NCBI GenBank assembly: GCA_030830205.1
Contig: JAURNL010000033.1
Location: forward strand, 1-64,000
DNA from: Crocinitomicaceae bacterium
GTDB taxonomy: Bacteria; Bacteroidota; Bacteroidia; Flavobacteriales_D; Crocinitomicaceae
Length of the DNA stretch: 64,000 bases
Direction of reading: 5' to 3'
The position numbers and the translations under genes are program-made. Every line of letters begins with the position of its first letter. Within the stretch, counting starts at the first letter, position 1. Below are positions 1 to 64,000 of the stretch, piece after piece. The notes beneath the pieces are model-generated. The model was given only the letters and a program-made list of their open reading frames with translations. It did not search any database and had not been told where the DNA came from.

Positions 1-348
1 AACTTCCCGAATACCAATATGGCGCTCTTGGCAGAAGTCAGAAAACTCAAAATCTTGAAAGAAGATGTAAAAGTGATACTGTATGGTGACGGCCTCAGAG
101 CCAAGCACGAATTTGAAACCGTACCTTCGCTCAACAGCCGCCTAGGCATGCTTGAATACCAACTTTCAGAAAACACGACGGGCGTTAGCAAAACGCATCA
201 GGCCAATCTGAGCATGGTACAACAGCAATATGACAGCCTCTACCCACAACTTCAAGACTACTACAAGCGCCTCGCAGCGCTACAGCTCGAACTCGAAAAA
301 TCGAATATCCCTTACACGAAGTCACGCCTCAATTGGAAGGAAGATTAG
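1..348 (+). CDS. C-terminal fragment of a large protein (resembles the C-terminus of VPS10/sortilin-like or WD40/YVTN-type exo-sialidase-like proteins)
   Basis: Frame is open from base 1 (NFPNTNMALLAEV...) to TAG at 348; helical tail RLAALQLELEKSNIPY; 5' end lies outside the window. Confidence 0.5.
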   Translation, partial: NFPNTNMALLAEVRKLKILKEDVKVILYGDGLRAKHEFETVPSLNSRLGMLEYQLSENTTGVSKTHQANLSMVQQQYDSLYPQLQDYYKRLAALQLELEKSNIPYTKSRLNWKED

Positions 349-365
349 TAGATTGTGATGAAATG

Positions 366-393
366 AAAAAGGCCGCTACTGCGGCCTTTTTTG
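366..393. terminator. bidirectional Rho-independent terminator between convergent genes
   Basis: AAAAAGGCCGC-TACT-GCGGCCTTTTTT inverted repeat with A and T tracts. Confidence 0.85.
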
Positions 394-411
394 TTCTGTG
401 TAATTTGAATA

Positions 412-1227
412 TTACTGATCGCCGAAGCGTTCGATGACTTGTTGGGTGACGCCAGTGTTGGAGAAGCCGCCGTCGTGGAAGAGGTTCTGCATCGTGACGT
501 ATTTGGTGAGGTCAGAGAACATGCTGATGCAGTAGTCTGCGCAGGCAATAGCGCTTGCGTTGCCGAGTGGCGACATTTGCTCAGAGAAGTTGATGAACTC
601 TGTGAACCCTTTGATCCCTTGACCAGCTGTGGTTACAGTTGGTGACTGCGAAATGGTATTGATGCGTACTTTTTTCTTGATACCATAGTGGTAACCAAAA
701 GAACGTGCGATAGACTCAAGTAAAGATTTGGCGTCTGCCATGTCGTTGTAGTCAGGGAAGATGCGTTGTGCAGCAATGTAAGAAAGCGCTACTACAGATC
801 CCCATTCGTTCATGGCGTCGTGCTTGTAAAGGGTAGCTAAGGTTTTGTGCAAAGACATCGCTGAAACATCCATGGTTTGGCCATAGTAGTTGTAGTCGTT
901 TTCAGTGTAGTGCTTGCCTTTTCTAACGTTTGGCGACATCCCGATAGAGTGCAAAACGAAGTCAATTTTACCACCAAGAATTTCCTGTGCTTTGGTAACT
1001 AAGTTTTCGAGGTCTGCAATATTTGTTGCATCGGCAGCAATAACCTGACTTCCGGTTTCTGCAGCTAATTCATTGATTTCTCCCATACGCATGGCGATGG
1101 GTGCATTCGTAAGTACAAAAGTAGCGCCTTCTTCATGCGCTCTTTGAGCGACTTTCCATGCGATGCTTTGATTGTTGAGCGCACCAAAGATGATGCCTCT
1201 TTTTCCTTTGAGTAAGTGATTTGACAT
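412..1227 (-). CDS. fabI: enoyl-[acyl-carrier-protein] reductase (NADH), FabI
   Basis: Full-length SDR-like protein: GKRGIIFGALNNQSIAWKVAQ, LHSIGMSP, YNYYGQTMDVSA; likely start MSNHLLKGKRG rather than the upstream M. Confidence 0.93.
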   Translation of the reverse strand: MSNHLLKGKRGIIFGALNNQSIAWKVAQRAHEEGATFVLTNAPIAMRMGEINELAAETGSQVIAADATNIADLENLVTKAQEILGGKIDFVLHSIGMSPNVRKGKHYTENDYNYYGQTMDVSAMSLHKTLATLYKHDAMNEWGSVVALSYIAAQRIFPDYNDMADAKSLLESIARSFGYHYGIKKKVRINTISQSPTVTTAGQGIKGFTEFINFSEQMSPLGNASAIACADYCISMFSDLTKYVTMQNLFHDGGFSNTGVTQQVIERFGDQ

Positions 1228-1257
1228 TTGCTTCAATTTTGAACAAAGTTAACAACT

Positions 1258-1797
1258 TTATTTTTCGAGAATGCGCTTTAAATTTTTTAGTCCTTTTTCA
1301 AGGTCGTTACCGAGCGTTTTTTCCATGTTGATGAAGAGCGACATGAAGTTGGTAGGGTAGGGCATATTCCCACTGATACCCCAAGAAACTCTGGTGTTGT
1401 TTTGATCGACTTCCGCAGTAGAGAGGAAGGCTTGATTGGTAGATTCAAAGGGTTCGAAAAACTTGAGCTCTGTATCGATTCGCTGCCCGTCTTGAATGGC
1501 AATTATTTTTTGTTGCCCACTGCCAACATCCTTGTTTTTGCTATTCCATGAAGAAATGAACCCGGGCTGCCCATCGGTGCCGGTATAGGATTTTTTCATG
1601 CCGGGGTCTGCTTTCCACCAAACGCTGTAGATTTCTTGGTTTTTCAGAAGTTTGATGTACTCAAAAACACGGGTCTTAGGTTGAGAAATCATGGCACTTC
1701 GCTCTACTTGAAATTGGGTGGGTAAGAAGAGGCTGATGACCAACACCAATGCGATAATAAACAGAAGCCAATAGAAGAGCTTTTTCAGAAACTTCAT
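1258..1797 (-). CDS. SRPBCC (START-like) family protein with N-terminal TM segment
   Basis: 179 aa; N-terminal TM then FQVERSAMISQPKTRVFEYIK, typical of SRPBCC/polyketide cyclase-like proteins. Confidence 0.75.
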   Translation of the reverse strand: MKFLKKLFYWLLFIIALVLVISLFLPTQFQVERSAMISQPKTRVFEYIKLLKNQEIYSVWWKADPGMKKSYTGTDGQPGFISSWNSKNKDVGSGQQKIIAIQDGQRIDTELKFFEPFESTNQAFLSTAEVDQNNTRVSWGISGNMPYPTNFMSLFINMEKTLGNDLEKGLKNLKRILEK

Positions 1798-1900
1798 TGT
1801 AGGTATAGTTAGGTTTAAATCGAATTTAGGATTTATTTCGATTCGTTGAGCCTGACTATTAATATAAGATTAGGGAGATCTTAATTCTCCTATAAAAACG

Positions 1901-2203
1901 CTATTCGTTTTTTCGGAGATATCGTTTTTCCGCCCAGAATGTACCAAAAGGCAAAAAGGCTGTCAAGAACAAAATCAAGCACTTCACAAAAGACCATTTT
2001 TCTTCGAATAAGAAATAAGCAATGTACAGGCAGTAGATTAAAAACAGAAAACCGTGAATATAGCCAACCCATTTGTTTGGTTCTGGCATTTCTAGGCCAT
2101 ACTTAAGATACATTGTTACGAGTAAACCAAGCCATGAAAAACCTTCTGAAATGGCGATGATTCTAAATTGATTGAGTGCTTTGGATGGAGTTTGTGTGGA
2201 CAT
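1901..2203 (-). CDS. DUF3817-family integral membrane protein
   Basis: FRIIAISEGFSWLGLLVTMYLKYG...NKWVGYIHGFLFLIYCLY pattern typical of DUF3817. Confidence 0.75.
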   Translation of the reverse strand: MSTQTPSKALNQFRIIAISEGFSWLGLLVTMYLKYGLEMPEPNKWVGYIHGFLFLIYCLYIAYFLFEEKWSFVKCLILFLTAFLPFGTFWAEKRYLRKNE

Positions 2204-2220
2204 GGGAAATAAATAAATAA

Positions 2221-4245
2221 TTAATGCTGATTAGCTTTTTCTATTGCTTTGATAAGGTCTCGAAGGCGGGCAGCTTCAATAAAGTCTAGGGCCTTGGCTG
2301 CAGTTTCCATTTCTTTTTTCAGCGCCTTTATTTCTTTTTGCTGTGCTTCAGGATTGCCAAAGCTCGGGGCTGTTATTTGCATTTCTTTAGCTGCTTTTTC
2401 TTGTTGTAAGGATCTCAGTTGACGTGTATTTTGATCGCCGTCTGCAACCGCAGTTGATTCAATGATCTTGTCTTTGGATTTTTGCAACGCTGTTGGAACT
2501 TGGTTGTGTGCTAAATTATAAGCCTCTTGAGTGAGTCTGCGACGAGCAGTTTCATCTATTGTGCGTTGCATAGAGTCCGTGATTTTATCGGCATACATGA
2601 ATACCTTTCCGTTTATATTTCTTGCTGCTCTACCAACAGTTTGTACTAAGGAACGTTCATTGCGTAAAAAGCCCTCTTTGTCCGCATCAAGTATGGCAAC
2701 AAGTGATACCTCAGGAAGATCAAGTCCCTCGCGAAGCAAGTTCACACCAATGAGTACATCAAAGTCTCCTAAACGCAATTGTCTGAGGATTTCAACGCGT
2801 TCAATAGTATCGATTTCAGAGTGAATATAGCGACAAGGAATGCCCAGACGGTCTAAGTATTTTTGCAATTCTTCTGCCATTCTTTTGGTAAGGGTAGTTA
2901 CCAGAACGCGTTCGTCTTTGGTTCGCCTTTCTTGAATATGTTCTATGAGGTGGTCTATTTGATTTTTTGACGGATAAACCTCAATAATCGGATCGAGAAG
3001 ACCTGTTGGACGAATGAGTTGCTCCACAATAACACCTTCAGATTGGATCATTTCGTAGTCTGCCGGGGTTGCTGAAACATAAATGACATTCGATAGAAAT
3101 CCTTCAAATTCTTCAAACTGGAGCGGTCGATTGTCAATGGCAGCTTGTAAGCGAAATCCGTAGTCTACCAAATTTATTTTTCTCGAACGATCACCACCGT
3201 ACATACCCCTTACCTGAGGGAGCGTGACGTGGCTTTCATCGATGACCATTAAGAAGTCTTCAGGGAAATAATCCAGTAAGCAGAAGGGTCTTTCTCCTGG
3301 TTGTCGACGGTCAAAATACCGCGAGTAATTTTCAATTCCCGAACAGTATCCCAGCTCCCTGATCATTTCTAGATCGTAGTTAACGCGCTCTTCCAGACGC
3401 TTGGCCTCCTCTAGCTTACCTTCTTCTTTAAAGGAGGCTACTTGCAGGATTAGGTCGTCTTGGATTTGGGTGATTGCTTGGCGCGTATTGTCTGGGCTCG
3501 AAACAAATAAATTGGCTGGGAAAATATCAATTTGGGTGTATTTCTCAATAGTTTTTCCGCTCTCTGGATCTATTGCAGCAATTGTTTCTATTTCGTCGCC
3601 CCAAAAACCTATACGCAAAGCGTAATCTGCATAAGCAAGGTAAATGTCTACGGTATCGCCAGAGACTCTGAACTGACCTCGCTCCAAATCTTGAGTGCTG
3701 CGTTGATAAAGATTTTCAACTAAACGAAATAAAAATTTATTGCGCACAACGGTGTCTCCCACTTGAATATGTAGGATGCTATTTTTGAATTCGGTTGGGT
3801 TCCCAATACCGTAAATACAACTCACTGAAGCTACCACAATTACATCTCGGCGGCCAGATAATAAGGCAGATGTAGCGGCTAAACGCAGTTTTTCAATTTC
3901 ATCATTAATTTGAAGGTCTTTTTCAATAAAAGTACCTGTAGATGGTATGTATGCTTCGGGCTGATAATAATCGTAATAGGACACGAAGTACTCTACCGCG
4001 TTGTTGGGAAAGAACTGCTTAAATTCTCCGTAAAGTTGAGCTGCAAGTGTTTTATTGTGAGAGAGAATTAAGGTGGGGCGCTGTACCTCTTTGATGACAT
4101 TAGCCACTGTAAATGTTTTGCCACTTCCAGTAACACCAAGTAAGGTTTGCTGATGAATCCCATTGTTTAATCCCTGGACTAACTGACGTATAGCTTCAGG
4201 TTGATCTCCGGTGGGTTGGTAATCGGAAACAAGCTCAAATTGCAT
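2221..4245 (-). CDS. uvrB: excinuclease ABC subunit UvrB
   Basis: 674 aa; YQPTGDQPEAI, GVTGSGKTFT, YYDYYQPEAYIP, DESHVTLPQ, C-terminal UVR motif. Confidence 0.98.
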   Translation of the reverse strand: MQFELVSDYQPTGDQPEAIRQLVQGLNNGIHQQTLLGVTGSGKTFTVANVIKEVQRPTLILSHNKTLAAQLYGEFKQFFPNNAVEYFVSYYDYYQPEAYIPSTGTFIEKDLQINDEIEKLRLAATSALLSGRRDVIVVASVSCIYGIGNPTEFKNSILHIQVGDTVVRNKFLFRLVENLYQRSTQDLERGQFRVSGDTVDIYLAYADYALRIGFWGDEIETIAAIDPESGKTIEKYTQIDIFPANLFVSSPDNTRQAITQIQDDLILQVASFKEEGKLEEAKRLEERVNYDLEMIRELGYCSGIENYSRYFDRRQPGERPFCLLDYFPEDFLMVIDESHVTLPQVRGMYGGDRSRKINLVDYGFRLQAAIDNRPLQFEEFEGFLSNVIYVSATPADYEMIQSEGVIVEQLIRPTGLLDPIIEVYPSKNQIDHLIEHIQERRTKDERVLVTTLTKRMAEELQKYLDRLGIPCRYIHSEIDTIERVEILRQLRLGDFDVLIGVNLLREGLDLPEVSLVAILDADKEGFLRNERSLVQTVGRAARNINGKVFMYADKITDSMQRTIDETARRRLTQEAYNLAHNQVPTALQKSKDKIIESTAVADGDQNTRQLRSLQQEKAAKEMQITAPSFGNPEAQQKEIKALKKEMETAAKALDFIEAARLRDLIKAIEKANQH

Positions 4246-4292
4246 GGGTTAAAATTACCAATTATATAAGTCACATTTATTAAATTTGTTTC

Positions 4293-4706
4293 ATGTCAAA
4301 TAGAGAATTTTTAGAGGTAAGCGCCAGCATAGAAGCGCCGATTGCTCAAATTTGGGAGAAATGGACGCAAGCTGCACATGTCGTCAATTGGAACTTTGCT
4401 CATGAATCTTGGTGTTGCCCGAGTGCAACCGTTGAATTCAACGTAGGAGGGAAGTCAAATTATAGAATGGAGGCCAAAGATGGCAGTATGGGTTTTGATC
4501 TCATTGCTACTTTTGAGAAAATAGTTCCACACCAGCAGATTCACTCTTGCTTAGCAGACGGCAGAAAAGTAGAGGTGAATTTTCAAGAGCAGGATGATTG
4601 TGTGCTCGTTATTCAGCGCTTTGAGCCAGAGCATGAGAATCCACTTGAGCTTCAGCAAGGAGGTTGGCAAGCCATTCTTGATCAATTTAAAAAATATTGC
4701 CAATAA
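4293..4706 (+). CDS. SRPBCC/AHSA1 (activator of Hsp90 ATPase-like) family protein
   Basis: SASIEAPIAQIWEKWTQAAHVVNWNFAHESWCCPSATVEFNVGG. Confidence 0.85.
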   Translation: MSNREFLEVSASIEAPIAQIWEKWTQAAHVVNWNFAHESWCCPSATVEFNVGGKSNYRMEAKDGSMGFDLIATFEKIVPHQQIHSCLADGRKVEVNFQEQDDCVLVIQRFEPEHENPLELQQGGWQAILDQFKKYCQ

Positions 4707-5053
4707 TGCATCCCGAAATCGCCGAGCACATACGTCGTTTTCCTGATCACATGCAAGAAAAGTTAGGTGTTTTACATACTTTTTTTGAGCAAAGACTTCC
4801 AAAGGCTACCCAAAAAATAGCTTACGGTATTCCCACATTTCAGCTCAAAGGAAAGAATTTCATTCACTACGCAGGTTACTCCAAACATATAGGTCTGTAT
4901 CCTGGCGCAAAAGCAATCGCCTTTTTTGCTGAGGAATTTGATCGGGCACACTACAAATTTTCCAAAGGAGCAGTTCAGTTTCCAGCCAATCAAGAGCTGC
5001 CTTTTGAGTTGATAGAACAAATCATCACTTATCTACAACAACAAAAAGCATAA
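4706..5053 (+). CDS. DUF1801 domain-containing protein (YdhG-like)
   Basis: KIAYGIPTFQLKGKNFIHYAGYSKHIGLYPGAKAI...YKFSKGAVQFP; ATG at 4706 directly at the preceding stop. Confidence 0.8.
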   Translation: MHPEIAEHIRRFPDHMQEKLGVLHTFFEQRLPKATQKIAYGIPTFQLKGKNFIHYAGYSKHIGLYPGAKAIAFFAEEFDRAHYKFSKGAVQFPANQELPFELIEQIITYLQQQKA

Positions 5054-5056
5054 AAA

Positions 5057-5090
5057 AAGCGCCCGAAGGCGCTTGATTAATTTTTTCCAA
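5057..5090. terminator. bidirectional terminator
   Basis: AAGCGCC-CGAA-GGCGCTT hairpin, A-rich 5' flank and TTTTTT further 3'. Confidence 0.7.
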
Positions 5091-5223
5091 TCAATACGAC
5101 CGTCTTTTTTCCTTTGACAACATCTAATGAGCTGCTATACATTTTTAAAAATTGAAGCACATTTGGATGAGGTAAAAGATTGGTGCTAGATGTGGAAGTA
5201 GTTGGGTAAGTATTTTTAATCAT
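5077..5223 (-). CDS. short conserved-looking hypothetical protein (48 aa)
   Basis: Translated by hand: MIKNTYPTTSTSSTNLLPHPNVLQFLKMYSSSLDVVKGKKTVVLIGKN*; below the ORF-track length cutoff; fills an otherwise empty gap and ends beside a bidirectional terminator. Confidence 0.5.
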   Translation of the reverse strand: MIKNTYPTTSTSSTNLLPHPNVLQFLKMYSSSLDVVKGKKTVVLIGKN

Positions 5224-5327
5224 AGGCACAAGAGTATATTTGATAGTATAACGTCAAATACTTAGAAATATTATATCACAGATAATTTCTAATTTTGTCA
5301 AATCAATCAACAACAAAAGCACAGTAA

Positions 5328-6389
5328 ATGATCAAGCCAGGAGTCGCCACAGGCGATGAAGTTCAAGCTATTTTTAAGTTGGCTAAGCAAAAGGGTTTTG
5401 CCTTGCCTGCCGTAAATGTCACGAGTAGTAGTACCGTAAATGCCGTAATGGAGACTGCCGCTAAGCTCAAAGCACCCGTTATCATTCAATTTTCCAATGG
5501 TGGTGGGCAATTTTTTGCAGGAAAAGGCTTGTCTAATGACCTTGAAAAGGCGGCAATTTTAGGATCGATTGCTGGCGCGCGCCACGTACATGCGCTTGCA
5601 GAGGCCTACGGCGCCACCGTTATTCTTCATACAGATCATTGTGCAAAGAAACTGCTACCTTGGATTGATGCTTTGTTGGATGCAGGCGAGGAATTCTTTA
5701 AAGAAACAGGCAAACCACTCTATAGCTCACACATGATTGATCTGAGCGAGGAACCTCTTTCAGAAAACCTTGAAATTTGTGCTAACTACCTCAGACGGAT
5801 GTCAAAAATGGGCATGACACTTGAAATTGAATTAGGAATTACAGGTGGTGAAGAAGATGGGGTCGACAATACAGATGTTGATAATGCCAAATTATATACA
5901 CAACCTGAGGAGGTTGCGACAGCTTATGAGGTGCTATCCGAAATTTCTCCTCGTTTTACCATCGCCGCCTCATTTGGTAACGTTCATGGAGTTTACAAAC
6001 CAGGGAATGTCCAATTGACACCAGAAATTCTAAAAAATTCACAGGCCTATATTCAAGAGAAGTTTCAAACAGAGTCAAACCCCGTAGATTTTGTCTTTCA
6101 TGGTGGTTCGGGTTCAAGCCTTGAAGAAATCAGAACTTCCATTTCTTACGGTGTGGTAAAAATGAATCTGGATACCGATATGCAATTTGCCTTCACTGAG
6201 GGCGTGCGTGATTATATAGAAGCAAATATCGCTTATCTTCGCACCCAAATCGGAAATCCAAACGGTGCCGATGAACCAAATAAAAAATACTACGATCCAC
6301 GTAAATGGTTGCGCGAAGGTGAACTAACTTTTGTACAAAGACTCGAGCAAGCATTTACAGATTTAAATAACATTAATACATTGAACTGA
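5328..6389 (+). CDS. fbaA: class II fructose-bisphosphate aldolase
   Basis: 353 aa; [58 protein letters not shown]. Confidence 0.95.
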
Positions 6390-6393
6390 AATT

Positions 6394-7239
6394 ATGTCAT
6401 GGTTTAAAAGAAACAAAGAAGGTATTACCACTTCCACAAGCGATAAAATGGAAGTGCCTGAAGGCCTTTGGGTACGTTGTTCAAACTGTAAAACGCTATA
6501 CACAAGTGATGATTTAATGCGCAATAACTATGTTTGTGATCGTTGTTCGCATCATGAACGTATCGGTGCAGCTGAATATTTTTCCTTGATTTTTGACGAA
6601 CAAAAATATGAAGAACTAAATGCAGACCTACAATCTGGAGATCCATTGAACTTTGTAGATACCAAAAAGTATACCGATCGTGTAGTCGCCACTCAAAAGG
6701 CCACAGGGCTCAAGGATGCCATCCGCACAGCCAAGGGTGAACTAGAAGGTCAACGACTTGTAGTGGCAGCCATGGACTTCAGTTTTATTGGTGGTTCTAT
6801 GGGTTCCGTAATGGGTGAAAAAATTGCAAGGGCAATTGATGTTGCGATTGCAGAAAAAGCCGCCTTTATGATCATTTCAAAGTCAGGCGGAGCACGCATG
6901 ATGGAAGCTGGTTTTTCTTTGATGCAAATGGCTAAGGTTTCAGGGAAATTAGGACAGCTTTCAGAAGCAAGACTTCCTTATATTTCTTACTTATCGGACC
7001 CAACTACAGGTGGTGTAACGGCTTCATTTGCAATGCTTGGCGATATCAATATTGCAGAACCAGGTGCACTGATTGGCTTTGCAGGTCCAAGGGTGGTGAA
7101 AGAAACAATTGGAAGAGATTTACCTGAAGGATTTCAAACAAGTGAGTTTTTACTTGAACATGGTTTTTTAGACTATATCATTGATCGCACCCAACTGCGT
7201 TCAACCCTAAGCCTATCGCTTCAATTGTTTTTCAATTAG
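6394..7239 (+). CDS. accD: acetyl-CoA carboxylase carboxyltransferase subunit beta
   Basis: Zn finger [70 protein letters not shown]. Confidence 0.95.
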
Positions 7240-7283
7240 TCTTAAATAGTTTGTATTTTAGAGGACTACAATTAGTCCTCGAT

Positions 7284-10200
7284 ATGAAATACTTATTTTT
7301 TGTCTATTTTCTCTGCTCCGGCCTTGTTCTTTTTGCTCAAGATACCACTTGGGTTCAGACCTTTACTTTTGATTCTATTACCACACGACGTGCTGATTTT
7401 CAATTCCCTGCTTCCTTAGATACGGAGCGTTTTGAAAAAGTGCAGATGTACTACAAGTTGAAGTGTTCACCACTTACGGCTTGGGATCAATACAATTGTG
7501 GAGAATGGGATTACCTCACCTACACTAGAGTATTTGATCACACCGGCCAATTTGATTCTACAGCAATCAATGGGATGCAATTTTTGGCAAACTGTGCTAC
7601 TCCGTCGCAAATCAATTTAAAACCTATCCCTTATACGGAATCAGACGAATGGCTAATGCCAGTGTACACAAGAATGGAATCCGGGCTTGGCCATATTCAA
7701 ATTAATAATGGAACAACTATCTCAACCCATCCCTTTCTCAATTCCAAACAAGGGAGTAGGTATCAGTTTATTCTTACTGCTGCCGAACTCGTAGCAGCTG
7801 GAATTCAAGCGGGTCCAATCAGTTCTATGCAGCTCAATTTAGTCAATGGAGGTGAGCTGATGTGGCCATTAATTAATATGGCCCATACGCAAGAAACTAC
7901 GTTAAATGAATTCATCTCGGCACCTTTTATTGGTGTTTTCAATGCCTCTTGCGCCCCTGGCATGCCGCATGCTGCCTTAGTTCCCGGATGGAATACTTTC
8001 GTTTTTTACCAAGATTTCTTATGGAATGGAACCTCGAACATATTGGTTGAATTCCAACTCAATAACAATGATTTTCCCGCGAGTCAAAACCTTGAATTTT
8101 TGATGGAGTCAACACCAAACCCTATGTCAGTGGCGTACGGGAGTAGAAATGGAACACTCACCACCTCAGGGTCAAATTATGCTATGTCCTCTTTTGTAAA
8201 CGAAGAAATCGGGGGAGCGTTCACCGTCGAATTTTGGGCGAGGGGAGAAGGAAATATGGGTGTCAATACCAATATTATGGAAGCGCTTGATAGTGCAGGA
8301 AGACGCGTGTTCAACATTCATATGCCTTGGAGCAACGACAATATTTATTTTGACGCCGGTGACGAAACTGGATATGACCGAATCAATAAAGTGGCCACTA
8401 GTAATGACATCGGTTCATATACCTGGAACCATTGGGCTTTTGTTAAAGACCAAGCAAGCGGGCAAATGTTTATATACAAAAATGGAACACTTTGGCACAG
8501 CGGTACTAATAAGAACAAAGAGATTGGTTACATACAAAAGCTGGTCATTGGCGCTAGTGGAAATTTTACCAATTTCTGGACTGGGAAAATAGATGAACTC
8601 CGCGTTTTTAAAGCAGCACTGAGTGAAGCAACGATAGCTGCTTACTATCAGCAAAAAGTTGATAACACACACCCTGAGTGGAACAACTTAATGTTTTATC
8701 ACGATTTTGACGATGTGCGTTATGCTTATGATAAAAGTGGAAATGGTCATACGCTCATGCCATCTGAATATGGTATGGTAAACACTGATCCTAATTTTGG
8801 GGTATATGCAGGGTCAGAAATACTCAATCTAAGACCACTACTCAAACTGAGTCAAGATGTGGCACAAGGCATGACAACTACTGTCGTCAATTTACCCATT
8901 CTCAAGGAACCCGTTGTTGTTTTTGAATATGCGCCTTTAAACCGACATTTTGAGTTGACTCAAACGTATTTAGGCGCGCCAGAAGGTGTAGAGGCCGTCT
9001 ATGATTTCAACGGAAATATCATCAGTTCCAATCCAGTACAAACAACACTTTCGCTCAATAACCAGTCTTTGGTGGTTTATAACCCACCATTTGAAATCAT
9101 TCATAATGTCGAAATAGCCCGATACATTACCCCCTATGGCATACAGTTTGACCTGGGTCCTAACGGCTTTACCTGGATTTACGACGTTACGGACTACCAA
9201 CAATACCTTCATGGATTGGTAGATCTCGCGGCCCACAATACCCAAGAACTCATCGACCTTAAATTTGCGTTTATCAAAGGAACCCCTCCCCGCGATCTAG
9301 TTAAACGTGAGCCAATTTGGTCTGAATATAAATCTTACAATTTTGGACAAATGGCCGCTGATGCTGTATTGCAAGCCAAACCTGTTGTTTTGAGTGATAC
9401 TGCTGATATGTTCAAGATCAAGACCCGCATGTCGGGTCATGGACAAGTCGGTAATTATGCTTGCTGTGAATGGGTCAATAATACGCATCAAATTAAGGTG
9501 GATGGAGTCCCGCGTTTCAACTGGAGTATTTGGGATGCCATGGTTTGTGGTGATAATCCAAATATTGGACAAGGTGGTACTTGGCCATATGCTCGAGAAG
9601 GATGGTGCCCCGGAGATATGGTTAAAGAATTTGAATTTGAACTCACACCATACGTTACACCCGGTGACACTGTGGTACTAGATTATGCCATAAATGCTGT
9701 GCCAAGCTCTGATCCTGGACAAGCAGGTGGTAATTACATTGCTGCTTATGACCTTATCTCCTACAAGGCGCCAAATTTTCAAAACGACGCAGCAATTGTA
9801 GATGTTTTGAACCCTAATAATTATGAATATTATTCAAAATGGAATCCGACCTGTCAGCATCCACGAATAGTTCTCCAAAATACAGGTGAACAACCACTTA
9901 CTTCATGTCGAATTTTTTGTTGGCTTGATTACGGTTCAAACTTGGTTTTTGACTGGACTGGGAATTTAGGTTTCTTGGAGCAAACAATTGTTGAAATTCC
10001 AGTAAGCGACATGAACTGGTGGTACGAACAAGATAGCTCTTATACCTTTACCGCATGGGTTGCAGATGTAAATGGAATTATAGGTCCAGACCAATATAAT
10101 CAGAACAGCTTAAAGACGGTTAAATATGATGCGCCTGAGCGCATTGACGGCCCTTTCTTTATTTGGTTGACGACTAATAACAAGGCAAGTGAAAATAGTT

Positions 10201-10751
10201 ACCAATTGCTAGACCACGCGGGTAATATTATTTTTGAGCGCAATAATTTGCAAAACACAACCCAATATAAAGATACATTCGACCTAGCTCCTGGTTGTTA
10301 TTCGATCATTATTGAAGATACCGACCATGATGGCCTGGCTTTCTGGTATTCTGCACAAGTGGAAGGAGAAACATCTGGTCAAATGCGTTTGAGAAAAGTT
10401 GGCGGAAGCTACATTGAATTCTTCCCAGGAGATTTCGGTCATTATCATCGATATGATTTCACTGTTGGCTTTACGTTAGATGCTCCAGAACTCATCCTAG
10501 ATCCAAAAGTGGTTATTTATCCAAATCCGGGTTCAGGACCAGTTACCATTGAAATAGAGGGTGAAATCAACGGGTCGGCAGATCTGTATATTAAAGATCT
10601 CAGTGGAAGAGAATTACATCATGAAAAAATGAATGCAACAGCACAATTTGCGGAGAGTTTTGTAGACTTTAGTGCTTACCCTTGCGGAACGTATCTCATC
10701 GAAGTACAAACGGCAAATGGAAGGTATGTGCAAAAATTTATTCGTCAATAA
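7284..10751 (+). CDS. secreted PNGase F-like glycan-processing protein with LamG (concanavalin A-like) insertion and T9SS C-terminal sorting domain
   Basis: Signal peptide MKYLFFVYFLCSGLVLFAQ; WDQYNCGEWDYLTYT and GHGQVGNYACCEW...CGDNPNIGQGGTWPYAREGWCPGD resemble PNGase F; LamG-like GAFTVEFWARGEG...WNHWAFVKD...GKIDELRVFKAALS; tail IYPNPGSGPVTIEIEG...GTYLIEVQTANGRYVQKFIRQ. Confidence 0.8.
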   Translation: MKYLFFVYFLCSGLVLFAQDTTWVQTFTFDSITTRRADFQFPASLDTERFEKVQMYYKLKCSPLTAWDQYNCGEWDYLTYTRVFDHTGQFDSTAINGMQFLANCATPSQINLKPIPYTESDEWLMPVYTRMESGLGHIQINNGTTISTHPFLNSKQGSRYQFILTAAELVAAGIQAGPISSMQLNLVNGGELMWPLINMAHTQETTLNEFISAPFIGVFNASCAPGMPHAALVPGWNTFVFYQDFLWNGTSNILVEFQLNNNDFPASQNLEFLMESTPNPMSVAYGSRNGTLTTSGSNYAMSSFVNEEIGGAFTVEFWARGEGNMGVNTNIMEALDSAGRRVFNIHMPWSNDNIYFDAGDETGYDRINKVATSNDIGSYTWNHWAFVKDQASGQMFIYKNGTLWHSGTNKNKEIGYIQKLVIGASGNFTNFWTGKIDELRVFKAALSEATIAAYYQQKVDNTHPEWNNLMFYHDFDDVRYAYDKSGNGHTLMPSEYGMVNTDPNFGVYAGSEILNLRPLLKLSQDVAQGMTTTVVNLPILKEPVVVFEYAPLNRHFELTQTYLGAPEGVEAVYDFNGNIISSNPVQTTLSLNNQSLVVYNPPFEIIHNVEIARYITPYGIQFDLGPNGFTWIYDVTDYQQYLHGLVDLAAHNTQELIDLKFAFIKGTPPRDLVKREPIWSEYKSYNFGQMAADAVLQAKPVVLSDTADMFKIKTRMSGHGQVGNYACCEWVNNTHQIKVDGVPRFNWSIWDAMVCGDNPNIGQGGTWPYAREGWCPGDMVKEFEFELTPYVTPGDTVVLDYAINAVPSSDPGQAGGNYIAAYDLISYKAPNFQNDAAIVDVLNPNNYEYYSKWNPTCQHPRIVLQNTGEQPLTSCRIFCWLDYGSNLVFDWTGNLGFLEQTIVEIPVSDMNWWYEQDSSYTFTAWVADVNGIIGPDQYNQNSLKTVKYDAPERIDGPFFIWLTTNNKASENSYQLLDHAGNIIFERNNLQNTTQYKDTFDLAPGCYSIIIEDTDHDGLAFWYSAQVEGETSGQMRLRKVGGSYIEFFPGDFGHYHRYDFTVGFTLDAPELILDPKVVIYPNPGSGPVTIEIEGEINGSADLYIKDLSGRELHHEKMNATAQFAESFVDFSAYPCGTYLIEVQTANGRYVQKFIRQ

Positions 10752-10778
10752 ACTAAAGCTTTTGAAAGTCGCGTTATC

Positions 10779-13118
10779 ATGAAATTGGTATTATTCATTT
10801 CTTTTATTTTTTTTGGGTTTGCTGCCTCTGCCCAATTTTCAATTGATTCTTTATCACACATCGATTATCAAGCACTTCATGGTGCGAACTTAAATGATGT
10901 TTGGGGTTACACAGATGAACTCGGTAATGAATATGCCATTGTTGGAACCTCCAAGGGAACGTCTATCGTCGATATAACGAATGGGGCCCAACCACAAGAA
11001 GTTTTTTGGTTACCTGGTTCGGAATCTATTTGGCGCGATCCCTGCGTTTATGGAGATTACGCTTATGTAACCACTGAAGCAGAAGATGGTTTGCTGATCA
11101 TAGATTTAACACCGCTTCCACAATCCGTTAATTTGACTACCGCACTTTATACGGGGCCAACTTCTAATCCATGGCAGAGTGCACATACTTGTTATACCTC
11201 ACCGTCGGGCTATGCCTATATTTTTGGAGCTAATAGAGGAAACGGAGGTGTTATTATTTTGGATTTAAATAGCAATCCTATGCAACCAACTGAAATAGGG
11301 ATTTTTGATATGGCCTATGTTCACGATGGTTTTGAGCGCAATGACACATTGTATATTGGCCATATTTATGATGGTTATTTTAGCATTGTCGATGTTTCAG
11401 ATCATGCCAACCCAGTATTGCTTGCTACACATCCTACACCCAATACGTTCACACACAATATATGGCCTAGTGAGGATGGCAGTGTCGTTTATACAACTGA
11501 TGAGATTTCAGGTGCTTTTATTGCAGCTTATGATATCACCAATTTGCAACAAATTCAGGAACTGGATCGCGTTCAAAACGCACAAGGCACTTCAGTGATT
11601 CCGCATAATGTACATGTCAAAGGAGCTTATTTAGTAACGAGTTATTACAGTGATGGGATTGTAGTACACGATGCGCATGATCCTTCTAATTTAATTAAAT
11701 TAGGAAGTTTTGATACCTATCCAGGTCAGACACCAGGTTTTGATGGGTGCTGGGGAGTTTATCCATTTTATAGTTCTAACAAGGCAGTTGCAGCTGATAT
11801 AACTGAAGGCCTTTTTGTGCTTCAAATCAATTATGCACCAGCAGCAAGTTTAGTTGGTGAGGTCAAAGACTTGATCAGTGGACAGTTACTTGAGCAAGTG
11901 AACGTAGAACTCATTGGCGCCGCAATGACAGAAAAAACGAATGCACAAGGAGTTTACAAAACAGGAATGGCTACGACAGGTACATATGTCGTGAATGTGA
12001 ATAAACCGGGATATTACCCTCAAACAGTTCAGGTGTCACTCGTAGAGGGGCAATTGACTACCCAGAATTTCAATTTACTTCCAATACCACCGTTTGCACT
12101 TCAAGTCAAAGTACTCGAACAAGGAACGCAAATACCATTATCCAACGCTCAAATTAGCTTGCGTCATCCCCAAATAAATCACAATAGTCAGACAAACGGA
12201 CTTGGAGAAGAAGATTTCACACTTTTTTATCAAGATTCATATGAGCTGGTTGTCGGAAAATGGGGTTATCAAACAATTTGTTCTACACCTATAATTAACG
12301 CTGGAACTCAGACGCTCATTATTGAACTTCCAAAAGGATACTATGACGATTTTACTTTTGATTTCGGATGGTCAGTTGCAGGAGATGCGGCAACTGGCTT
12401 TTGGGAAAGAGCTAAACCAAGTCCGACCACCAACACCATGTTTGACTTTGATGCCAACTCAGATTGCGGTGATTTAGCTATGGTTACGGGTAACGCAACA
12501 ACCCCAAATCCTGATCAAAATGATGTGGACGATGGATACACTACGCTTATTTCTCCTTTATTTAATTTAGAAGGTCTCAATAATCCTCACCTTAATTATG
12601 CAAGGTCTTTTTATTGCTTTCATGGTCCCGGTGACTTCGATGACACTTTAACCGTGATGCTGAGTAATGGTTTAGATCAGGTAATTATTGAGGAGATCAT
12701 CGCGCCTCAGGGCAACCCAATGGAATGGGAATACAAGAGTTTTGCACTCAATGGTTTGCTACCCTTTACCAACACTATGCAACTTTTTGTTCGAACTGCA
12801 GATTACCCGGCAAATCCCAATATTACCGAGGCTGCTTTTGATCATTGGAGTATTACCAATGAATCCACCATAGGAACCACCTCATTAAGTGTGTCACAGA
12901 ATGATCCATTATATCCAAACCCAGGTCATGATGTCTTATTCATAAGTCCCTCTAAAACAGAGCAAGTAGTGCGATTTGTTCAATTAGATGGAAAAATTGC
13001 TCACGCCACAATGCTAGCACCTCAACAAACTGTCATCGATACACAGTTGCTCCCTGAAGGAATGTATATTGTTGAAATAGCAGCTCAACGATTTTCTTGG
13101 GTCAAAATCGGGCAATAA
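10779..13118 (+). CDS. choice-of-anchor-B / LVIVD-repeat secreted protein with carboxypeptidase-regulatory-like domains and T9SS tail
   Basis: Signal peptide; HGANLNDVWGYTDELGNEYAIVGTSKGTSIVDIT; LVGEVKDLISGQLLEQVNVELIG; C-terminal LYPNPGHDVLFIS...GMYIVEIAAQRFSWVKIG. Confidence 0.8.
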   Translation: MKLVLFISFIFFGFAASAQFSIDSLSHIDYQALHGANLNDVWGYTDELGNEYAIVGTSKGTSIVDITNGAQPQEVFWLPGSESIWRDPCVYGDYAYVTTEAEDGLLIIDLTPLPQSVNLTTALYTGPTSNPWQSAHTCYTSPSGYAYIFGANRGNGGVIILDLNSNPMQPTEIGIFDMAYVHDGFERNDTLYIGHIYDGYFSIVDVSDHANPVLLATHPTPNTFTHNIWPSEDGSVVYTTDEISGAFIAAYDITNLQQIQELDRVQNAQGTSVIPHNVHVKGAYLVTSYYSDGIVVHDAHDPSNLIKLGSFDTYPGQTPGFDGCWGVYPFYSSNKAVAADITEGLFVLQINYAPAASLVGEVKDLISGQLLEQVNVELIGAAMTEKTNAQGVYKTGMATTGTYVVNVNKPGYYPQTVQVSLVEGQLTTQNFNLLPIPPFALQVKVLEQGTQIPLSNAQISLRHPQINHNSQTNGLGEEDFTLFYQDSYELVVGKWGYQTICSTPIINAGTQTLIIELPKGYYDDFTFDFGWSVAGDAATGFWERAKPSPTTNTMFDFDANSDCGDLAMVTGNATTPNPDQNDVDDGYTTLISPLFNLEGLNNPHLNYARSFYCFHGPGDFDDTLTVMLSNGLDQVIIEEIIAPQGNPMEWEYKSFALNGLLPFTNTMQLFVRTADYPANPNITEAAFDHWSITNESTIGTTSLSVSQNDPLYPNPGHDVLFISPSKTEQVVRFVQLDGKIAHATMLAPQQTVIDTQLLPEGMYIVEIAAQRFSWVKIGQ

Positions 13119-13149
13119 AAAATGTATCTTTGATTTTCAGATATCGATC

Positions 13150-14094
13150 ATGCAACTTTCAATCGTCATACCACTCTATAATGAAGCAGAATCACTACCA
13201 GAACTTCACGACTGGTTGGTGCGCGTACTGGACGCCCATCAATTCAGTTATGAAATCCTTTTCATAGATGATGGCAGCAAAGATGATTCTTGGCAAACCA
13301 TTCTTGGTCTCCATGAACAAAACAAGGCTGTTAAAGGCTTCAGATTTCAGCGCAATTATGGTAAATCTGCAGCGTTACAAGTGGGTTTTGAAGCGGCAAA
13401 AGGTGATGTAGTGATTACTATGGATGCCGATTTACAAGATTCTCCTGATGAAATCCCTGAGCTCTACCGTATGGTCATCCAGGAGAATGCAGATGTCGTG
13501 TCTGGCTGGAAAAAAGTTCGACATGATCCGCTTTCAAAAACAATACCGACTAAATTATATAATTGGGCTGCTCGTCGGATAACGGGCATTCATCTACACG
13601 ATTTCAACTGTGGCTTGAAAGCTTATAAAAATGAAGTAGTCAAAAGTATTGAACTCTATGGCGATATGCATCGCTATATTCCAGCACTAGCCAAATATGC
13701 TGGATTTCAAAATATTGCTGAAAAAGTAGTGGCGCATCGTGCCAGACAATATGGTGTCACTAAATTTGGACTCAATAGATTTTTGAATGGCCCGCTAGAT
13801 CTCATGACAGTAGCATTCATGGGAAAGTTTGCCAAAAAACCAATGCATTTCTTTGGGGCAATAGGTGTGTTTATGTTTCTATTAGGATTTGGACTATTTG
13901 CGTTTATGGGAATAGACAAGTTATTCATACACCCTGTTGCAGAGCGCTTAGCCACACGCACTGATTTCTATATTGCACTTGTGGCCATGATTATTGGCGT
14001 TCAATTTTTTATGGCCGGGTTCATTGCAGAATTAATAGGTCGGAATTCAAGTACACGTAATCATTACCTCATTTCGAGTCGCTTAGGTGAATGA
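13150..14094 (+). CDS. glycosyltransferase family 2 (DPM1/GtrB-like, C-terminal TM helices)
   Basis: LSIVIPLYNEAESLPELHDWL, DDGSKDDSW, DADLQDSPDEIPELY, HDFNCGLKAYK; two C-terminal TMs. Confidence 0.9.
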   Translation: MQLSIVIPLYNEAESLPELHDWLVRVLDAHQFSYEILFIDDGSKDDSWQTILGLHEQNKAVKGFRFQRNYGKSAALQVGFEAAKGDVVITMDADLQDSPDEIPELYRMVIQENADVVSGWKKVRHDPLSKTIPTKLYNWAARRITGIHLHDFNCGLKAYKNEVVKSIELYGDMHRYIPALAKYAGFQNIAEKVVAHRARQYGVTKFGLNRFLNGPLDLMTVAFMGKFAKKPMHFFGAIGVFMFLLGFGLFAFMGIDKLFIHPVAERLATRTDFYIALVAMIIGVQFFMAGFIAELIGRNSSTRNHYLISSRLGE

Positions 14095-14630
14095 CAAGAT
14101 TACCCCAAATAGGTCCCGGCTGGACCCTTTTCTTGGATCGCGATGGCGTGATCAATGAGCGAATTTTTGACAACTACGTACTGGATTGGAAGGACTTTCA
14201 TTTCACAAATGACCTACTTGAAAATGCTGCCCAAATTGGTGCAGCTTTTGAGCATATCATAGTCGTCACTAATCAGCAGTGCATTGCAAAAAGATTACTC
14301 ACTCAAGATGAGTTAGATGAAATTCACCGTCGAATGTGTAACGAATTGCATTTAGCAGGTTTAACGATAGATTTGGTTTTGGTTGCAACAGAGTTTAAAA
14401 ATGGGACGGCACAGCGCAGGAAACCTCAGCCTCAAATGGCTTACGAGGCAAAGCGTGCCTTTCCAAATATAGATTTTTCAAAATCTATAATGGTTGGCGA
14501 TACCAACACCGATCTACAATTTGGGAAGAGACTCGGAATGAAAACCATTTTAATTGAATCCAAGGAAATCGTTAAAGAAGTTCCTGATTTACGTCTATCT
14601 AATTTATCCGAATTAAGTAAGTTTTTATGA
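14091..14630 (+). CDS. HAD-IIIA family hydrolase (GmhB/histidinol-phosphatase-like)
   Basis: LFLDRDGVINERIFDNYVLDW, VVTNQQCIAKRLLT, RRKPQPQMAYEA, MVGDTNTDLQFGKRLGMKTILI. Confidence 0.88.
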   Translation: MTRLPQIGPGWTLFLDRDGVINERIFDNYVLDWKDFHFTNDLLENAAQIGAAFEHIIVVTNQQCIAKRLLTQDELDEIHRRMCNELHLAGLTIDLVLVATEFKNGTAQRRKPQPQMAYEAKRAFPNIDFSKSIMVGDTNTDLQFGKRLGMKTILIESKEIVKEVPDLRLSNLSELSKFL

Positions 14631-15388
14631 GTAAACTAATTTTTGTTTTCCTGTTCCTTTATAATTGCTTTTCATGGGTAGGTGCTCAGATCAATCAAAC
14701 GGATGCTCAAGGTCGAAAACAAGGGCTTTGGCAAAAAAATTATCCAGGGACCGCAGTATTGCAGTATAAAGGGTCTTTTCTTAATGATCAACCTGTAGGG
14801 ACTTTTATTTACCACTTCGAAACTGGTCAAAAGAAAGCTGAATTAGTACATGGCCAGCCAGGTGGATGCACTGCAGTATTGTTATTCTATGAAAATGGAC
14901 AATTATTAGCAGACGGTTTTTATAAAGGTGAAAAAAAAGATTCCCTATGGTATAACTACACCTTGAGTGGTGAGCTCGTGAGTGCTGAAAATTATAAGCT
15001 GGGAGAGCTCTATGGAAAAAGCGTCTATTATTATCCAGAAGGACAAATTATGGAACACAAGCTTCAAATTCGTAAGGTGGTCCATTATTCGAATGGTAAA
15101 TTAGACGGTGCTTTTCAAGAAAACTTTTACAATGGAAAACTTAAGCTCAAGGGTACTTACCAAAATGGTGTGCGCATAGGACTTTGGACCGAATATTTCA
15201 ATTCTGGTGAGGTGCAGACTCGAGTTCATTATATGAACGATTTGCCTCATGGCTGGACTCTAGTCTATGATAAAATGGGAAATGTCAAAAAACGCATTAT
15301 GTACCGAGACGGTTATGCACTCACTCAGAAGGAGACTAAAGAATTTTTAGAGCGTTGTAAAGCTAGAAACTTGGATCCAAATCAATGA
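14627..15388 (+). CDS. YwqK/MORN-variant repeat protein (secreted or periplasmic)
   Basis: Signal peptide; repeated LKGTYQNGVRIGLWTEYFNSGEVQTRVHYMNDLPHGWTLVYDKMGNVKKR units. Confidence 0.8.
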   Translation: MSKLIFVFLFLYNCFSWVGAQINQTDAQGRKQGLWQKNYPGTAVLQYKGSFLNDQPVGTFIYHFETGQKKAELVHGQPGGCTAVLLFYENGQLLADGFYKGEKKDSLWYNYTLSGELVSAENYKLGELYGKSVYYYPEGQIMEHKLQIRKVVHYSNGKLDGAFQENFYNGKLKLKGTYQNGVRIGLWTEYFNSGEVQTRVHYMNDLPHGWTLVYDKMGNVKKRIMYRDGYALTQKETKEFLERCKARNLDPNQ

Positions 15389-16512
15389 ATTCAACACGGC
15401 ATAAATGGGTATTCTTCTCCGCGTTTCCTCCTTTTCGCGGTGGTATTGCAAAATTCAGTGTGCGAACACTTGAAGCGCTCCGTCATCAAATGAATGTTGA
15501 CGCTTTTACCTTTATCAAACAATATCCAGATTTCTTGTTTCCCGGAACATCCCAATTTGAATCTTCACCTCAAACTGTCTCCACAAGAAGAATTGTATCT
15601 ACTTTTAACCCGTTCTCCTATTTAAGGTCTGCACTTATTTTCAGACGCGAAAAGCCAACAGTTTTTGTAACAAGCTATTGGATGACATTCATGGCTCCTA
15701 TGATGGTGTTTTGGACTTATTTTCTTCCGAAAAAGACTAAAAAAATTGCCATTATTCACAACTTGATTCCGCACGAAAAGCGCTTTTTTGATTTATTTTT
15801 TAATCGCATCTTCTTAAATGCATACGATGGATTTGTGGTGCTATCAGCATCGGTCCACACAGATGTTTTGGCTCTTAAGCCAAATGCTCAGATTAAATTA
15901 ATTGCGCACCCTCCGTACGAAGGCGAGGTCGGAAAAATGACCAAACATGAAGCACAACTTTCTTTGGGTTTGGATACCACTAAAAAGACCTTGCTGTTCT
16001 TTGGACTTATTCGGCCTTACAAAGGGCTTTTGGAATTGATACATGCATTTGCTCATCTAGACGATACATACCAATTGTTGATAGCAGGTGAAGTTTATGG
16101 TGATGACCAGATGTATCAAGATGCTTTGCAGCAACTACCTCATGCAAATTGGTTCTTTCATAATCGATATCTAGCCGATTCGGAGGTGGATATCTATTTT
16201 GCTGCAGCCGATGTAGTAGTCTTGCCCTACACGAATGCAACTCAATCAGGTATTCGTGCCATGGCCTTTGCTCAAAGACGTACTGTTTTGTGCACAAATG
16301 TCGGAGGATTAGCCGAAGGTTTGGAGGACAATGGACATGGATTTGTCTTGCAATCACTATCTCCTGTTTCCTTTGCTAATCAAGTACAAAGTCTTTTTAA
16401 TCAAGGAGATATAGAAAAGTGTAATGCGCATTTAGCCGCATTAGAAATGGATCTTGAAGAAGCTTGGAATTCTTTTGCTCAAGGGTTAATTGCATTGGCT
16501 GAAGAAGCCTAG
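15385..16512 (+). CDS. glycosyltransferase family 4 protein
   Basis: FPPFRGGIAKFSVRTLEAL, LLFFGLIRPYKGLLELIHAFA, VVLPYTNATQSGIRAMAFAQRRTVLCTNVGGLAEGLEDNGHGF. Confidence 0.88.
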   Translation: MNSTRHKWVFFSAFPPFRGGIAKFSVRTLEALRHQMNVDAFTFIKQYPDFLFPGTSQFESSPQTVSTRRIVSTFNPFSYLRSALIFRREKPTVFVTSYWMTFMAPMMVFWTYFLPKKTKKIAIIHNLIPHEKRFFDLFFNRIFLNAYDGFVVLSASVHTDVLALKPNAQIKLIAHPPYEGEVGKMTKHEAQLSLGLDTTKKTLLFFGLIRPYKGLLELIHAFAHLDDTYQLLIAGEVYGDDQMYQDALQQLPHANWFFHNRYLADSEVDIYFAAADVVVLPYTNATQSGIRAMAFAQRRTVLCTNVGGLAEGLEDNGHGFVLQSLSPVSFANQVQSLFNQGDIEKCNAHLAALEMDLEEAWNSFAQGLIALAEEA

Positions 16513-16520
16513 TTTTTTTA

Positions 16521-16552
16521 TTTGAATTTAAGGATCCAAAATCCTATATTTG
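16521..16552 (+). promoter_or_regulatory. Bacteroidota-type promoter for secDF
   Basis: TTTG (16521-16524) - 20 nt - TATATTTG (16545-16552), matching TTTG/TAnnTTTG, 31 nt before the secDF ATG. Confidence 0.65.
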
Positions 16553-16583
16553 CAACCTTAATTCAAATTCAAATATTCAAGAA

Positions 16584-19565
16584 ATGCGTTTAAAAGGATT
16601 TTTTTGGTTCTTGTCCATTCTTCTTACTGCGGTTTGCGTTTATCAGCTGTCTTTCACTTGGGTAGCTAGCAACGTAGAAAACAAAGCAGCAAAAGAAGCC
16701 GATCTTAAAGTAAAAATGCTTCGTGACGAAGCCAAGAACAACGGCGGGATTGCCGTGTTACCCAACAGTACAGAAGTCGACTTCAACGACCCAGAAGCGA
16801 TTGAATTAGCTCGTGCTGCATTCATCAATGAAATGCTTCGTGAAAAAGGAGAAAAGCCAGTTTATCCAGTTTTGGGTTCCACCTTTGCGCAAGTAAAGAA
16901 AATGTCACTTGCTTTTGGTCTTGACCTTGTCGGCGGAATGAGCGTGACTGTAGAAATTTCATATCCTGATTTGATCCGTGGTCATGTAAAAAGTGTGACT
17001 GATCCAAAATTCACAAAACCTTTTAATCGTGCTGTAGCAACTTACAACACGAATGGTGGTGACTTTATAGCCACCTTTATCTCAGCTTACAAAAAAGCGA
17101 ATGGCAACCTTCCTTTAAGCTACGTTATTAAAGGAGAGTCAATTGGTATCAAAACCACCGATGCTGAAGTAGAAAACTACCTCCGAGATTTAGTTGCTTC
17201 ATCAATGAAAGGCATTGAAGATATCATTGGCCGTCGTATCAATCAGTTTGGTGTAGCGCAGCCTAATATCCAGCGTGACCTTTCCACCAATCGACTTTAT
17301 ATTGAACTACCAGGTGTTCAAGATGAAGAAACAGTTTCTCGCAAAATTCGTTCTACTGCGAACCTAGAGTTCTATGAGACATACATGCCAGAACAACTTC
17401 AAATGCAATGGCAAGAGGCATCTCGCTTGAGTAAAACCAATGAAGTTATCCTTGCAGATATATTAGATACCGATACCACAGCTGATACCACATCTGTAAA
17501 TTCAGATACTTCAGCAGCAAGCACCCAAACAACTGTTTCAAATGCAGCTAAAAAAGGACTTGCCGAATATGTTGTTCCTGTTGGTGGTTATGCCATTGGT
17601 TATGTGAATGTCAATGACAAAGGAGCTGTAGATGCCATTTTACGTCGCAAAGATGTTCAAAACGCTTTCCCGCAAGACCTTAAATTCATGTGGTCTGCCA
17701 AGCCAGAAAGTGTAGATAACAAAACCAAAAAAACTGCCTATTTCCTATATGCTTGTCGAATTCCTGACACAGGAAAAGCACGCGTTCGTGGAGAGCACGT
17801 AAGCAACGCAAAAGTGGACTACGACCAAACAGACGGTTCAATCATCGTAAGCCTCTCCATGACAGAGGAAGGCGCAGGAGAGTGGGGACGTATGACCACC
17901 GAAAATAAAGATCGAATCATTGCTATTTCAATGGACAGTGTTGTATATAGCGCACCACGCGTAATCAATGCCATTACCAATGGCAATACACAAATCTCTG
18001 GTAGCTTTTCTTTCCAAGAAGCGGAAGATCTTGCTGGCCTACTTAATGGTGGAGCACTTCCAGTACCTTGTGTGATCAAAGATTTACAAAAAGTAGGTCC
18101 TACGATAGGAGCAGAAAACTCAAAAGCGGGTCTTATCTCTTTTGGTGTTGCATTTTTTGCAGTATTACTTTACATGATGTTCTATTATGGTAAAGCCGGT
18201 CAAGCAGCCAATATCGCCCTTATAGTAAACGTTGTATTCATTTTTGGATCCTTAGCTTCTTTCGGTGCAGTACTTACTCTTGCAGGTATTGCCGGTATCG
18301 TTCTCACCATCGGTACTGCTGTCGATGCAAACATCCTGATTTTTGAACGTGTTCGTGAAGAACAAGCTACAGGCTCAGACACAGAAACGGCCATTAGTAT
18401 TGGTTTCCGCAAAGCTTTACCTTCTATCATTGATGCCAACGTTACGCATTTACTCGTAGCGATAATCCTAAAAATCTTTGGAACAGGTGAAATTGAATCT
18501 TTTGCAACAACCCTAATCATTGGTATTTTCACCTCTATGTTCTCGGCAATGGTTATCGCCGAACTGGCCATCCATACTTGGTTAGCAAAGGGTAAAAAAG
18601 TAGGTTTCAATACCAAATATTCTGAAGGTTTATTCCAAAACTTTCATTTTGATTGGATGGGTAAGAGAAAGTACTTCTATGTATTCTCAATTATTGTCAC
18701 TATTGCGGGCGCAATTTCGTTAGCGAATCGTGGCCTCAAGCAAAGTGTTGAATTTACAGGTGGACGTACTTTTGCTGTTAAGTTTGAAAAGAAAGCTGAT
18801 ATCGAGGCTATACGTAAAGAATTAACTGAAGTATTTATTGAGAATGGGGAACCAGCTTCAATTGATATCAAAACAAAATCCAACGACTATAACGTTGAAA
18901 TCGTTACGAATTATTTACTCAATAACGATGGTGCAACTGATCAGGTCAATGCACAACTCAAACTAGGTTTGGATGCATGCAAAGCAAAAATGGGTAGCTA
19001 TGATATTCTAGAAACTCGTGCTATTTCCGCATCCATCTCCTCAGAACTATGGACCTCGTCAACAATCGCCATTACCATCGCTTTGTTAGCCATTTTTGCC
19101 TACATCTTTATTCGTTTTGGTCACTGGCAATATTCTTTAGGAGCTATCGTCGGTTTAGCACATGATGCTTTCTTCGTTATTTCCATTTTCTCCTTACTTC
19201 ATGGTTATTTGCCATTTACACTTGATGTAAACCAAGCGTTTATTGCAGCCATTCTAACAGTTATTGGTTATTCCATGAATGATACCGTCATTGTCTTCGA
19301 CCGTATCCGTGAGAATTTGCGTAAGAGTAAGCCAGAAGACAACCACGGGGATATCATCAATAGCTCCCTAAATAGAACGCTCTCAAGGACCTTTAATACT
19401 TCCATGATACTATTTGTTGTCGTCTTGATCATGTTCATTTTTGGAGGGCCAGCGATCAAAGGCTTCTTATTTGCCTTGTTAGTTGGTGTACTTATCGGTA
19501 CTTACTCTTCACTTTGTGTGGCAACACCAATTCTTCTCGATTTTTCTAAGCGTCTTCGCGCTTAA
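16584..19565 (+). CDS. secDF: fused protein translocase subunit SecDF
   Basis: 993 aa; LGLDLVGGMSVTVEI, GRRINQFGVAQPNIQ, TIGTAVDANILIFERVREE (SecD) and TVIGYSMNDTVIVFDRIRENLRK (SecF). Confidence 0.96.
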   Translation: MRLKGFFWFLSILLTAVCVYQLSFTWVASNVENKAAKEADLKVKMLRDEAKNNGGIAVLPNSTEVDFNDPEAIELARAAFINEMLREKGEKPVYPVLGSTFAQVKKMSLAFGLDLVGGMSVTVEISYPDLIRGHVKSVTDPKFTKPFNRAVATYNTNGGDFIATFISAYKKANGNLPLSYVIKGESIGIKTTDAEVENYLRDLVASSMKGIEDIIGRRINQFGVAQPNIQRDLSTNRLYIELPGVQDEETVSRKIRSTANLEFYETYMPEQLQMQWQEASRLSKTNEVILADILDTDTTADTTSVNSDTSAASTQTTVSNAAKKGLAEYVVPVGGYAIGYVNVNDKGAVDAILRRKDVQNAFPQDLKFMWSAKPESVDNKTKKTAYFLYACRIPDTGKARVRGEHVSNAKVDYDQTDGSIIVSLSMTEEGAGEWGRMTTENKDRIIAISMDSVVYSAPRVINAITNGNTQISGSFSFQEAEDLAGLLNGGALPVPCVIKDLQKVGPTIGAENSKAGLISFGVAFFAVLLYMMFYYGKAGQAANIALIVNVVFIFGSLASFGAVLTLAGIAGIVLTIGTAVDANILIFERVREEQATGSDTETAISIGFRKALPSIIDANVTHLLVAIILKIFGTGEIESFATTLIIGIFTSMFSAMVIAELAIHTWLAKGKKVGFNTKYSEGLFQNFHFDWMGKRKYFYVFSIIVTIAGAISLANRGLKQSVEFTGGRTFAVKFEKKADIEAIRKELTEVFIENGEPASIDIKTKSNDYNVEIVTNYLLNNDGATDQVNAQLKLGLDACKAKMGSYDILETRAISASISSELWTSSTIAITIALLAIFAYIFIRFGHWQYSLGAIVGLAHDAFFVISIFSLLHGYLPFTLDVNQAFIAAILTVIGYSMNDTVIVFDRIRENLRKSKPEDNHGDIINSSLNRTLSRTFNTSMILFVVVLIMFIFGGPAIKGFLFALLVGVLIGTYSSLCVATPILLDFSKRLRA

Positions 19566-19584
19566 TCTCCTGTATTAAACAAAC

Positions 19585-19614
19585 AAAAAAGCCGCTCAAA
19601 AAGCGGCTTTTTTG
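19585..19614. terminator. bidirectional Rho-independent terminator
   Basis: AAAAAAGCCGCTCAAAAAGCGGCTTTTTT. Confidence 0.88.
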
Positions 19615-19657
19615 TTTTTCATTCGTCTGTAAAGCATTAATTCGTTTTTTAGGATTC

Positions 19658-22600
19658 ATGAAAAAAACATCTTTTGCTTTTATTGCCTTGCTATGCACGC
19701 TATTTCTTGGAATCATCTGGACCATTATTCCCAACCAAAAATCTAAATATGATCCATATCAAAAGCTTTTTCAAGATAACCGGACGCCTAAGTTTATTGG
19801 TCAACTTGACTCCGTTTCTCAAATACCCATCCTTGCGCTGAAAGGCCCAAAGAATGAAAGGCTCCAAATCAGGTCTTTGAAAATGACTTCTTACCTTGAA
19901 GATGGTTTTTCAAGAACCCGATACGATTTAATACTCCGCAACCCTTATGATAAAACGCTGGAGGCAGAATTTCAATTCCCGCTACAAGAAGGTCAAACCT
20001 TGAGTCATTTTGCATTAGAAGTGAATGGTGAACTCAGACCAGCCGTAGCTGTTGAAAAACAAAAAGCGCGTATTGCTTATGAGGCTACTGTCAGACGAGG
20101 TGTTGATCCGGGGCTAGTTGAAAAAGTAGCAGGAAATATTTTTAAAATGCGCGTATTTCCATTGCTGCCAAGTGCATCCAAACACATCCAATTTGAGGTG
20201 CTTACTGTTTTAAAGCAAGATGCTAACCATGCATATTTTAATTTACCGATGAAGACGCAAGATCCGATAGGTCGATTTGAATTTAATGCAATTACTTATC
20301 ATTCAGGAAAAGCACAAATATTAAAACATTTAACGTCGCTAAATAGCTGCTTAGATACACAGGTTAAGTTGCGGACCAATTTGCCGTTGATCACGCAACC
20401 AAAAGTGAATATCATCGGGAAATATGCCTATCTAAATACCAATTTGAGCCTTCCCCATAAATATGCGCGTAAAAAGGCACCAAAATGTTTAACTGTTTGT
20501 TGGGATGTCTCGGGGTCGAGATCACAGCGCACGATTCAAAAAGAAAAGGAGCTCTTAAAAGATTATCTCAAATGGATTAATAAAGGAAAGCTAGAACTCC
20601 TCTTTTTTGCCCATCAAGTCATTGAAAAAATAGAATTACCTATACAGAATGGACGTGTTGTAGCGCTTGATGCTTTATTGGATAAGCATAGTTATGATGG
20701 AGGCTCAGCACTATCTTGCTTATCCTTTGGTCCAATGCGAGGAGATGAAATATTATTATTTTCTGATGGTTTAAATACCATTGGTTCGGACCAGTTGAAG
20801 TTAGGAAAAGCAGCCATTTATCCAATAGTCAACAGCGAACAATTGGAGCGTGGATATCTGCAAAATTTAGCCCAAAGTACTGGTGGAACCCTTTTAAACT
20901 TGCGTCAGCAGTCAATAGACATAGCTTTAAAATTACTTCAAAGGAAATACCTTCGTTTTTTGGGATTCAAAGAACAATCCGATAGTATTTCATATTATCA
21001 GTCTGCAATAGATCCTGCATCTCAGCGAATAATGTTGAGTATTCAAATGCCTAAAAACCAAAATAAGCTCACTGCCCAATTTGGCCTAGATCAGCAACAT
21101 ATTCTCTCTGAAAAAAAGATGGTATTCAACGGAAATAAGTCTATTGCCAAAGGCAATACCCAATACAAGCGTTGGGCAATTGCCAAATTGAATAAATTAG
21201 AAGAACAACCTGAACGTTTTCAAAAGGAAATTTGTGCCTTAGGTGTCAAACATAAACTCGTAAGTTCGGCAAGCTCGTTATTGGTGCTAGATTCACTCGC
21301 TGACTATCTAGAATTTAGGATTGTGCCACCCAAATCTATGCAGCAAGCTTATTTCAAGGCTATTCAAAAAATGGATAAAAAGGATGCTTCGCTTAAAGAA
21401 GATCACATGAAATTTGTTAAAAAAGAATGGAAGTCATTTCAGAAGTGGTACTGGAATAATCCTAGAAAACAGAAGCGAGCAAAAGTGGAAAATGTGGCTA
21501 GAAGAACTGAGGTTGTTCATGGAGATTTGCAGCAGGGAGTTCCACCACCACCTGTGACGGCAAATGAAGTCCAAGAATCAGAAGACACCGCTGAACAAGT
21601 CGTTGATGAACAAATTAGACTTAGTTTAAATCCAATACTTGGAGGAACGACCTACAATTGGTCCTCATCGAGCGCCTTCATAGATCATAGTTTCGAATCA
21701 ATAGGATCGGCACAAATAGGTAGTTATACAAGCACGGTTACTTCGAATGGAAATTCGGTTTCCATGCCAACAGCCCCTTCAGCAACTATTGCCGTGGCGC
21801 CATGGAATCCGAAAACACCTTATATGCGCAGTTTGAGGAAATATCCGAAAGAAAAGGCCTATGCTCACTACCTCACCTTGCGCTCCAAATATGCACAACA
21901 GCCCTCGTTTTATGTAGATGTTTGTGATTTTTTCTTGGCAAGAAACATGCGTCCTGAAGCATTGCGTATTCTGACCAATTTAGCAGAATTGCGCCTGAAA
22001 GATCCTGAATTATTGCGTGTGTTAGCCCGGAAATTGTTGCAATTAAAAGCTAAGAGACTAGCTCTTTCAATTTTTAAAACGATTATTCAGATCAGGCCTG
22101 AAGAGCCACAATCTTATCGTGATTATGGTATGGCATTGGCTGAAGTCGGTAATTATAATGAAGCGGTTCATCAGCTCTATAAGGTGGTGAAACATCCCTA
22201 TGATAGCCGCTTTGCAGGCATCCATCTGATTGTGCTCAATGAAATCAATCATCTCATTGCACAGCACCCTAAACAAATTAAAACAAATGAAATACCTTCA
22301 GCACTTCTGGTACAGTTACCAATGGATATGCGCATAGTATTAAATTGGGATGCGGATAACACCGATGTTGACCTTTGGGTTACCGAACCCAATCAGGAGA
22401 AATGTATGTATAGCTACAAAAACACAACAAATGGAGGGCGTATTTCTAATGACTTTACTCAAGGTTATGGTCCTGAGGAGTATCTGATTCGCAAAGCACC
22501 AAAAGGCACTTATTTGATTCAGGCACATTATTATGGAAACCACAGGCCTTCCTTGAGTGGAAAAGCCATTTTAACGGTGCAACTATATCAATACTTTGGT

Positions 22601-22684
22601 ACGCCTTACGAAATTAAACGTGAGTTTACTAGGCGTTTATCTCAGGTAGACGAAGAAATCAATTTGGCAACGTTTGAATTCTAA
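19658..22684 (+). CDS. VIT domain + von Willebrand factor A + TPR + DUF2135 (YfaP-like) protein
   Basis: VIT-like YDLILRNPYDKTLEAEFQFPLQEGQTLSHFALEVNGEL; VWA-like CLTVCWDVSGSRSQRTIQKEKELLKDYL; TPR-like region near residues 730-850; C-terminal MDMRIVLNWDADNTDVDLWVTEPNQEKCMYSYKNTTNGGRISNDFTQGYGPEEYLI. Confidence 0.8.
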   Translation: MKKTSFAFIALLCTLFLGIIWTIIPNQKSKYDPYQKLFQDNRTPKFIGQLDSVSQIPILALKGPKNERLQIRSLKMTSYLEDGFSRTRYDLILRNPYDKTLEAEFQFPLQEGQTLSHFALEVNGELRPAVAVEKQKARIAYEATVRRGVDPGLVEKVAGNIFKMRVFPLLPSASKHIQFEVLTVLKQDANHAYFNLPMKTQDPIGRFEFNAITYHSGKAQILKHLTSLNSCLDTQVKLRTNLPLITQPKVNIIGKYAYLNTNLSLPHKYARKKAPKCLTVCWDVSGSRSQRTIQKEKELLKDYLKWINKGKLELLFFAHQVIEKIELPIQNGRVVALDALLDKHSYDGGSALSCLSFGPMRGDEILLFSDGLNTIGSDQLKLGKAAIYPIVNSEQLERGYLQNLAQSTGGTLLNLRQQSIDIALKLLQRKYLRFLGFKEQSDSISYYQSAIDPASQRIMLSIQMPKNQNKLTAQFGLDQQHILSEKKMVFNGNKSIAKGNTQYKRWAIAKLNKLEEQPERFQKEICALGVKHKLVSSASSLLVLDSLADYLEFRIVPPKSMQQAYFKAIQKMDKKDASLKEDHMKFVKKEWKSFQKWYWNNPRKQKRAKVENVARRTEVVHGDLQQGVPPPPVTANEVQESEDTAEQVVDEQIRLSLNPILGGTTYNWSSSSAFIDHSFESIGSAQIGSYTSTVTSNGNSVSMPTAPSATIAVAPWNPKTPYMRSLRKYPKEKAYAHYLTLRSKYAQQPSFYVDVCDFFLARNMRPEALRILTNLAELRLKDPELLRVLARKLLQLKAKRLALSIFKTIIQIRPEEPQSYRDYGMALAEVGNYNEAVHQLYKVVKHPYDSRFAGIHLIVLNEINHLIAQHPKQIKTNEIPSALLVQLPMDMRIVLNWDADNTDVDLWVTEPNQEKCMYSYKNTTNGGRISNDFTQGYGPEEYLIRKAPKGTYLIQAHYYGNHRPSLSGKAILTVQLYQYFGTPYEIKREFTRRLSQVDEEINLATFEF

Positions 22685-22687
22685 TCT

Positions 22688-25600
22688 TTATTCTTTAATG
22701 AATTGAATGAGTCCACTTTGACTACCGTCATAAATGCCTAAGTAATAGGTTCCAGCTGCAATTTTTTGACTCAATTCAATTGTTTGTTTAACATTTCCGT
22801 CTGAAATATTGAGTAAAAAATCAGCAATGTGTTGACCTTGTGTATTAAAGAGTTTCGCTTCTAAAGTAGTGCCACGCACACCACTTATTTGAATTTCAAA
22901 GATTCCTTTGTTTGGGTTTGGGTACAATTCAAGCAGTGCATAGCTTAATTCAGTTAGACTAGAAGTATTCACTGTAACCTCAATGGTACTCATGCAGCCA
23001 TTATTATCTTTTACATAACAAGTATAAGTACCAATACCTAAATTTGCAAAGAAAGACCCAGAATAATAAGTCTGACCATCTATAGAGTAGGTGTATGGGG
23101 AATTACCTCCACTTGCACTCAATGCAATAGTGCCGTCATTTCCATTGGAAACTGTGGTGTTGGCACTTAAAACGAGTGCATTAGGCTCAGTTATTGTACT
23201 TGTAAAAGCTTGCTGACAGCCGTTTGCATCTGTTGCAGTAAGCATATATGTTCCTTCACTTAAGTTATTAAAGACAGGAGTGGTGCTCGCAGTACCACCA
23301 TTGATTAAATAAGTATAAGGACTTGTTCCGCCGCTTACTTGTGCGTTCAAAATTCCATCGTTAGACCCATTACAACTGATCATTGTGGGAATCATACTTA
23401 CGCTAAGAGGATCTGGCTCTGTTATGGTATAATAAATGGTTGTCGAACAGCCATTTGCATCAATAACACCAATGGTGTAAACACCCGCGCCAAGGTTTAT
23501 AAATGTGTTACTGGCCTGGTCTGCACCATTATCTATAGAAAAGCTGTAAGGAGCACTACCACCTGAGGGGTTCACGACCAAATTAGCAGTTTGGTATCCA
23601 GCACATGCGATAGTGGCGGTTTGATTGATATTCGCATTTATTGTAGTTGTAGCGCTTATTGAAACTGAGTCTGATACTGTACAGCCTTGATTGTCAAACA
23701 CCGTATAAGCATAAGTTCCAGCGGCAAGGTCGTTGAAGGTATTAGCGTTTTGTGGCGAACCGTTCGCTAAAGCGTAGGTGTAAGGACCACTTGAACCAGT
23801 AACTTGTAGTTCTAAAACGCCATTGCTTGAATTACAGCTGGGTTGTTGGTTTACAAGGGCCGTAACGCTCATCGTGCTAGAGCCAATGACATTAATGTCT
23901 AATGTGTAGTTGTCGTTGCAAGTATTTTGATCAACACCTGAGCCATTCACATTAGCTAAGCTTAAATAGACGTTGTTTGAACCTGTTTGAAGACCAGTGA
24001 TGAATAAGTAAACGGTATCGATGGTTTGGTATGTCGATAGGTTGTTGCTGGTATAAGACTGCGTGATGGGATTCGAAGAACCAACTTGCCCCGAAATTTC
24101 AAATGAATTACAATTATTGAGACCACGGTTTTCAATGACTACAGCAATTTGCGTACTTGTACCGCAAATTCCGCTCGATTGAGTAGTGTATGCATCTAGG
24201 ATGGCTATATCTAGGCTGTCTGGATTCATTTTGAATGCAGATACATTAGTGACAATTGCATTGTTTGAATTCATAACAACCCCTGTGTAATAGAAGGTTA
24301 ATCCATCGAAATCATCAATGCACATGTGATGGTAATCTCCCCAACGAGTGTTAGATGTGCGCGATGATAAACCTTGTTTGATCATTGTTTCGGGCAGTGT
24401 CATTTGACCTAAAGGATCGCAAGCCTTTCTACCAGTCATTTGAATAGAAGGGTAGTTTGGTGCTGTGTTTGATGAAGTGGAATACGCCATCATGATATTT
24501 CCGTATTTATCAATATTAATTGCGGGCATCCAACGATTTAAGGTTGTCCCCGGAGCATAGGTCCCTTCTTGATATAGACTCCATGAACCAGTGCTCCCCG
24601 TAGGACGGCGTAGTTCAAGCCAACGCACACCAGCTCTATTATTGCCATCAACATCCGTTGCTAAACACAAAACCATAGCTTGATGATCATTAAAGACGCG
24701 CATAGGTGCTTTGTACATAACGCATTCTCTTAGCGGATCGAGTTTTACCGTTGTTCCAGGTTGGGCAATGCATGAAAAACTAGTCAAACCACAGAGATCT
24801 GAGTCTATTTCAGTAATGGGTACATCTTGAATTTTTGCTACACTCGCTGTATTGGAGGTCCAATTAACAGTCATTTCCCAAATCTCAATCCAGTCATTTG
24901 TGGGGCTATCGGGAGACCCATTGCTATGTTTTTCATCATCACGGTGTCGAACAAATAATGGTTTTTGACCAGTAGGAGCAGCAAGATCTCCTTCTAGGTC
25001 AACAGGAGTAATGGATTGAAATCCAAATCCATTTAAAGTATAGCCAATTGGAACGCCAATAAATGGTGATGCAGCCCCAGTTAGCAATGAACTTAGTTTC
25101 ATTGCATAAACGCGAGGAGGTCCACCTTCATTGGTAGAAGCCAGTAAAGCGTCAGAACTTTCTGAAATACTCCATTTTGGATAATCTGGGAAGTTAGGAC
25201 AACTGAACTGATAAAAATAATAAGCGCCTTGTGGGTTACTTGTTTGAGAAACATATACCAATAATTTTTTTTGGGACTGCGTAGCGAATTGAGTAATAAC
25301 CCAGCGCTTGGCATTTTTATAATAGAGAATTACAGGGTCACCTAAACCAGTTACTGTTGGACTACCCAGAGATGACATGACGAGGTTTCCAGTAACTGCA
25401 GCTCCAGTTGTTTTATTGAAAATTTTAAAGGACCCACCGCTACCGGTATTTGTTCCTTGAATATAAACCGTTGAGTCTGCTTCACCAGTTGGATCGGGTG
25501 GGGAGATACCATTGCCAATACCTTGCACTTGCCAAAGTAAACTAGCAGAAGTTGTTTTTTGCTGATTTGAGCTATGTTGCTGCCAAACCCAATCTGGCTG

Positions 25601-25798
25601 ATGTGTATTAGTGCCGAGTTGGACGGGAAGTTCTCTTCCTTTGAAATTTGGAATCACTATTTCTTGCTTTGGATGACTGGTTTTTGGCGCAGGAACTAAA
25701 ATTGCTGATGACGGACTCACGTAGCCATAAAATGTAGATTCTTGAGAGAATACAATGCTTGTCATGCAAATTATACCAAAAAGATAGAGTAGTTTCAT
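22688..25798 (-). CDS. large secreted protein with C-terminal SprB-type repeats and T9SS sorting domain
   Basis: Signal peptide; repeats ITEPDPLSVSMIPTMISCNGSNDGILNAQVSGGTSPYTYLING...; tail LYPNPNKGIFEIQISG...AAGTYYLGIYDGSQSGLIQFIKE. Confidence 0.85.
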   Translation of the reverse strand: MKLLYLFGIICMTSIVFSQESTFYGYVSPSSAILVPAPKTSHPKQEIVIPNFKGRELPVQLGTNTHQPDWVWQQHSSNQQKTTSASLLWQVQGIGNGISPPDPTGEADSTVYIQGTNTGSGGSFKIFNKTTGAAVTGNLVMSSLGSPTVTGLGDPVILYYKNAKRWVITQFATQSQKKLLVYVSQTSNPQGAYYFYQFSCPNFPDYPKWSISESSDALLASTNEGGPPRVYAMKLSSLLTGAASPFIGVPIGYTLNGFGFQSITPVDLEGDLAAPTGQKPLFVRHRDDEKHSNGSPDSPTNDWIEIWEMTVNWTSNTASVAKIQDVPITEIDSDLCGLTSFSCIAQPGTTVKLDPLRECVMYKAPMRVFNDHQAMVLCLATDVDGNNRAGVRWLELRRPTGSTGSWSLYQEGTYAPGTTLNRWMPAINIDKYGNIMMAYSTSSNTAPNYPSIQMTGRKACDPLGQMTLPETMIKQGLSSRTSNTRWGDYHHMCIDDFDGLTFYYTGVVMNSNNAIVTNVSAFKMNPDSLDIAILDAYTTQSSGICGTSTQIAVVIENRGLNNCNSFEISGQVGSSNPITQSYTSNNLSTYQTIDTVYLFITGLQTGSNNVYLSLANVNGSGVDQNTCNDNYTLDINVIGSSTMSVTALVNQQPSCNSSNGVLELQVTGSSGPYTYALANGSPQNANTFNDLAAGTYAYTVFDNQGCTVSDSVSISATTTINANINQTATIACAGYQTANLVVNPSGGSAPYSFSIDNGADQASNTFINLGAGVYTIGVIDANGCSTTIYYTITEPDPLSVSMIPTMISCNGSNDGILNAQVSGGTSPYTYLINGGTASTTPVFNNLSEGTYMLTATDANGCQQAFTSTITEPNALVLSANTTVSNGNDGTIALSASGGNSPYTYSIDGQTYYSGSFFANLGIGTYTCYVKDNNGCMSTIEVTVNTSSLTELSYALLELYPNPNKGIFEIQISGVRGTTLEAKLFNTQGQHIADFLLNISDGNVKQTIELSQKIAAGTYYLGIYDGSQSGLIQFIKE

Positions 25799-25873
25799 AA
25801 GTGGGTTATTATCCGCTGAAATTATGCATTAAAAATTTAAAATTTTACACAATCCGTCTTAATTTTACCGCTT

Positions 25874-26623
25874 ATGAAGATTCTGTTGTCACCAGCTAAA
25901 TTGATGCGACCATTTTCAAGCGATTTTCAGCCTATTTTACCATTCAAAAAAGAGACTTTACTTCTTGTGAAAGAATTAAAAAAGTGGTCTATTGAAGATA
26001 TCGCTCAACGGATGAAACTATCTGAAGATAAAGCGCTCCAGACCTATAATGATATACAAAATTGGGGTAAAAAAGCAAATTTGAAAAATGCGGCACCGGC
26101 ATTATTTGCGTACATTGGAGAGGCCTTTAAAGCCCTTGGGGCAATGCAACTCAGTGAAAATGAATTGGCATATTTGCAAAATTCCTTGTACATCATGTCG
26201 GGCTTATATGGTTTAATTCAACCAAATGATTTGATTGAACCATATCGCTTAGAAATGGCTCAGCGAGGTGTAACTCCAATTGGCACATCACTATATATGT
26301 TTTGGCGGCCAACCATAGAAAAATATCTTCTCAAACAGCTTCATATCGAAGAGCAGATCCTTAACTTGGCAAGTTCAGAATATAGCGACTTGATTCAAGA
26401 TAAGCAGTTGAGAAACTGTATGATTACGCCACATTTTTTGGAAAAGACACCCAACAAATTAAAATCAGTATCTGTTTTTTCTAAGCAGGCCAGAGGTACT
26501 ATGGCACGCTGGTGCGCAGTACATTCCATCAACCATATCAATGAGGTCAAATCCTTTAAAGAGTTGGGTTATTCGTATAGTGCTCAACACTCCGATGCTT
26601 TCAATTGGATTTTTATCCGTTGA
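25874..26623 (+). CDS. yaaA: YaaA (DUF328) family peroxide stress protein
   Basis: MKILLSPAKLM, FKALGAMQLSENELAYLQNSLYIMSGLYGLIQPNDLIEPYRLEM, NLASSEYSDLI. Confidence 0.93.
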   Translation: MKILLSPAKLMRPFSSDFQPILPFKKETLLLVKELKKWSIEDIAQRMKLSEDKALQTYNDIQNWGKKANLKNAAPALFAYIGEAFKALGAMQLSENELAYLQNSLYIMSGLYGLIQPNDLIEPYRLEMAQRGVTPIGTSLYMFWRPTIEKYLLKQLHIEEQILNLASSEYSDLIQDKQLRNCMITPHFLEKTPNKLKSVSVFSKQARGTMARWCAVHSINHINEVKSFKELGYSYSAQHSDAFNWIFIR

Positions 26624-27089
26624 AACTGAAATCCGGACTCTGCTCAAGAACCTCCCAAGTATGATCAGCTAGCAGTTTGACGCTGGCCAAGTATGTCAGT
26701 TCAGCACCCGATTTTCCCCAAGCATTTGGTCCGATGAGCGAAAGCATGAGTTGTTCATTTTTTTTTCTGTAGAGGTGGTAGGTATGATTAATGAGGGGTT
26801 CAAATCGCAATTCAGTTTGATAGATATAATCTGAAATCGATTTGCGCGCTTGAATTTTTTGGGCTTGTGAAGCGAGTAACTGCATCTGCTCATAAATTTG
26901 AGAGAGTTGCATGTCGGTTTGTTGATTCATTGCGCTCAGCGCACGACCTTTGAGTTTACCCTTATCTTCTGGCTTGATGACTGCGCCGCCAACGGTATGT
27001 GCATAGGGTAGCAAATGAGGGTTTTCTGCAATTTTATCCGGATCAATAGGATTAATGAATTCTTTTTGAGCTTGTTTAGGATCTTTCAT
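26613..27089 (-). CDS. DUF2452 domain-containing protein
   Basis: FINPIDPDKIAENPHLLPYAHTVGGAVIKPEDKGKLKGRALSAMNQQTDMQLSQIYEQMQLLASQAQ; YHLYRKKNEQLMLSLIGPNAWG. Confidence 0.82.
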   Translation of the reverse strand: MKDPKQAQKEFINPIDPDKIAENPHLLPYAHTVGGAVIKPEDKGKLKGRALSAMNQQTDMQLSQIYEQMQLLASQAQKIQARKSISDYIYQTELRFEPLINHTYHLYRKKNEQLMLSLIGPNAWGKSGAELTYLASVKLLADHTWEVLEQSPDFSFNG

Positions 27090-27091
27090 AA

Positions 27092-28213
27092 TTAAACCAA
27101 TTTGCTGAGGGCTTTTCCAACTGCGGAGCCAATTGCCACACCCATTCCTCCCATACGAACACCCGCATGTACATTTTTGTTCAGGGAACGAATAAGCGGT
27201 TTTTTTTCAGTTCCAACGCTCATGATTCCAGACCACTCGTAATCAATTTCAAATGCTTGATCTGGTAAGATTTCCTCCTTTAGTTTTTGAATCAGCGCAG
27301 AGCGAATTTTATCGTTCTTTTCAAAGTCTGTAGTCGTCTCCGAAATAAAGTCTAAATGTCTTCCGCCACCCAGAAGTATGCGAGGGCCAATATCTCTGAA
27401 ATAGTAATAACCTCGATCGCTGTGAAATAGCCCCTTCACTTGGTGATGGAGCGGCTTTGTTATCAGCACTTGTGCACGGGCTGGTTGGAGGTCGTTTGGA
27501 AAATAAGATTGGGCAAATCCATTGGTGCAAATAAATAAATGGTCACCACTTATGGATCCATGGTTTGTTTCAATTTGCACGTCTATGGTATTGCTTTTCC
27601 AATTTTGTACTGTGGTTGAAAATAAAAATTGAATACCTTGCTCAATGCATAACTGATAAAGTTTGGCAATCATTTTACCCGTATCAATGCTACTTTCATA
27701 GTTATTGAAATAAGCGGTCCGATATCCTTTAAACCCAAATTTTTCTATAAATTGATTGTCTTGTCGGTAAACATTATTGAGTCCAAATCGCAATTTGAAT
27801 TGTTCGTTTAATGCTGCCAAAAAACCGCTTTCTAAAATAGGGTCATGCTCTTTTACTAAATCCCATGATCCACAATTTTGATAAGCAAGCGCTTCAAGGC
27901 CAACACGATTTTTAAGAAGCTCAAGCCCCTGTAGCCGCAGTGCAATGGTTTCCCATACTGTCTCAGAAGGCATGTGCTGAAAATCATCTTGGATCTCTGT
28001 GGGGCTTCCAAAGCAGGCAAAACCTGCGTTTTTGGTGCTTGCTCCAGTCGGTAAATAACCGCGTTCTAAAATGATTATTTTTTCTTTGGGAAACCGCTCT
28101 CGCAAGGAAAGCGCTGTTGACATCCCAACAAGTCCAGCACCTGCAATTACAAAGGTATTCCCAATAAGATATTGGTCGCGTTCCCAGTAACTCAATTGAT
28201 CGAAGTGCAGCAT
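27092..28213 (-). CDS. FAD-dependent oxidoreductase (DAO family)
   Basis: FVIAGAGLVGMSTALSLRERFPKEKIIILERGYLPTGASTKNAGFACFGSPTE; GVRMGGMGVAIGSAVGKALSKLV. Confidence 0.88.
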   Translation of the reverse strand: MLHFDQLSYWERDQYLIGNTFVIAGAGLVGMSTALSLRERFPKEKIIILERGYLPTGASTKNAGFACFGSPTEIQDDFQHMPSETVWETIALRLQGLELLKNRVGLEALAYQNCGSWDLVKEHDPILESGFLAALNEQFKLRFGLNNVYRQDNQFIEKFGFKGYRTAYFNNYESSIDTGKMIAKLYQLCIEQGIQFLFSTTVQNWKSNTIDVQIETNHGSISGDHLFICTNGFAQSYFPNDLQPARAQVLITKPLHHQVKGLFHSDRGYYYFRDIGPRILLGGGRHLDFISETTTDFEKNDKIRSALIQKLKEEILPDQAFEIDYEWSGIMSVGTEKKPLIRSLNKNVHAGVRMGGMGVAIGSAVGKALSKLV

Positions 28214-28305
28214 TTTTTTTACTCGTTGATTTTTAGCAAATTTGTGTTCGAAACAAATGTACCAAATTGCTTTAAATTGGTTCTTTTGAATAACTGTTGT
28301 TTGCC

Positions 28306-30825
28306 ATGATCAAATTACTTCTTTTTGTTTTATTGTTTTTGCCTATTGGGCTATTAGCTCAGCGCGACTTCCTAGTAGTGATAGAAGGTCGTGCTACTAG
28401 TTTTATAGAACACAAAGAGTTATATGGTGTGAGTGTAGATCTCATGCAACAAGAGTCTGTTCTCACTAAGGTGCTTTCCGATCAAGATGGTCAATTTTAT
28501 ATTTCGGCTAAAATCACCCAAGGGCAGTCCATTCAACTTCGTCTTACCAAAGGTGGTTACCTTACCAAATATATTTTGCTCGATCTAACCACTATGCAGG
28601 GACAGCGCAACCAACCCAATGGTTTACAATTATTGCGCAATCTCAAATGCGAACTGTACGAGCTCAAACCCGATGTGGATTTGCTTTTTGCCAAAAATCA
28701 AATCACTGACAAATATGTCTGGAACGCAGGCACTTTGGAACAAATACCATTGGTTAAATCTGATGCAGATGCCAAAGCAAGTGCAGCTTATCAGCTCGCT
28801 ATTGACCAAAAATCAATTGCGCGTCTACAGCAAAAAGCAACTCAGAAATTAGCTGCAAATCAACCACAAGAGGCTATTTTATATTTGGACTCTATTTTAA
28901 ATATCAATCCTGATGATGCTCGTGCAAATGAGCAAAAAAAGCAAATTATCTTCCAAAAAGAGGCAAATCTCAAACGTGAACAAGCGGAAGCTCAGTTTGC
29001 GCTACTTTTTGAAGAAGCCACTGCAGCTAAGCTTTCAGGAGATCTGAATCTTGCTGAATCAAAGTACAGATCAGCTGACGCAATTATACCAAATCAGCCC
29101 AAAGTAAATGCCGCATTGCAAGAAATCAGTCAAATAAGAAGAGAGGCTGCTGATGCGCAATCCAAAACACAGGCATTTCAAAAGGCAATGCAAGCTGCTA
29201 CCGCATTAATGAACGCAAAAAAATTAGATGAAGCTGAAGCAAAGCTAAAAGAAGCGCAACAAATTAAACCAACAGAGCGAGAAACAGTTAGCCTACAACT
29301 CAGTCAAATTAAGGATATTCGCTTTGATATTCAACTAGAGGCAGAACTTAAAAAAACATTGAAGTTAGCCAATGATCAATACCTACAAAAGAAATATGAT
29401 CTCGCTTTAGAAACCTATAAAAAAGCAGATAAGCAAATCGCGCTTTTTCACAAACAATCCTTAATTGATTCCTACTCTAAGGAGCTACAGGCCGGAATGA
29501 AACGTGTAACGGAGGGAATCAATTCTATGTCGCAGGTTTATCAAAATCAATTAGCTAAGGCTAATGAAAACTTCAATAAAGGACCTCAATTTTATGGTAC
29601 GGCTAAATCCATTTTGAATTCGGATCCAATGAAAAGCCGACAAAACGAGCCAGATGTGATAGCCCTCAAGGAGAAAATTGCAGCAATGGAGGCTTACTAC
29701 GCAGCGCGTAAAAGTGCATATCAATTGGTGAAAGCCAAAGACAACCCAGCCGCCTTGAAAGCACTAGAAAAATTATACCTCACTGCCGAAGCCCAACAAG
29801 AATATCTTAATAATTCAGAAGTACTTAGTATTCAAAAAAGTGCAGATTCCATAAGGTCTATTCTTACACCTGCAACCCCAACAATCGTAAAAGAGGATGT
29901 ATTTGTTGAACCTGCTGGGATTCGTTTATCAGCACCAGGAGAAACCGTTAATGGAGAAAGCTCAATGGCTTTCAACGATTTAAAGTTGACGAGAGAAGCC
30001 AAGCAGGAAGCACCTTACCGCACTCAGCAACAAATTCGCACAGAAGTGGAGTACCGGAATTATTTTTCTCAGCAAAATGCACAGGTTGGATCTTTTGAAA
30101 CCACAACGCAATTAGAATTGACTCGTGCACAGCGCCAACTTAATGCACAGCAGCAAACCAATACCCAAGAAATCCTTCAGGTCAATCAAGCACAACAGCT
30201 CCAAGCTTATGAAGTTTCAGTCAATAACCGGGCATTGGCAACCGAGGCTCGTCAGCAAGAAAATTCAAGTAATTTAACTGCATGGAAAGATTCAAAAGAT
30301 CAATTAACTCAGTTAGAAAAACAAGAAGCAGATGCGCGTCAGCAGTCCGAACTTGATCGGCTCAATCGCATTCGCAATGAAAAAGAATTACAGCTCCAAG
30401 AGCAAGCCATTGTTGCTGAGAAAGTAGTGACTGAGCTTGATGAACGTAAGCAAAAAGTTGACTTCGTTAAGCAAGAGCAGCAAGAGAGCGCCACAAATGG
30501 AGGACAAAACCAATATGAACAGATTCAAAAAACAGCTTCATCTACGCTACAATTAAAGACTACACCAAATTACCTTCGCGATGAAAATGGCGTTCTTTTT
30601 GCGCCCAATACGCTCACAGAAAAAACATATCAACTCAAAAATAAAGAGGGTTATATTACAAAAGTAATTGTGAGAAGAGTGGTTGTCGATCCCAATGGAC
30701 ACGGTGTTGTTTATGAGCAAACCACAGATGAAAATGGCAAAACCTACTTTACAAGAGACGGACAGGTTAGTACTGAATATATTTGGTTCAATGAATCTAC
30801 CGGTGCTAATGTTTTGATCAAATAA
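28306..30825 (+). CDS. large secreted coiled-coil/TPR-like hypothetical protein
   Basis: Signal peptide MIKLLLFVLLFLPIGLLAQ; N-terminal carboxypeptidase-regulatory/TonB-plug-like domain; repeated A/K/E/Q-rich TPR-like helices; conserved-looking C-terminal EGYITKVIVRRVVVDPNGHGVVYEQTTDENGKTYFTRDG. Confidence 0.6.
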   Translation: MIKLLLFVLLFLPIGLLAQRDFLVVIEGRATSFIEHKELYGVSVDLMQQESVLTKVLSDQDGQFYISAKITQGQSIQLRLTKGGYLTKYILLDLTTMQGQRNQPNGLQLLRNLKCELYELKPDVDLLFAKNQITDKYVWNAGTLEQIPLVKSDADAKASAAYQLAIDQKSIARLQQKATQKLAANQPQEAILYLDSILNINPDDARANEQKKQIIFQKEANLKREQAEAQFALLFEEATAAKLSGDLNLAESKYRSADAIIPNQPKVNAALQEISQIRREAADAQSKTQAFQKAMQAATALMNAKKLDEAEAKLKEAQQIKPTERETVSLQLSQIKDIRFDIQLEAELKKTLKLANDQYLQKKYDLALETYKKADKQIALFHKQSLIDSYSKELQAGMKRVTEGINSMSQVYQNQLAKANENFNKGPQFYGTAKSILNSDPMKSRQNEPDVIALKEKIAAMEAYYAARKSAYQLVKAKDNPAALKALEKLYLTAEAQQEYLNNSEVLSIQKSADSIRSILTPATPTIVKEDVFVEPAGIRLSAPGETVNGESSMAFNDLKLTREAKQEAPYRTQQQIRTEVEYRNYFSQQNAQVGSFETTTQLELTRAQRQLNAQQQTNTQEILQVNQAQQLQAYEVSVNNRALATEARQQENSSNLTAWKDSKDQLTQLEKQEADARQQSELDRLNRIRNEKELQLQEQAIVAEKVVTELDERKQKVDFVKQEQQESATNGGQNQYEQIQKTASSTLQLKTTPNYLRDENGVLFAPNTLTEKTYQLKNKEGYITKVIVRRVVVDPNGHGVVYEQTTDENGKTYFTRDGQVSTEYIWFNESTGANVLIK

Positions 30826-30829
30826 TTTT

Positions 30830-32191
30830 ATGCAAGTACACTTTATTGCTATTGGTGGAAGCGCAATGCACAACCTCGCAATTGCACTCTCCAGAAAAGG
30901 ATTTCAAGTGACTGGATCCGATGATGAAATCTTCGAACCATCCCGAACGCGACTAGAAAAACAAGGCATCTTACCACAGCAATTAGGTTGGGCTGCCAAT
31001 CGCATACATGCAGGACTTTCAGCGGTAATTTTGGGGATGCATGCGCGCGCAGACAATCCAGAATTAATAGCTGCAAAAGAATTGGGTATTCCTATTTATA
31101 GTTACCCAGAATATCTTTATGAGCAAAGTAAGGATCAAATCAGGATCGTGATTGGAGGAAGTCATGGCAAAACGACAATCACCTCCATGCTTCTTCATGC
31201 GGTTGCCAAATTACAAATTGATGTTGATTATATGGTTGGCGCCCAACTAGAGGGGTATGATTGTATGGTGAAGCTTACTAAAGAGGCCAAGTTCATGATT
31301 TTGGAAGGGGATGAATATTTAAGTTCTCCAATAGACCGCCGCCCAAAGTTTCACTTATATAAACCAAATATTGCATTGCTTTCGGGCATTGCCTGGGACC
31401 ACATCAATGTTTTTCCAACTTTTGAGAATTATATCGAACAATTTGAAATCTTTATTTCTTTAATCGAGCCAAACGGTTCCCTGGTCTATAATAGCGAGGA
31501 TATTCACATCCAAAAATTGGCTGCATCATCATCAGCTCAGCTTCATTTAGTGCCTTACGAAACTCCCAAATTTGAACCCACCGCAACTGGTACTTTATTA
31601 TATTTTGATGGGCAACAATATCCGCTGAATATCTTTGGTGCTCACAACCTTCAAAATTTAATGGGCGCTATGTACGTTGCTCAACAAATGGGAATTTCCG
31701 AAAGTTCCTTTTTAACTGCCATGGCTGACTTTACGGGTGCAGGTAAGCGACTTCAAAAAGTAATAGAAAAAGATGGTTTTGTGATGTACAAAGACTTTGC
31801 ACATTCACCCTCCAAATTGAAAGCCACTACTACTGCAGTTAAGCAGCAATATCCAGACCGAGAAGTGATTGCCTGTATGGAGCTCCATACTTTTAGTTCC
31901 TTACAACAGGCTTTCTTACCTCAATATAATGGGGCTATGTCAGCTGCAGACAAAGCCTTGGTATATTTTAGCCCTGAGGTAGTGGCACATAAAAAGCTAC
32001 CTGTATTAGACATAAATGATGTACAAAGAGGATTTGGAGGCGATGTCCAAGTTTGTACAAAGACTCAGGATGTTTTGGACTTTATTAATGAGCAAAACTG
32101 GAATAACAAAGTCTTGTTAATGATGTCAAGTGGAAATTTTGACGGAATTGATTATGATGACCTCGCTGTGCGGTTACAAGCTAAGCTCTGA
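30830..32191 (+). CDS. mpl: UDP-N-acetylmuramate:L-alanyl-gamma-D-glutamyl-meso-diaminopimelate ligase
   Basis: Mur ligase: HFIAIGGSAMHNLAIALSRKGFQVTGSDDEIFEPS, IGGSHGKTTITSMLLHA, LEGDEYLSSPIDRRPKFHLYKPNIALLSGIAWDHINVFPT. Confidence 0.88.
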   Translation: MQVHFIAIGGSAMHNLAIALSRKGFQVTGSDDEIFEPSRTRLEKQGILPQQLGWAANRIHAGLSAVILGMHARADNPELIAAKELGIPIYSYPEYLYEQSKDQIRIVIGGSHGKTTITSMLLHAVAKLQIDVDYMVGAQLEGYDCMVKLTKEAKFMILEGDEYLSSPIDRRPKFHLYKPNIALLSGIAWDHINVFPTFENYIEQFEIFISLIEPNGSLVYNSEDIHIQKLAASSSAQLHLVPYETPKFEPTATGTLLYFDGQQYPLNIFGAHNLQNLMGAMYVAQQMGISESSFLTAMADFTGAGKRLQKVIEKDGFVMYKDFAHSPSKLKATTTAVKQQYPDREVIACMELHTFSSLQQAFLPQYNGAMSAADKALVYFSPEVVAHKKLPVLDINDVQRGFGGDVQVCTKTQDVLDFINEQNWNNKVLLMMSSGNFDGIDYDDLAVRLQAKL

Positions 32192-32723
32192 AAACAACCT
32201 TGCGGTAAATAACAGCGATTAGCAAGCTATTCAATGTACTATATACTAAAAGTGCCAACAGACTCACGCTGAGCGTAAACTGAGGGTCATACATCATGGC
32301 TGTATTTTTTCTCGCCATTTCTACAATTTCGCTGTCGCTTTTGTTTTCAAGCGCGCTGTTTCCTAGACGAATAGCAGCAATCTCCTCTGGACTGTCCATG
32401 CGTCTTTCGTAGGCAGCTCTTTTATTTTGATTGAATTCTGGATAAATATCTCTGTAATAGAAGAACAAAAAGAAACTTACCAAAAGGGTGTAGGGTAGAC
32501 CGGCACTGAGACCCGACTTGATATCGGTTAATATATTGCTTTCACTGGTGTAAAACCGTTTTTTACGATACATAAACAGAGCAATTGCTGTAGTTAGCAA
32601 GGCCATATTTAATAAGACGAATGGTTGAATTTCATTGAGCAGAAAATGAAAGTTATAAGCTATCATTTTACAGGCAATCCAAATTAATCCAAAAGCCAAA
32701 CCGTAAAGCCAACCCTTTTTCAT
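32181..32723 (-). CDS. DUF4199 domain-containing membrane protein
   Basis: Four TM segments with SGLSAGLPYTLLVSFFLFFYYRDIYPEF pattern. Confidence 0.75.
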   Translation of the reverse strand: MKKGWLYGLAFGLIWIACKMIAYNFHFLLNEIQPFVLLNMALLTTAIALFMYRKKRFYTSESNILTDIKSGLSAGLPYTLLVSFFLFFYYRDIYPEFNQNKRAAYERRMDSPEEIAAIRLGNSALENKSDSEIVEMARKNTAMMYDPQFTLSVSLLALLVYSTLNSLLIAVIYRKVVFRA

Positions 32724-34348
32724 TAGCTATTCATTGAAACTAAGAATTCTTCGTTAGAAAGTGTATTTTCCATATGGGATTTCATGAATTCCATGGCCTC
32801 CACTGGGTTCATATCTGCAATGAATTTGCGAATGAGCCATACACGTTGTAAAACATCTTTACTCACTAGTAAATCTTCGCGACGTGTTCCTGATGCAGTA
32901 ATATCAATTGCAGGATATATGCGACGATTTGATATTTTTCGGTCAAGTTGGAGTTCCATGTTGCCCGTACCTTTGAATTCTTCAAAAATAACTTCGTCCA
33001 TTTTAGATCCTGTTTCTGTAAGTGCAGTGGCAAGAATAGAAAGCGAACCGCCATTTTCAATCTTGCGCGCAGAACCAAAGAATCTTTTTGGTTTGTGAAG
33101 CGCATTAGCATCTACACCACCGGAAAGCACTTTTCCTGATGCTGGAGATACGGTGTTGTATGCACGTGCTAAACGTGTTATGGAGTCGAGCAGGATGCAG
33201 ACATCATGTCCACACTCAACCATTCTTTTCGCTTTTTCCAAAACCATATTCGCGACTTTGACGTGGCGATCAGCTGGTTCATCAAAGGTTGAAGCAATGA
33301 CCTCAGCTTTTACGGAACGAGCCATATCTGTCACTTCTTCTGGTCGTTCATCGATGAGAAGTACAATGAGATATGTTTCTGGGTGATTGGCTGCAATTGC
33401 ATTGGCTACATCTTTAAGTAGCATGGTTTTGCCCGTTTTAGGTTGAGCGACAATCATGCCGCGTTGCCCTTTGCCAATCGGTGCAAAAAGATCCATTACA
33501 CGCGTAGATAATGTTTCTTGGGAGTGTCCGGTTAATTTGAATTTTTCTGATGGAAAAAGCGGTGTGAGGTATTGAAAAGGAACTCGATCACGAATATAAG
33601 AAGGGTCGCGTCCGTTGATAGACTCCACCTTAACTAGCGGAAAGAACTTTTCACCTTCTCTTGGAGGTCTAATTGTGCCTTTTACGGTATCACCTGTCTT
33701 CAGTCCAAAAAGTTTGATTTGATTTTGAGAGACATAAATGTCATCTGGTGATGGTAGGTAATTATAGTCTGAAGAGCGTAGAAAACCGTAACCGTCTTGA
33801 ATAACCTCGAGTACACCTTCAGCTGACACAATTCCTACAAGATCAAAGTGTTCTTCTTTAAGGACTTCCTCTGATACCTCTGGCGTTTGTCCAGATTTTT
33901 GCTGAAATCTATTTTGCTCCTGGGTATTATTTTGTTCTTGATGACGCTGACGTTGTTGGTCATTGCGTTGATTGCGTTGCTCACGTTGCTCACGCTGTTG
34001 CTGTTGTGGATGTCTTGGACGCGGTGTGGCTTGCTCTTTTAGGCTTTCCTCCGCTGTCGTTTCTGGTAAGACTTGTACAGTATTTTCTTCTGTAGCGACT
34101 GCGACTATTGGAGCATTTGGTTCATCAGCTGCTGGTTTTGGCTTGCGGACACGCTTACGCACTTGCGCATTTGTAGTGTTTTCCACATGCGTATCAGTGG
34201 GCGCTTCTTGTGCGGTGGTTGTGTCAGATTTGCCAGCAATTGCACTGATCAAATCACTTTTTTTGAGGTTAGCTACATCAATGCCAAGGCTTTGTGCGAT
34301 AACACGTAGGTCCGAGATTTTTTTACTCTCTAAGGTTATTAAATCCAT
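32723..34348 (-). CDS. rho: transcription termination factor Rho with Q/R/N-rich N-terminal disordered insertion
   Basis: Rho_[103 protein letters not shown]. Confidence 0.96.
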
Positions 34349-34456
34349 CAATGGTAAGTTAAAAACTGAATTTGGAGAAGGCCCGGAGGTGGGCAATTGG
34401 AAATTCGTTGCAAGTTTAAGTAAAAAAAAGCGAAAATAAACACATCTTTAAAAAAA

Positions 34457-35734
34457 CTATGTCTTGCGCTTTTGTTTTTTAGCTGCAGGGAAAAGTATGT
34501 TGTTGAGAATCAGTCTGTAACCAGGTGAATTTGGATGTAGATTCAAATCAGTAGGCGGGTCACCAACAAGGTGCTGATAGTCTTCAGGATCATGACCTCC
34601 GTAAAAGGTCCAAGTCCCTTGTCCAAATTCTCCGTGTACATACTTGGCTGTATTGGCAGCTTTATTCTCTCCTAATATAAGGACATTAGGTTTTATAAAT
34701 TCTTTATGAAAGTCTGTTGTTTGGCCCATAAAACCATTGATTACATCCACATGACATTGTGTCAACATGGTAGGAACGACATCCCACTTGGCTGAAAAAT
34801 CAAAGAGGGTAAACTGATCAGACTTCTCTGTTATCATTCGCTTGGTACGCAAGTCTGTTCCATCAATGTCGCTGTATTCATAGATCATGGGATCTTTGAT
34901 GATATGAAAATTTTGAAATGCAAACGTCTCGTTGAACTCTAGTTTATCTTGTGCTCTGGGATCAGATGGAGTTCCATCAAATATAGCTTCTTGAATATCT
35001 ACATTTTGAGCCGCTAAGGCAATGTCAAATGAATCTGTTCCTGAACACATCGTGAATAAAAATCCGCCTCCTATTACAAAATTCCGAATATTGAGTGCAA
35101 CAGCTCTCTTGAGTGCTGCAGTAGAGCTAAATCCGAGTTCAGCAGCGGAAGCCTCAGATCTCTGCACCTCCTGTTGGTACCAACTTTGCATGCGTGCAGA
35201 GCCATAGAATTTGCCGTATTGCCCCGTAAAATCTTCATGATGAAGATGCAGCCAATCGTATTTAGGTAAAATACCGTTCACGATAGCAGAATCATAGATT
35301 TTGTCGTATTTAATTTCTGCGTAGGTTAGCACGAGTGTGACGGCATCGTCCCATGGGAGTTTATTTGGTGGAGTGTAGACAGCGATTTTAGGTGCCTTTT
35401 CTAATTGTACCACTTCCATATTGACCTCAGGGTCAGCAATGTCGCTTTTGATTTTGTTCACTTGTCCGTCATTGAGGACCTGGTAACTGATATTGCGCAG
35501 TAGCAGTTCTTCTTCGATACGTTGTAGATGTGGAATCAAAAAACTGCCCCCTCTGTAATTGAGTAGCCATTCAATTGTAATTTGATTGTCCAATGTCCAA
35601 TAGGCTAACCCATAGGCCTTTAGATGATCGCGTTGTGAATCATCCATTGGAACAAGTATTTGTGTGCCCCAACTTTGGAAATACAACAAAAGGATAAAAA
35701 ATAAATAGAGTAGTTTAGAAGGGATCTTCTTCAT
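34457..35734 (-). CDS. conserved secreted protein of unknown function (Bacteroidota family often auto-named asparagine synthetase B)
   Basis: Signal peptide MKKIPSKLLYLFFILLLYFQSWGTQ; WDDAVTLVLTYAEIKYDKIYD...LHHEDFTGQYGKFY...FVIGGGFLFTMCSGTDSFDIALAA; no AsnB Cys-2 glutaminase start or ATP-PPase motif. Confidence 0.6.
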   Translation of the reverse strand: MKKIPSKLLYLFFILLLYFQSWGTQILVPMDDSQRDHLKAYGLAYWTLDNQITIEWLLNYRGGSFLIPHLQRIEEELLLRNISYQVLNDGQVNKIKSDIADPEVNMEVVQLEKAPKIAVYTPPNKLPWDDAVTLVLTYAEIKYDKIYDSAIVNGILPKYDWLHLHHEDFTGQYGKFYGSARMQSWYQQEVQRSEASAAELGFSSTAALKRAVALNIRNFVIGGGFLFTMCSGTDSFDIALAAQNVDIQEAIFDGTPSDPRAQDKLEFNETFAFQNFHIIKDPMIYEYSDIDGTDLRTKRMITEKSDQFTLFDFSAKWDVVPTMLTQCHVDVINGFMGQTTDFHKEFIKPNVLILGENKAANTAKYVHGEFGQGTWTFYGGHDPEDYQHLVGDPPTDLNLHPNSPGYRLILNNILFPAAKKQKRKT

Positions 35735-37265
35735 TGTTGTCTTTGCTGAAAATATCTTCTGAGCTGTCATCCATTTTACTTTTGATGGTGTAGGTAGCAA
35801 ACTCTTGATTGAACTGGCTAAGGCCTGCATTGGTTGTCCCTGGCAAGTCAAGAGCTTCTACTTCATCGAGGTTTTCGAATCTTGCGAATTCAGGTACAAA
35901 TCTCAAGCGCACATTTTTAAGGGCTCCGTTACGGTGTTTGGCAATGATGATTTCTCCAATTCCCAAGGTTGAATTCCCATCCGCATCTTGAGTAAGGTCG
36001 TAGTATTCTGGTCTGTAAATGAAGGATACAATATCAGCATCTTGTTCAATTGCTCCTGATTCACGCAAGTCGGATAGCATTGGGCGTTTGTCTCCTCCTC
36101 GGGTCTCAACTGAGCGACTCAATTGCGAAAGGGCAATGATAGGTACGTTCAACTCTTTGGCAATTTCTTTGATGGAACGTGATATAGTTGAAATTTCTTG
36201 CTCACGATTCCCTCCGCTTTTTGAGTCTTTGGCGCTCATTAATTGGAGGTAGTCGATGATGATGAGGTCAATGTTATGTTGTGCCTTGAGGCGACGACAT
36301 TTGGCTCGAAAGTCAAAAATGTTGATACCTGGTGTATCGTCAATAAAAATGGGAGCCTCTGCCAACTTTCCTATACGGGAATGAAGTTGTTGAAATTCAT
36401 GCTCCTTCAGGTCACCTTTTCTCAATTTTTCGGCAGAAAGTCGGGATTCTGATGCAATTAATCTTTTTACCAACTGAACTGAGGACATTTCTAGGGAGAA
36501 AACCGCAACACCTTTGCCGTAGTCAACTGCAGTATTTCGAGCCATGGAAAGGACAAACGCTGTTTTTCCCATACCAGGACGAGCTGCAAGTACAATCATA
36601 TCGGATCGTTGCCAACCTGAAGTAACTTTATCAAGATCGTGGAATCCGGTAGGGATACCGGAAACTCCATCGGTATTCTTAGAAGCAAGTTCAATTTCAT
36701 GTATGGCTTCTTGTACAATGTAAGACATGGAGCCTACTTGCTTGGACATGTTATTCTCAGCTATGCTAAATAAATCTGCTTCCGCATCATTTAATAAATC
36801 AAAAACATCTTGCGTGTCATCGTAGGCGTCTCTAATGATTTTGGAACTGACATTGATGAGTTCTCGTTTGATGAACTTTTCGGCAAGAATTCGTGCATGG
36901 TGTTGAACGTGAGCCGCACTTGCCACTCGAGTGGTAAGGGAGCTCACATAGGCTGCGCCTCCTGCCAATTCGAGTTCTCCACTTTTTTGGAGATATGCCG
37001 TTACCGTCACCAGATCTATGGGATTTGTGGCGGCAAAAAGTGCTCGAATTGCTTTGAAAACATGTTGGTGACGCACATCGTAAAAGGTCCTTTCAGAAAG
37101 AATATCGATGGTATCATTGATTGCTCTACTCTCAAGCATCATGGCGCCAAGTACAACTTGTTCTATATCCAATGCCTGCGGCGGAATCCTTCCGATTTCA
37201 CCAAAGGCTTGGGTTTGTGTTTTGATACGCGCAATAGGTTTGCGATTGTTGTCAGGAGCATCCAT
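35715..37265 (-). CDS. dnaB: replicative DNA helicase DnaB
   Basis: IPPQALDIEQVVLGAMMLESRAIND, AARPGMGKTAFVLSMARN, IIDYLQLMSA, KELNVPIIALSQLSRSVE; no intein. Confidence 0.97.
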   Translation of the reverse strand: MDAPDNNRKPIARIKTQTQAFGEIGRIPPQALDIEQVVLGAMMLESRAINDTIDILSERTFYDVRHQHVFKAIRALFAATNPIDLVTVTAYLQKSGELELAGGAAYVSSLTTRVASAAHVQHHARILAEKFIKRELINVSSKIIRDAYDDTQDVFDLLNDAEADLFSIAENNMSKQVGSMSYIVQEAIHEIELASKNTDGVSGIPTGFHDLDKVTSGWQRSDMIVLAARPGMGKTAFVLSMARNTAVDYGKGVAVFSLEMSSVQLVKRLIASESRLSAEKLRKGDLKEHEFQQLHSRIGKLAEAPIFIDDTPGINIFDFRAKCRRLKAQHNIDLIIIDYLQLMSAKDSKSGGNREQEISTISRSIKEIAKELNVPIIALSQLSRSVETRGGDKRPMLSDLRESGAIEQDADIVSFIYRPEYYDLTQDADGNSTLGIGEIIIAKHRNGALKNVRLRFVPEFARFENLDEVEALDLPGTTNAGLSQFNQEFATYTIKSKMDDSSEDIFSKDNNEEDPF

Positions 37266-37359
37266 AGAACAAATATAACCAAGGCAAGCTGAAAGCAAAA
37301 ATATAGATTGGCTTAGTTTTAAAAAAGTTGTAAAGGATGGTTATGAACAATTGTTGAAA

Positions 37360-38004
37360 TCAGCAGAGTTCCTTGAGTGCCTTAGCCGTGCCTATTTTTC
37401 TGGTAATAATGTCTTTTTCAAATTTTGGCGAACGTGCTGGCGAGTATTCTCGACCATAAAATATGATCTGTAAATGCAATTTATTCCACGTGTTTTCAGG
37501 AAACCATTTTTTAGCATCGCGTTCAGTTTGCTCCACATTTTTTCCATTTGTCATACCCCAACGTGTCAATAGTCGGTGAATATGGGTATCAACAGGGAAT
37601 GCTTCATATCCAAAAGCCTGGGACATTACTACTGATGCAGTTTTATGTCCCACGCCAGGTAGCGCTTCTAGAGCTGTGTAGTTTTGTGGCACTATTCCAT
37701 CGTATTGATCTACAAGAATTTTGGAAAGGCCGGAAATAGCTGCTGCTTTTTTGGGAGATAGACCACAAGGTCGAATAATTTGTTGAATCTGCGCTACGTC
37801 TTGCTTGGTCATCTCAAAAGGATTATCAGCAAGCGCAAATAATTGAGGCGTTACAGTATTGACACGCGCATCTGTACATTGCGCCGAAAGTAATACGGCA
37901 ACAAGAAGGGTGTAAGGGTCTTTATGATCAAGTGGTATGGGGGTCTCTGGGTAGAGTGCTTCTAGTGTTTCGATAATATATTGTGCTTTTTCCTTTTTAT
38001 TCAT
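37360..38004 (-). CDS. nth: endonuclease III
   Basis: HhH-GPD: LEALPGVGHKTASVVMSQAFGYEAFPVDTHIHRLLTRWG. Confidence 0.92.
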   Translation of the reverse strand: MNKKEKAQYIIETLEALYPETPIPLDHKDPYTLLVAVLLSAQCTDARVNTVTPQLFALADNPFEMTKQDVAQIQQIIRPCGLSPKKAAAISGLSKILVDQYDGIVPQNYTALEALPGVGHKTASVVMSQAFGYEAFPVDTHIHRLLTRWGMTNGKNVEQTERDAKKWFPENTWNKLHLQIIFYGREYSPARSPKFEKDIITRKIGTAKALKELC

Positions 38005-38867
38005 AATTGACCAAAACTAAGAAGGTGAAGAAAACGATTTTCGGTAAACAGGAACCACATCATGAATGCTAAAATAGCATACCTCGATAGAAAGGATCCT
38101 GCAACAAAAATAATGTCTGCGCTTGCAAAATACCAAGCAAGAATTGGGATAATAAAAACTAAACTGATCCAGATATGGGCCCAATAAAAGCTAAAATGAA
38201 CAGGTGTTTCAATTTGATAAAGCCCATCTTGAAAACGTAGGGATTTTACTTGGTGTAGCCACGGTGTTTCTATGGCACTTAAGTTTTGCACTTTGGGTAA
38301 ATTTTGACTCAAGTAATCGGATACCCAATAAGATCGGCCGTCAGTGCTTTGAAATAGTTGGACTTGATGGCCGTCTACACTGCCGTAGGTTTTTAATCCA
38401 AACGATTCAGCTTCAATTGGTTGGGCGCGTTCAGGTAGGAAAAAATCAATCCAGAGAACTAAAAACAAAAGGGTTCCAATAAAGGAAACTGTCCGATGCC
38501 ATCTTCCAATTGGTCCATTTTTGAGTCGAGCAAGATATGCTATTTTGTACTCCTCTTCATGTTGCTTTTTTTGTCTTAATTTTTCTCGTGCTGTATCTCT
38601 TTGTTGTTTATATGCTTGCAGGTCTTCCTCATACTGTGATTGTTGGTTTCGGTATGTTTGTTCGACCATTTCGGGTTCAGCAATTGTTTGTCCTTCACTC
38701 AATTGTTCATATGCCGATTGAATCTTTAGAAATTGAGCTGCAGCAGCTGTAGACGGATTGCGGTCTGGATGGTATTTTTTTACCAAAGACCGATAAGCTT
38801 TTCTGATTTCTTCGGGACTTGCATCCTTTTGAAGACCAAGTATTTTATAAGGATCGCCAGTCTTCAT
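38001..38867 (-). CDS. J-domain (DnaJ) membrane protein
   Basis: YKILGLQKDASPEEIRKAYRSLVKKYHPDRNPS (HPD motif) followed by coiled coil and TM segments. Confidence 0.88.
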   Translation of the reverse strand: MKTGDPYKILGLQKDASPEEIRKAYRSLVKKYHPDRNPSTAAAAQFLKIQSAYEQLSEGQTIAEPEMVEQTYRNQQSQYEEDLQAYKQQRDTAREKLRQKKQHEEEYKIAYLARLKNGPIGRWHRTVSFIGTLLFLVLWIDFFLPERAQPIEAESFGLKTYGSVDGHQVQLFQSTDGRSYWVSDYLSQNLPKVQNLSAIETPWLHQVKSLRFQDGLYQIETPVHFSFYWAHIWISLVFIIPILAWYFASADIIFVAGSFLSRYAILAFMMWFLFTENRFLHLLSFGQL

Positions 38868-39858
38868 TTAAAATAAATTGAATGGTTTCTTTACGTTTGA
38901 TTTTCTGGGTTTCGGTACGATCAAAGACAGGAATGAGGACGTATTTTTTTGGAATCTCTTCTTTTTTTAGACCTATTTGTTCAAAATCTGGTAGGACAGG
39001 TAACTTGGTTCCTTCAAATACGATAACGACAATTTCTCCCCATTTCGGGTCGGGAAGAGCAGTTATATAAAATGACTCTTTGAAATATTTTTGTAGCTTG
39101 TTTTCCAGTAATTCCGGAATGATTTTAAAACCACCTGAATTGATTGCATTATCTGCTCGCCCCAACCATTGGAAGCAATTTGTTTGTTCAATATTTACTA
39201 TGTCTTTGGTGATAATTTGTTGCTCTTGAAGAGCAGGGTAGGAAATTACCAAACAGCCATTTTGACTAGAAAATTGTATGCCGGGCAGACCTTTAAAATT
39301 GCGATCCTCAGTGGGGCTTACTTTTCTTAACGCTACATGTGAAAGAGTTTCGGTCATGCCGTAACTTTGCCAAACTTGAAGATTTTCAGCCTGACATGCA
39401 GCAATGATTTCCGGACTTAATTGTCCACCACCTACTAATATTTTTGAGCAATTTCTGAGTTGATTGATATCAAATTTTAAACTTTGTTGCAATTGAGTTG
39501 GTACCATTGCAATAAAGTCGATTTTTTCTTGTTGGTATTGTAGTGGTCTTGACTTTGGGAGCTGTATTAATAGTTCGAAATCTCCAACCAAAGATCTTGC
39601 CATTAACATGAGACCTCCGACACTAGATAATGGTAAACAAAGTAAAGCGCGAATTTGAGAATCTATTCCCAGTGCTGCAATACTTGCTTGTGCAGATTGA
39701 ATAAGTTGATTTTTATCAAAGGTGTGTAGTTGTGGCTCACCAGTGGTTCCAGAACTTTTAATTTGAAATGGGCTATTGTTGTTCCATTTTTCTAAGAATA
39801 AGGAAGCTTGACTTTGCAAAGTAGCATCTGAATCTATGAAAAACCACTTCTCTCGCAT
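38845..39858 (-). CDS. menE: AMP-binding protein, probable o-succinylbenzoate-CoA ligase
   Basis: FQIKSSGTTGEPQLHTFDK, WQSYGMTETLSHVAL, WLGRADNAINSGGFKIIPE. Confidence 0.8.
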   Translation of the reverse strand: MREKWFFIDSDATLQSQASLFLEKWNNNSPFQIKSSGTTGEPQLHTFDKNQLIQSAQASIAALGIDSQIRALLCLPLSSVGGLMLMARSLVGDFELLIQLPKSRPLQYQQEKIDFIAMVPTQLQQSLKFDINQLRNCSKILVGGGQLSPEIIAACQAENLQVWQSYGMTETLSHVALRKVSPTEDRNFKGLPGIQFSSQNGCLVISYPALQEQQIITKDIVNIEQTNCFQWLGRADNAINSGGFKIIPELLENKLQKYFKESFYITALPDPKWGEIVVIVFEGTKLPVLPDFEQIGLKKEEIPKKYVLIPVFDRTETQKIKRKETIQFILNEDWRSL

Positions 39859-41575
39859 TAATAGTCGATATCTAGGTTAAAACGGTTTTTTAAAGTATGT
39901 AGATTTGGGTTTTTACGCGCTAATGCGGCAAATTTGTCCTTTCCCGTTAGGAACTTAACTTCTTCTTCGTCAGGTGCGGCTTGAATCAGTTCAATATCAA
40001 TGTAATAATTATTGAGCTGTTTTCGCATGAATTCTTTGAAGGTGAGAAGGTGAGTTTGAATGTAATTTTGTTGAACAAGGTTATCAACGGTAAGTTCAAG
40101 GATTTCTTCGCTTTTGAGTACAGGATCTCTTTTGATGAGGGCATTATAAAATGTTTCCATGCCGTCCTCCTTAACTTGATAGGCAAATTGTTTCCAATAC
40201 ATTTTTACATGATCTAGATGAAATCCTTCTCTTGGTAAGTCTTCTTGTCGGACCTGTTGGTTACTCGCCTTGTCCTTTTCAAGGGTGTCTTTTATAGAGA
40301 GCATATTCGCCCGGACATTACCTTGGGGCTTTGTTAATTGAGGGGAGGCTTCCTTTACAGGCACTGCCTGAGTAGGAGGGCTTGTCTCAACTTTTGGCTT
40401 GTTTGTGTTGGATTTACGAAGTGTTTGATTTGGAAAGGGCAGAATGTCGATCCGCTCAGTTAGGCCTTTTTTTTTTCTTGCTCTTGCTTGAGAGAGCAGA
40501 GCTGCATCAGTGCGACTTCAATGAGTAGTCGCTGGTTTTTGGAGGCTTTGTAATCTACATCGGTTTTGGATAGAACCTGTAGGCCCCTTAACAATCGTTG
40601 CGCTTCTATCTCACTTGCTTGTTGAATGAAACGCTGTTTGATCGTGTCTGGCGCTTCCAGTAGACTTGCAGTCTGTGGATCTTTACAGACTAGCATATTA
40701 CGCAAATGTTCGGCTAAGCCGACTACAAAATGATGACCATCAAATCCTTTTTCGTAAATATCGTTGAGGATAAGAAGTGCTGAAGGTATATCTTCTTTTT
40801 CAGTAGCCTCGACGATTTTGAAGTAGTATTCGTAGTCTAATATGTGTAAATTCTCAAGAACATCTTTGTAAGTAAGCGTGTTACCTGCAAAAGTAACAAG
40901 CTGGTCGAAGATCGATAAGGCATCACGTAAGGCTCCGTCTGCTTTTAGAGCAATCTGATGCAAGGCCTCTGGATCTGCTGAAACACCTTCTTTGGTTGCA
41001 ATTGTGGTAAGATGATCTGCAATATCCTTCACGCGAATTCTTTGAAAATCAAAGATCTGACAGCGAGAAAGGATTGTAGGGATGATTTTGTGCTTTTCAG
41101 TTGTTGCCAAAATGAAAATAGCATGCTTCGGTGGCTCTTCTAATGTTTTGAGAAAGGCATTGAAAGCACTTGCAGATAACATGTGAACCTCGTCAATAAT
41201 ATAAACCTTATGACTTCCAAGTTGGGGTGCAATTCGAACTTGATCGATGAGATTGCGTATGTCGTCTACAGAGTTGTTTGACGCAGCATCAAGCTCATAA
41301 ATATTAAGAGAATTTCCTGTGTGAAACGATAGGCAGGAGTCACATTGGTCACATGCCTCAATTTCAGAAGTAGGGTTAAAGCAATTAATCGTTTTAGCGA
41401 GTATACGTGCAGTGGTTGTTTTTCCAACACCTCTTGATCCACAGAACAAAAAAGCCTGAGCGAGATGCTCATTTTTAATTGCATTTTTGAGCGTATTGGT
41501 AATAGATTGTTGCCCCACAACCGTGTCAAAGGTTTGAGGGCGGTATTTACGAGCCGAAACAACAAAATCACTCAT
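39858..41575 (-). CDS. dnaX: DNA polymerase III subunit gamma/tau, split over two frames at an A10 run (frame change at ~40466-40476)
   Basis: 40460-41575 encodes the ATPase (ARKYRPQTFDTVVGQQSITNTLKNAI, GSRGVGKTTTARILAK, DEVHMLSASAFNAFLKTLEEPP) ending ...KQEQEKKKA*; 39858-~40476 in the -1 frame stays open through the A run and encodes a linker plus tau-like C-terminal domain. Confidence 0.88.
40463..40478 (-). promoter_or_regulatory. candidate recoding/slippage site A-AAA-AAG within A10
   Basis: Minus strand GAA AAA AAA AAG GCC TAA (zero frame stops two codons after the run); -1 frame AAA GGC CTA ACT GAG stays open to 39858. Confidence 0.55.
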
Positions 41576-41632
41576 GTCTCAAAGATACCGCTAATTTTCA
41601 AATATCATTACTGAAGATATCAACAGTTCTTG

Positions 41633-43144
41633 CTAATTTTTGACGAGTGTGAACGAATAGGCGGTAACCTGAAGCAGGTAGGTTCCAGATTTGAGCATAG
41701 AAAGGTCAATTTGTGAATCAAGCAATCCCGTTTTTGCTTGTTGGCCATCGGATGTATAGAGTACAAATGCTTTTCCAATCAAATCATCTGGGATATTAAA
41801 AGAGCCGTTACTTGGATTTGGATATAAATGTGCTAATGTGGGAATGCTGTATGTGGAAGTTGAATTGGTTAATTGATTGAGATGATTCAAGTATATTTTT
41901 AAGCCTCCTTGCCGAACGTCCCCCCAAATGACATACAAATGATTGTTATCAAATTGGATATTTAAAAAGTCATTGCCACTTTCTAGAAGTATGGAATCGT
42001 GATCGACCAAAGGACTTATTATAAATTCATCACCCCAGTCTTGGTTACTTTGAATGCGGCAATAGATTTGGGTAGGACTTTGATAGGTAGAGGAAATTCC
42101 ATTGCGTCGATCTCGCCAGCATACGGCTAAATCACCATCACTGTCATAATCTGACCAAACCAAATCTTGAATCACACCATTATTTGTAAGATCTGTGTTC
42201 ACTCTTGTTGGAGTTGACCAACCCGTTCCCGATTTTTCTATACTAAAAATGTCAGGGTCTCCGAAAACATCGCTTATGAATGAATAATTTGCCCGATTGG
42301 CATTCGATGGATCAAGGGAAAGATGTGGTCCACTTTTTAAGGTGTCGTTTGTTGTTCCAAAACCAAGCCCTTGATAGGCTATTTCATAATTGTAATTTGT
42401 GGAGGTGTTTGTTTGTGTAACTTCTACCAGACGCGGTAAAATATGTTGAGCAGGATAATAACTGGGGTAAATTGCCATGAATGTGCCATCATTAGCAAAC
42501 GCGGGTGAAGGCATTGGTTGTGTAATGGTATTTCCTGCTAAATATGGAGATTGGTCTAGTTCTTGTAATGTAAAATTTGCTCCTTGGTCTGAGGAAATTG
42601 CCAAATATGGGTGAAAAGGAGCTGCTACTATGCCAGGTTGATTTGCATTTGTACTGGTAATGAATATGTTTCCTGAGAGTGGGTCAACAGCAATCCATGG
42701 ACGATCAATGCACAATTTATTTGGGCAAGAGCTAATAGACCTGACCACAACACCTTCATTCCAGTTCAATCCCCCATCTGTAGATTTTCTACATACGATG
42801 GCACCATTTGAGAAGTTGGTATTGTCGTAGTCAATATAGGCCATGAAAAGTGTGCCATTAGCGTTAAAGGCAAGTGAAACATCTGCGCTCGTATTCCCTA
42901 ATTGTTGGTGTGTCTGCCAAAATGGTGGTGTCCACGAAGTTCCACCATCAAAAGAAACAACGCTTTTGATGACAATTTTCTGATTGAATTGATGCCCCAT
43001 CCAGGCAGCTACTAAATGATTGCTATTTTGTGGATTGATCGCCAAGTAAGGTTCTCCTTCAAAAATATTTCCCGAAGAAATTAATTGATTCTGTGCTTGG
43101 ACACAAAAAGAAATAAATAGTGTCAAAAGTAACAGTAATTTCAT
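41633..43144 (-). CDS. secreted BNR/sialidase-like beta-propeller protein with T9SS tail
   Basis: Repeated Asp-box-like SFDGGTSWTPP, STDGGLNWNEG, SSDQGANFTL; tail LYPNPSNGSFNIPDDLIGKAFVLYTSDG...GTYLLQVTAYSFTLVKN. Confidence 0.82.
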   Translation of the reverse strand: MKLLLLLTLFISFCVQAQNQLISSGNIFEGEPYLAINPQNSNHLVAAWMGHQFNQKIVIKSVVSFDGGTSWTPPFWQTHQQLGNTSADVSLAFNANGTLFMAYIDYDNTNFSNGAIVCRKSTDGGLNWNEGVVVRSISSCPNKLCIDRPWIAVDPLSGNIFITSTNANQPGIVAAPFHPYLAISSDQGANFTLQELDQSPYLAGNTITQPMPSPAFANDGTFMAIYPSYYPAQHILPRLVEVTQTNTSTNYNYEIAYQGLGFGTTNDTLKSGPHLSLDPSNANRANYSFISDVFGDPDIFSIEKSGTGWSTPTRVNTDLTNNGVIQDLVWSDYDSDGDLAVCWRDRRNGISSTYQSPTQIYCRIQSNQDWGDEFIISPLVDHDSILLESGNDFLNIQFDNNHLYVIWGDVRQGGLKIYLNHLNQLTNSTSTYSIPTLAHLYPNPSNGSFNIPDDLIGKAFVLYTSDGQQAKTGLLDSQIDLSMLKSGTYLLQVTAYSFTLVKN

Positions 43145-43157
43145 GACTTGAAGATAT

Positions 43158-43184
43158 AAAAAAAGCCACTAGAAAGTGGCTTAA
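43158..43184 (-). terminator. Rho-independent terminator downstream of the M16 pair
   Basis: Minus strand AAGCCACTTTCTAGTGGCTTTTTTT. Confidence 0.8.
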
Positions 43185-43203
43185 AGTTTAAGGAATCTTT
43201 TGA

Positions 43204-45285
43204 TTAAAAATCCTCCGGGATGCTCAATTTTGGGTTGACGTCTATTTGCTTTATTGAACCGTTGAGTGTCATTTTACCCACGGTCATCGTAAAAGAATGC
43301 GCGAATTTAAAGCCATTCACATCTTTATAATCTGCATAATTCGTTACGGTCTCGATCGTTTCGTTATTTACTTGACGGATATTATTAGATCGCAATTTCA
43401 TAAAGTTTTGAGCATCATAATAGTCGTAGTTTTCTGATAGGCCATCATTTGTATATAAAACATAGCAATCGTGGCCATCTAGATTTTCTATCCCTTTGAT
43501 TTCATATTTCATACCATTTGCTTGGTAATTGATTTCTGGAATAAAACCTAATGCTTTTTGTTTGGCTTGAATTTCATCTGCTGTTAAATCTTCACGTCCA
43601 CCTTGCATGCTGAAAGTATATCCTGATTGACCATTGAAATATGATTTTTGTAGCACCATTCCTGGCATTTCCATCTTGCTCGCCTCATTGCGGCCATTCC
43701 AGAAATAGTCTGTAGAGGTCAAGACAAATGGAATTTGAGCAGAACTCATTTCTGAAACGCGTTGATAGCTCTTAACGGTTTTAACTTTTTTAAGCGCAGC
43801 TTTTGCACTATTGGAACCCGTTATTGCCATGGCATAGGCATTGATCAGTTCCTCGGCTGAAATATCAGCACTTTTGACATCTTTGATTGGGGCACCAAAT
43901 GCATCTAATTTTTCTATTTTTCCGTCTGAATCAAAAGGTAAGAGTTTTGGCAAAATTTCATCATTTCCTACAACAATAATGTGGCAATTTTTTGCAGTAA
44001 AGTATTGCTGTGCAACACGTAAAACATCTTGTTTGGTGATAGACTCAAGTCGTTGGAGATAATTCTGATAGTAGTCGGGTGCTAATTTTTGTTTGATAGT
44101 GTTTAAGGCAAATCGAGCAACTGTTTGTGGGCGCTCCAAAGAACGTGCAAAGCCTCCTGCCATATTATTTTTGGTTAAGCTTAATTCTTCGTGGCTAACT
44201 TCAGTCGCTATGATTGCTGCAAATTCTTTAAGGATTTCAGTAATGGCAGAGTCGGTAACTGCATTTTTGAAATTTCCTCCTGCGGACATCCAAGAACCAT
44301 TCTCTGTAATGTTGAGCGATGAATAACAGCCGTATGTAAAAGCTTTATCCTCTCTAAGGTTTTGCATTAAGCGGGTTCCAAATCCACCACCACCAAGTAT
44401 GCCATTGAGTACTGTTAAGGCAAGTTGGTCTTGGTGTCCAGCACGAATATCAATTGGAAAAGTTACATATACAACAGACTGGACAGCTCCTGGTTTTTTG
44501 ACAAATATGACTCGATTTCCTTTGTCAAACTGACCATTGCCAAGTTCGTTTTTATACACAGGACCACCTTGCCAATTCGAAAAATAACGTGACACAAGCT
44601 CCTCCGTTTGGGCTTTGGTGATATCGCCAACAACGACTAAATAACTACCTTGTGGAGTGAAATTTGACTTGTAATAAGCAATAAGATCTTCGCGAGAAAT
44701 ATTTTGTAGCGTACTTTCAGTCATGATTTCTCCTAGGGGATGACCCGGGAAATTAATGGCTCTGGTTGCATTTGATGCCATTTGCCCTGCATCTGCTTTT
44801 GTTGATTGTAAACTCGACAAATTTTGTTTTCGTATGCGCTCTACTTCGCTTTCAGGAAAATTAGCATTGTACAATACGTCTGTCATCAGATTGAGCCCTT
44901 TGTCTAGGTGTTTGGTCAAACAACTTAAATTGATGCTTGAGGCACTTGCTGATAAATTTGCACCAATAAAATCAATTTCACGATCAAGCTGATCTTTTGA
45001 GCGCGAATTTGTACCGGACATCAGTAAAGAGCCTGCCAAATCAGAAAGGCCCGCTTTACCTTCTTCTAAACGAGGCGAATTCCCAAGGCTTAGTTCTATA
45101 GAAACCTTAGGTATTTTATGGTTTTCCGAGAGTATTACTGTAATACCGTTAGCAGTAGTAAACACTTGAGAGGCCGGTATATTGATTTTTTGAGCTGCAG
45201 CCGCAGCTGGTCTTTGAGATCGATCTAATTGTGCAAATGCATTGCAAGTTACGATCATGATCAAAAGGAGATATAGACTTTTCAT
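43204..45285 (-). CDS. M16 peptidase-family protein lacking HxxEH, with C-terminal outer-membrane-lipoprotein-sorting-like region
   Basis: M16 fold: VFTTANGITVILSENHKIPKVSIELSLGNSPRLEEGKAGLSDLAGSLLMSGT (no HxxEH) and GFGTRLMQNLREDKAFTYGCYSS; extra ~200-aa tail. Confidence 0.88.
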   Translation of the reverse strand: MKSLYLLLIMIVTCNAFAQLDRSQRPAAAAAQKINIPASQVFTTANGITVILSENHKIPKVSIELSLGNSPRLEEGKAGLSDLAGSLLMSGTNSRSKDQLDREIDFIGANLSASASSINLSCLTKHLDKGLNLMTDVLYNANFPESEVERIRKQNLSSLQSTKADAGQMASNATRAINFPGHPLGEIMTESTLQNISREDLIAYYKSNFTPQGSYLVVVGDITKAQTEELVSRYFSNWQGGPVYKNELGNGQFDKGNRVIFVKKPGAVQSVVYVTFPIDIRAGHQDQLALTVLNGILGGGGFGTRLMQNLREDKAFTYGCYSSLNITENGSWMSAGGNFKNAVTDSAITEILKEFAAIIATEVSHEELSLTKNNMAGGFARSLERPQTVARFALNTIKQKLAPDYYQNYLQRLESITKQDVLRVAQQYFTAKNCHIIVVGNDEILPKLLPFDSDGKIEKLDAFGAPIKDVKSADISAEELINAYAMAITGSNSAKAALKKVKTVKSYQRVSEMSSAQIPFVLTSTDYFWNGRNEASKMEMPGMVLQKSYFNGQSGYTFSMQGGREDLTADEIQAKQKALGFIPEINYQANGMKYEIKGIENLDGHDCYVLYTNDGLSENYDYYDAQNFMKLRSNNIRQVNNETIETVTNYADYKDVNGFKFAHSFTMTVGKMTLNGSIKQIDVNPKLSIPEDF

Positions 45286-45290
45286 GAGGC

Positions 45291-46763
45291 TTATTTTTCT
45301 TTAGGTAAGTAATAAAGGATCACGCGGGCATCTTGCTTCATGTACGTGTTAGCTACCCTAAGGATGTCCTCTCGGGTGACATTTAAGTAATTGTCCAGCA
45401 AAGTATTTACACGATTTGCATCTCCAAAATAAACATGGTTGTCTGCTAGATTTTCTGCAATCCCTGCAATGCTTGAATTACTCGAGGCAATGTCATTTTC
45501 AAATTTATTACGGACTTTTTGAAATTCTTCCTCACTAATAAGTTCACTTTGAATAGCAGCTATTTGTTGGTCAAAAGCACTTAACAGGGTATCCAAAACA
45601 ACATCTTGAGGAGCGATGGCGGCCATGATGCCAATTCCAGCGTCCTCGAGTCCGTAATTGAAAGAAAAAGCATATTGTGCCAGTTCTCTTTTTTCGACGA
45701 TTTCTTTATTGATGCGCGAAGAACTTCCACTTGACAACACTTCGTTCAAAAACTCTAAAGCGTAAGTGTCTGGATGCGTTTGCGCTGGCATTTTGTATCC
45801 AATAAAAAGCGCCGGTAATTGAATGTTATCATAGATGGTGTCTTTAATCGTCGTTTCAATGGTCGTGAGGTCTTTTTGAGGACGATCAACCATACATTTT
45901 TGGTCAGCGAGGTAGGTGATTAGCTTTTGAGCAGAGGCATCTATTGAACCCATAAAATTTTGAGCATCAAATGCATTTTTCTCTACGCTGTAGCGTTCTA
46001 GAAAGGCGGCTTCGTCGAGGTTGATGAAATCGCGATACAAATTAATGGCTTGCCCTTTGGGAATCGTTTCAAAGTATTTTGCAATCCACTTTTTGGTTTG
46101 TTCAATATTGATGTCTCCAGCGATAGACAAGGTTGCATTTGAAGGCACGTAGAACGTTTTGTAGAAATTCACATAATCCTCCTCTTGGGCAGCATCAAGA
46201 TGTTCCATACTGCCAATGGGTGCCCAATTGTAGGGGTGAGAAGTGAATACACGCTTGAACATTTCTGTGAAGAAAGATCCATAGGGTTGGTTGTCTACAC
46301 GTTGTCTTTTTTCTTCTTTTACCACGCTTCGTTGCGTCTCAATGCCTTTGATGTCAACTTTGGCATGAAGCATGCGTTCGCTTTCCAACCAAAGGCCTAA
46401 TTCGAGCTGATTAGAAGGTAGTACTTCATAGTAATAGGTGCGGTCCTGTGAGGTGTTTGCATTGAGTGTGCCTCCGTTTTTTTCTACAAGTTCACTGTAC
46501 TCTCCACGACCAATGTGAGCAGAACCTTCGAACAATAAGTGTTCAAAAAAGTGTGCAAAACCAGTGCGGTTTGGGTTTTCATTCTTGGATCCAACATGGT
46601 AAAGAACTGATACAGCTACAATAGGTGTGGCATGTTCTTCATGCAATATGACATGCAACCCATTTGGGAGGTCATATGCTTCGTAGGTGATTTTTTGCTG
46701 TCCCCAATAGGAGGAGCTAATCAGCAAAAAAAGACCGCAAAATATAGATTTTTTCATAGTCAA
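45291..46763 (-). CDS. M16 family zinc peptidase (active subunit)
   Basis: LPNGLHVILHEEHATPIVAVSVLYHVGSKNENPNRTGFAHFFEHLLFEGSAHI (HxxEH present). Confidence 0.92.
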   Translation of the reverse strand: MTMKKSIFCGLFLLISSSYWGQQKITYEAYDLPNGLHVILHEEHATPIVAVSVLYHVGSKNENPNRTGFAHFFEHLLFEGSAHIGRGEYSELVEKNGGTLNANTSQDRTYYYEVLPSNQLELGLWLESERMLHAKVDIKGIETQRSVVKEEKRQRVDNQPYGSFFTEMFKRVFTSHPYNWAPIGSMEHLDAAQEEDYVNFYKTFYVPSNATLSIAGDINIEQTKKWIAKYFETIPKGQAINLYRDFINLDEAAFLERYSVEKNAFDAQNFMGSIDASAQKLITYLADQKCMVDRPQKDLTTIETTIKDTIYDNIQLPALFIGYKMPAQTHPDTYALEFLNEVLSSGSSSRINKEIVEKRELAQYAFSFNYGLEDAGIGIMAAIAPQDVVLDTLLSAFDQQIAAIQSELISEEEFQKVRNKFENDIASSNSSIAGIAENLADNHVYFGDANRVNTLLDNYLNVTREDILRVANTYMKQDARVILYYLPKEK

Positions 46764-46819
46764 TTAGATAAGCGCTACGAAGATACGTTTATTGGTCTAA
46801 ATTTTGATAACTTTGAACA

Positions 46820-47911
46820 ATGTCGTTCAAAAGATCCGTATTCTTTTTGTTTTTTGCCATTTTAGACCTTAAATCAAGTGCTCAAGGAATTGTTCCAACC
46901 TTAGATTTTAACAACTATTTTGTTTCTTTTCAAGATGGGTTTTTTAGGCCGATTGAAATTCAACCTATTGTTAGTTACAAAGCTGGTGATGAAATAGTTG
47001 CCTATATTGACACTCGGGGTAACCTGAAAATATATGATGGCAACGAACGTATTGATGTGACCACGCTCAACGTAGACTATCAGGTTTCAGATCACCTCAT
47101 GGCTTATCGCATTGCGCAGGGTTTGCGCATGTGGGATGCGGGTAAATTTACGGTGCTCACCAACTTTGGTCGCGAGTTCATTGTAAGGGACAGTCTGATT
47201 GTCTTTGAAGACACGCGCTACCAGTCAATCAATGTATATTGGAATCAAAAGATTGAAAGCTTGGTTACCATAACTAATGGTCTTTCAATGAATGCGAGTG
47301 TTGGAGAAAATTTAGTGGTATACAAAGACAATAGCAACACTTATTTTGTCTATTGGTTTGGTCAAAAATTCGAAATTGGAACCTATAATGAAGAGATACT
47401 TAATTTTCAATTGGGTACTGATATCATGTGTTTCAAAGACCCATATTCACAATCATTTTTTGTCTTTGATCGCGGGAATTTTATAGAACTAGAGTCTTTC
47501 CCCATTAAAAACTATAAGGCAGGTCGTGGATTTGTGGTCTACGAGGATATGAATGGAAACTTGTGGCATTATCAAAATGGTGAAAAAACAGCTTTATCGA
47601 ATTTTTCAACTGAATTTTGGGATGTAAAAGATGACATTTGTGTTTGGATGGAAAACTCTTATTTTTTTGCTTTCACCAAAGGCAAGCGTATTCAAGTTGC
47701 AACCTATCAGCCACAAGCATATTTGCTCAAAAATAATGTCCTTGCCTTTAGAAATATTATAGGTGGGGTAAGTGCATTAGTCGATGGTCGTATAGAAGAA
47801 ATCACCAATTTTCCGCAGTCTGATTTTGAGATTTATGGCAATAAAGTCCTCGTTAAGCTTCCAAATCAAACCTCGGTAGTCTATATGAATGGGAAATTGT
47901 ATGCAAATTAA
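46820..47911 (+). CDS. secreted hypothetical protein with degenerate propeller-like repeats
   Basis: Signal peptide region; repeated ~40-aa units such as VAYIDTRGNLKIYDGNERIDVT, VVYKDNSNTYFVYWFGQKFEIG, VVYEDMNGNLWHYQNGEKTALS. Confidence 0.6.
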   Translation: MSFKRSVFFLFFAILDLKSSAQGIVPTLDFNNYFVSFQDGFFRPIEIQPIVSYKAGDEIVAYIDTRGNLKIYDGNERIDVTTLNVDYQVSDHLMAYRIAQGLRMWDAGKFTVLTNFGREFIVRDSLIVFEDTRYQSINVYWNQKIESLVTITNGLSMNASVGENLVVYKDNSNTYFVYWFGQKFEIGTYNEEILNFQLGTDIMCFKDPYSQSFFVFDRGNFIELESFPIKNYKAGRGFVVYEDMNGNLWHYQNGEKTALSNFSTEFWDVKDDICVWMENSYFFAFTKGKRIQVATYQPQAYLLKNNVLAFRNIIGGVSALVDGRIEEITNFPQSDFEIYGNKVLVKLPNQTSVVYMNGKLYAN

Positions 47912-48596
47912 GCAATACTTATTTTTTCTTTTCTTGATTTTTGGGTTTTCATCACCAACATATGCCCAAAAACCAATTGAAGAAAAGTTAGATCTTCTGC
48001 TTGCACAAGGACATTACAAGCTGGTGTACCGAAAGGCCAAAAGATTGGCACAGAATCCAGCCTATGATCACAGCAATACACCAGAGAAATATCGACAATT
48101 AGCAGCTCAAGAACTTTCTAAAAATGTGTTTTGGGCCAAGCGTCATGCATTAGAAGTCGAATGGATGTCAAATCCACCCACTAACATAAATCAAGGAGAA
48201 GTTGCGGGTCAAAAAAATGGGCAAACCCAACAATTAATACAAGAGGCGAAAAAATATATTGGTGTGCCTTACAAGGAAGCCGGTATGGATCCTTCCGGTT
48301 TTGACTGCAGTGGTTTTACCTGTTATATTTTTGAAGCAAATGGAGTGGAGCTCCCAAGGCGCGCGGCAGATCAGTTTAATTATTGTAAACAGATTAGCTC
48401 ATCAGAAGCTCGTGCTGGAGATTTGGTGTTCTTTACAAATGGAAATCAGGTGAATCATGTAGGTATTTTGATTTCAGAAAAGGGAGCACCAAAACAAATG
48501 ATTCACGCCAGTAGTTCTATTGGTATTTCAATTGTAGAAATAGATTCCTCGGCATATTGGAAACCAAAAATAATTGGTTACGGTCGAATCAAGTGA
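47901..48596 (+). CDS. NlpC/P60 (C40) family peptidase
   Basis: GVPYKEAGMDPSGFDCSGFTCYIFEANGVELPRRAADQF, AGDLVFFTNGNQVNHVGILI; ATG at 47901 overlaps the upstream stop. Confidence 0.9.
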   Translation: MQIKQYLFFLFLIFGFSSPTYAQKPIEEKLDLLLAQGHYKLVYRKAKRLAQNPAYDHSNTPEKYRQLAAQELSKNVFWAKRHALEVEWMSNPPTNINQGEVAGQKNGQTQQLIQEAKKYIGVPYKEAGMDPSGFDCSGFTCYIFEANGVELPRRAADQFNYCKQISSSEARAGDLVFFTNGNQVNHVGILISEKGAPKQMIHASSSIGISIVEIDSSAYWKPKIIGYGRIK

Positions 48597-49099
48597 TATA
48601 AGTACATCAAAAGGGCAGAGAGTTCAAGTATTATTCCTGGGAGTAAAAGTTGAGGATTAGCCAAGATTCCCATTCCTAGATAAAAAGTTCCAGACAAAAG
48701 TAGCAAGGCTTTAATTTGTTTCTCAAAAGAATAGATTCTTCCATGTTTCTTAGGTTTTCCAAGAGACTGTACTTTGGAAAAAATCAGAACGATACTTGAA
48801 AGTAGTAAAGCAACCACTAATAAAAGTAAGTTAGGAGCATGTGGGTCTTGAAAGTTAAATACCAAAAAATACAGCACCCCATGGAGCAATAGTAAGCCCA
48901 ACTGAATTCTTATAAAAGTAGGTGATTGCTCCGAGGTGAGCCTACCGAAAAAAGCAATGACAGCTAAAAAAGGAAACAAGAAAAGCTTGGTTCCCCATCC
49001 GAGTATATCCCAGTTGTAAATGTTCCAAATACTAAACATGCTGAGTAAGCCAAAAACAATGGCCAACCAAGAACTTATGCTAGTGAGATTAACCTTCAT
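48578..49099 (-). CDS. multi-pass membrane protein of unknown function
   Basis: 173 aa, several hydrophobic helices; ATGA overlap with the upstream ureohydrolase gene. Confidence 0.55.
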   Translation of the reverse strand: MKVNLTSISSWLAIVFGLLSMFSIWNIYNWDILGWGTKLFLFPFLAVIAFFGRLTSEQSPTFIRIQLGLLLLHGVLYFLVFNFQDPHAPNLLLLVVALLLSSIVLIFSKVQSLGKPKKHGRIYSFEKQIKALLLLSGTFYLGMGILANPQLLLPGIILELSALLMYLYHLIRP

Positions 49100-50139
49100 G
49101 AGTGTTTTCTTCTACTTAGTTCAGTTGCACAAACTAAATGCCAAAGTGCTCTGGCTCCGACATTTGCATCCCAATCTCCCGAAGGGCCCGGTGCAACTTC
49201 ATTGAGGTCAAATCCGATTATTTGGCGCCCAGCATGTACAACTTCAAAGAGTAAATAGGCAATTTGTTGCAATTCAAAACCACCAGCTACCGGCGTTCCA
49301 GTGTGCGGGCACAAACTGGGTAAAAGACCATCAATATCAAAAGAGATATAGACTTTTTGAGGAAGGGTATCAATAATTTCTTTCACCTGTTCAGCCCAGG
49401 ATTTTCCTTTGTATTGTTCATTTTTTAGTGACCAATCATAAAATGTACAGATACGTTCGTCTTCAGAGGCAAGAATTATTTCTTTTTCAGATACATCTCT
49501 GATGCCAACTTGTGTTAATCTTTTAAGGTTTTTAAGTTTTTGAAGCGCATTAAACATGATGCTTGCATGTGACTGCTCAAAACCTTCATATGCATCGCGT
49601 AAATCAGCGTGTGCATCAATTTGCAAAATTCCAAAATCTGAGTGGTATTCATCGAGGGCTTGAAGCAACCCGAGTGGGGTAGAATGTTCACCACCTAGCA
49701 CACAAGGCATTTTGCCAACTTTTAATAGTTGCATACAACGCTCTTTCAAGTTGGATCGCAATGCTTCGTGAGCTTCATTAATTTCTTGAAGTGTAGTTTG
49801 ATAAATGCGACGTGCTTCCTCCTCTCCGGCAAGTTCAATATGTGCAATATATTGTTGTCCCGCTTCACAAAGTCTATCATTGATTGCTTTCCATTCACTC
49901 GACACTGGAGACATAAAGATCTTAGTTTCATATGCGCGTTCCATTTCTGGATGAAAAAAATCAAGCTGGGTTGAAGCATCTAAAATTGCTTGAGGTCCAT
50001 TACTTGTGCCTTTACCATACGAGGCTGTGGCATCCCAGGGAACAGGGATGAGGATGAGGTCGGCTTCAGATTCACTGTAGGGGAACCCGAAGATATTACC
50101 ATTGGCTATGCCTACGCCGTTTGGATCAAAAGTATTCAT
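49096..50139 (-). CDS. ureohydrolase family protein (agmatinase/formimidoylglutamase-like)
   Basis: LGGEHSTPLGLLQAL, DAHADLRDAYEGFEQSHAS, SFDIDGLLPSLCPHTGTPVAGGF, GFDLNEVAPG; likely start MNTFDPNGVG. Confidence 0.88.
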   Translation of the reverse strand: MNTFDPNGVGIANGNIFGFPYSESEADLILIPVPWDATASYGKGTSNGPQAILDASTQLDFFHPEMERAYETKIFMSPVSSEWKAINDRLCEAGQQYIAHIELAGEEEARRIYQTTLQEINEAHEALRSNLKERCMQLLKVGKMPCVLGGEHSTPLGLLQALDEYHSDFGILQIDAHADLRDAYEGFEQSHASIMFNALQKLKNLKRLTQVGIRDVSEKEIILASEDERICTFYDWSLKNEQYKGKSWAEQVKEIIDTLPQKVYISFDIDGLLPSLCPHTGTPVAGGFELQQIAYLLFEVVHAGRQIIGFDLNEVAPGPSGDWDANVGARALWHLVCATELSRRKHS

Positions 50140-50954
50140 TATTTGTCTTGGTTTTGATAAGCTTCGACTGCCTTGCGCACCGAGCCAAATTGGAGGAGCC
50201 ATTTTTGGGCTTCATTTACTTCTATATTTAATTCGTTCGCTACCATCTGTGATCCGCGATCAACTAATTTATCATTGGAAAGCTGCATGTCAATCATTCT
50301 ATTTCCTTTAACATGTCCGAGTTTGATCATTAAACTCGTCGAAATCATATTCAAAATAAGTTTTTGAGCTGTTCCAGATTTCATACGTGTACTTCCCGTA
50401 ACAAATTCTGGACCAACAACAGGGGTAAGTTCATGTTTTGCTAGTTGGGATAAGGGAGAACCAGGATTACAAGAGATACCAGCCGTTAATAGGCCATGTG
50501 CATTTGCTTTCTCAATAGCTCCTAATACGTATGGAGTTGTCCCGGAGGCAGCGATTCCAACAATAGTATCAAGAGGAGTAGGTTGATGCGCTAAAATATC
50601 ATTCCAGCCTTGTTCGTTGTCGTCCTCGGCAAATTCTACCGCTTTTCGAATAGCACTGTCGCCACCTGCTATCAGACCAATAACGCGTCCCTGCTCAACA
50701 CCAAATGTTGGCGGACATTCGCTTGCATCTACAATTCCTAGGCGTCCACTTGTACCTGCTCCAATATAAAATAGCCTGCCGCCCTGTTTCATTCTATCAA
50801 AGCAAGCATCAATGAAGGCTGCTAATTCGTTTGAAATTTGAGCAACGGCAATAGGAACAAGTTGATCTTGCATATTGATACCCTCAAGTAAGGAACGTGT
50901 ATCCATTTGTTCCAGATGATCGTAAGGGGAATTTGCTTCTGTAATTTTCTCCAT
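50139..50954 (-). CDS. murQ: N-acetylmuramic acid 6-phosphate etherase
   Basis: RLFYIGAGTSGRLGIVDASECPPTFG, VVGPEFVTGSTRMKSGTAQKLILNMIST, DRGSQMVANELN. Confidence 0.95.
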   Translation of the reverse strand: MEKITEANSPYDHLEQMDTRSLLEGINMQDQLVPIAVAQISNELAAFIDACFDRMKQGGRLFYIGAGTSGRLGIVDASECPPTFGVEQGRVIGLIAGGDSAIRKAVEFAEDDNEQGWNDILAHQPTPLDTIVGIAASGTTPYVLGAIEKANAHGLLTAGISCNPGSPLSQLAKHELTPVVGPEFVTGSTRMKSGTAQKLILNMISTSLMIKLGHVKGNRMIDMQLSNDKLVDRGSQMVANELNIEVNEAQKWLLQFGSVRKAVEAYQNQDK

Positions 50955-51448
50955 TAGTAGAGGAATACTTTAGCGTCGTTTGGACTGAAATCGACCTCGA
51001 CATGGTTTTTAAGTGTTGTAGAAAGGCTAAGCCCTGCAAAGTCTGTTTTAATGGGATAGCGCCTGTGCTGACGATCTATGAGTGCTACTGTTTTAATTGC
51101 TTTTGTCGCTTGTTCAAGAAACTTGAGCAACGCATATTGCATGGTTTTACCGCTATTAACAACATCGTCAATGAGTACGATGTATGAATTTTTTAAATCT
51201 TTCTTATCTATAGAGAAGGCGATAGGGGCATTCCAGGGTTCATCTTTGTTGAGATGGATTTCAAAACAGACGACATTGAGCGTGCTATTTTCTGCGATAA
51301 CGGCAGCTAGCATTTGAGCCAATTGAAAACCATTTCCGACAATACCACCGAGGTAAATCACTTCTTGACCAAAGGCTGCTTCGATAAGCTGATGCCCCAA
51401 GCGTGTGATTTTTTGTTGAATCTGTTGCTGATTGAGAATTGTTTGCAT
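50954..51448 (-). CDS. PRTase family protein (PyrR-like phosphoribosyltransferase)
   Basis: YLGGIVGNGFQLAQML, YIVLIDDVVNSGKTMQYALLKFLEQATKAIKTVALIDRQHRRYPIK. Confidence 0.82.
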   Translation of the reverse strand: MQTILNQQQIQQKITRLGHQLIEAAFGQEVIYLGGIVGNGFQLAQMLAAVIAENSTLNVVCFEIHLNKDEPWNAPIAFSIDKKDLKNSYIVLIDDVVNSGKTMQYALLKFLEQATKAIKTVALIDRQHRRYPIKTDFAGLSLSTTLKNHVEVDFSPNDAKVFLY

Positions 51449-51470
51449 GCAACAAAGATAAACAAACGCA

Positions 51471-51502
51471 AAAAAGGCCGCTCAAACAAGCGGCCTTTTT
51501 TG
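51471..51502. terminator. bidirectional-looking Rho-independent terminator (follows the BtuG-like gene on the minus strand)
   Basis: AAAAAGGCCGCTCAAACAAGCGGCCTTTTTT. Confidence 0.85.
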
Positions 51503-51517
51503 CAAATCAGTAATAAA

Positions 51518-52771
51518 TTAGAGTTTAATTAATCTGGCTTGACCTTTGGAGCTTTTCAATAGGTAAATACCTGCTTCAAAACCACCTAAGTCAATGGTGC
51601 CATTCGCACCTTCCATGAGAATTTGACCAGAAGAATTGAGAATTTGATAAGTGTCGCCGGGTGTGAAGTCAATCATTTGAAAAATTCCATTCGACGGGTT
51701 CGGAGAAACATTTGTTGTAGCTGTCATGTCTATAAGGCCAGCGCTAGAACGAACATCAAAAATAATTGTGCCAGGGGAAACACCAGCTTCAAACTCATGA
51801 ATTAAGGCATTGTTATTGTCAAAAATCAAAACAGATCCCGCTGAAAAGAAATCAGTTGTGGAAGCATATAAATAGCCACTAACCGGGTCTTGTGCAAGAT
51901 CATAAAAGTTGCTATTAATACCCGCAACCGGCCCAACATATGACATGCTGAGAAGGTTGAAGTCATTTAGCGTATTGTCCATGGAAATTTGATAGACAAG
52001 TTTATCATCTCGTAGTGCAGATGTTCCACATCCTGTTATTGCGTTTGCAATGTTTTGGGTATTGACAGTTCCGTTTAGACTTATTTTGGATACTGAAGCA
52101 CCAGACCAATCTTTATTATTTACGGTAAAAATATGGTTGTCGAAAAGAAACATGTTGTCTGGATTTTTCCCTTCAACCCCAAGGTCAAACTCTGCTCCAT
52201 ACTGAAGAGTATTAAGATCGAGCTGCCCAATAAGTCCTTTTTCGTTACCCCATTCGTAAGCATTGTTGACTGCAATGTAGGCAATATCGTTAGCTATAAC
52301 AATATTCTGGGTTGCCCACTTGGGACCGCTAATGGTATCAAGCGCGGAAATCAATTGTAATGAATTCTTATCAAAAACTTGCAGATAAGATGCAAAAGTT
52401 TGGAGGTATTCACCACGCGTTGCAAGCAGTTTGTTGCCTGAAATGGCAAGGTTGCGTACACCAGGAAGATCAATACTCCCTAAATTTTGGTGCGTGTGGA
52501 GGTTATACTTATATATTTTAGTATCAGCTGCAACGAAATAAAAATCACCATCTACAACAATGTCAGAGCTAAATCTCTGACCAAATAGGGTATCCACTAC
52601 TGTGTAAGTAAATGTTTGTGGGTCGTAAGTGCCAATGGTTGAAGGTTCAATAATAGTGTTGGTTTGAAAGTCGAAATATCCTTCATTCGCTATAAGTACT
52701 TGATGGACATATTGCTGAGCAAACATACCAGCACTCCACAATGCAAAAAATAAAAGTAATCCTTTTCTCAT
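51518..52771 (-). CDS. BtuG/DUF5074 (YncE-like) beta-propeller protein with T9SS sorting domain
   Basis: Signal peptide; VLIANEGYFDFQTNTIIEPSTIGTYDPQTFTYTVVDTLFGQRFSSDIVVDGDFYFVAADTKIYKYN; propeller repeats; tail VSPNPSNGIFQMIDFTPGDTYQILNSSG...GIYLLKSSKGQARLIKL; downstream of a cobalamin riboswitch. Confidence 0.8.
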   Translation of the reverse strand: MRKGLLLFFALWSAGMFAQQYVHQVLIANEGYFDFQTNTIIEPSTIGTYDPQTFTYTVVDTLFGQRFSSDIVVDGDFYFVAADTKIYKYNLHTHQNLGSIDLPGVRNLAISGNKLLATRGEYLQTFASYLQVFDKNSLQLISALDTISGPKWATQNIVIANDIAYIAVNNAYEWGNEKGLIGQLDLNTLQYGAEFDLGVEGKNPDNMFLFDNHIFTVNNKDWSGASVSKISLNGTVNTQNIANAITGCGTSALRDDKLVYQISMDNTLNDFNLLSMSYVGPVAGINSNFYDLAQDPVSGYLYASTTDFFSAGSVLIFDNNNALIHEFEAGVSPGTIIFDVRSSAGLIDMTATTNVSPNPSNGIFQMIDFTPGDTYQILNSSGQILMEGANGTIDLGGFEAGIYLLKSSKGQARLIKL

Positions 52772-52861
52772 GTTTTGAAAAATTAAAAAAAAAATTAAAC
52801 AATGACACCGAAAAAAAGTGGAGCGGCAAGGGCAGGGTATTCCCTTGGCGATGCCGACTTT

Positions 52862-53031
52862 GATCTGAAGTCTTCACGCTGTTAGTAGGCAAGTCTTCTG
52901 GCTCGTGCCTCATGTTGCTTTACCTTCCCGCTTGAGCAGTGGTGTTTAAAGTAACTTTTTAGACACTTACAGCTGCAGATACAGCTCCGGATTCTAACCG
53001 GATTCCTTATTAAGTTCGATAAACGAACACC
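52862..53031 (-). promoter_or_regulatory. cobalamin (B12) riboswitch
   Basis: Minus strand: AATAAGGAATCCGGTTAGAATCCGGAGCTGTATCTGCAGCTGTAA ... ACACCACTGCTCAAGCGGGAAGG ... GAGCCAGAAGACTTGCC, all matching known cobalamin riboswitch core blocks. Confidence 0.93.
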
Positions 53032-53191
53032 TAAGAACAGAACAAAAGTAGGTATTAATTTGAGCCAATTGACTTAATGGACTTTTTAACAAATTAAAAT
53101 CCCGATGTTAATAAGTTAAGTGCTTGAACTTTAGATATATAAAAATATGTTTTTTATCTTTAGTGCACTAACCCTTTAAACCTTTATTACT

Positions 53192-53962
53192 ATGGAACAG
53201 AATTTACCTTATGTTTCTATTGGATTGATCGACGATCAGTACAATAATCGCGTGTTACCTTTTTTAGGTAAAATTGATAGTGGTCACCTTTTCAAGTGGT
53301 TTATTGTTTTATTCTGGAAATTAGCATCTTATGTCTTTCTAATCGGAGGTGTATACCTTACGTTTAAAAGTATGACTGGAGACGATGGTTACCTAGAAAC
53401 TACTCTTGGATCAGAATTGATAACGGGTGCTCAAAAAGCAGGCGGTGTAATAGGCCTTATCGTGGGGATTTTACTGAGCTTGGTTTGCGCATGGTTTCTT
53501 TATAGTATAACAAAGAAAAGAGCTGAGCAACTCGAAGAAGAAAACTACCAAAGTGTGCTTCATTTTCTAAGTCATGCATTAATTCCTAGAACAATTACTT
53601 TGGCCGGGGAGCTTGCATTTACACTCGTTTTCTATGTTAGTCTACTACAATTGGTAGCAAGTCTTGATGGTTATGCAGCATATGCTCCGCTCATGGATTA
53701 TATGAGTGTATTCTTGTCTATTCCAATTCCAGGTATGGAAACAGTTGCTGGTTTTGTTCCTACGGCCATTCACGGAGATTACGACACTATCGAAATTACA
53801 CTGCGTCTTGCTATAGGTGGAATGGCTGCGTCGTTCGTTATTCTTCTTGCCTATTATGCCATTCGCGAAGTTTACATGTATGCACTCCAAATAGTCATGA
53901 ATCTTGTTGCTTTCATTCCAAAATTTGCAATTCCTTTCTCTATTCGTAATCGACAGGAATAG
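53192..53962 (+). CDS. multi-pass membrane protein of unknown function
   Basis: 256 aa, about four TM helices; no family recognised. Confidence 0.55.
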   Translation: MEQNLPYVSIGLIDDQYNNRVLPFLGKIDSGHLFKWFIVLFWKLASYVFLIGGVYLTFKSMTGDDGYLETTLGSELITGAQKAGGVIGLIVGILLSLVCAWFLYSITKKRAEQLEEENYQSVLHFLSHALIPRTITLAGELAFTLVFYVSLLQLVASLDGYAAYAPLMDYMSVFLSIPIPGMETVAGFVPTAIHGDYDTIEITLRLAIGGMAASFVILLAYYAIREVYMYALQIVMNLVAFIPKFAIPFSIRNRQE

Positions 53963-53980
53963 AATATCCTCTGAATAAAA

Positions 53981-54011
53981 ACAGCCGCTTCAACAGGAGC
54001 GGCTTTTTTTT
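53981..54011 (+). terminator. Rho-independent terminator
   Basis: AGCCGCTTCAACAGGAGCGGCTTTTTTTT. Confidence 0.82.
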
Positions 54012-54040
54012 GCTTATTTCAGAAAGAGTATCTATCTTTG
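54009..54040 (+). promoter_or_regulatory. Bacteroidota-type promoter for rpsO
   Basis: TTTG (54009-54012) - 20 nt - TATCTTTG (54033-54040); the TTTG box is formed by the end of the preceding terminator T-tract. Confidence 0.65.
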
Positions 54041-54097
54041 CACCCGTATTGATCAAGGTGGTCAGTCTACATAATAATCATTTACACAAATATTAGC

Positions 54098-54367
54098 ATG
54101 TATTTAGATTCAGCAAAGAAGAAAGAAATCTTCGCCAAACACGGTGGTTCAGAAACCAATACAGGTTCCACTGAAGGTCAGGTGGCCTTATTCACATTTC
54201 GTATTGCTCACCTTACAGAGCACTTGAAAAAGAACCGCAAAGACTACGGCACCCAACGCGCACTTCAATTATTAGTTGGTAAGCGTCGCAGTCTTTTAGA
54301 CTACCTAAAGGCGAAAGACATCGAGAAATACCGCGCCTTGATCAAAGAATTAGGACTTCGTCGTTAA
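54098..54367 (+). CDS. rpsO: 30S ribosomal protein S15
   Basis: 89 aa; NTGSTEGQVALFTFRIAHLTEHLKKNRKDYGTQRALQLLVGKRRSLLDYL. Confidence 0.97.
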   Translation: MYLDSAKKKEIFAKHGGSETNTGSTEGQVALFTFRIAHLTEHLKKNRKDYGTQRALQLLVGKRRSLLDYLKAKDIEKYRALIKELGLRR

Positions 54368-54398
54368 TTCTGAGATCTGCTCGGAAAATTTTATGGGA

Positions 54399-54433
54399 GA
54401 GGGGGCTTCGATAACATCGATAGCCCCTTCTTT
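54399..54433 (+). terminator. stem-loop in the rpsO-pnp intergenic region (terminator/attenuator or RNase processing site)
   Basis: GGGGCT-TCGAT-AAC-ATCGA-T-AGCCCC followed by CTTCTTT. Confidence 0.7.
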
Positions 54434-54459
54434 GCTTTAAAACTTGTAAATAAATAAAG

Positions 54460-56610
54460 ATGAATATAGGAACAAGAAAGTCAATCATGACCGGCGGCAA
54501 GGAAATCCTTGTAGAGACCGGGAAGTTGGCAAAACAGGCAGATGGTTCTGTTGTGGTGCGCATGGGCGACACCATGTTGCTCGCTACTGTAGTGGCAGCG
54601 CCCGAAGCGAAAGAAGGAGTAGATTTCCTTCCGCTTACTGTTGATTACCGCGAAAAATATGCCGCGGCAGGACGTTTTCCAGGTGGTTTTTTCCGCCGTG
54701 AGGCTCGTCCGTCTGAATCAGAAATTTTAGTCATGCGTTTAGTAGACCGTGCATTGCGTCCACTTTTCCCAGACGATTACCATGCTGAGGTGCAACTTAT
54801 GATTCAACTCATGTCTTATGATGGTGTTCATAACCCTGATGCTCTGTGCGGCTTAGCTGCTTCGGCTGCGATTGCCGTTTCTGATATTCCATTCAATGGC
54901 CCAATGTCAGAAGTGCGCGTTTGTCGTGTAAATGGTGAATTGATTATCAATCCGACAATGGCAGAAATTGCCCTTGCAGACCTTGACGTGATGGTAGCTG
55001 GTACAGCTAAGGATGTCAACATGGTAGAAGGTGAGATGAAAGAAATATCGGAAGCGGAGTTAGTTGAAGTTATCAAAGTAGCCCACGCTGCAATTATCGA
55101 GCAATGTAACTTCCAATTGGAACTTGCTGCTGAAATACCTTCTGCCAATCCAAAGCGCGAATATTGCCACGAAACACACGACGAAGCTGTTCGTGCTCGT
55201 GTATACGAACTTGCCATGGAAAAATGCAAAGATGTTGCTCGCATGGGTCTTGCCAATAAGGCAAAACGCACCGAGCTATTCGATGCCATCAAAGCAGAAG
55301 TGAAAGCGGCCTTCACTGAAGAAGAATTAGAAACTGCCAGTAAATTCATTTCTACTTATTTCTCTGAAGTCAAGAAAAAAGCGGTACGTTGGGTGATGCT
55401 CAATGATCGCAAACGTCTAGATGGTCGTCAATTTGATGAAATTAGACCAATTTGGGCCGAGGTAGATTATTTGCCAATGGTTCATGGTTCTGCTGTGTTT
55501 ACCCGTGGTGAAACTCAATCGCTTACTACGCTTACTTTAGGAGGTAAAATGGATGAGCAAATGATTGATGGGGCTACTTTCCAAGGAACTGAAAAATTCT
55601 TATTACATTATAATTTCCCTCCTTTTTCAACAGGAGAAGCACGTCCGTTGCGTGGAACATCACGTCGTGAAATTGGTCACGGAAATTTAGCGCTTCGTGC
55701 ATTGAAGCCAGTCATGCCAGACGACTATCCATATGCTGTACGTATCGTTTCGGATATTTTAGAATCTAACGGTTCTTCCTCAATGGCTACAGTATGTGCC
55801 GGAACACTTGCCCTTATGGATGGAGGTGTGCCGATTAAAGCACCCGTTTCAGGTATTGCCATGGGGCTCGTTGCAGACGAAGGAAAATTTGCAGTTTTAT
55901 CTGATATCCTCGGCGATGAAGATCACCTTGGTGACATGGACTTTAAAGTAACAGGTACTGCAAATGGAATTACAGCATGTCAAATGGATATCAAGGTAGA
56001 TGGATTACCATATGAAGTATTGACTCAAGCGCTAGAGCAATCTCGTGCAGGTCGTTTACACATCCTCGGTAAAATCACAGAAACCATGCCGGCACCGCGT
56101 CCAGAATTGAAGCCACAAACTCCGCGTTTGGAAGCATTCAATGTACCAAACGAAATGATTGGTGCTATTATTGGGCCTGGAGGCAAAATTATCCAAGGTT
56201 TACAAAAAGAAACAAAAACGACAATCACTATTGAAGAATTACCAAATGGTGAAGGACGTGTTCAAGTACTTTCAAATAACGGAAACGATATGGCCGAGGC
56301 TATCCGCTTGATTCGTCAAATTGCATTCCCACCACAAGTAGATGAAGGTGCTACTTACGAAGGTAAAGTGAAATCTGTTAAAGATTTTGGTTGCTTTGTA
56401 GAAATCGTACCTGGAACTGATGGTTTGATCCATATTTCGGAGTTTGCTTGGGAAAAGACAGCAAAAATGGATGATGTGGTCAAAGAAGGTGAAATGCTTA
56501 CTTTTAAAGTAATAGGCAAAGATCCAAAAACAAAAAAATGGAAATTATCTCGCAAAGTTTTGTTGCCGCGTCCGGAGCGTCCGGCTCCAGAGCAAACAAC
56601 TGCAGAGTAA
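54460..56610 (+). CDS. pnp: polyribonucleotide nucleotidyltransferase (PNPase)
   Basis: 716 aa; [65 protein letters not shown]1 [18 protein letters not shown]. Confidence 0.97.
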
Positions 56611-56627
56611 GCTCTAAGTTTATCATT

Positions 56628-56656
56628 AAAAGGCGAGGTATTCCTCGCCTTTTTTA
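56628..56656 (+). terminator. Rho-independent terminator of pnp
   Basis: AAAAGGCGAGGTATTCCTCGCCTTTTTT. Confidence 0.87.
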
Positions 56657-56748
56657 TTGAAATGACCATTAACTTAACCGATTGTTTAAACTAATCTGAC
56701 CTTAGTTAATAATCAAATCCGTATTTTTACGGAACAAAAATAAATAAT

Positions 56749-59409
56749 ATGAAAAAAGGTTTACTTTTTATCCTAACTATCCTGAGTGTCAATGTATTTG
56801 CTCAAACATTTGAGTCTTTTAATTTTACTGGTCTTGCTTCGGCAAACGGTTGGACCGTTCACAGTGGTACAACGGGCCCAATAACAGCTTTAACTACACC
56901 TTCGGGGAGTGGTAACAGCTTGACTTATCCTGGTCTTCCAGCATCATTAGGTAATCGAATTTCAATGTCTGGTTCGGTTGCTGAAGATATCAATAAACCG
57001 TTTACGACATCAGGAACAAGTGGATACTTCTCTTTTCTTTTGAACGTAACTGATTTGTCGAATATGTCTGCGAATGGTAGTTATTTTATTGCATTTGGCG
57101 GTACCGCTGGGTCAATTGTATCCATTTATTTCCCACGCTTGTATATTGCATTGGGTTCAACTGCTACAACTTTTAAATTAGGTATTTTGAATACCTCTGG
57201 TGGTTCGGTTGCTCCTACATTTATTAATCAAGATCTGAATCCAAACACGACCTATTTTGTGGTGGCAAAAGCCTCTCAGAACGCTACTGGTGGAATCGAT
57301 GCTGACTTATGGCTCAATCCAATACCAGGAGCTGCTGAGCCTGCTTCAATGGCAAGTAATTCTCAAGGCTCTTCTTCTTGGCCTGCGGCAGGGATTCAAT
57401 CAATTGCATTGCGCCAAGCATCGGGAATTGGAACTTTTGAATTAGATGAGATCAGAGCAGGAGAAACATGGGCTGCCGTGACTCCAAGTGCCGCATCTTC
57501 GTGCATAAGCTACAATACGATAGCAGCTAGTGCTTGTTTAAATTACACGTTAAACGGTCAAACCTATACATCCTCCGGTACCTACACGCAAGTATTATCG
57601 AATGCAAATGCAGCAGGTTGTGATTCTATCATTAATTTGAATCTTACGATTAACAACACAAGTAATTCAACTTTGAATATCACCAATTGTGGGCCATACA
57701 CCCTAAATGGGCAAACATATAGCACGAATGGTACGTATACCCAATTAATACAAAACGTGGCAGGATGTGATTCAACTATTACCCTTGATTTAACTATTGT
57801 TGGTTCTCTTACTTATTATGAAGATGCAGATAACGATGGCTTCGGTAATGCGGCAAGTTCTCAAATAGGGTGTACGCCAATAGTGGGTTATGTAACCAAT
57901 AGCTTGGATTGTGATGATAACAACAATGCAATATACCCAGGAGCAATTGACATTCCTGGTAATGGTGTAGACGAAGATTGTGATGGTCTTGACGCTCCGC
58001 TTTCACTCGGTATCTATGAGTTTGCAGGCACGACGGATTGCAGTACCCAAGATGTTGCTGCAACTAATTCTAGTGTGAATTGGACCTTTTCTGATTTTAC
58101 CGCTGAAGGGACAAGTTGTGCATCAGGAGGAGGAATTTTTAACAGAAGCGGTTGGAATCAAACACCCATCATCGACCTCAATCAATACAATGAATTCACC
58201 GTTACTGGTGCAAATTGTACCAATCTGCATCTGTCAAAATTAGCTCTGAATCACCGAACTAGTTCTACAGGAGGAACCCCAACGATTTACCTGCGTTCAA
58301 GCCTTGATAATTTCGCGTCGAATATTGATAGTATCGAAACGGCATGGAATGGTAATGTATTCTTGGCTGATACTGTAGAACTACCATCTGCATTTGCAAA
58401 TGTAGGCGTTGTTACTTTCCGATTCTATGTTGTGAATCAAGCAACCTCAACGTCAACATTGCGCATGGACAACGTATCTTTATGGGGGAATGCAATTACT
58501 ATTACCCCTTCGCTTTATTACGCTGATACTGACGGAGACGGTTTTGGTGATCCTGCAATGGACACCTTGTTATGTAATGCTCCGGCAGGATTTGTAAGTA
58601 ATAACACCGATTGTGACGACACAAATGCAGCGATCAACCCAAATACGGTTTGGTACCAAGATTTAGACAATGACCAAGTAGGTAATACCAATGTAACGCA
58701 AATCGCATGTTTGCAGCCAGCAGGTTATGTGTTAGCCGATGGTGATTGTGATGATACTGATGCGACTATAACAGCGCCAGTCATGTACTATACAGATGCA
58801 GACCAAGATGGATTTGGTGACGATGCTACTGGTACGCCTTTCTGCCAAGCTCCGGTGAACATGGTTGCTGTTGGTGGCGATTGCAATGATTCTGACAATA
58901 CTGTTTACCCTGGCGCACCAGAGCTTTGTGATGGTTTAGATAATAATTGCGATGGCCAGACAGACGAAGGACTTACCTTTGTAAATTATTATTTTGACTT
59001 TGATGGGGATGGTTTTGGAATTGGGAATCCTACTGTTTCATGTTCTCCAATTACAGGTTATGCTACCCAGAGTGGGGATTGTGATGACAGTAATAATGCA
59101 ATTTATCCTGGCGCAGCAGATACGGAAGGTAACGGTATTGATGAGAATTGTGATGGTGTAGATGGCATACTTGGTCTCATCGATCTCGAATTTATTGCAC
59201 AAATTTCACCAAATCCAACTACAGATTTGGTTCAAATTACTTTCAATAAAATAATGTCATGCCAAATGGTTCTTACTGATTTGAATGGTAAAATCCTTCA
59301 AAATGAATTGATTAACGGAATATCACATAATTTAGATTTGACGCATTTAAAGCCTGGTACTTACCTTGTTCAAATCAATTCGACCATACAACGAATTGTG
59401 AAGCTATAA
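56749..59409 (+). CDS. secreted multidomain protein with five MopE-type putative metal-binding repeats and T9SS tail
   Basis: Signal peptide; YYEDADNDGFGNA...LDCDDNNNAIYPGAIDIPGNGVDEDCDGLD-type units x5; CLNYTLNGQTYTSSGTYTQVL...GCDSIINLNLTI repeats; tail ISPNPTTDLVQITFNKIM...GTYLVQINSTIQRIVKL. Confidence 0.87.
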   Translation: MKKGLLFILTILSVNVFAQTFESFNFTGLASANGWTVHSGTTGPITALTTPSGSGNSLTYPGLPASLGNRISMSGSVAEDINKPFTTSGTSGYFSFLLNVTDLSNMSANGSYFIAFGGTAGSIVSIYFPRLYIALGSTATTFKLGILNTSGGSVAPTFINQDLNPNTTYFVVAKASQNATGGIDADLWLNPIPGAAEPASMASNSQGSSSWPAAGIQSIALRQASGIGTFELDEIRAGETWAAVTPSAASSCISYNTIAASACLNYTLNGQTYTSSGTYTQVLSNANAAGCDSIINLNLTINNTSNSTLNITNCGPYTLNGQTYSTNGTYTQLIQNVAGCDSTITLDLTIVGSLTYYEDADNDGFGNAASSQIGCTPIVGYVTNSLDCDDNNNAIYPGAIDIPGNGVDEDCDGLDAPLSLGIYEFAGTTDCSTQDVAATNSSVNWTFSDFTAEGTSCASGGGIFNRSGWNQTPIIDLNQYNEFTVTGANCTNLHLSKLALNHRTSSTGGTPTIYLRSSLDNFASNIDSIETAWNGNVFLADTVELPSAFANVGVVTFRFYVVNQATSTSTLRMDNVSLWGNAITITPSLYYADTDGDGFGDPAMDTLLCNAPAGFVSNNTDCDDTNAAINPNTVWYQDLDNDQVGNTNVTQIACLQPAGYVLADGDCDDTDATITAPVMYYTDADQDGFGDDATGTPFCQAPVNMVAVGGDCNDSDNTVYPGAPELCDGLDNNCDGQTDEGLTFVNYYFDFDGDGFGIGNPTVSCSPITGYATQSGDCDDSNNAIYPGAADTEGNGIDENCDGVDGILGLIDLEFIAQISPNPTTDLVQITFNKIMSCQMVLTDLNGKILQNELINGISHNLDLTHLKPGTYLVQINSTIQRIVKL

Positions 59410-59449
59410 GTTCTTGTAACAAAGCAAAACGCATTTCGTCTTTCTTTTT

Positions 59450-59475
59450 AAAGCCACCTTTGGGTGGCTTTTTTA
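59450..59475 (+). terminator. Rho-independent terminator
   Basis: AAAGCCACCTTTGGGTGGCTTTTTT. Confidence 0.85.
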
Positions 59476-59513
59476 TGCACAAATCTTTGTACTTTTATTT
59501 TAAATCTCATTCC

Positions 59514-62510
59514 ATGTATAAATTCCTATTTCTGCTCCTCCCTCTTTCGTCGCTATCTCAGTATTTTCAGCAAAATGTTCATTATCAGATTGAAGTCAAA
59601 TTAAACGACAGAACACATGAGCTTTATGGTTTTGAGGCACTTACATATCAAAATAATTCGCCTCAAACACTCACCGAAATCTACATGCATATTTGGCCAA
59701 ATGCCTATAAAAACAAAGAAACGGCATTAGCAAAGCAACTCAAGCGCAATGAAGGGGATAAAATAGGAAAAGCAGATGCCAATGATCTTGGTTACATTGA
59801 CTCACTAAATTTCATGGTCAATGGAGTCGCTGTTAATTGGGAATACAGTGCTAACGATCAAGATATCGTTATCATTCACCTCGCGAATGGACTAGCGCCA
59901 GGGGAGAGTCTCTTTTTAACCACGCCGTTCAAAGTTAAAGTACCTTCCGGAAGTATTTCTAGACTTGGTCATGTTGGACAATCTTATCAAATCACACAAT
60001 GGTACCCTAAACCGGCAGTCTATGACCAAAACGGTTGGAATGCCATGCCTTATCTAAATCAAGGTGAATTCTATTCTGAATTCGGAAGTTTTGATGTGAA
60101 AATCACGGTACCTGCTAATTATGTTGTGGGTGCAACAGGTGAGCTACAAACAGAAAGTGAAATTACATTTTTGAATCAAAAAGTCGAGGATACAAAAAAG
60201 AAGCTAGATAAATTAGTCGCTACGCGCAGTAACGGTTCCAAGAATTTTCCGGAATCTGCCAGCGAATGGAAAACGCTTCACTACAAACAAGACAGGGTAC
60301 ATGATTTTGCCTGGTTTGCCGATAAGCGTTTCTTGGTACTCAAAGGCGAAGTCGTTCTTCCGCATTCTAAAGAAACAGTAACAACTTGGGCTATGTTCAC
60401 ACCTCAAAATGCAAATTTATGGTCAAATTCACTTGAGTATCTCCACGATGGCACTTATTATTATTCCTTATGGAATGGTGATTATCCATATAAGCACGTA
60501 ACAGCAGTTGATGGAACTATAAGTGCAGGGGGTGGTATGGAGTATCCCATGATCACCGTAATTGGTAATGCAAGTTCAAAAGAAGAACTTGAAGTTGTCA
60601 TTGTACATGAGGTAGGGCACAATTGGTTTTATGGAATCTTAGGCTCCAATGAGCGCGTTCATGGCTGGATGGATGAAGGTCTAAATACCCTCAATGAAAT
60701 GCGTTATGTGCAAACTAAATATCCTGACAATACGCGTTTTTCCGATATGGTTGCTGGCGGTCGCTTTCACCTCAATGATCTCGATCACCACGACTCCGGA
60801 GACATCACCTACCGCACTTTGGCTAGCTTTGGCCTTGACCAACCACTCGAGACACATTCGGACGATTTCTCAAGCTTAAATTATGGCGCCATTATGTACC
60901 AAAAAACGGGGGTAGTTTTCTTTTATGTAATGGATTATCTCGGTCCTGAAAAATTTGATGAAGCCATGTCCGCTTATTATCAATTGTGGAAATTTAAGCA
61001 TCCACAACCTGCCGACCTACAAAAAACATTAGAGACTTACACAGGTAAAGACCTGTCTTGGTTATTTCATGATCTCATTCAAACAACCAAATATATTGAT
61101 TATAAAATAGCAAGTGTGAAGCCCGTTCTCAAAACAGGAAGCATCGTAAAACTAAAAAATCCTGGTCAAGTCAATGGTCCCATAGAAGTCAATGTATATG
61201 GTCTCAACGGACTCATAGAGACAAAATGGGCAGAACCTGGTGCAAGTAGCTTAAAATTAGAATCCAATTATAACGATATCAGCAAAGTTGAGATAGACCG
61301 CGCCAATGATATCCCAGAGCTCAATCGCCAAAACAACCTTTGGTTCAAGGATCAACTTTTTCATAAAGTAGAACCATTACGAATGGAGTTTATGTTTGGT
61401 GATCACGAGAAGGATAAAAGCACCATTTTTTGGATGCCAATGCTCGGAGGTAATGCCTATGATGGCCTCATGGCTGGTGTAACACTTCATAACATTGGTT
61501 TGGCCCCTAGAAAGTTTACATACCTCTTAAGCCCTATGCTATCTACAGCTAGATTAAGACCTGCAGGTATCGCTGAGTTCTCATATCAGATTTTGCCATC
61601 AAAAGCCATCGAACTGATGCGTTTGGGTTTGTCCGTCAAATCTTTTGGTTCTGAACGTGATGCGGCTCAGAACTATTTTGTCGCTTTATCGCCATATTTG
61701 AGCATTAATTTTGGCGATCGCAAAGCCCGTCATGCATTTCATCATGATCTTTTGATTCAGGGTATTTATAAGAACAACATAGCCCATATTTTTAGTAAAG
61801 ATCGTGGTATTTTTGTTCAACATACCATCAATTACCGTAAGCCAGCTTATCAATTGAATTGGACCAATCGCTATGAATACTTTAAAACTAGCGGTGATTT
61901 TCTTGCTACTGAATCAGTTTCGCGCATCTGGACCAACCTCAATCAAAACTTCAACTATTCTGTAGGTAAAATGAACCGCAATATTACATTGAATCTTTTT
62001 GGCGGTTCTACCTTAAAACACATGATTGAGCCATCTATTTTACCTCCAGTTTTTACCTCAGACCGCTTGTTCTGGTCTATGAATGGCTTGAATGGTCAGC
62101 AAGACTTATTTTTGGAAGACTACAACTTTGGTCGTTCAGATGTCAGTGGTTTATGGTCGCAGCAGCGCATGGATCGCCATGGACAATTCCATACGGGAAA
62201 TAGTGCTGGCAGCAACATATATTGGTTGACTACGGCTTCTGTTTATGCGCAATTGCCAATCAAGCCAAACTGTTTTGGTGTTTTTGCCGATTTCGGAGCT
62301 GCACACGGTGTCTTTCAAACGGTTGATACCTACTACAATGCTGGTGTTGCAGTCCGTCTCGGAAAAGTATTGGGCATCTATTTCCCTTTGGTTTACGGAA
62401 GCAATACCTTCTCCAATGACCTCTTCACCAACTATGCACAGAACATTCGCTTTAGTTTACGCATCAATCCTGTCAATAGGCTTGGATTACATTCACGCTT
62501 AAATTCTTAA
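59514..62510 (+). CDS. M1 family metallopeptidase
   Basis: Signal peptide MYKFLFLLLPLSSLSQ; GGGMEYPMITVIG, VVIVHEVGHNWFYGILGSNERVHGWMDEGLNT (HExxH-18-E type site). Confidence 0.93.
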   Translation: MYKFLFLLLPLSSLSQYFQQNVHYQIEVKLNDRTHELYGFEALTYQNNSPQTLTEIYMHIWPNAYKNKETALAKQLKRNEGDKIGKADANDLGYIDSLNFMVNGVAVNWEYSANDQDIVIIHLANGLAPGESLFLTTPFKVKVPSGSISRLGHVGQSYQITQWYPKPAVYDQNGWNAMPYLNQGEFYSEFGSFDVKITVPANYVVGATGELQTESEITFLNQKVEDTKKKLDKLVATRSNGSKNFPESASEWKTLHYKQDRVHDFAWFADKRFLVLKGEVVLPHSKETVTTWAMFTPQNANLWSNSLEYLHDGTYYYSLWNGDYPYKHVTAVDGTISAGGGMEYPMITVIGNASSKEELEVVIVHEVGHNWFYGILGSNERVHGWMDEGLNTLNEMRYVQTKYPDNTRFSDMVAGGRFHLNDLDHHDSGDITYRTLASFGLDQPLETHSDDFSSLNYGAIMYQKTGVVFFYVMDYLGPEKFDEAMSAYYQLWKFKHPQPADLQKTLETYTGKDLSWLFHDLIQTTKYIDYKIASVKPVLKTGSIVKLKNPGQVNGPIEVNVYGLNGLIETKWAEPGASSLKLESNYNDISKVEIDRANDIPELNRQNNLWFKDQLFHKVEPLRMEFMFGDHEKDKSTIFWMPMLGGNAYDGLMAGVTLHNIGLAPRKFTYLLSPMLSTARLRPAGIAEFSYQILPSKAIELMRLGLSVKSFGSERDAAQNYFVALSPYLSINFGDRKARHAFHHDLLIQGIYKNNIAHIFSKDRGIFVQHTINYRKPAYQLNWTNRYEYFKTSGDFLATESVSRIWTNLNQNFNYSVGKMNRNITLNLFGGSTLKHMIEPSILPPVFTSDRLFWSMNGLNGQQDLFLEDYNFGRSDVSGLWSQQRMDRHGQFHTGNSAGSNIYWLTTASVYAQLPIKPNCFGVFADFGAAHGVFQTVDTYYNAGVAVRLGKVLGIYFPLVYGSNTFSNDLFTNYAQNIRFSLRINPVNRLGLHSRLNS

Positions 62511-62511
62511 T

Positions 62512-64000
62512 ATGTCTGAAAATCGACTTTCCTTTAGTAAATTATTTTGGCCGAGTTTTCTTGCTGTTATTGTGGCAGGCTTTGTGGGTATGGTCTTTTT
62601 CTTCCTCATTTTAGGAGGTATAATTGGTTCTTTTGGTGACTTTGGTCCAGCGCCGCTGGCCTTGCGTGAAAAAACAGTTTTACATGTTAAATTAACCGGT
62701 ACAATTCAAGATGAGTCAGCGGATTCTTTTGATCCAACTGCATTGCGCTTGAACCGCACCATAGGTTTACCTGAAATTATTATTGGATTACAAGAAGCAG
62801 CTCAAGATTCTAAAATCAAAGGAGTTTTCCTAGAAATGAATAATCCTAGCATGGGAATGGCCACTGCAGAAGAATTGAGAGAGGCCATAAATGAATTTCA
62901 AAAAACAGGGAAGTTCGTCGTTGCATATCTTTCTGGAGAACAAATTGGTCAACTCGATTATTATGTAAGTAGCATTTGTAAAGAAATTTACGGGATGAGT
63001 GGCTCTAATTTTTTATGGAGTGGCTTACACGCTGAAAGTTATTTCTTTAAAAATTTGCTTGATGAGCTTCAAATTGGAGTGATGGTAGTAAGGGGCAAAG
63101 AAAATGACTTCAAGAGTGCGGTTGAGCCTTTTTTTAGGTCAGAAATGTCTGATTCAAGTCGCTTACAAATGAAAGAGTTATTAGGTGGCTTATGGCAGAA
63201 GTCACGCAATGATATTTCTAAAAGTCGAGGTATAGATACCCTTTTTTTAGATTCATTGGTGAATACATTTGCGGTGCGTAACCTCAGGCATGCAGCCGAA
63301 CATCAAATGATTGATAAAGCACTTTATAGACATGAGGTAATTGCTCTGCTTAAGAAAAAAGTAGGAATTGATGAAAATACCCCATTGCGTCTGCAAGACT
63401 TTGGTAAGTATGCTCGCGATACTTTTCATGACCAACAATTGCTAGCTAGACAAGAACGACATATTGCCGTTATTCTTGCAGAGGGAGATGTTGCTACGTC
63501 AGGAAAGGGCTTAAGTACAGAGCGTATTGCCAAAATGCTACGTCAGGTGCGCGATGATGATGATGTTCGAGGTGTCATACTACGAATCAATAGTCCTGGA
63601 GGTTCGGCTCTTGCTAGTGAAGAAATTTGGAAAGAAGTCTCTCTTACTGCAGATAAAAAACCCTTGTATATTTCTATGGGAGACTATGCTGCATCTGGCG
63701 GTTATTATATTGCTATGCCTGGAGCAAAAATTTTTGCTAATTCCATGACCATAACAGGTTCAATTGGTGTTTTTGGTGTAGTGCCCTATGCAGGGGATTT
63801 TCTCAAAAATAAATTGGGAATTACAACTGATGAAGTTAGATCTCATCGCTACGGGTCACTTTCTCTTACACATCAACTTAGTAAGGAGGAGTTGGCATTT
63901 ATGCAAATGGAAGTAGATGAGGTCTATACTCAATTTGTTGACCGTGTGGCAAATGGACGCAAAATGACAGCAGCTGAAGTACAATTAGTGGCCCGAGGTA
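62512..64000 (+). CDS. sppA: signal peptide peptidase SppA, 67K type (3' truncated by window end)
   Basis: Open frame to the window edge: MSENRLSFSKLFWPSFLAVIVAGFVG...; RGVILRINSPGGSALASEEIWKEV; YISMGDYAASGGYYIAM; ITGSIGVFGVVP; absent from the ORF track because no stop lies in the window. Confidence 0.93.
   Translation, partial: MSENRLSFSKLFWPSFLAVIVAGFVGMVFFFLILGGIIGSFGDFGPAPLALREKTVLHVKLTGTIQDESADSFDPTALRLNRTIGLPEIIIGLQEAAQDSKIKGVFLEMNNPSMGMATAEELREAINEFQKTGKFVVAYLSGEQIGQLDYYVSSICKEIYGMSGSNFLWSGLHAESYFFKNLLDELQIGVMVVRGKENDFKSAVEPFFRSEMSDSSRLQMKELLGGLWQKSRNDISKSRGIDTLFLDSLVNTFAVRNLRHAAEHQMIDKALYRHEVIALLKKKVGIDENTPLRLQDFGKYARDTFHDQQLLARQERHIAVILAEGDVATSGKGLSTERIAKMLRQVRDDDDVRGVILRINSPGGSALASEEIWKEVSLTADKKPLYISMGDYAASGGYYIAMPGAKIFANSMTITGSIGVFGVVPYAGDFLKNKLGITTDEVRSHRYGSLSLTHQLSKEELAFMQMEVDEVYTQFVDRVANGRKMTAAEVQLVARG

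Follow-up and report, generated by a model that had tools for sequence, protein, structure and literature searches.

In the Flavobacteriales lineage represented by the 64,000-nucleotide (64-kb) stretch of DNA analyzed here (the window), a single gene behind a cobalamin riboswitch is an alternative to a complete B12 uptake operon. This gene, referred to as the solo gene here, encodes a BtuG-type β-propeller with a T9SS sorting tail. The riboswitch, the BtuG-type fold with its distant homology, the T9SS tail, the exclusion of BtuB, the sharing of a chromosomal slot with the operon, and the presence of B12 enzymes in the genus were all established computationally. We consider it probable (roughly 0.68) that the solo protein is a B12-capturing BtuG analogue, exported by the T9SS, that has replaced BtuH, BtuB, and BtuG and hands B12 to an unlinked, putative TonB-dependent transporter other than BtuB.

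Riboswitch leader and gene organization

The solo gene and its leader are composed of the following features.

51467..51504, minus strand: intrinsic terminator-like hairpin with a 17-pair stem, 3' of the solo gene
51518..52771, minus strand: solo T9SS-tailed BtuG-like propeller protein, 417 amino acids (from the open reading frame, orthologues, and fold)
51521..51712, minus strand: T9SS type A sorting domain, residues 354-417 (TIGR04183)
51746..52714, minus strand: β-propeller domain, residues 20-342 (AlphaFold/Foldseek)
52715..52771, minus strand: Sec signal peptide without lipobox, residues 1-19 (sequence and predicted N-terminal helix)
52811..52855, minus strand: variable hairpin followed by a run of seven T, a terminator-like putative expression platform
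52856..52872, minus strand: conserved hairpin GACTT-CAGATCA-AAGTC, near-identical across leaders
52871..53049, minus strand: cobalamin riboswitch aptamer RF00174 (cmscan 99.1 bits, E 1.5e-23)
53043..53050, minus strand: TACTTTTG, a match to the -7 element TAnnTTTG just 5' of the aptamer

The aptamer matches RF00174 over the full model (positions 1-189), with a score far above the gathering cutoff of 31.5 bits, which confirms the minus-strand cobalamin riboswitch that had been read from the sequence at 52862-53031, a few bases off. It is the only cobalamin riboswitch in the genome of the window (G000; 2.02 Mb, 93% complete), the genome-wide search suggested by the original prediction having returned no further copy. 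Orthologues of the solo gene in the same genera are also preceded by a cobalamin riboswitch, as are 8 of 10 more distant relatives. In all solo leaders with a match to the GAGCCAG box pattern, the TAnnTTTG element, which we take to be the Bacteroidota -7 element consensus, lies 141-154 nt 5' of this box. The conserved hairpin, in the form GACTT-CAGATnA-AAGTC, is common to the solo leaders and to the btuB-operon leaders of the two related genera compared below (g1 and g18), and is probably the kissing-loop (L13) hairpin. The arms of the second hairpin, located before the T run, covary by eye among the solo leaders; for the window copy alone, the folding energy of the leader is not above that of shuffled sequences. 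Such riboswitches mediate repression in Bacteroides when B12 is present (PMC8941943).

Given the terminator-like hairpin at 51467-51504 behind the solo gene and a divergent gene starting at 53192 ahead of it, we regard the solo gene as a one-gene unit. Pfam identified no cobalamin gene among the open reading frames of the window that were submitted to it, in agreement with what had been proposed.

The N terminus of the solo protein, MRKGLLLFFALWSAGMFA followed by QQ, is a Sec-type signal, in which A18-Q19 is near-invariant in the orthologue alignment (n = 31). TIGR04183 matches residues 355-415 with 25.5 bits (cutoff of 23), while the match to Pfam Por_Secre_tail (PF18962) is marginally below the cutoff in the solo protein and reaches E ≤ 0.1 in 27 of 31 orthologues. 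Two characteristics of a T9SS type A cargo, namely, a Sec signal and a C-terminal sorting domain (TIGR04183/PF18962), are thus present, and the lipobox cysteine is absent (C248 is the sole cysteine), as expected from the earlier claim that the protein has a T9SS tail and no obvious lipobox. Five further T9SS-tailed proteins are encoded in the same 64 kb (window positions 7251-10751, 10779-13118, 22688-25798, 41633-43144, and 56749-59409), so such tails are widespread in this organism and carry no special meaning by themselves.

Structure prediction and distant homology

The T9SS tail is the only part of the solo protein recognized by Pfam and NCBIfam, with no match to a named propeller family. 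PF16819 (DUF5074) has no match in the solo protein or 30 orthologues, and neither has PF14717 (DUF4465, BtuH) in the solo protein or its orthologues; on the BtuG protein of a sister genome (G136, see below), PF16819 scores 55.4 bits. We gathered orthologues from whole genomes and GTDB contigs and aligned 31 of them. When searched against all PDB sequences, the profile of this alignment matched BtuG/YncE-type cobalamin binders (E 2.6e-6 to 6e-4), the remaining matches being T9SS-tail proteins only. An AlphaFold2 model built from the alignment (pLDDT 86.7) was compared with the PDB by Foldseek, and the top 14 matches were the B12-binding lipoproteins BtuG1/2/3, BT2095, and BtuK1, ahead of other propellers (E values between 4.9e-16 and 3.6e-11, highest target TM 0.80), bearing out the resemblance to BtuG2 that had been anticipated. 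Similarly, hhalign aligned the solo family with the BtuG lipoproteins of related genera over 316 columns (probability 98.7, E 2e-16); these lipoproteins are true BtuG proteins by sequence, since they match 8blw_B at 322 bits.

At the level of residues, the invariant NEG..D motif (N29-D34) of the solo family aligns with Asn54-Thr64 of BtuG2, one of two loops that grip B12 "like a pair of pliers" (PMC10404256), and the invariant Y290 aligns with Tyr316, which narrows the B12 pocket (PMC10404256). For the pocket residue Trp272 there is no clear equivalent in the solo protein alignment, and the BtuG pocket is, by alignment, only partly conserved in the solo protein. The propeller has a net charge of -19 (orthologue median -19, range -36 to -15), compared with -18 in BtuG2 (PMC10404256). 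The region of Trp272 contains an invariant TGCGTS (residues 246-251; window 52019-52036, minus strand) that adjoins a poorly modelled stretch and whose invariant C248 might contact the cobalt face.

The solo protein is a BtuG-type β-propeller and a distant homologue of BtuG over its length, with an identity of 14-17%. The assignment to a YncE/DUF5074-type propeller in the original prediction therefore stands by profile and structure, but not by Pfam or NCBIfam, which give no DUF5074 or YncE call.

Cobalamin riboswitches also control B12-independent isozymes, and propeller folds are common, so the riboswitch could in principle serve a B12-independent, metE-like substitute, with a propeller unrelated to cobalamin binding. 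We judge this very unlikely, given that B12-binding propellers top both the structure and the profile rankings, that secretion and a T9SS tail are ill suited to a metabolic isozyme, and that the gene replaces an uptake operon.

In genomes of g7 and g11, other T9SS-tailed proteins of 575-649 amino acids, with an N-terminal AEGNFG, are encoded alone behind a cobalamin riboswitch at the following positions.

L096:7928-9661: T9SS-tailed protein of g7/g11
L097:1312-3255: T9SS-tailed protein of g7/g11
L102:1233-3182: T9SS-tailed protein of g7/g11
L105:1332-3059: T9SS-tailed protein of g7/g11

These genomes also encode BtuB. We provisionally left these proteins outside the solo family, which they match only in the T9SS tail; a PDB search gives no BtuG, and their AlphaFold model is poor (pLDDT 53.8).

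One riboswitch slot for two cassettes

The genes that flank the solo gene in the window also flank the uptake operon of sister genomes.

50139-50954: MurQ-like SIS protein, beyond the phosphoribosyltransferase; same neighbor in G136, G161, G163, and G167
50954..51448, minus strand: phosphoribosyltransferase; beside the operon in G136, G161, G163, and G167
54098..54367, plus strand: rpsO, the other flank; G161, G163, and G167 also have it here, beside the operon
54460-56610: pnp, after rpsO; also at the operon slot in G163

In these four genomes, the riboswitch is followed by btuH (DUF4465), btuB, btuG (DUF5074 lipoprotein), and a gene for a protein with a weak T9SS tail, as called by Pfam on the G136 copies, of which the DUF4465 (BtuH-type) protein is T9SS-tailed as well. 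The operon is located between rpsO and the phosphoribosyltransferase-MurQ genes (the G136 contig begins at the riboswitch) and is followed by a 339-amino-acid gene, which also adjoins the solo gene in G108 and on the L086 contig. In g18, the operon site (G037 and G051) has a TonB-dependent transporter gene on one side and a methyltransferase on the other, and the same site is filled by the solo gene in G119, G125, G143, G130, and G090. Since the flanks match both in the genus of the window and in g18, two distinct chromosomal sites accept either cassette.

Given that the same slot holds btuH-btuB-btuG in sister genomes, the solo gene is a replacement cassette rather than a helper of some distant BtuB. 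The idea of a T9SS-exported cobalamin-capture protein acting in trans is thus retained with regard to the BtuG-like propeller and the T9SS tail that substitutes for a lipid anchor, but it has to be revised in that the gene replaces the operon and has no distant BtuB to assist.

Several other elements of these loci were recorded. The last gene of the btuH-btuB-btuG operon (L147:4400-5350, ∼320 amino acids) is kept across genera and carries an SFAPxPG...AIxKDSS motif; its product has a weak T9SS-tail match and no other Pfam match. In the window, a "10-bladed beta propeller" (PF21734, 316 bits; 46820-47911, plus strand) overlaps the start of an NlpC/P60 gene, and the four BtuB genomes of the genus all have this pair beside the slot. 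An S15-Flavobacteria ribosomal protein leader (RF03161, 60.8 bits; 54033-54100, plus strand) lies directly 5' of rpsO.

Distribution of the solo gene and BtuB

Across 67 genomes from the two related genera (g1 and g18), 53 contain the solo gene only, 10 contain BtuB only, none contains both, and 4 drafts contain neither (Fisher 4e-9, uncorrected for kinship). A BtuB profile built from 13 BtuB proteins scored 660-690 bits in 4 of the 41 genomes of the window genus and ≤50 bits in the others, while the solo profile matched 35 of the 41 and none of the 4 BtuB genomes among them. Thirty-one further genomes added seven solo genomes of the window genus and 11 of g18, all without BtuB, as well as six g18 genomes that lack the solo gene and have BtuB. 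Because the BtuB profile reaches 530-680 bits in genera outside its building set, we consider it sensitive enough.

Many of the compared genomes are drafts or metagenome bins with a completeness of 66-100%, and BtuB might simply be missing from the assemblies. This explanation is hardly credible, however: BtuB is found in 0 of the 53 solo genomes, many of which are 98-100% complete, the profile exceeds 500 bits where BtuB is present, and the slot itself is assembled and occupied by the solo gene. The earlier statement that btuB is missing from the window is correct but too narrow, as there is none in G000 or in any of the 53 solo genomes, and it is this genome-wide absence that makes the case unusual. 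The original prediction had named the lack of btuB throughout the genome, together with a lack of cobalamin binding, as grounds for its rejection; G000 shows the btuB part of this pair.

In a tree of pnp, the solo and BtuB states are intermixed within g18, suggesting that more than one exchange is likely to have occurred; single-gene trees leave the ancestral state and the direction of exchange unfixed. One g18 genome has a btuB with an in-frame TAA (L236; G106:C132:7278-9248), which is either a sequencing error or a sign of a decaying btuB.

Cobalamin use and putative transport partners

B12-binding domains are present in 40 of the 41 genomes of the window genus; those of G000 include a MetH encoded by two genes (L142:11335-14977) and a fragment of a mutase at the edge of a contig. 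A FecCD permease occurs, almost always as a single copy, in 34 of the 41 genomes, with and without BtuB alike, and where its surroundings were read it adjoins a binding lipoprotein and an ATPase in a BtuFCD-like arrangement. TonB-dependent transporters are numerous in G000; among those tested, none combines presence in every solo genome with absence from the BtuB genomes.

One version of our preferred explanation is that the BtuBG architecture is kept in unlinked form, the solo protein serving as lid to one particular TonB-dependent transporter that does the work of BtuB but has diverged beyond recognition by sequence. The wealth of such transporters in G000 would fit, and one of BtuB size (G000:C78; L144:3925-5937, minus strand, 670 amino acids) occurs in 20 of the 41 genomes of the window genus and in 0 of the 4 with BtuB. 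However, this protein is absent from the near-complete solo genomes G148, G139, G127, and G108, and two other options, G000:C112 (the best TIGR01779 match) and the metH-side transporters, are shared with BtuB genomes (G136 in the latter case). We rejected all of them as the partner and regard this version as doubtful.

The lack of a dedicated transporter linked to the solo gene would also agree with a protein that binds B12 without a role in uptake, as a secreted or surface store, scavenger, or decoy, with an unrelated constitutive transporter carrying out the uptake. In other genera of the family, G067, G059, G010, and G027 indeed have a different T9SS-tailed protein behind an extra cobalamin riboswitch despite BtuB elsewhere. 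Nevertheless, at two sites the solo gene displaces the only uptake operon under riboswitch control, and no g1 or g18 genome compared has it together with BtuB; we hold such a role to be improbable.

Proposed uptake route and comparison with known systems

For the capture and handover of B12 that we favor, low B12 would lead to production of the solo protein, which the T9SS would export and which may then be held at the surface or released. The propeller would capture cobamides extracellularly, an unlinked TonB-dependent transporter other than BtuB would import them, and the conserved BtuFCD-like ABC transporter would complete uptake, with rising B12 lowering expression of the solo gene. The chances are about even for a more specific formulation, a T9SS-dependent, BtuB-free route in which a secreted "cobalophore," whose cassette was repeatedly exchanged with BtuH/BtuB/BtuG under one riboswitch, feeds a TonB-dependent transporter that does not belong to the BtuB family.

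The BtuB-free solo genomes of these water bacteria suggest an unrecognized way of B12 uptake. We found no paper in the open-access literature on a T9SS-exported BtuG or on BtuB-free cobalamin uptake in Bacteroidota. A Flavobacteriales lineage seems to keep the cobalamin riboswitch and B12-dependent enzymes without BtuB, with one T9SS-tailed BtuG-fold protein instead of the operon, raising the testable questions of how B12 crosses the outer membrane and whether secreted propellers act as B12 scavengers. If true, predictions of B12 uptake from genomes, which depend on finding BtuB, would have to change.

The closest known proteins are BtuG1, BtuG2, and BtuG3 of Bacteroides thetaiotaomicron, DUF5074 propeller lipoproteins (3DSM, 8BMY, 8BAI, and 8PTD; PMC6143338, PMC10404256), which share with the solo protein the propeller fold, a strongly negative charge, the aligned NEG loop and Tyr316, and control by a cobalamin riboswitch. 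The solo protein differs from them in its low identity (see above), its T9SS tail instead of a lipobox, its one-gene unit, and its never being found with BtuB in g1 or g18; across 313 gut strains, btuG homologues were located in btuB operons in 106 of 112 cases, nearly all with the lipobox cysteine (PMC6143338). BtuK1 (9S6C; PMC12751083) is likewise a cobamide binder from a riboswitch-controlled locus and a structural match, but it is a lipoprotein inside a btuB locus and a weaker match than BtuG. BtuH/DUF4465 proteins (PMC8941943, PMC13398666) are also surface B12 binders, and that of G136 shares the T9SS tail, but they are β-jellyrolls instead of propellers and belong to the operon that is replaced. 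Compared with E. coli BtuB-BtuFCD, the solo genomes have a similar FecCD permease, binding protein, and ATPase, whereas BtuB is absent. Since the solo protein fails Pfam DUF5074, the lipobox, and linkage to BtuB, we class it outside BtuG proper, as a variant of the BtuG system; this was also the original view, and it holds in that the fold is kept while the anchor, operon context, and partner differ. The solo protein keeps the BtuG fold and probably its function.
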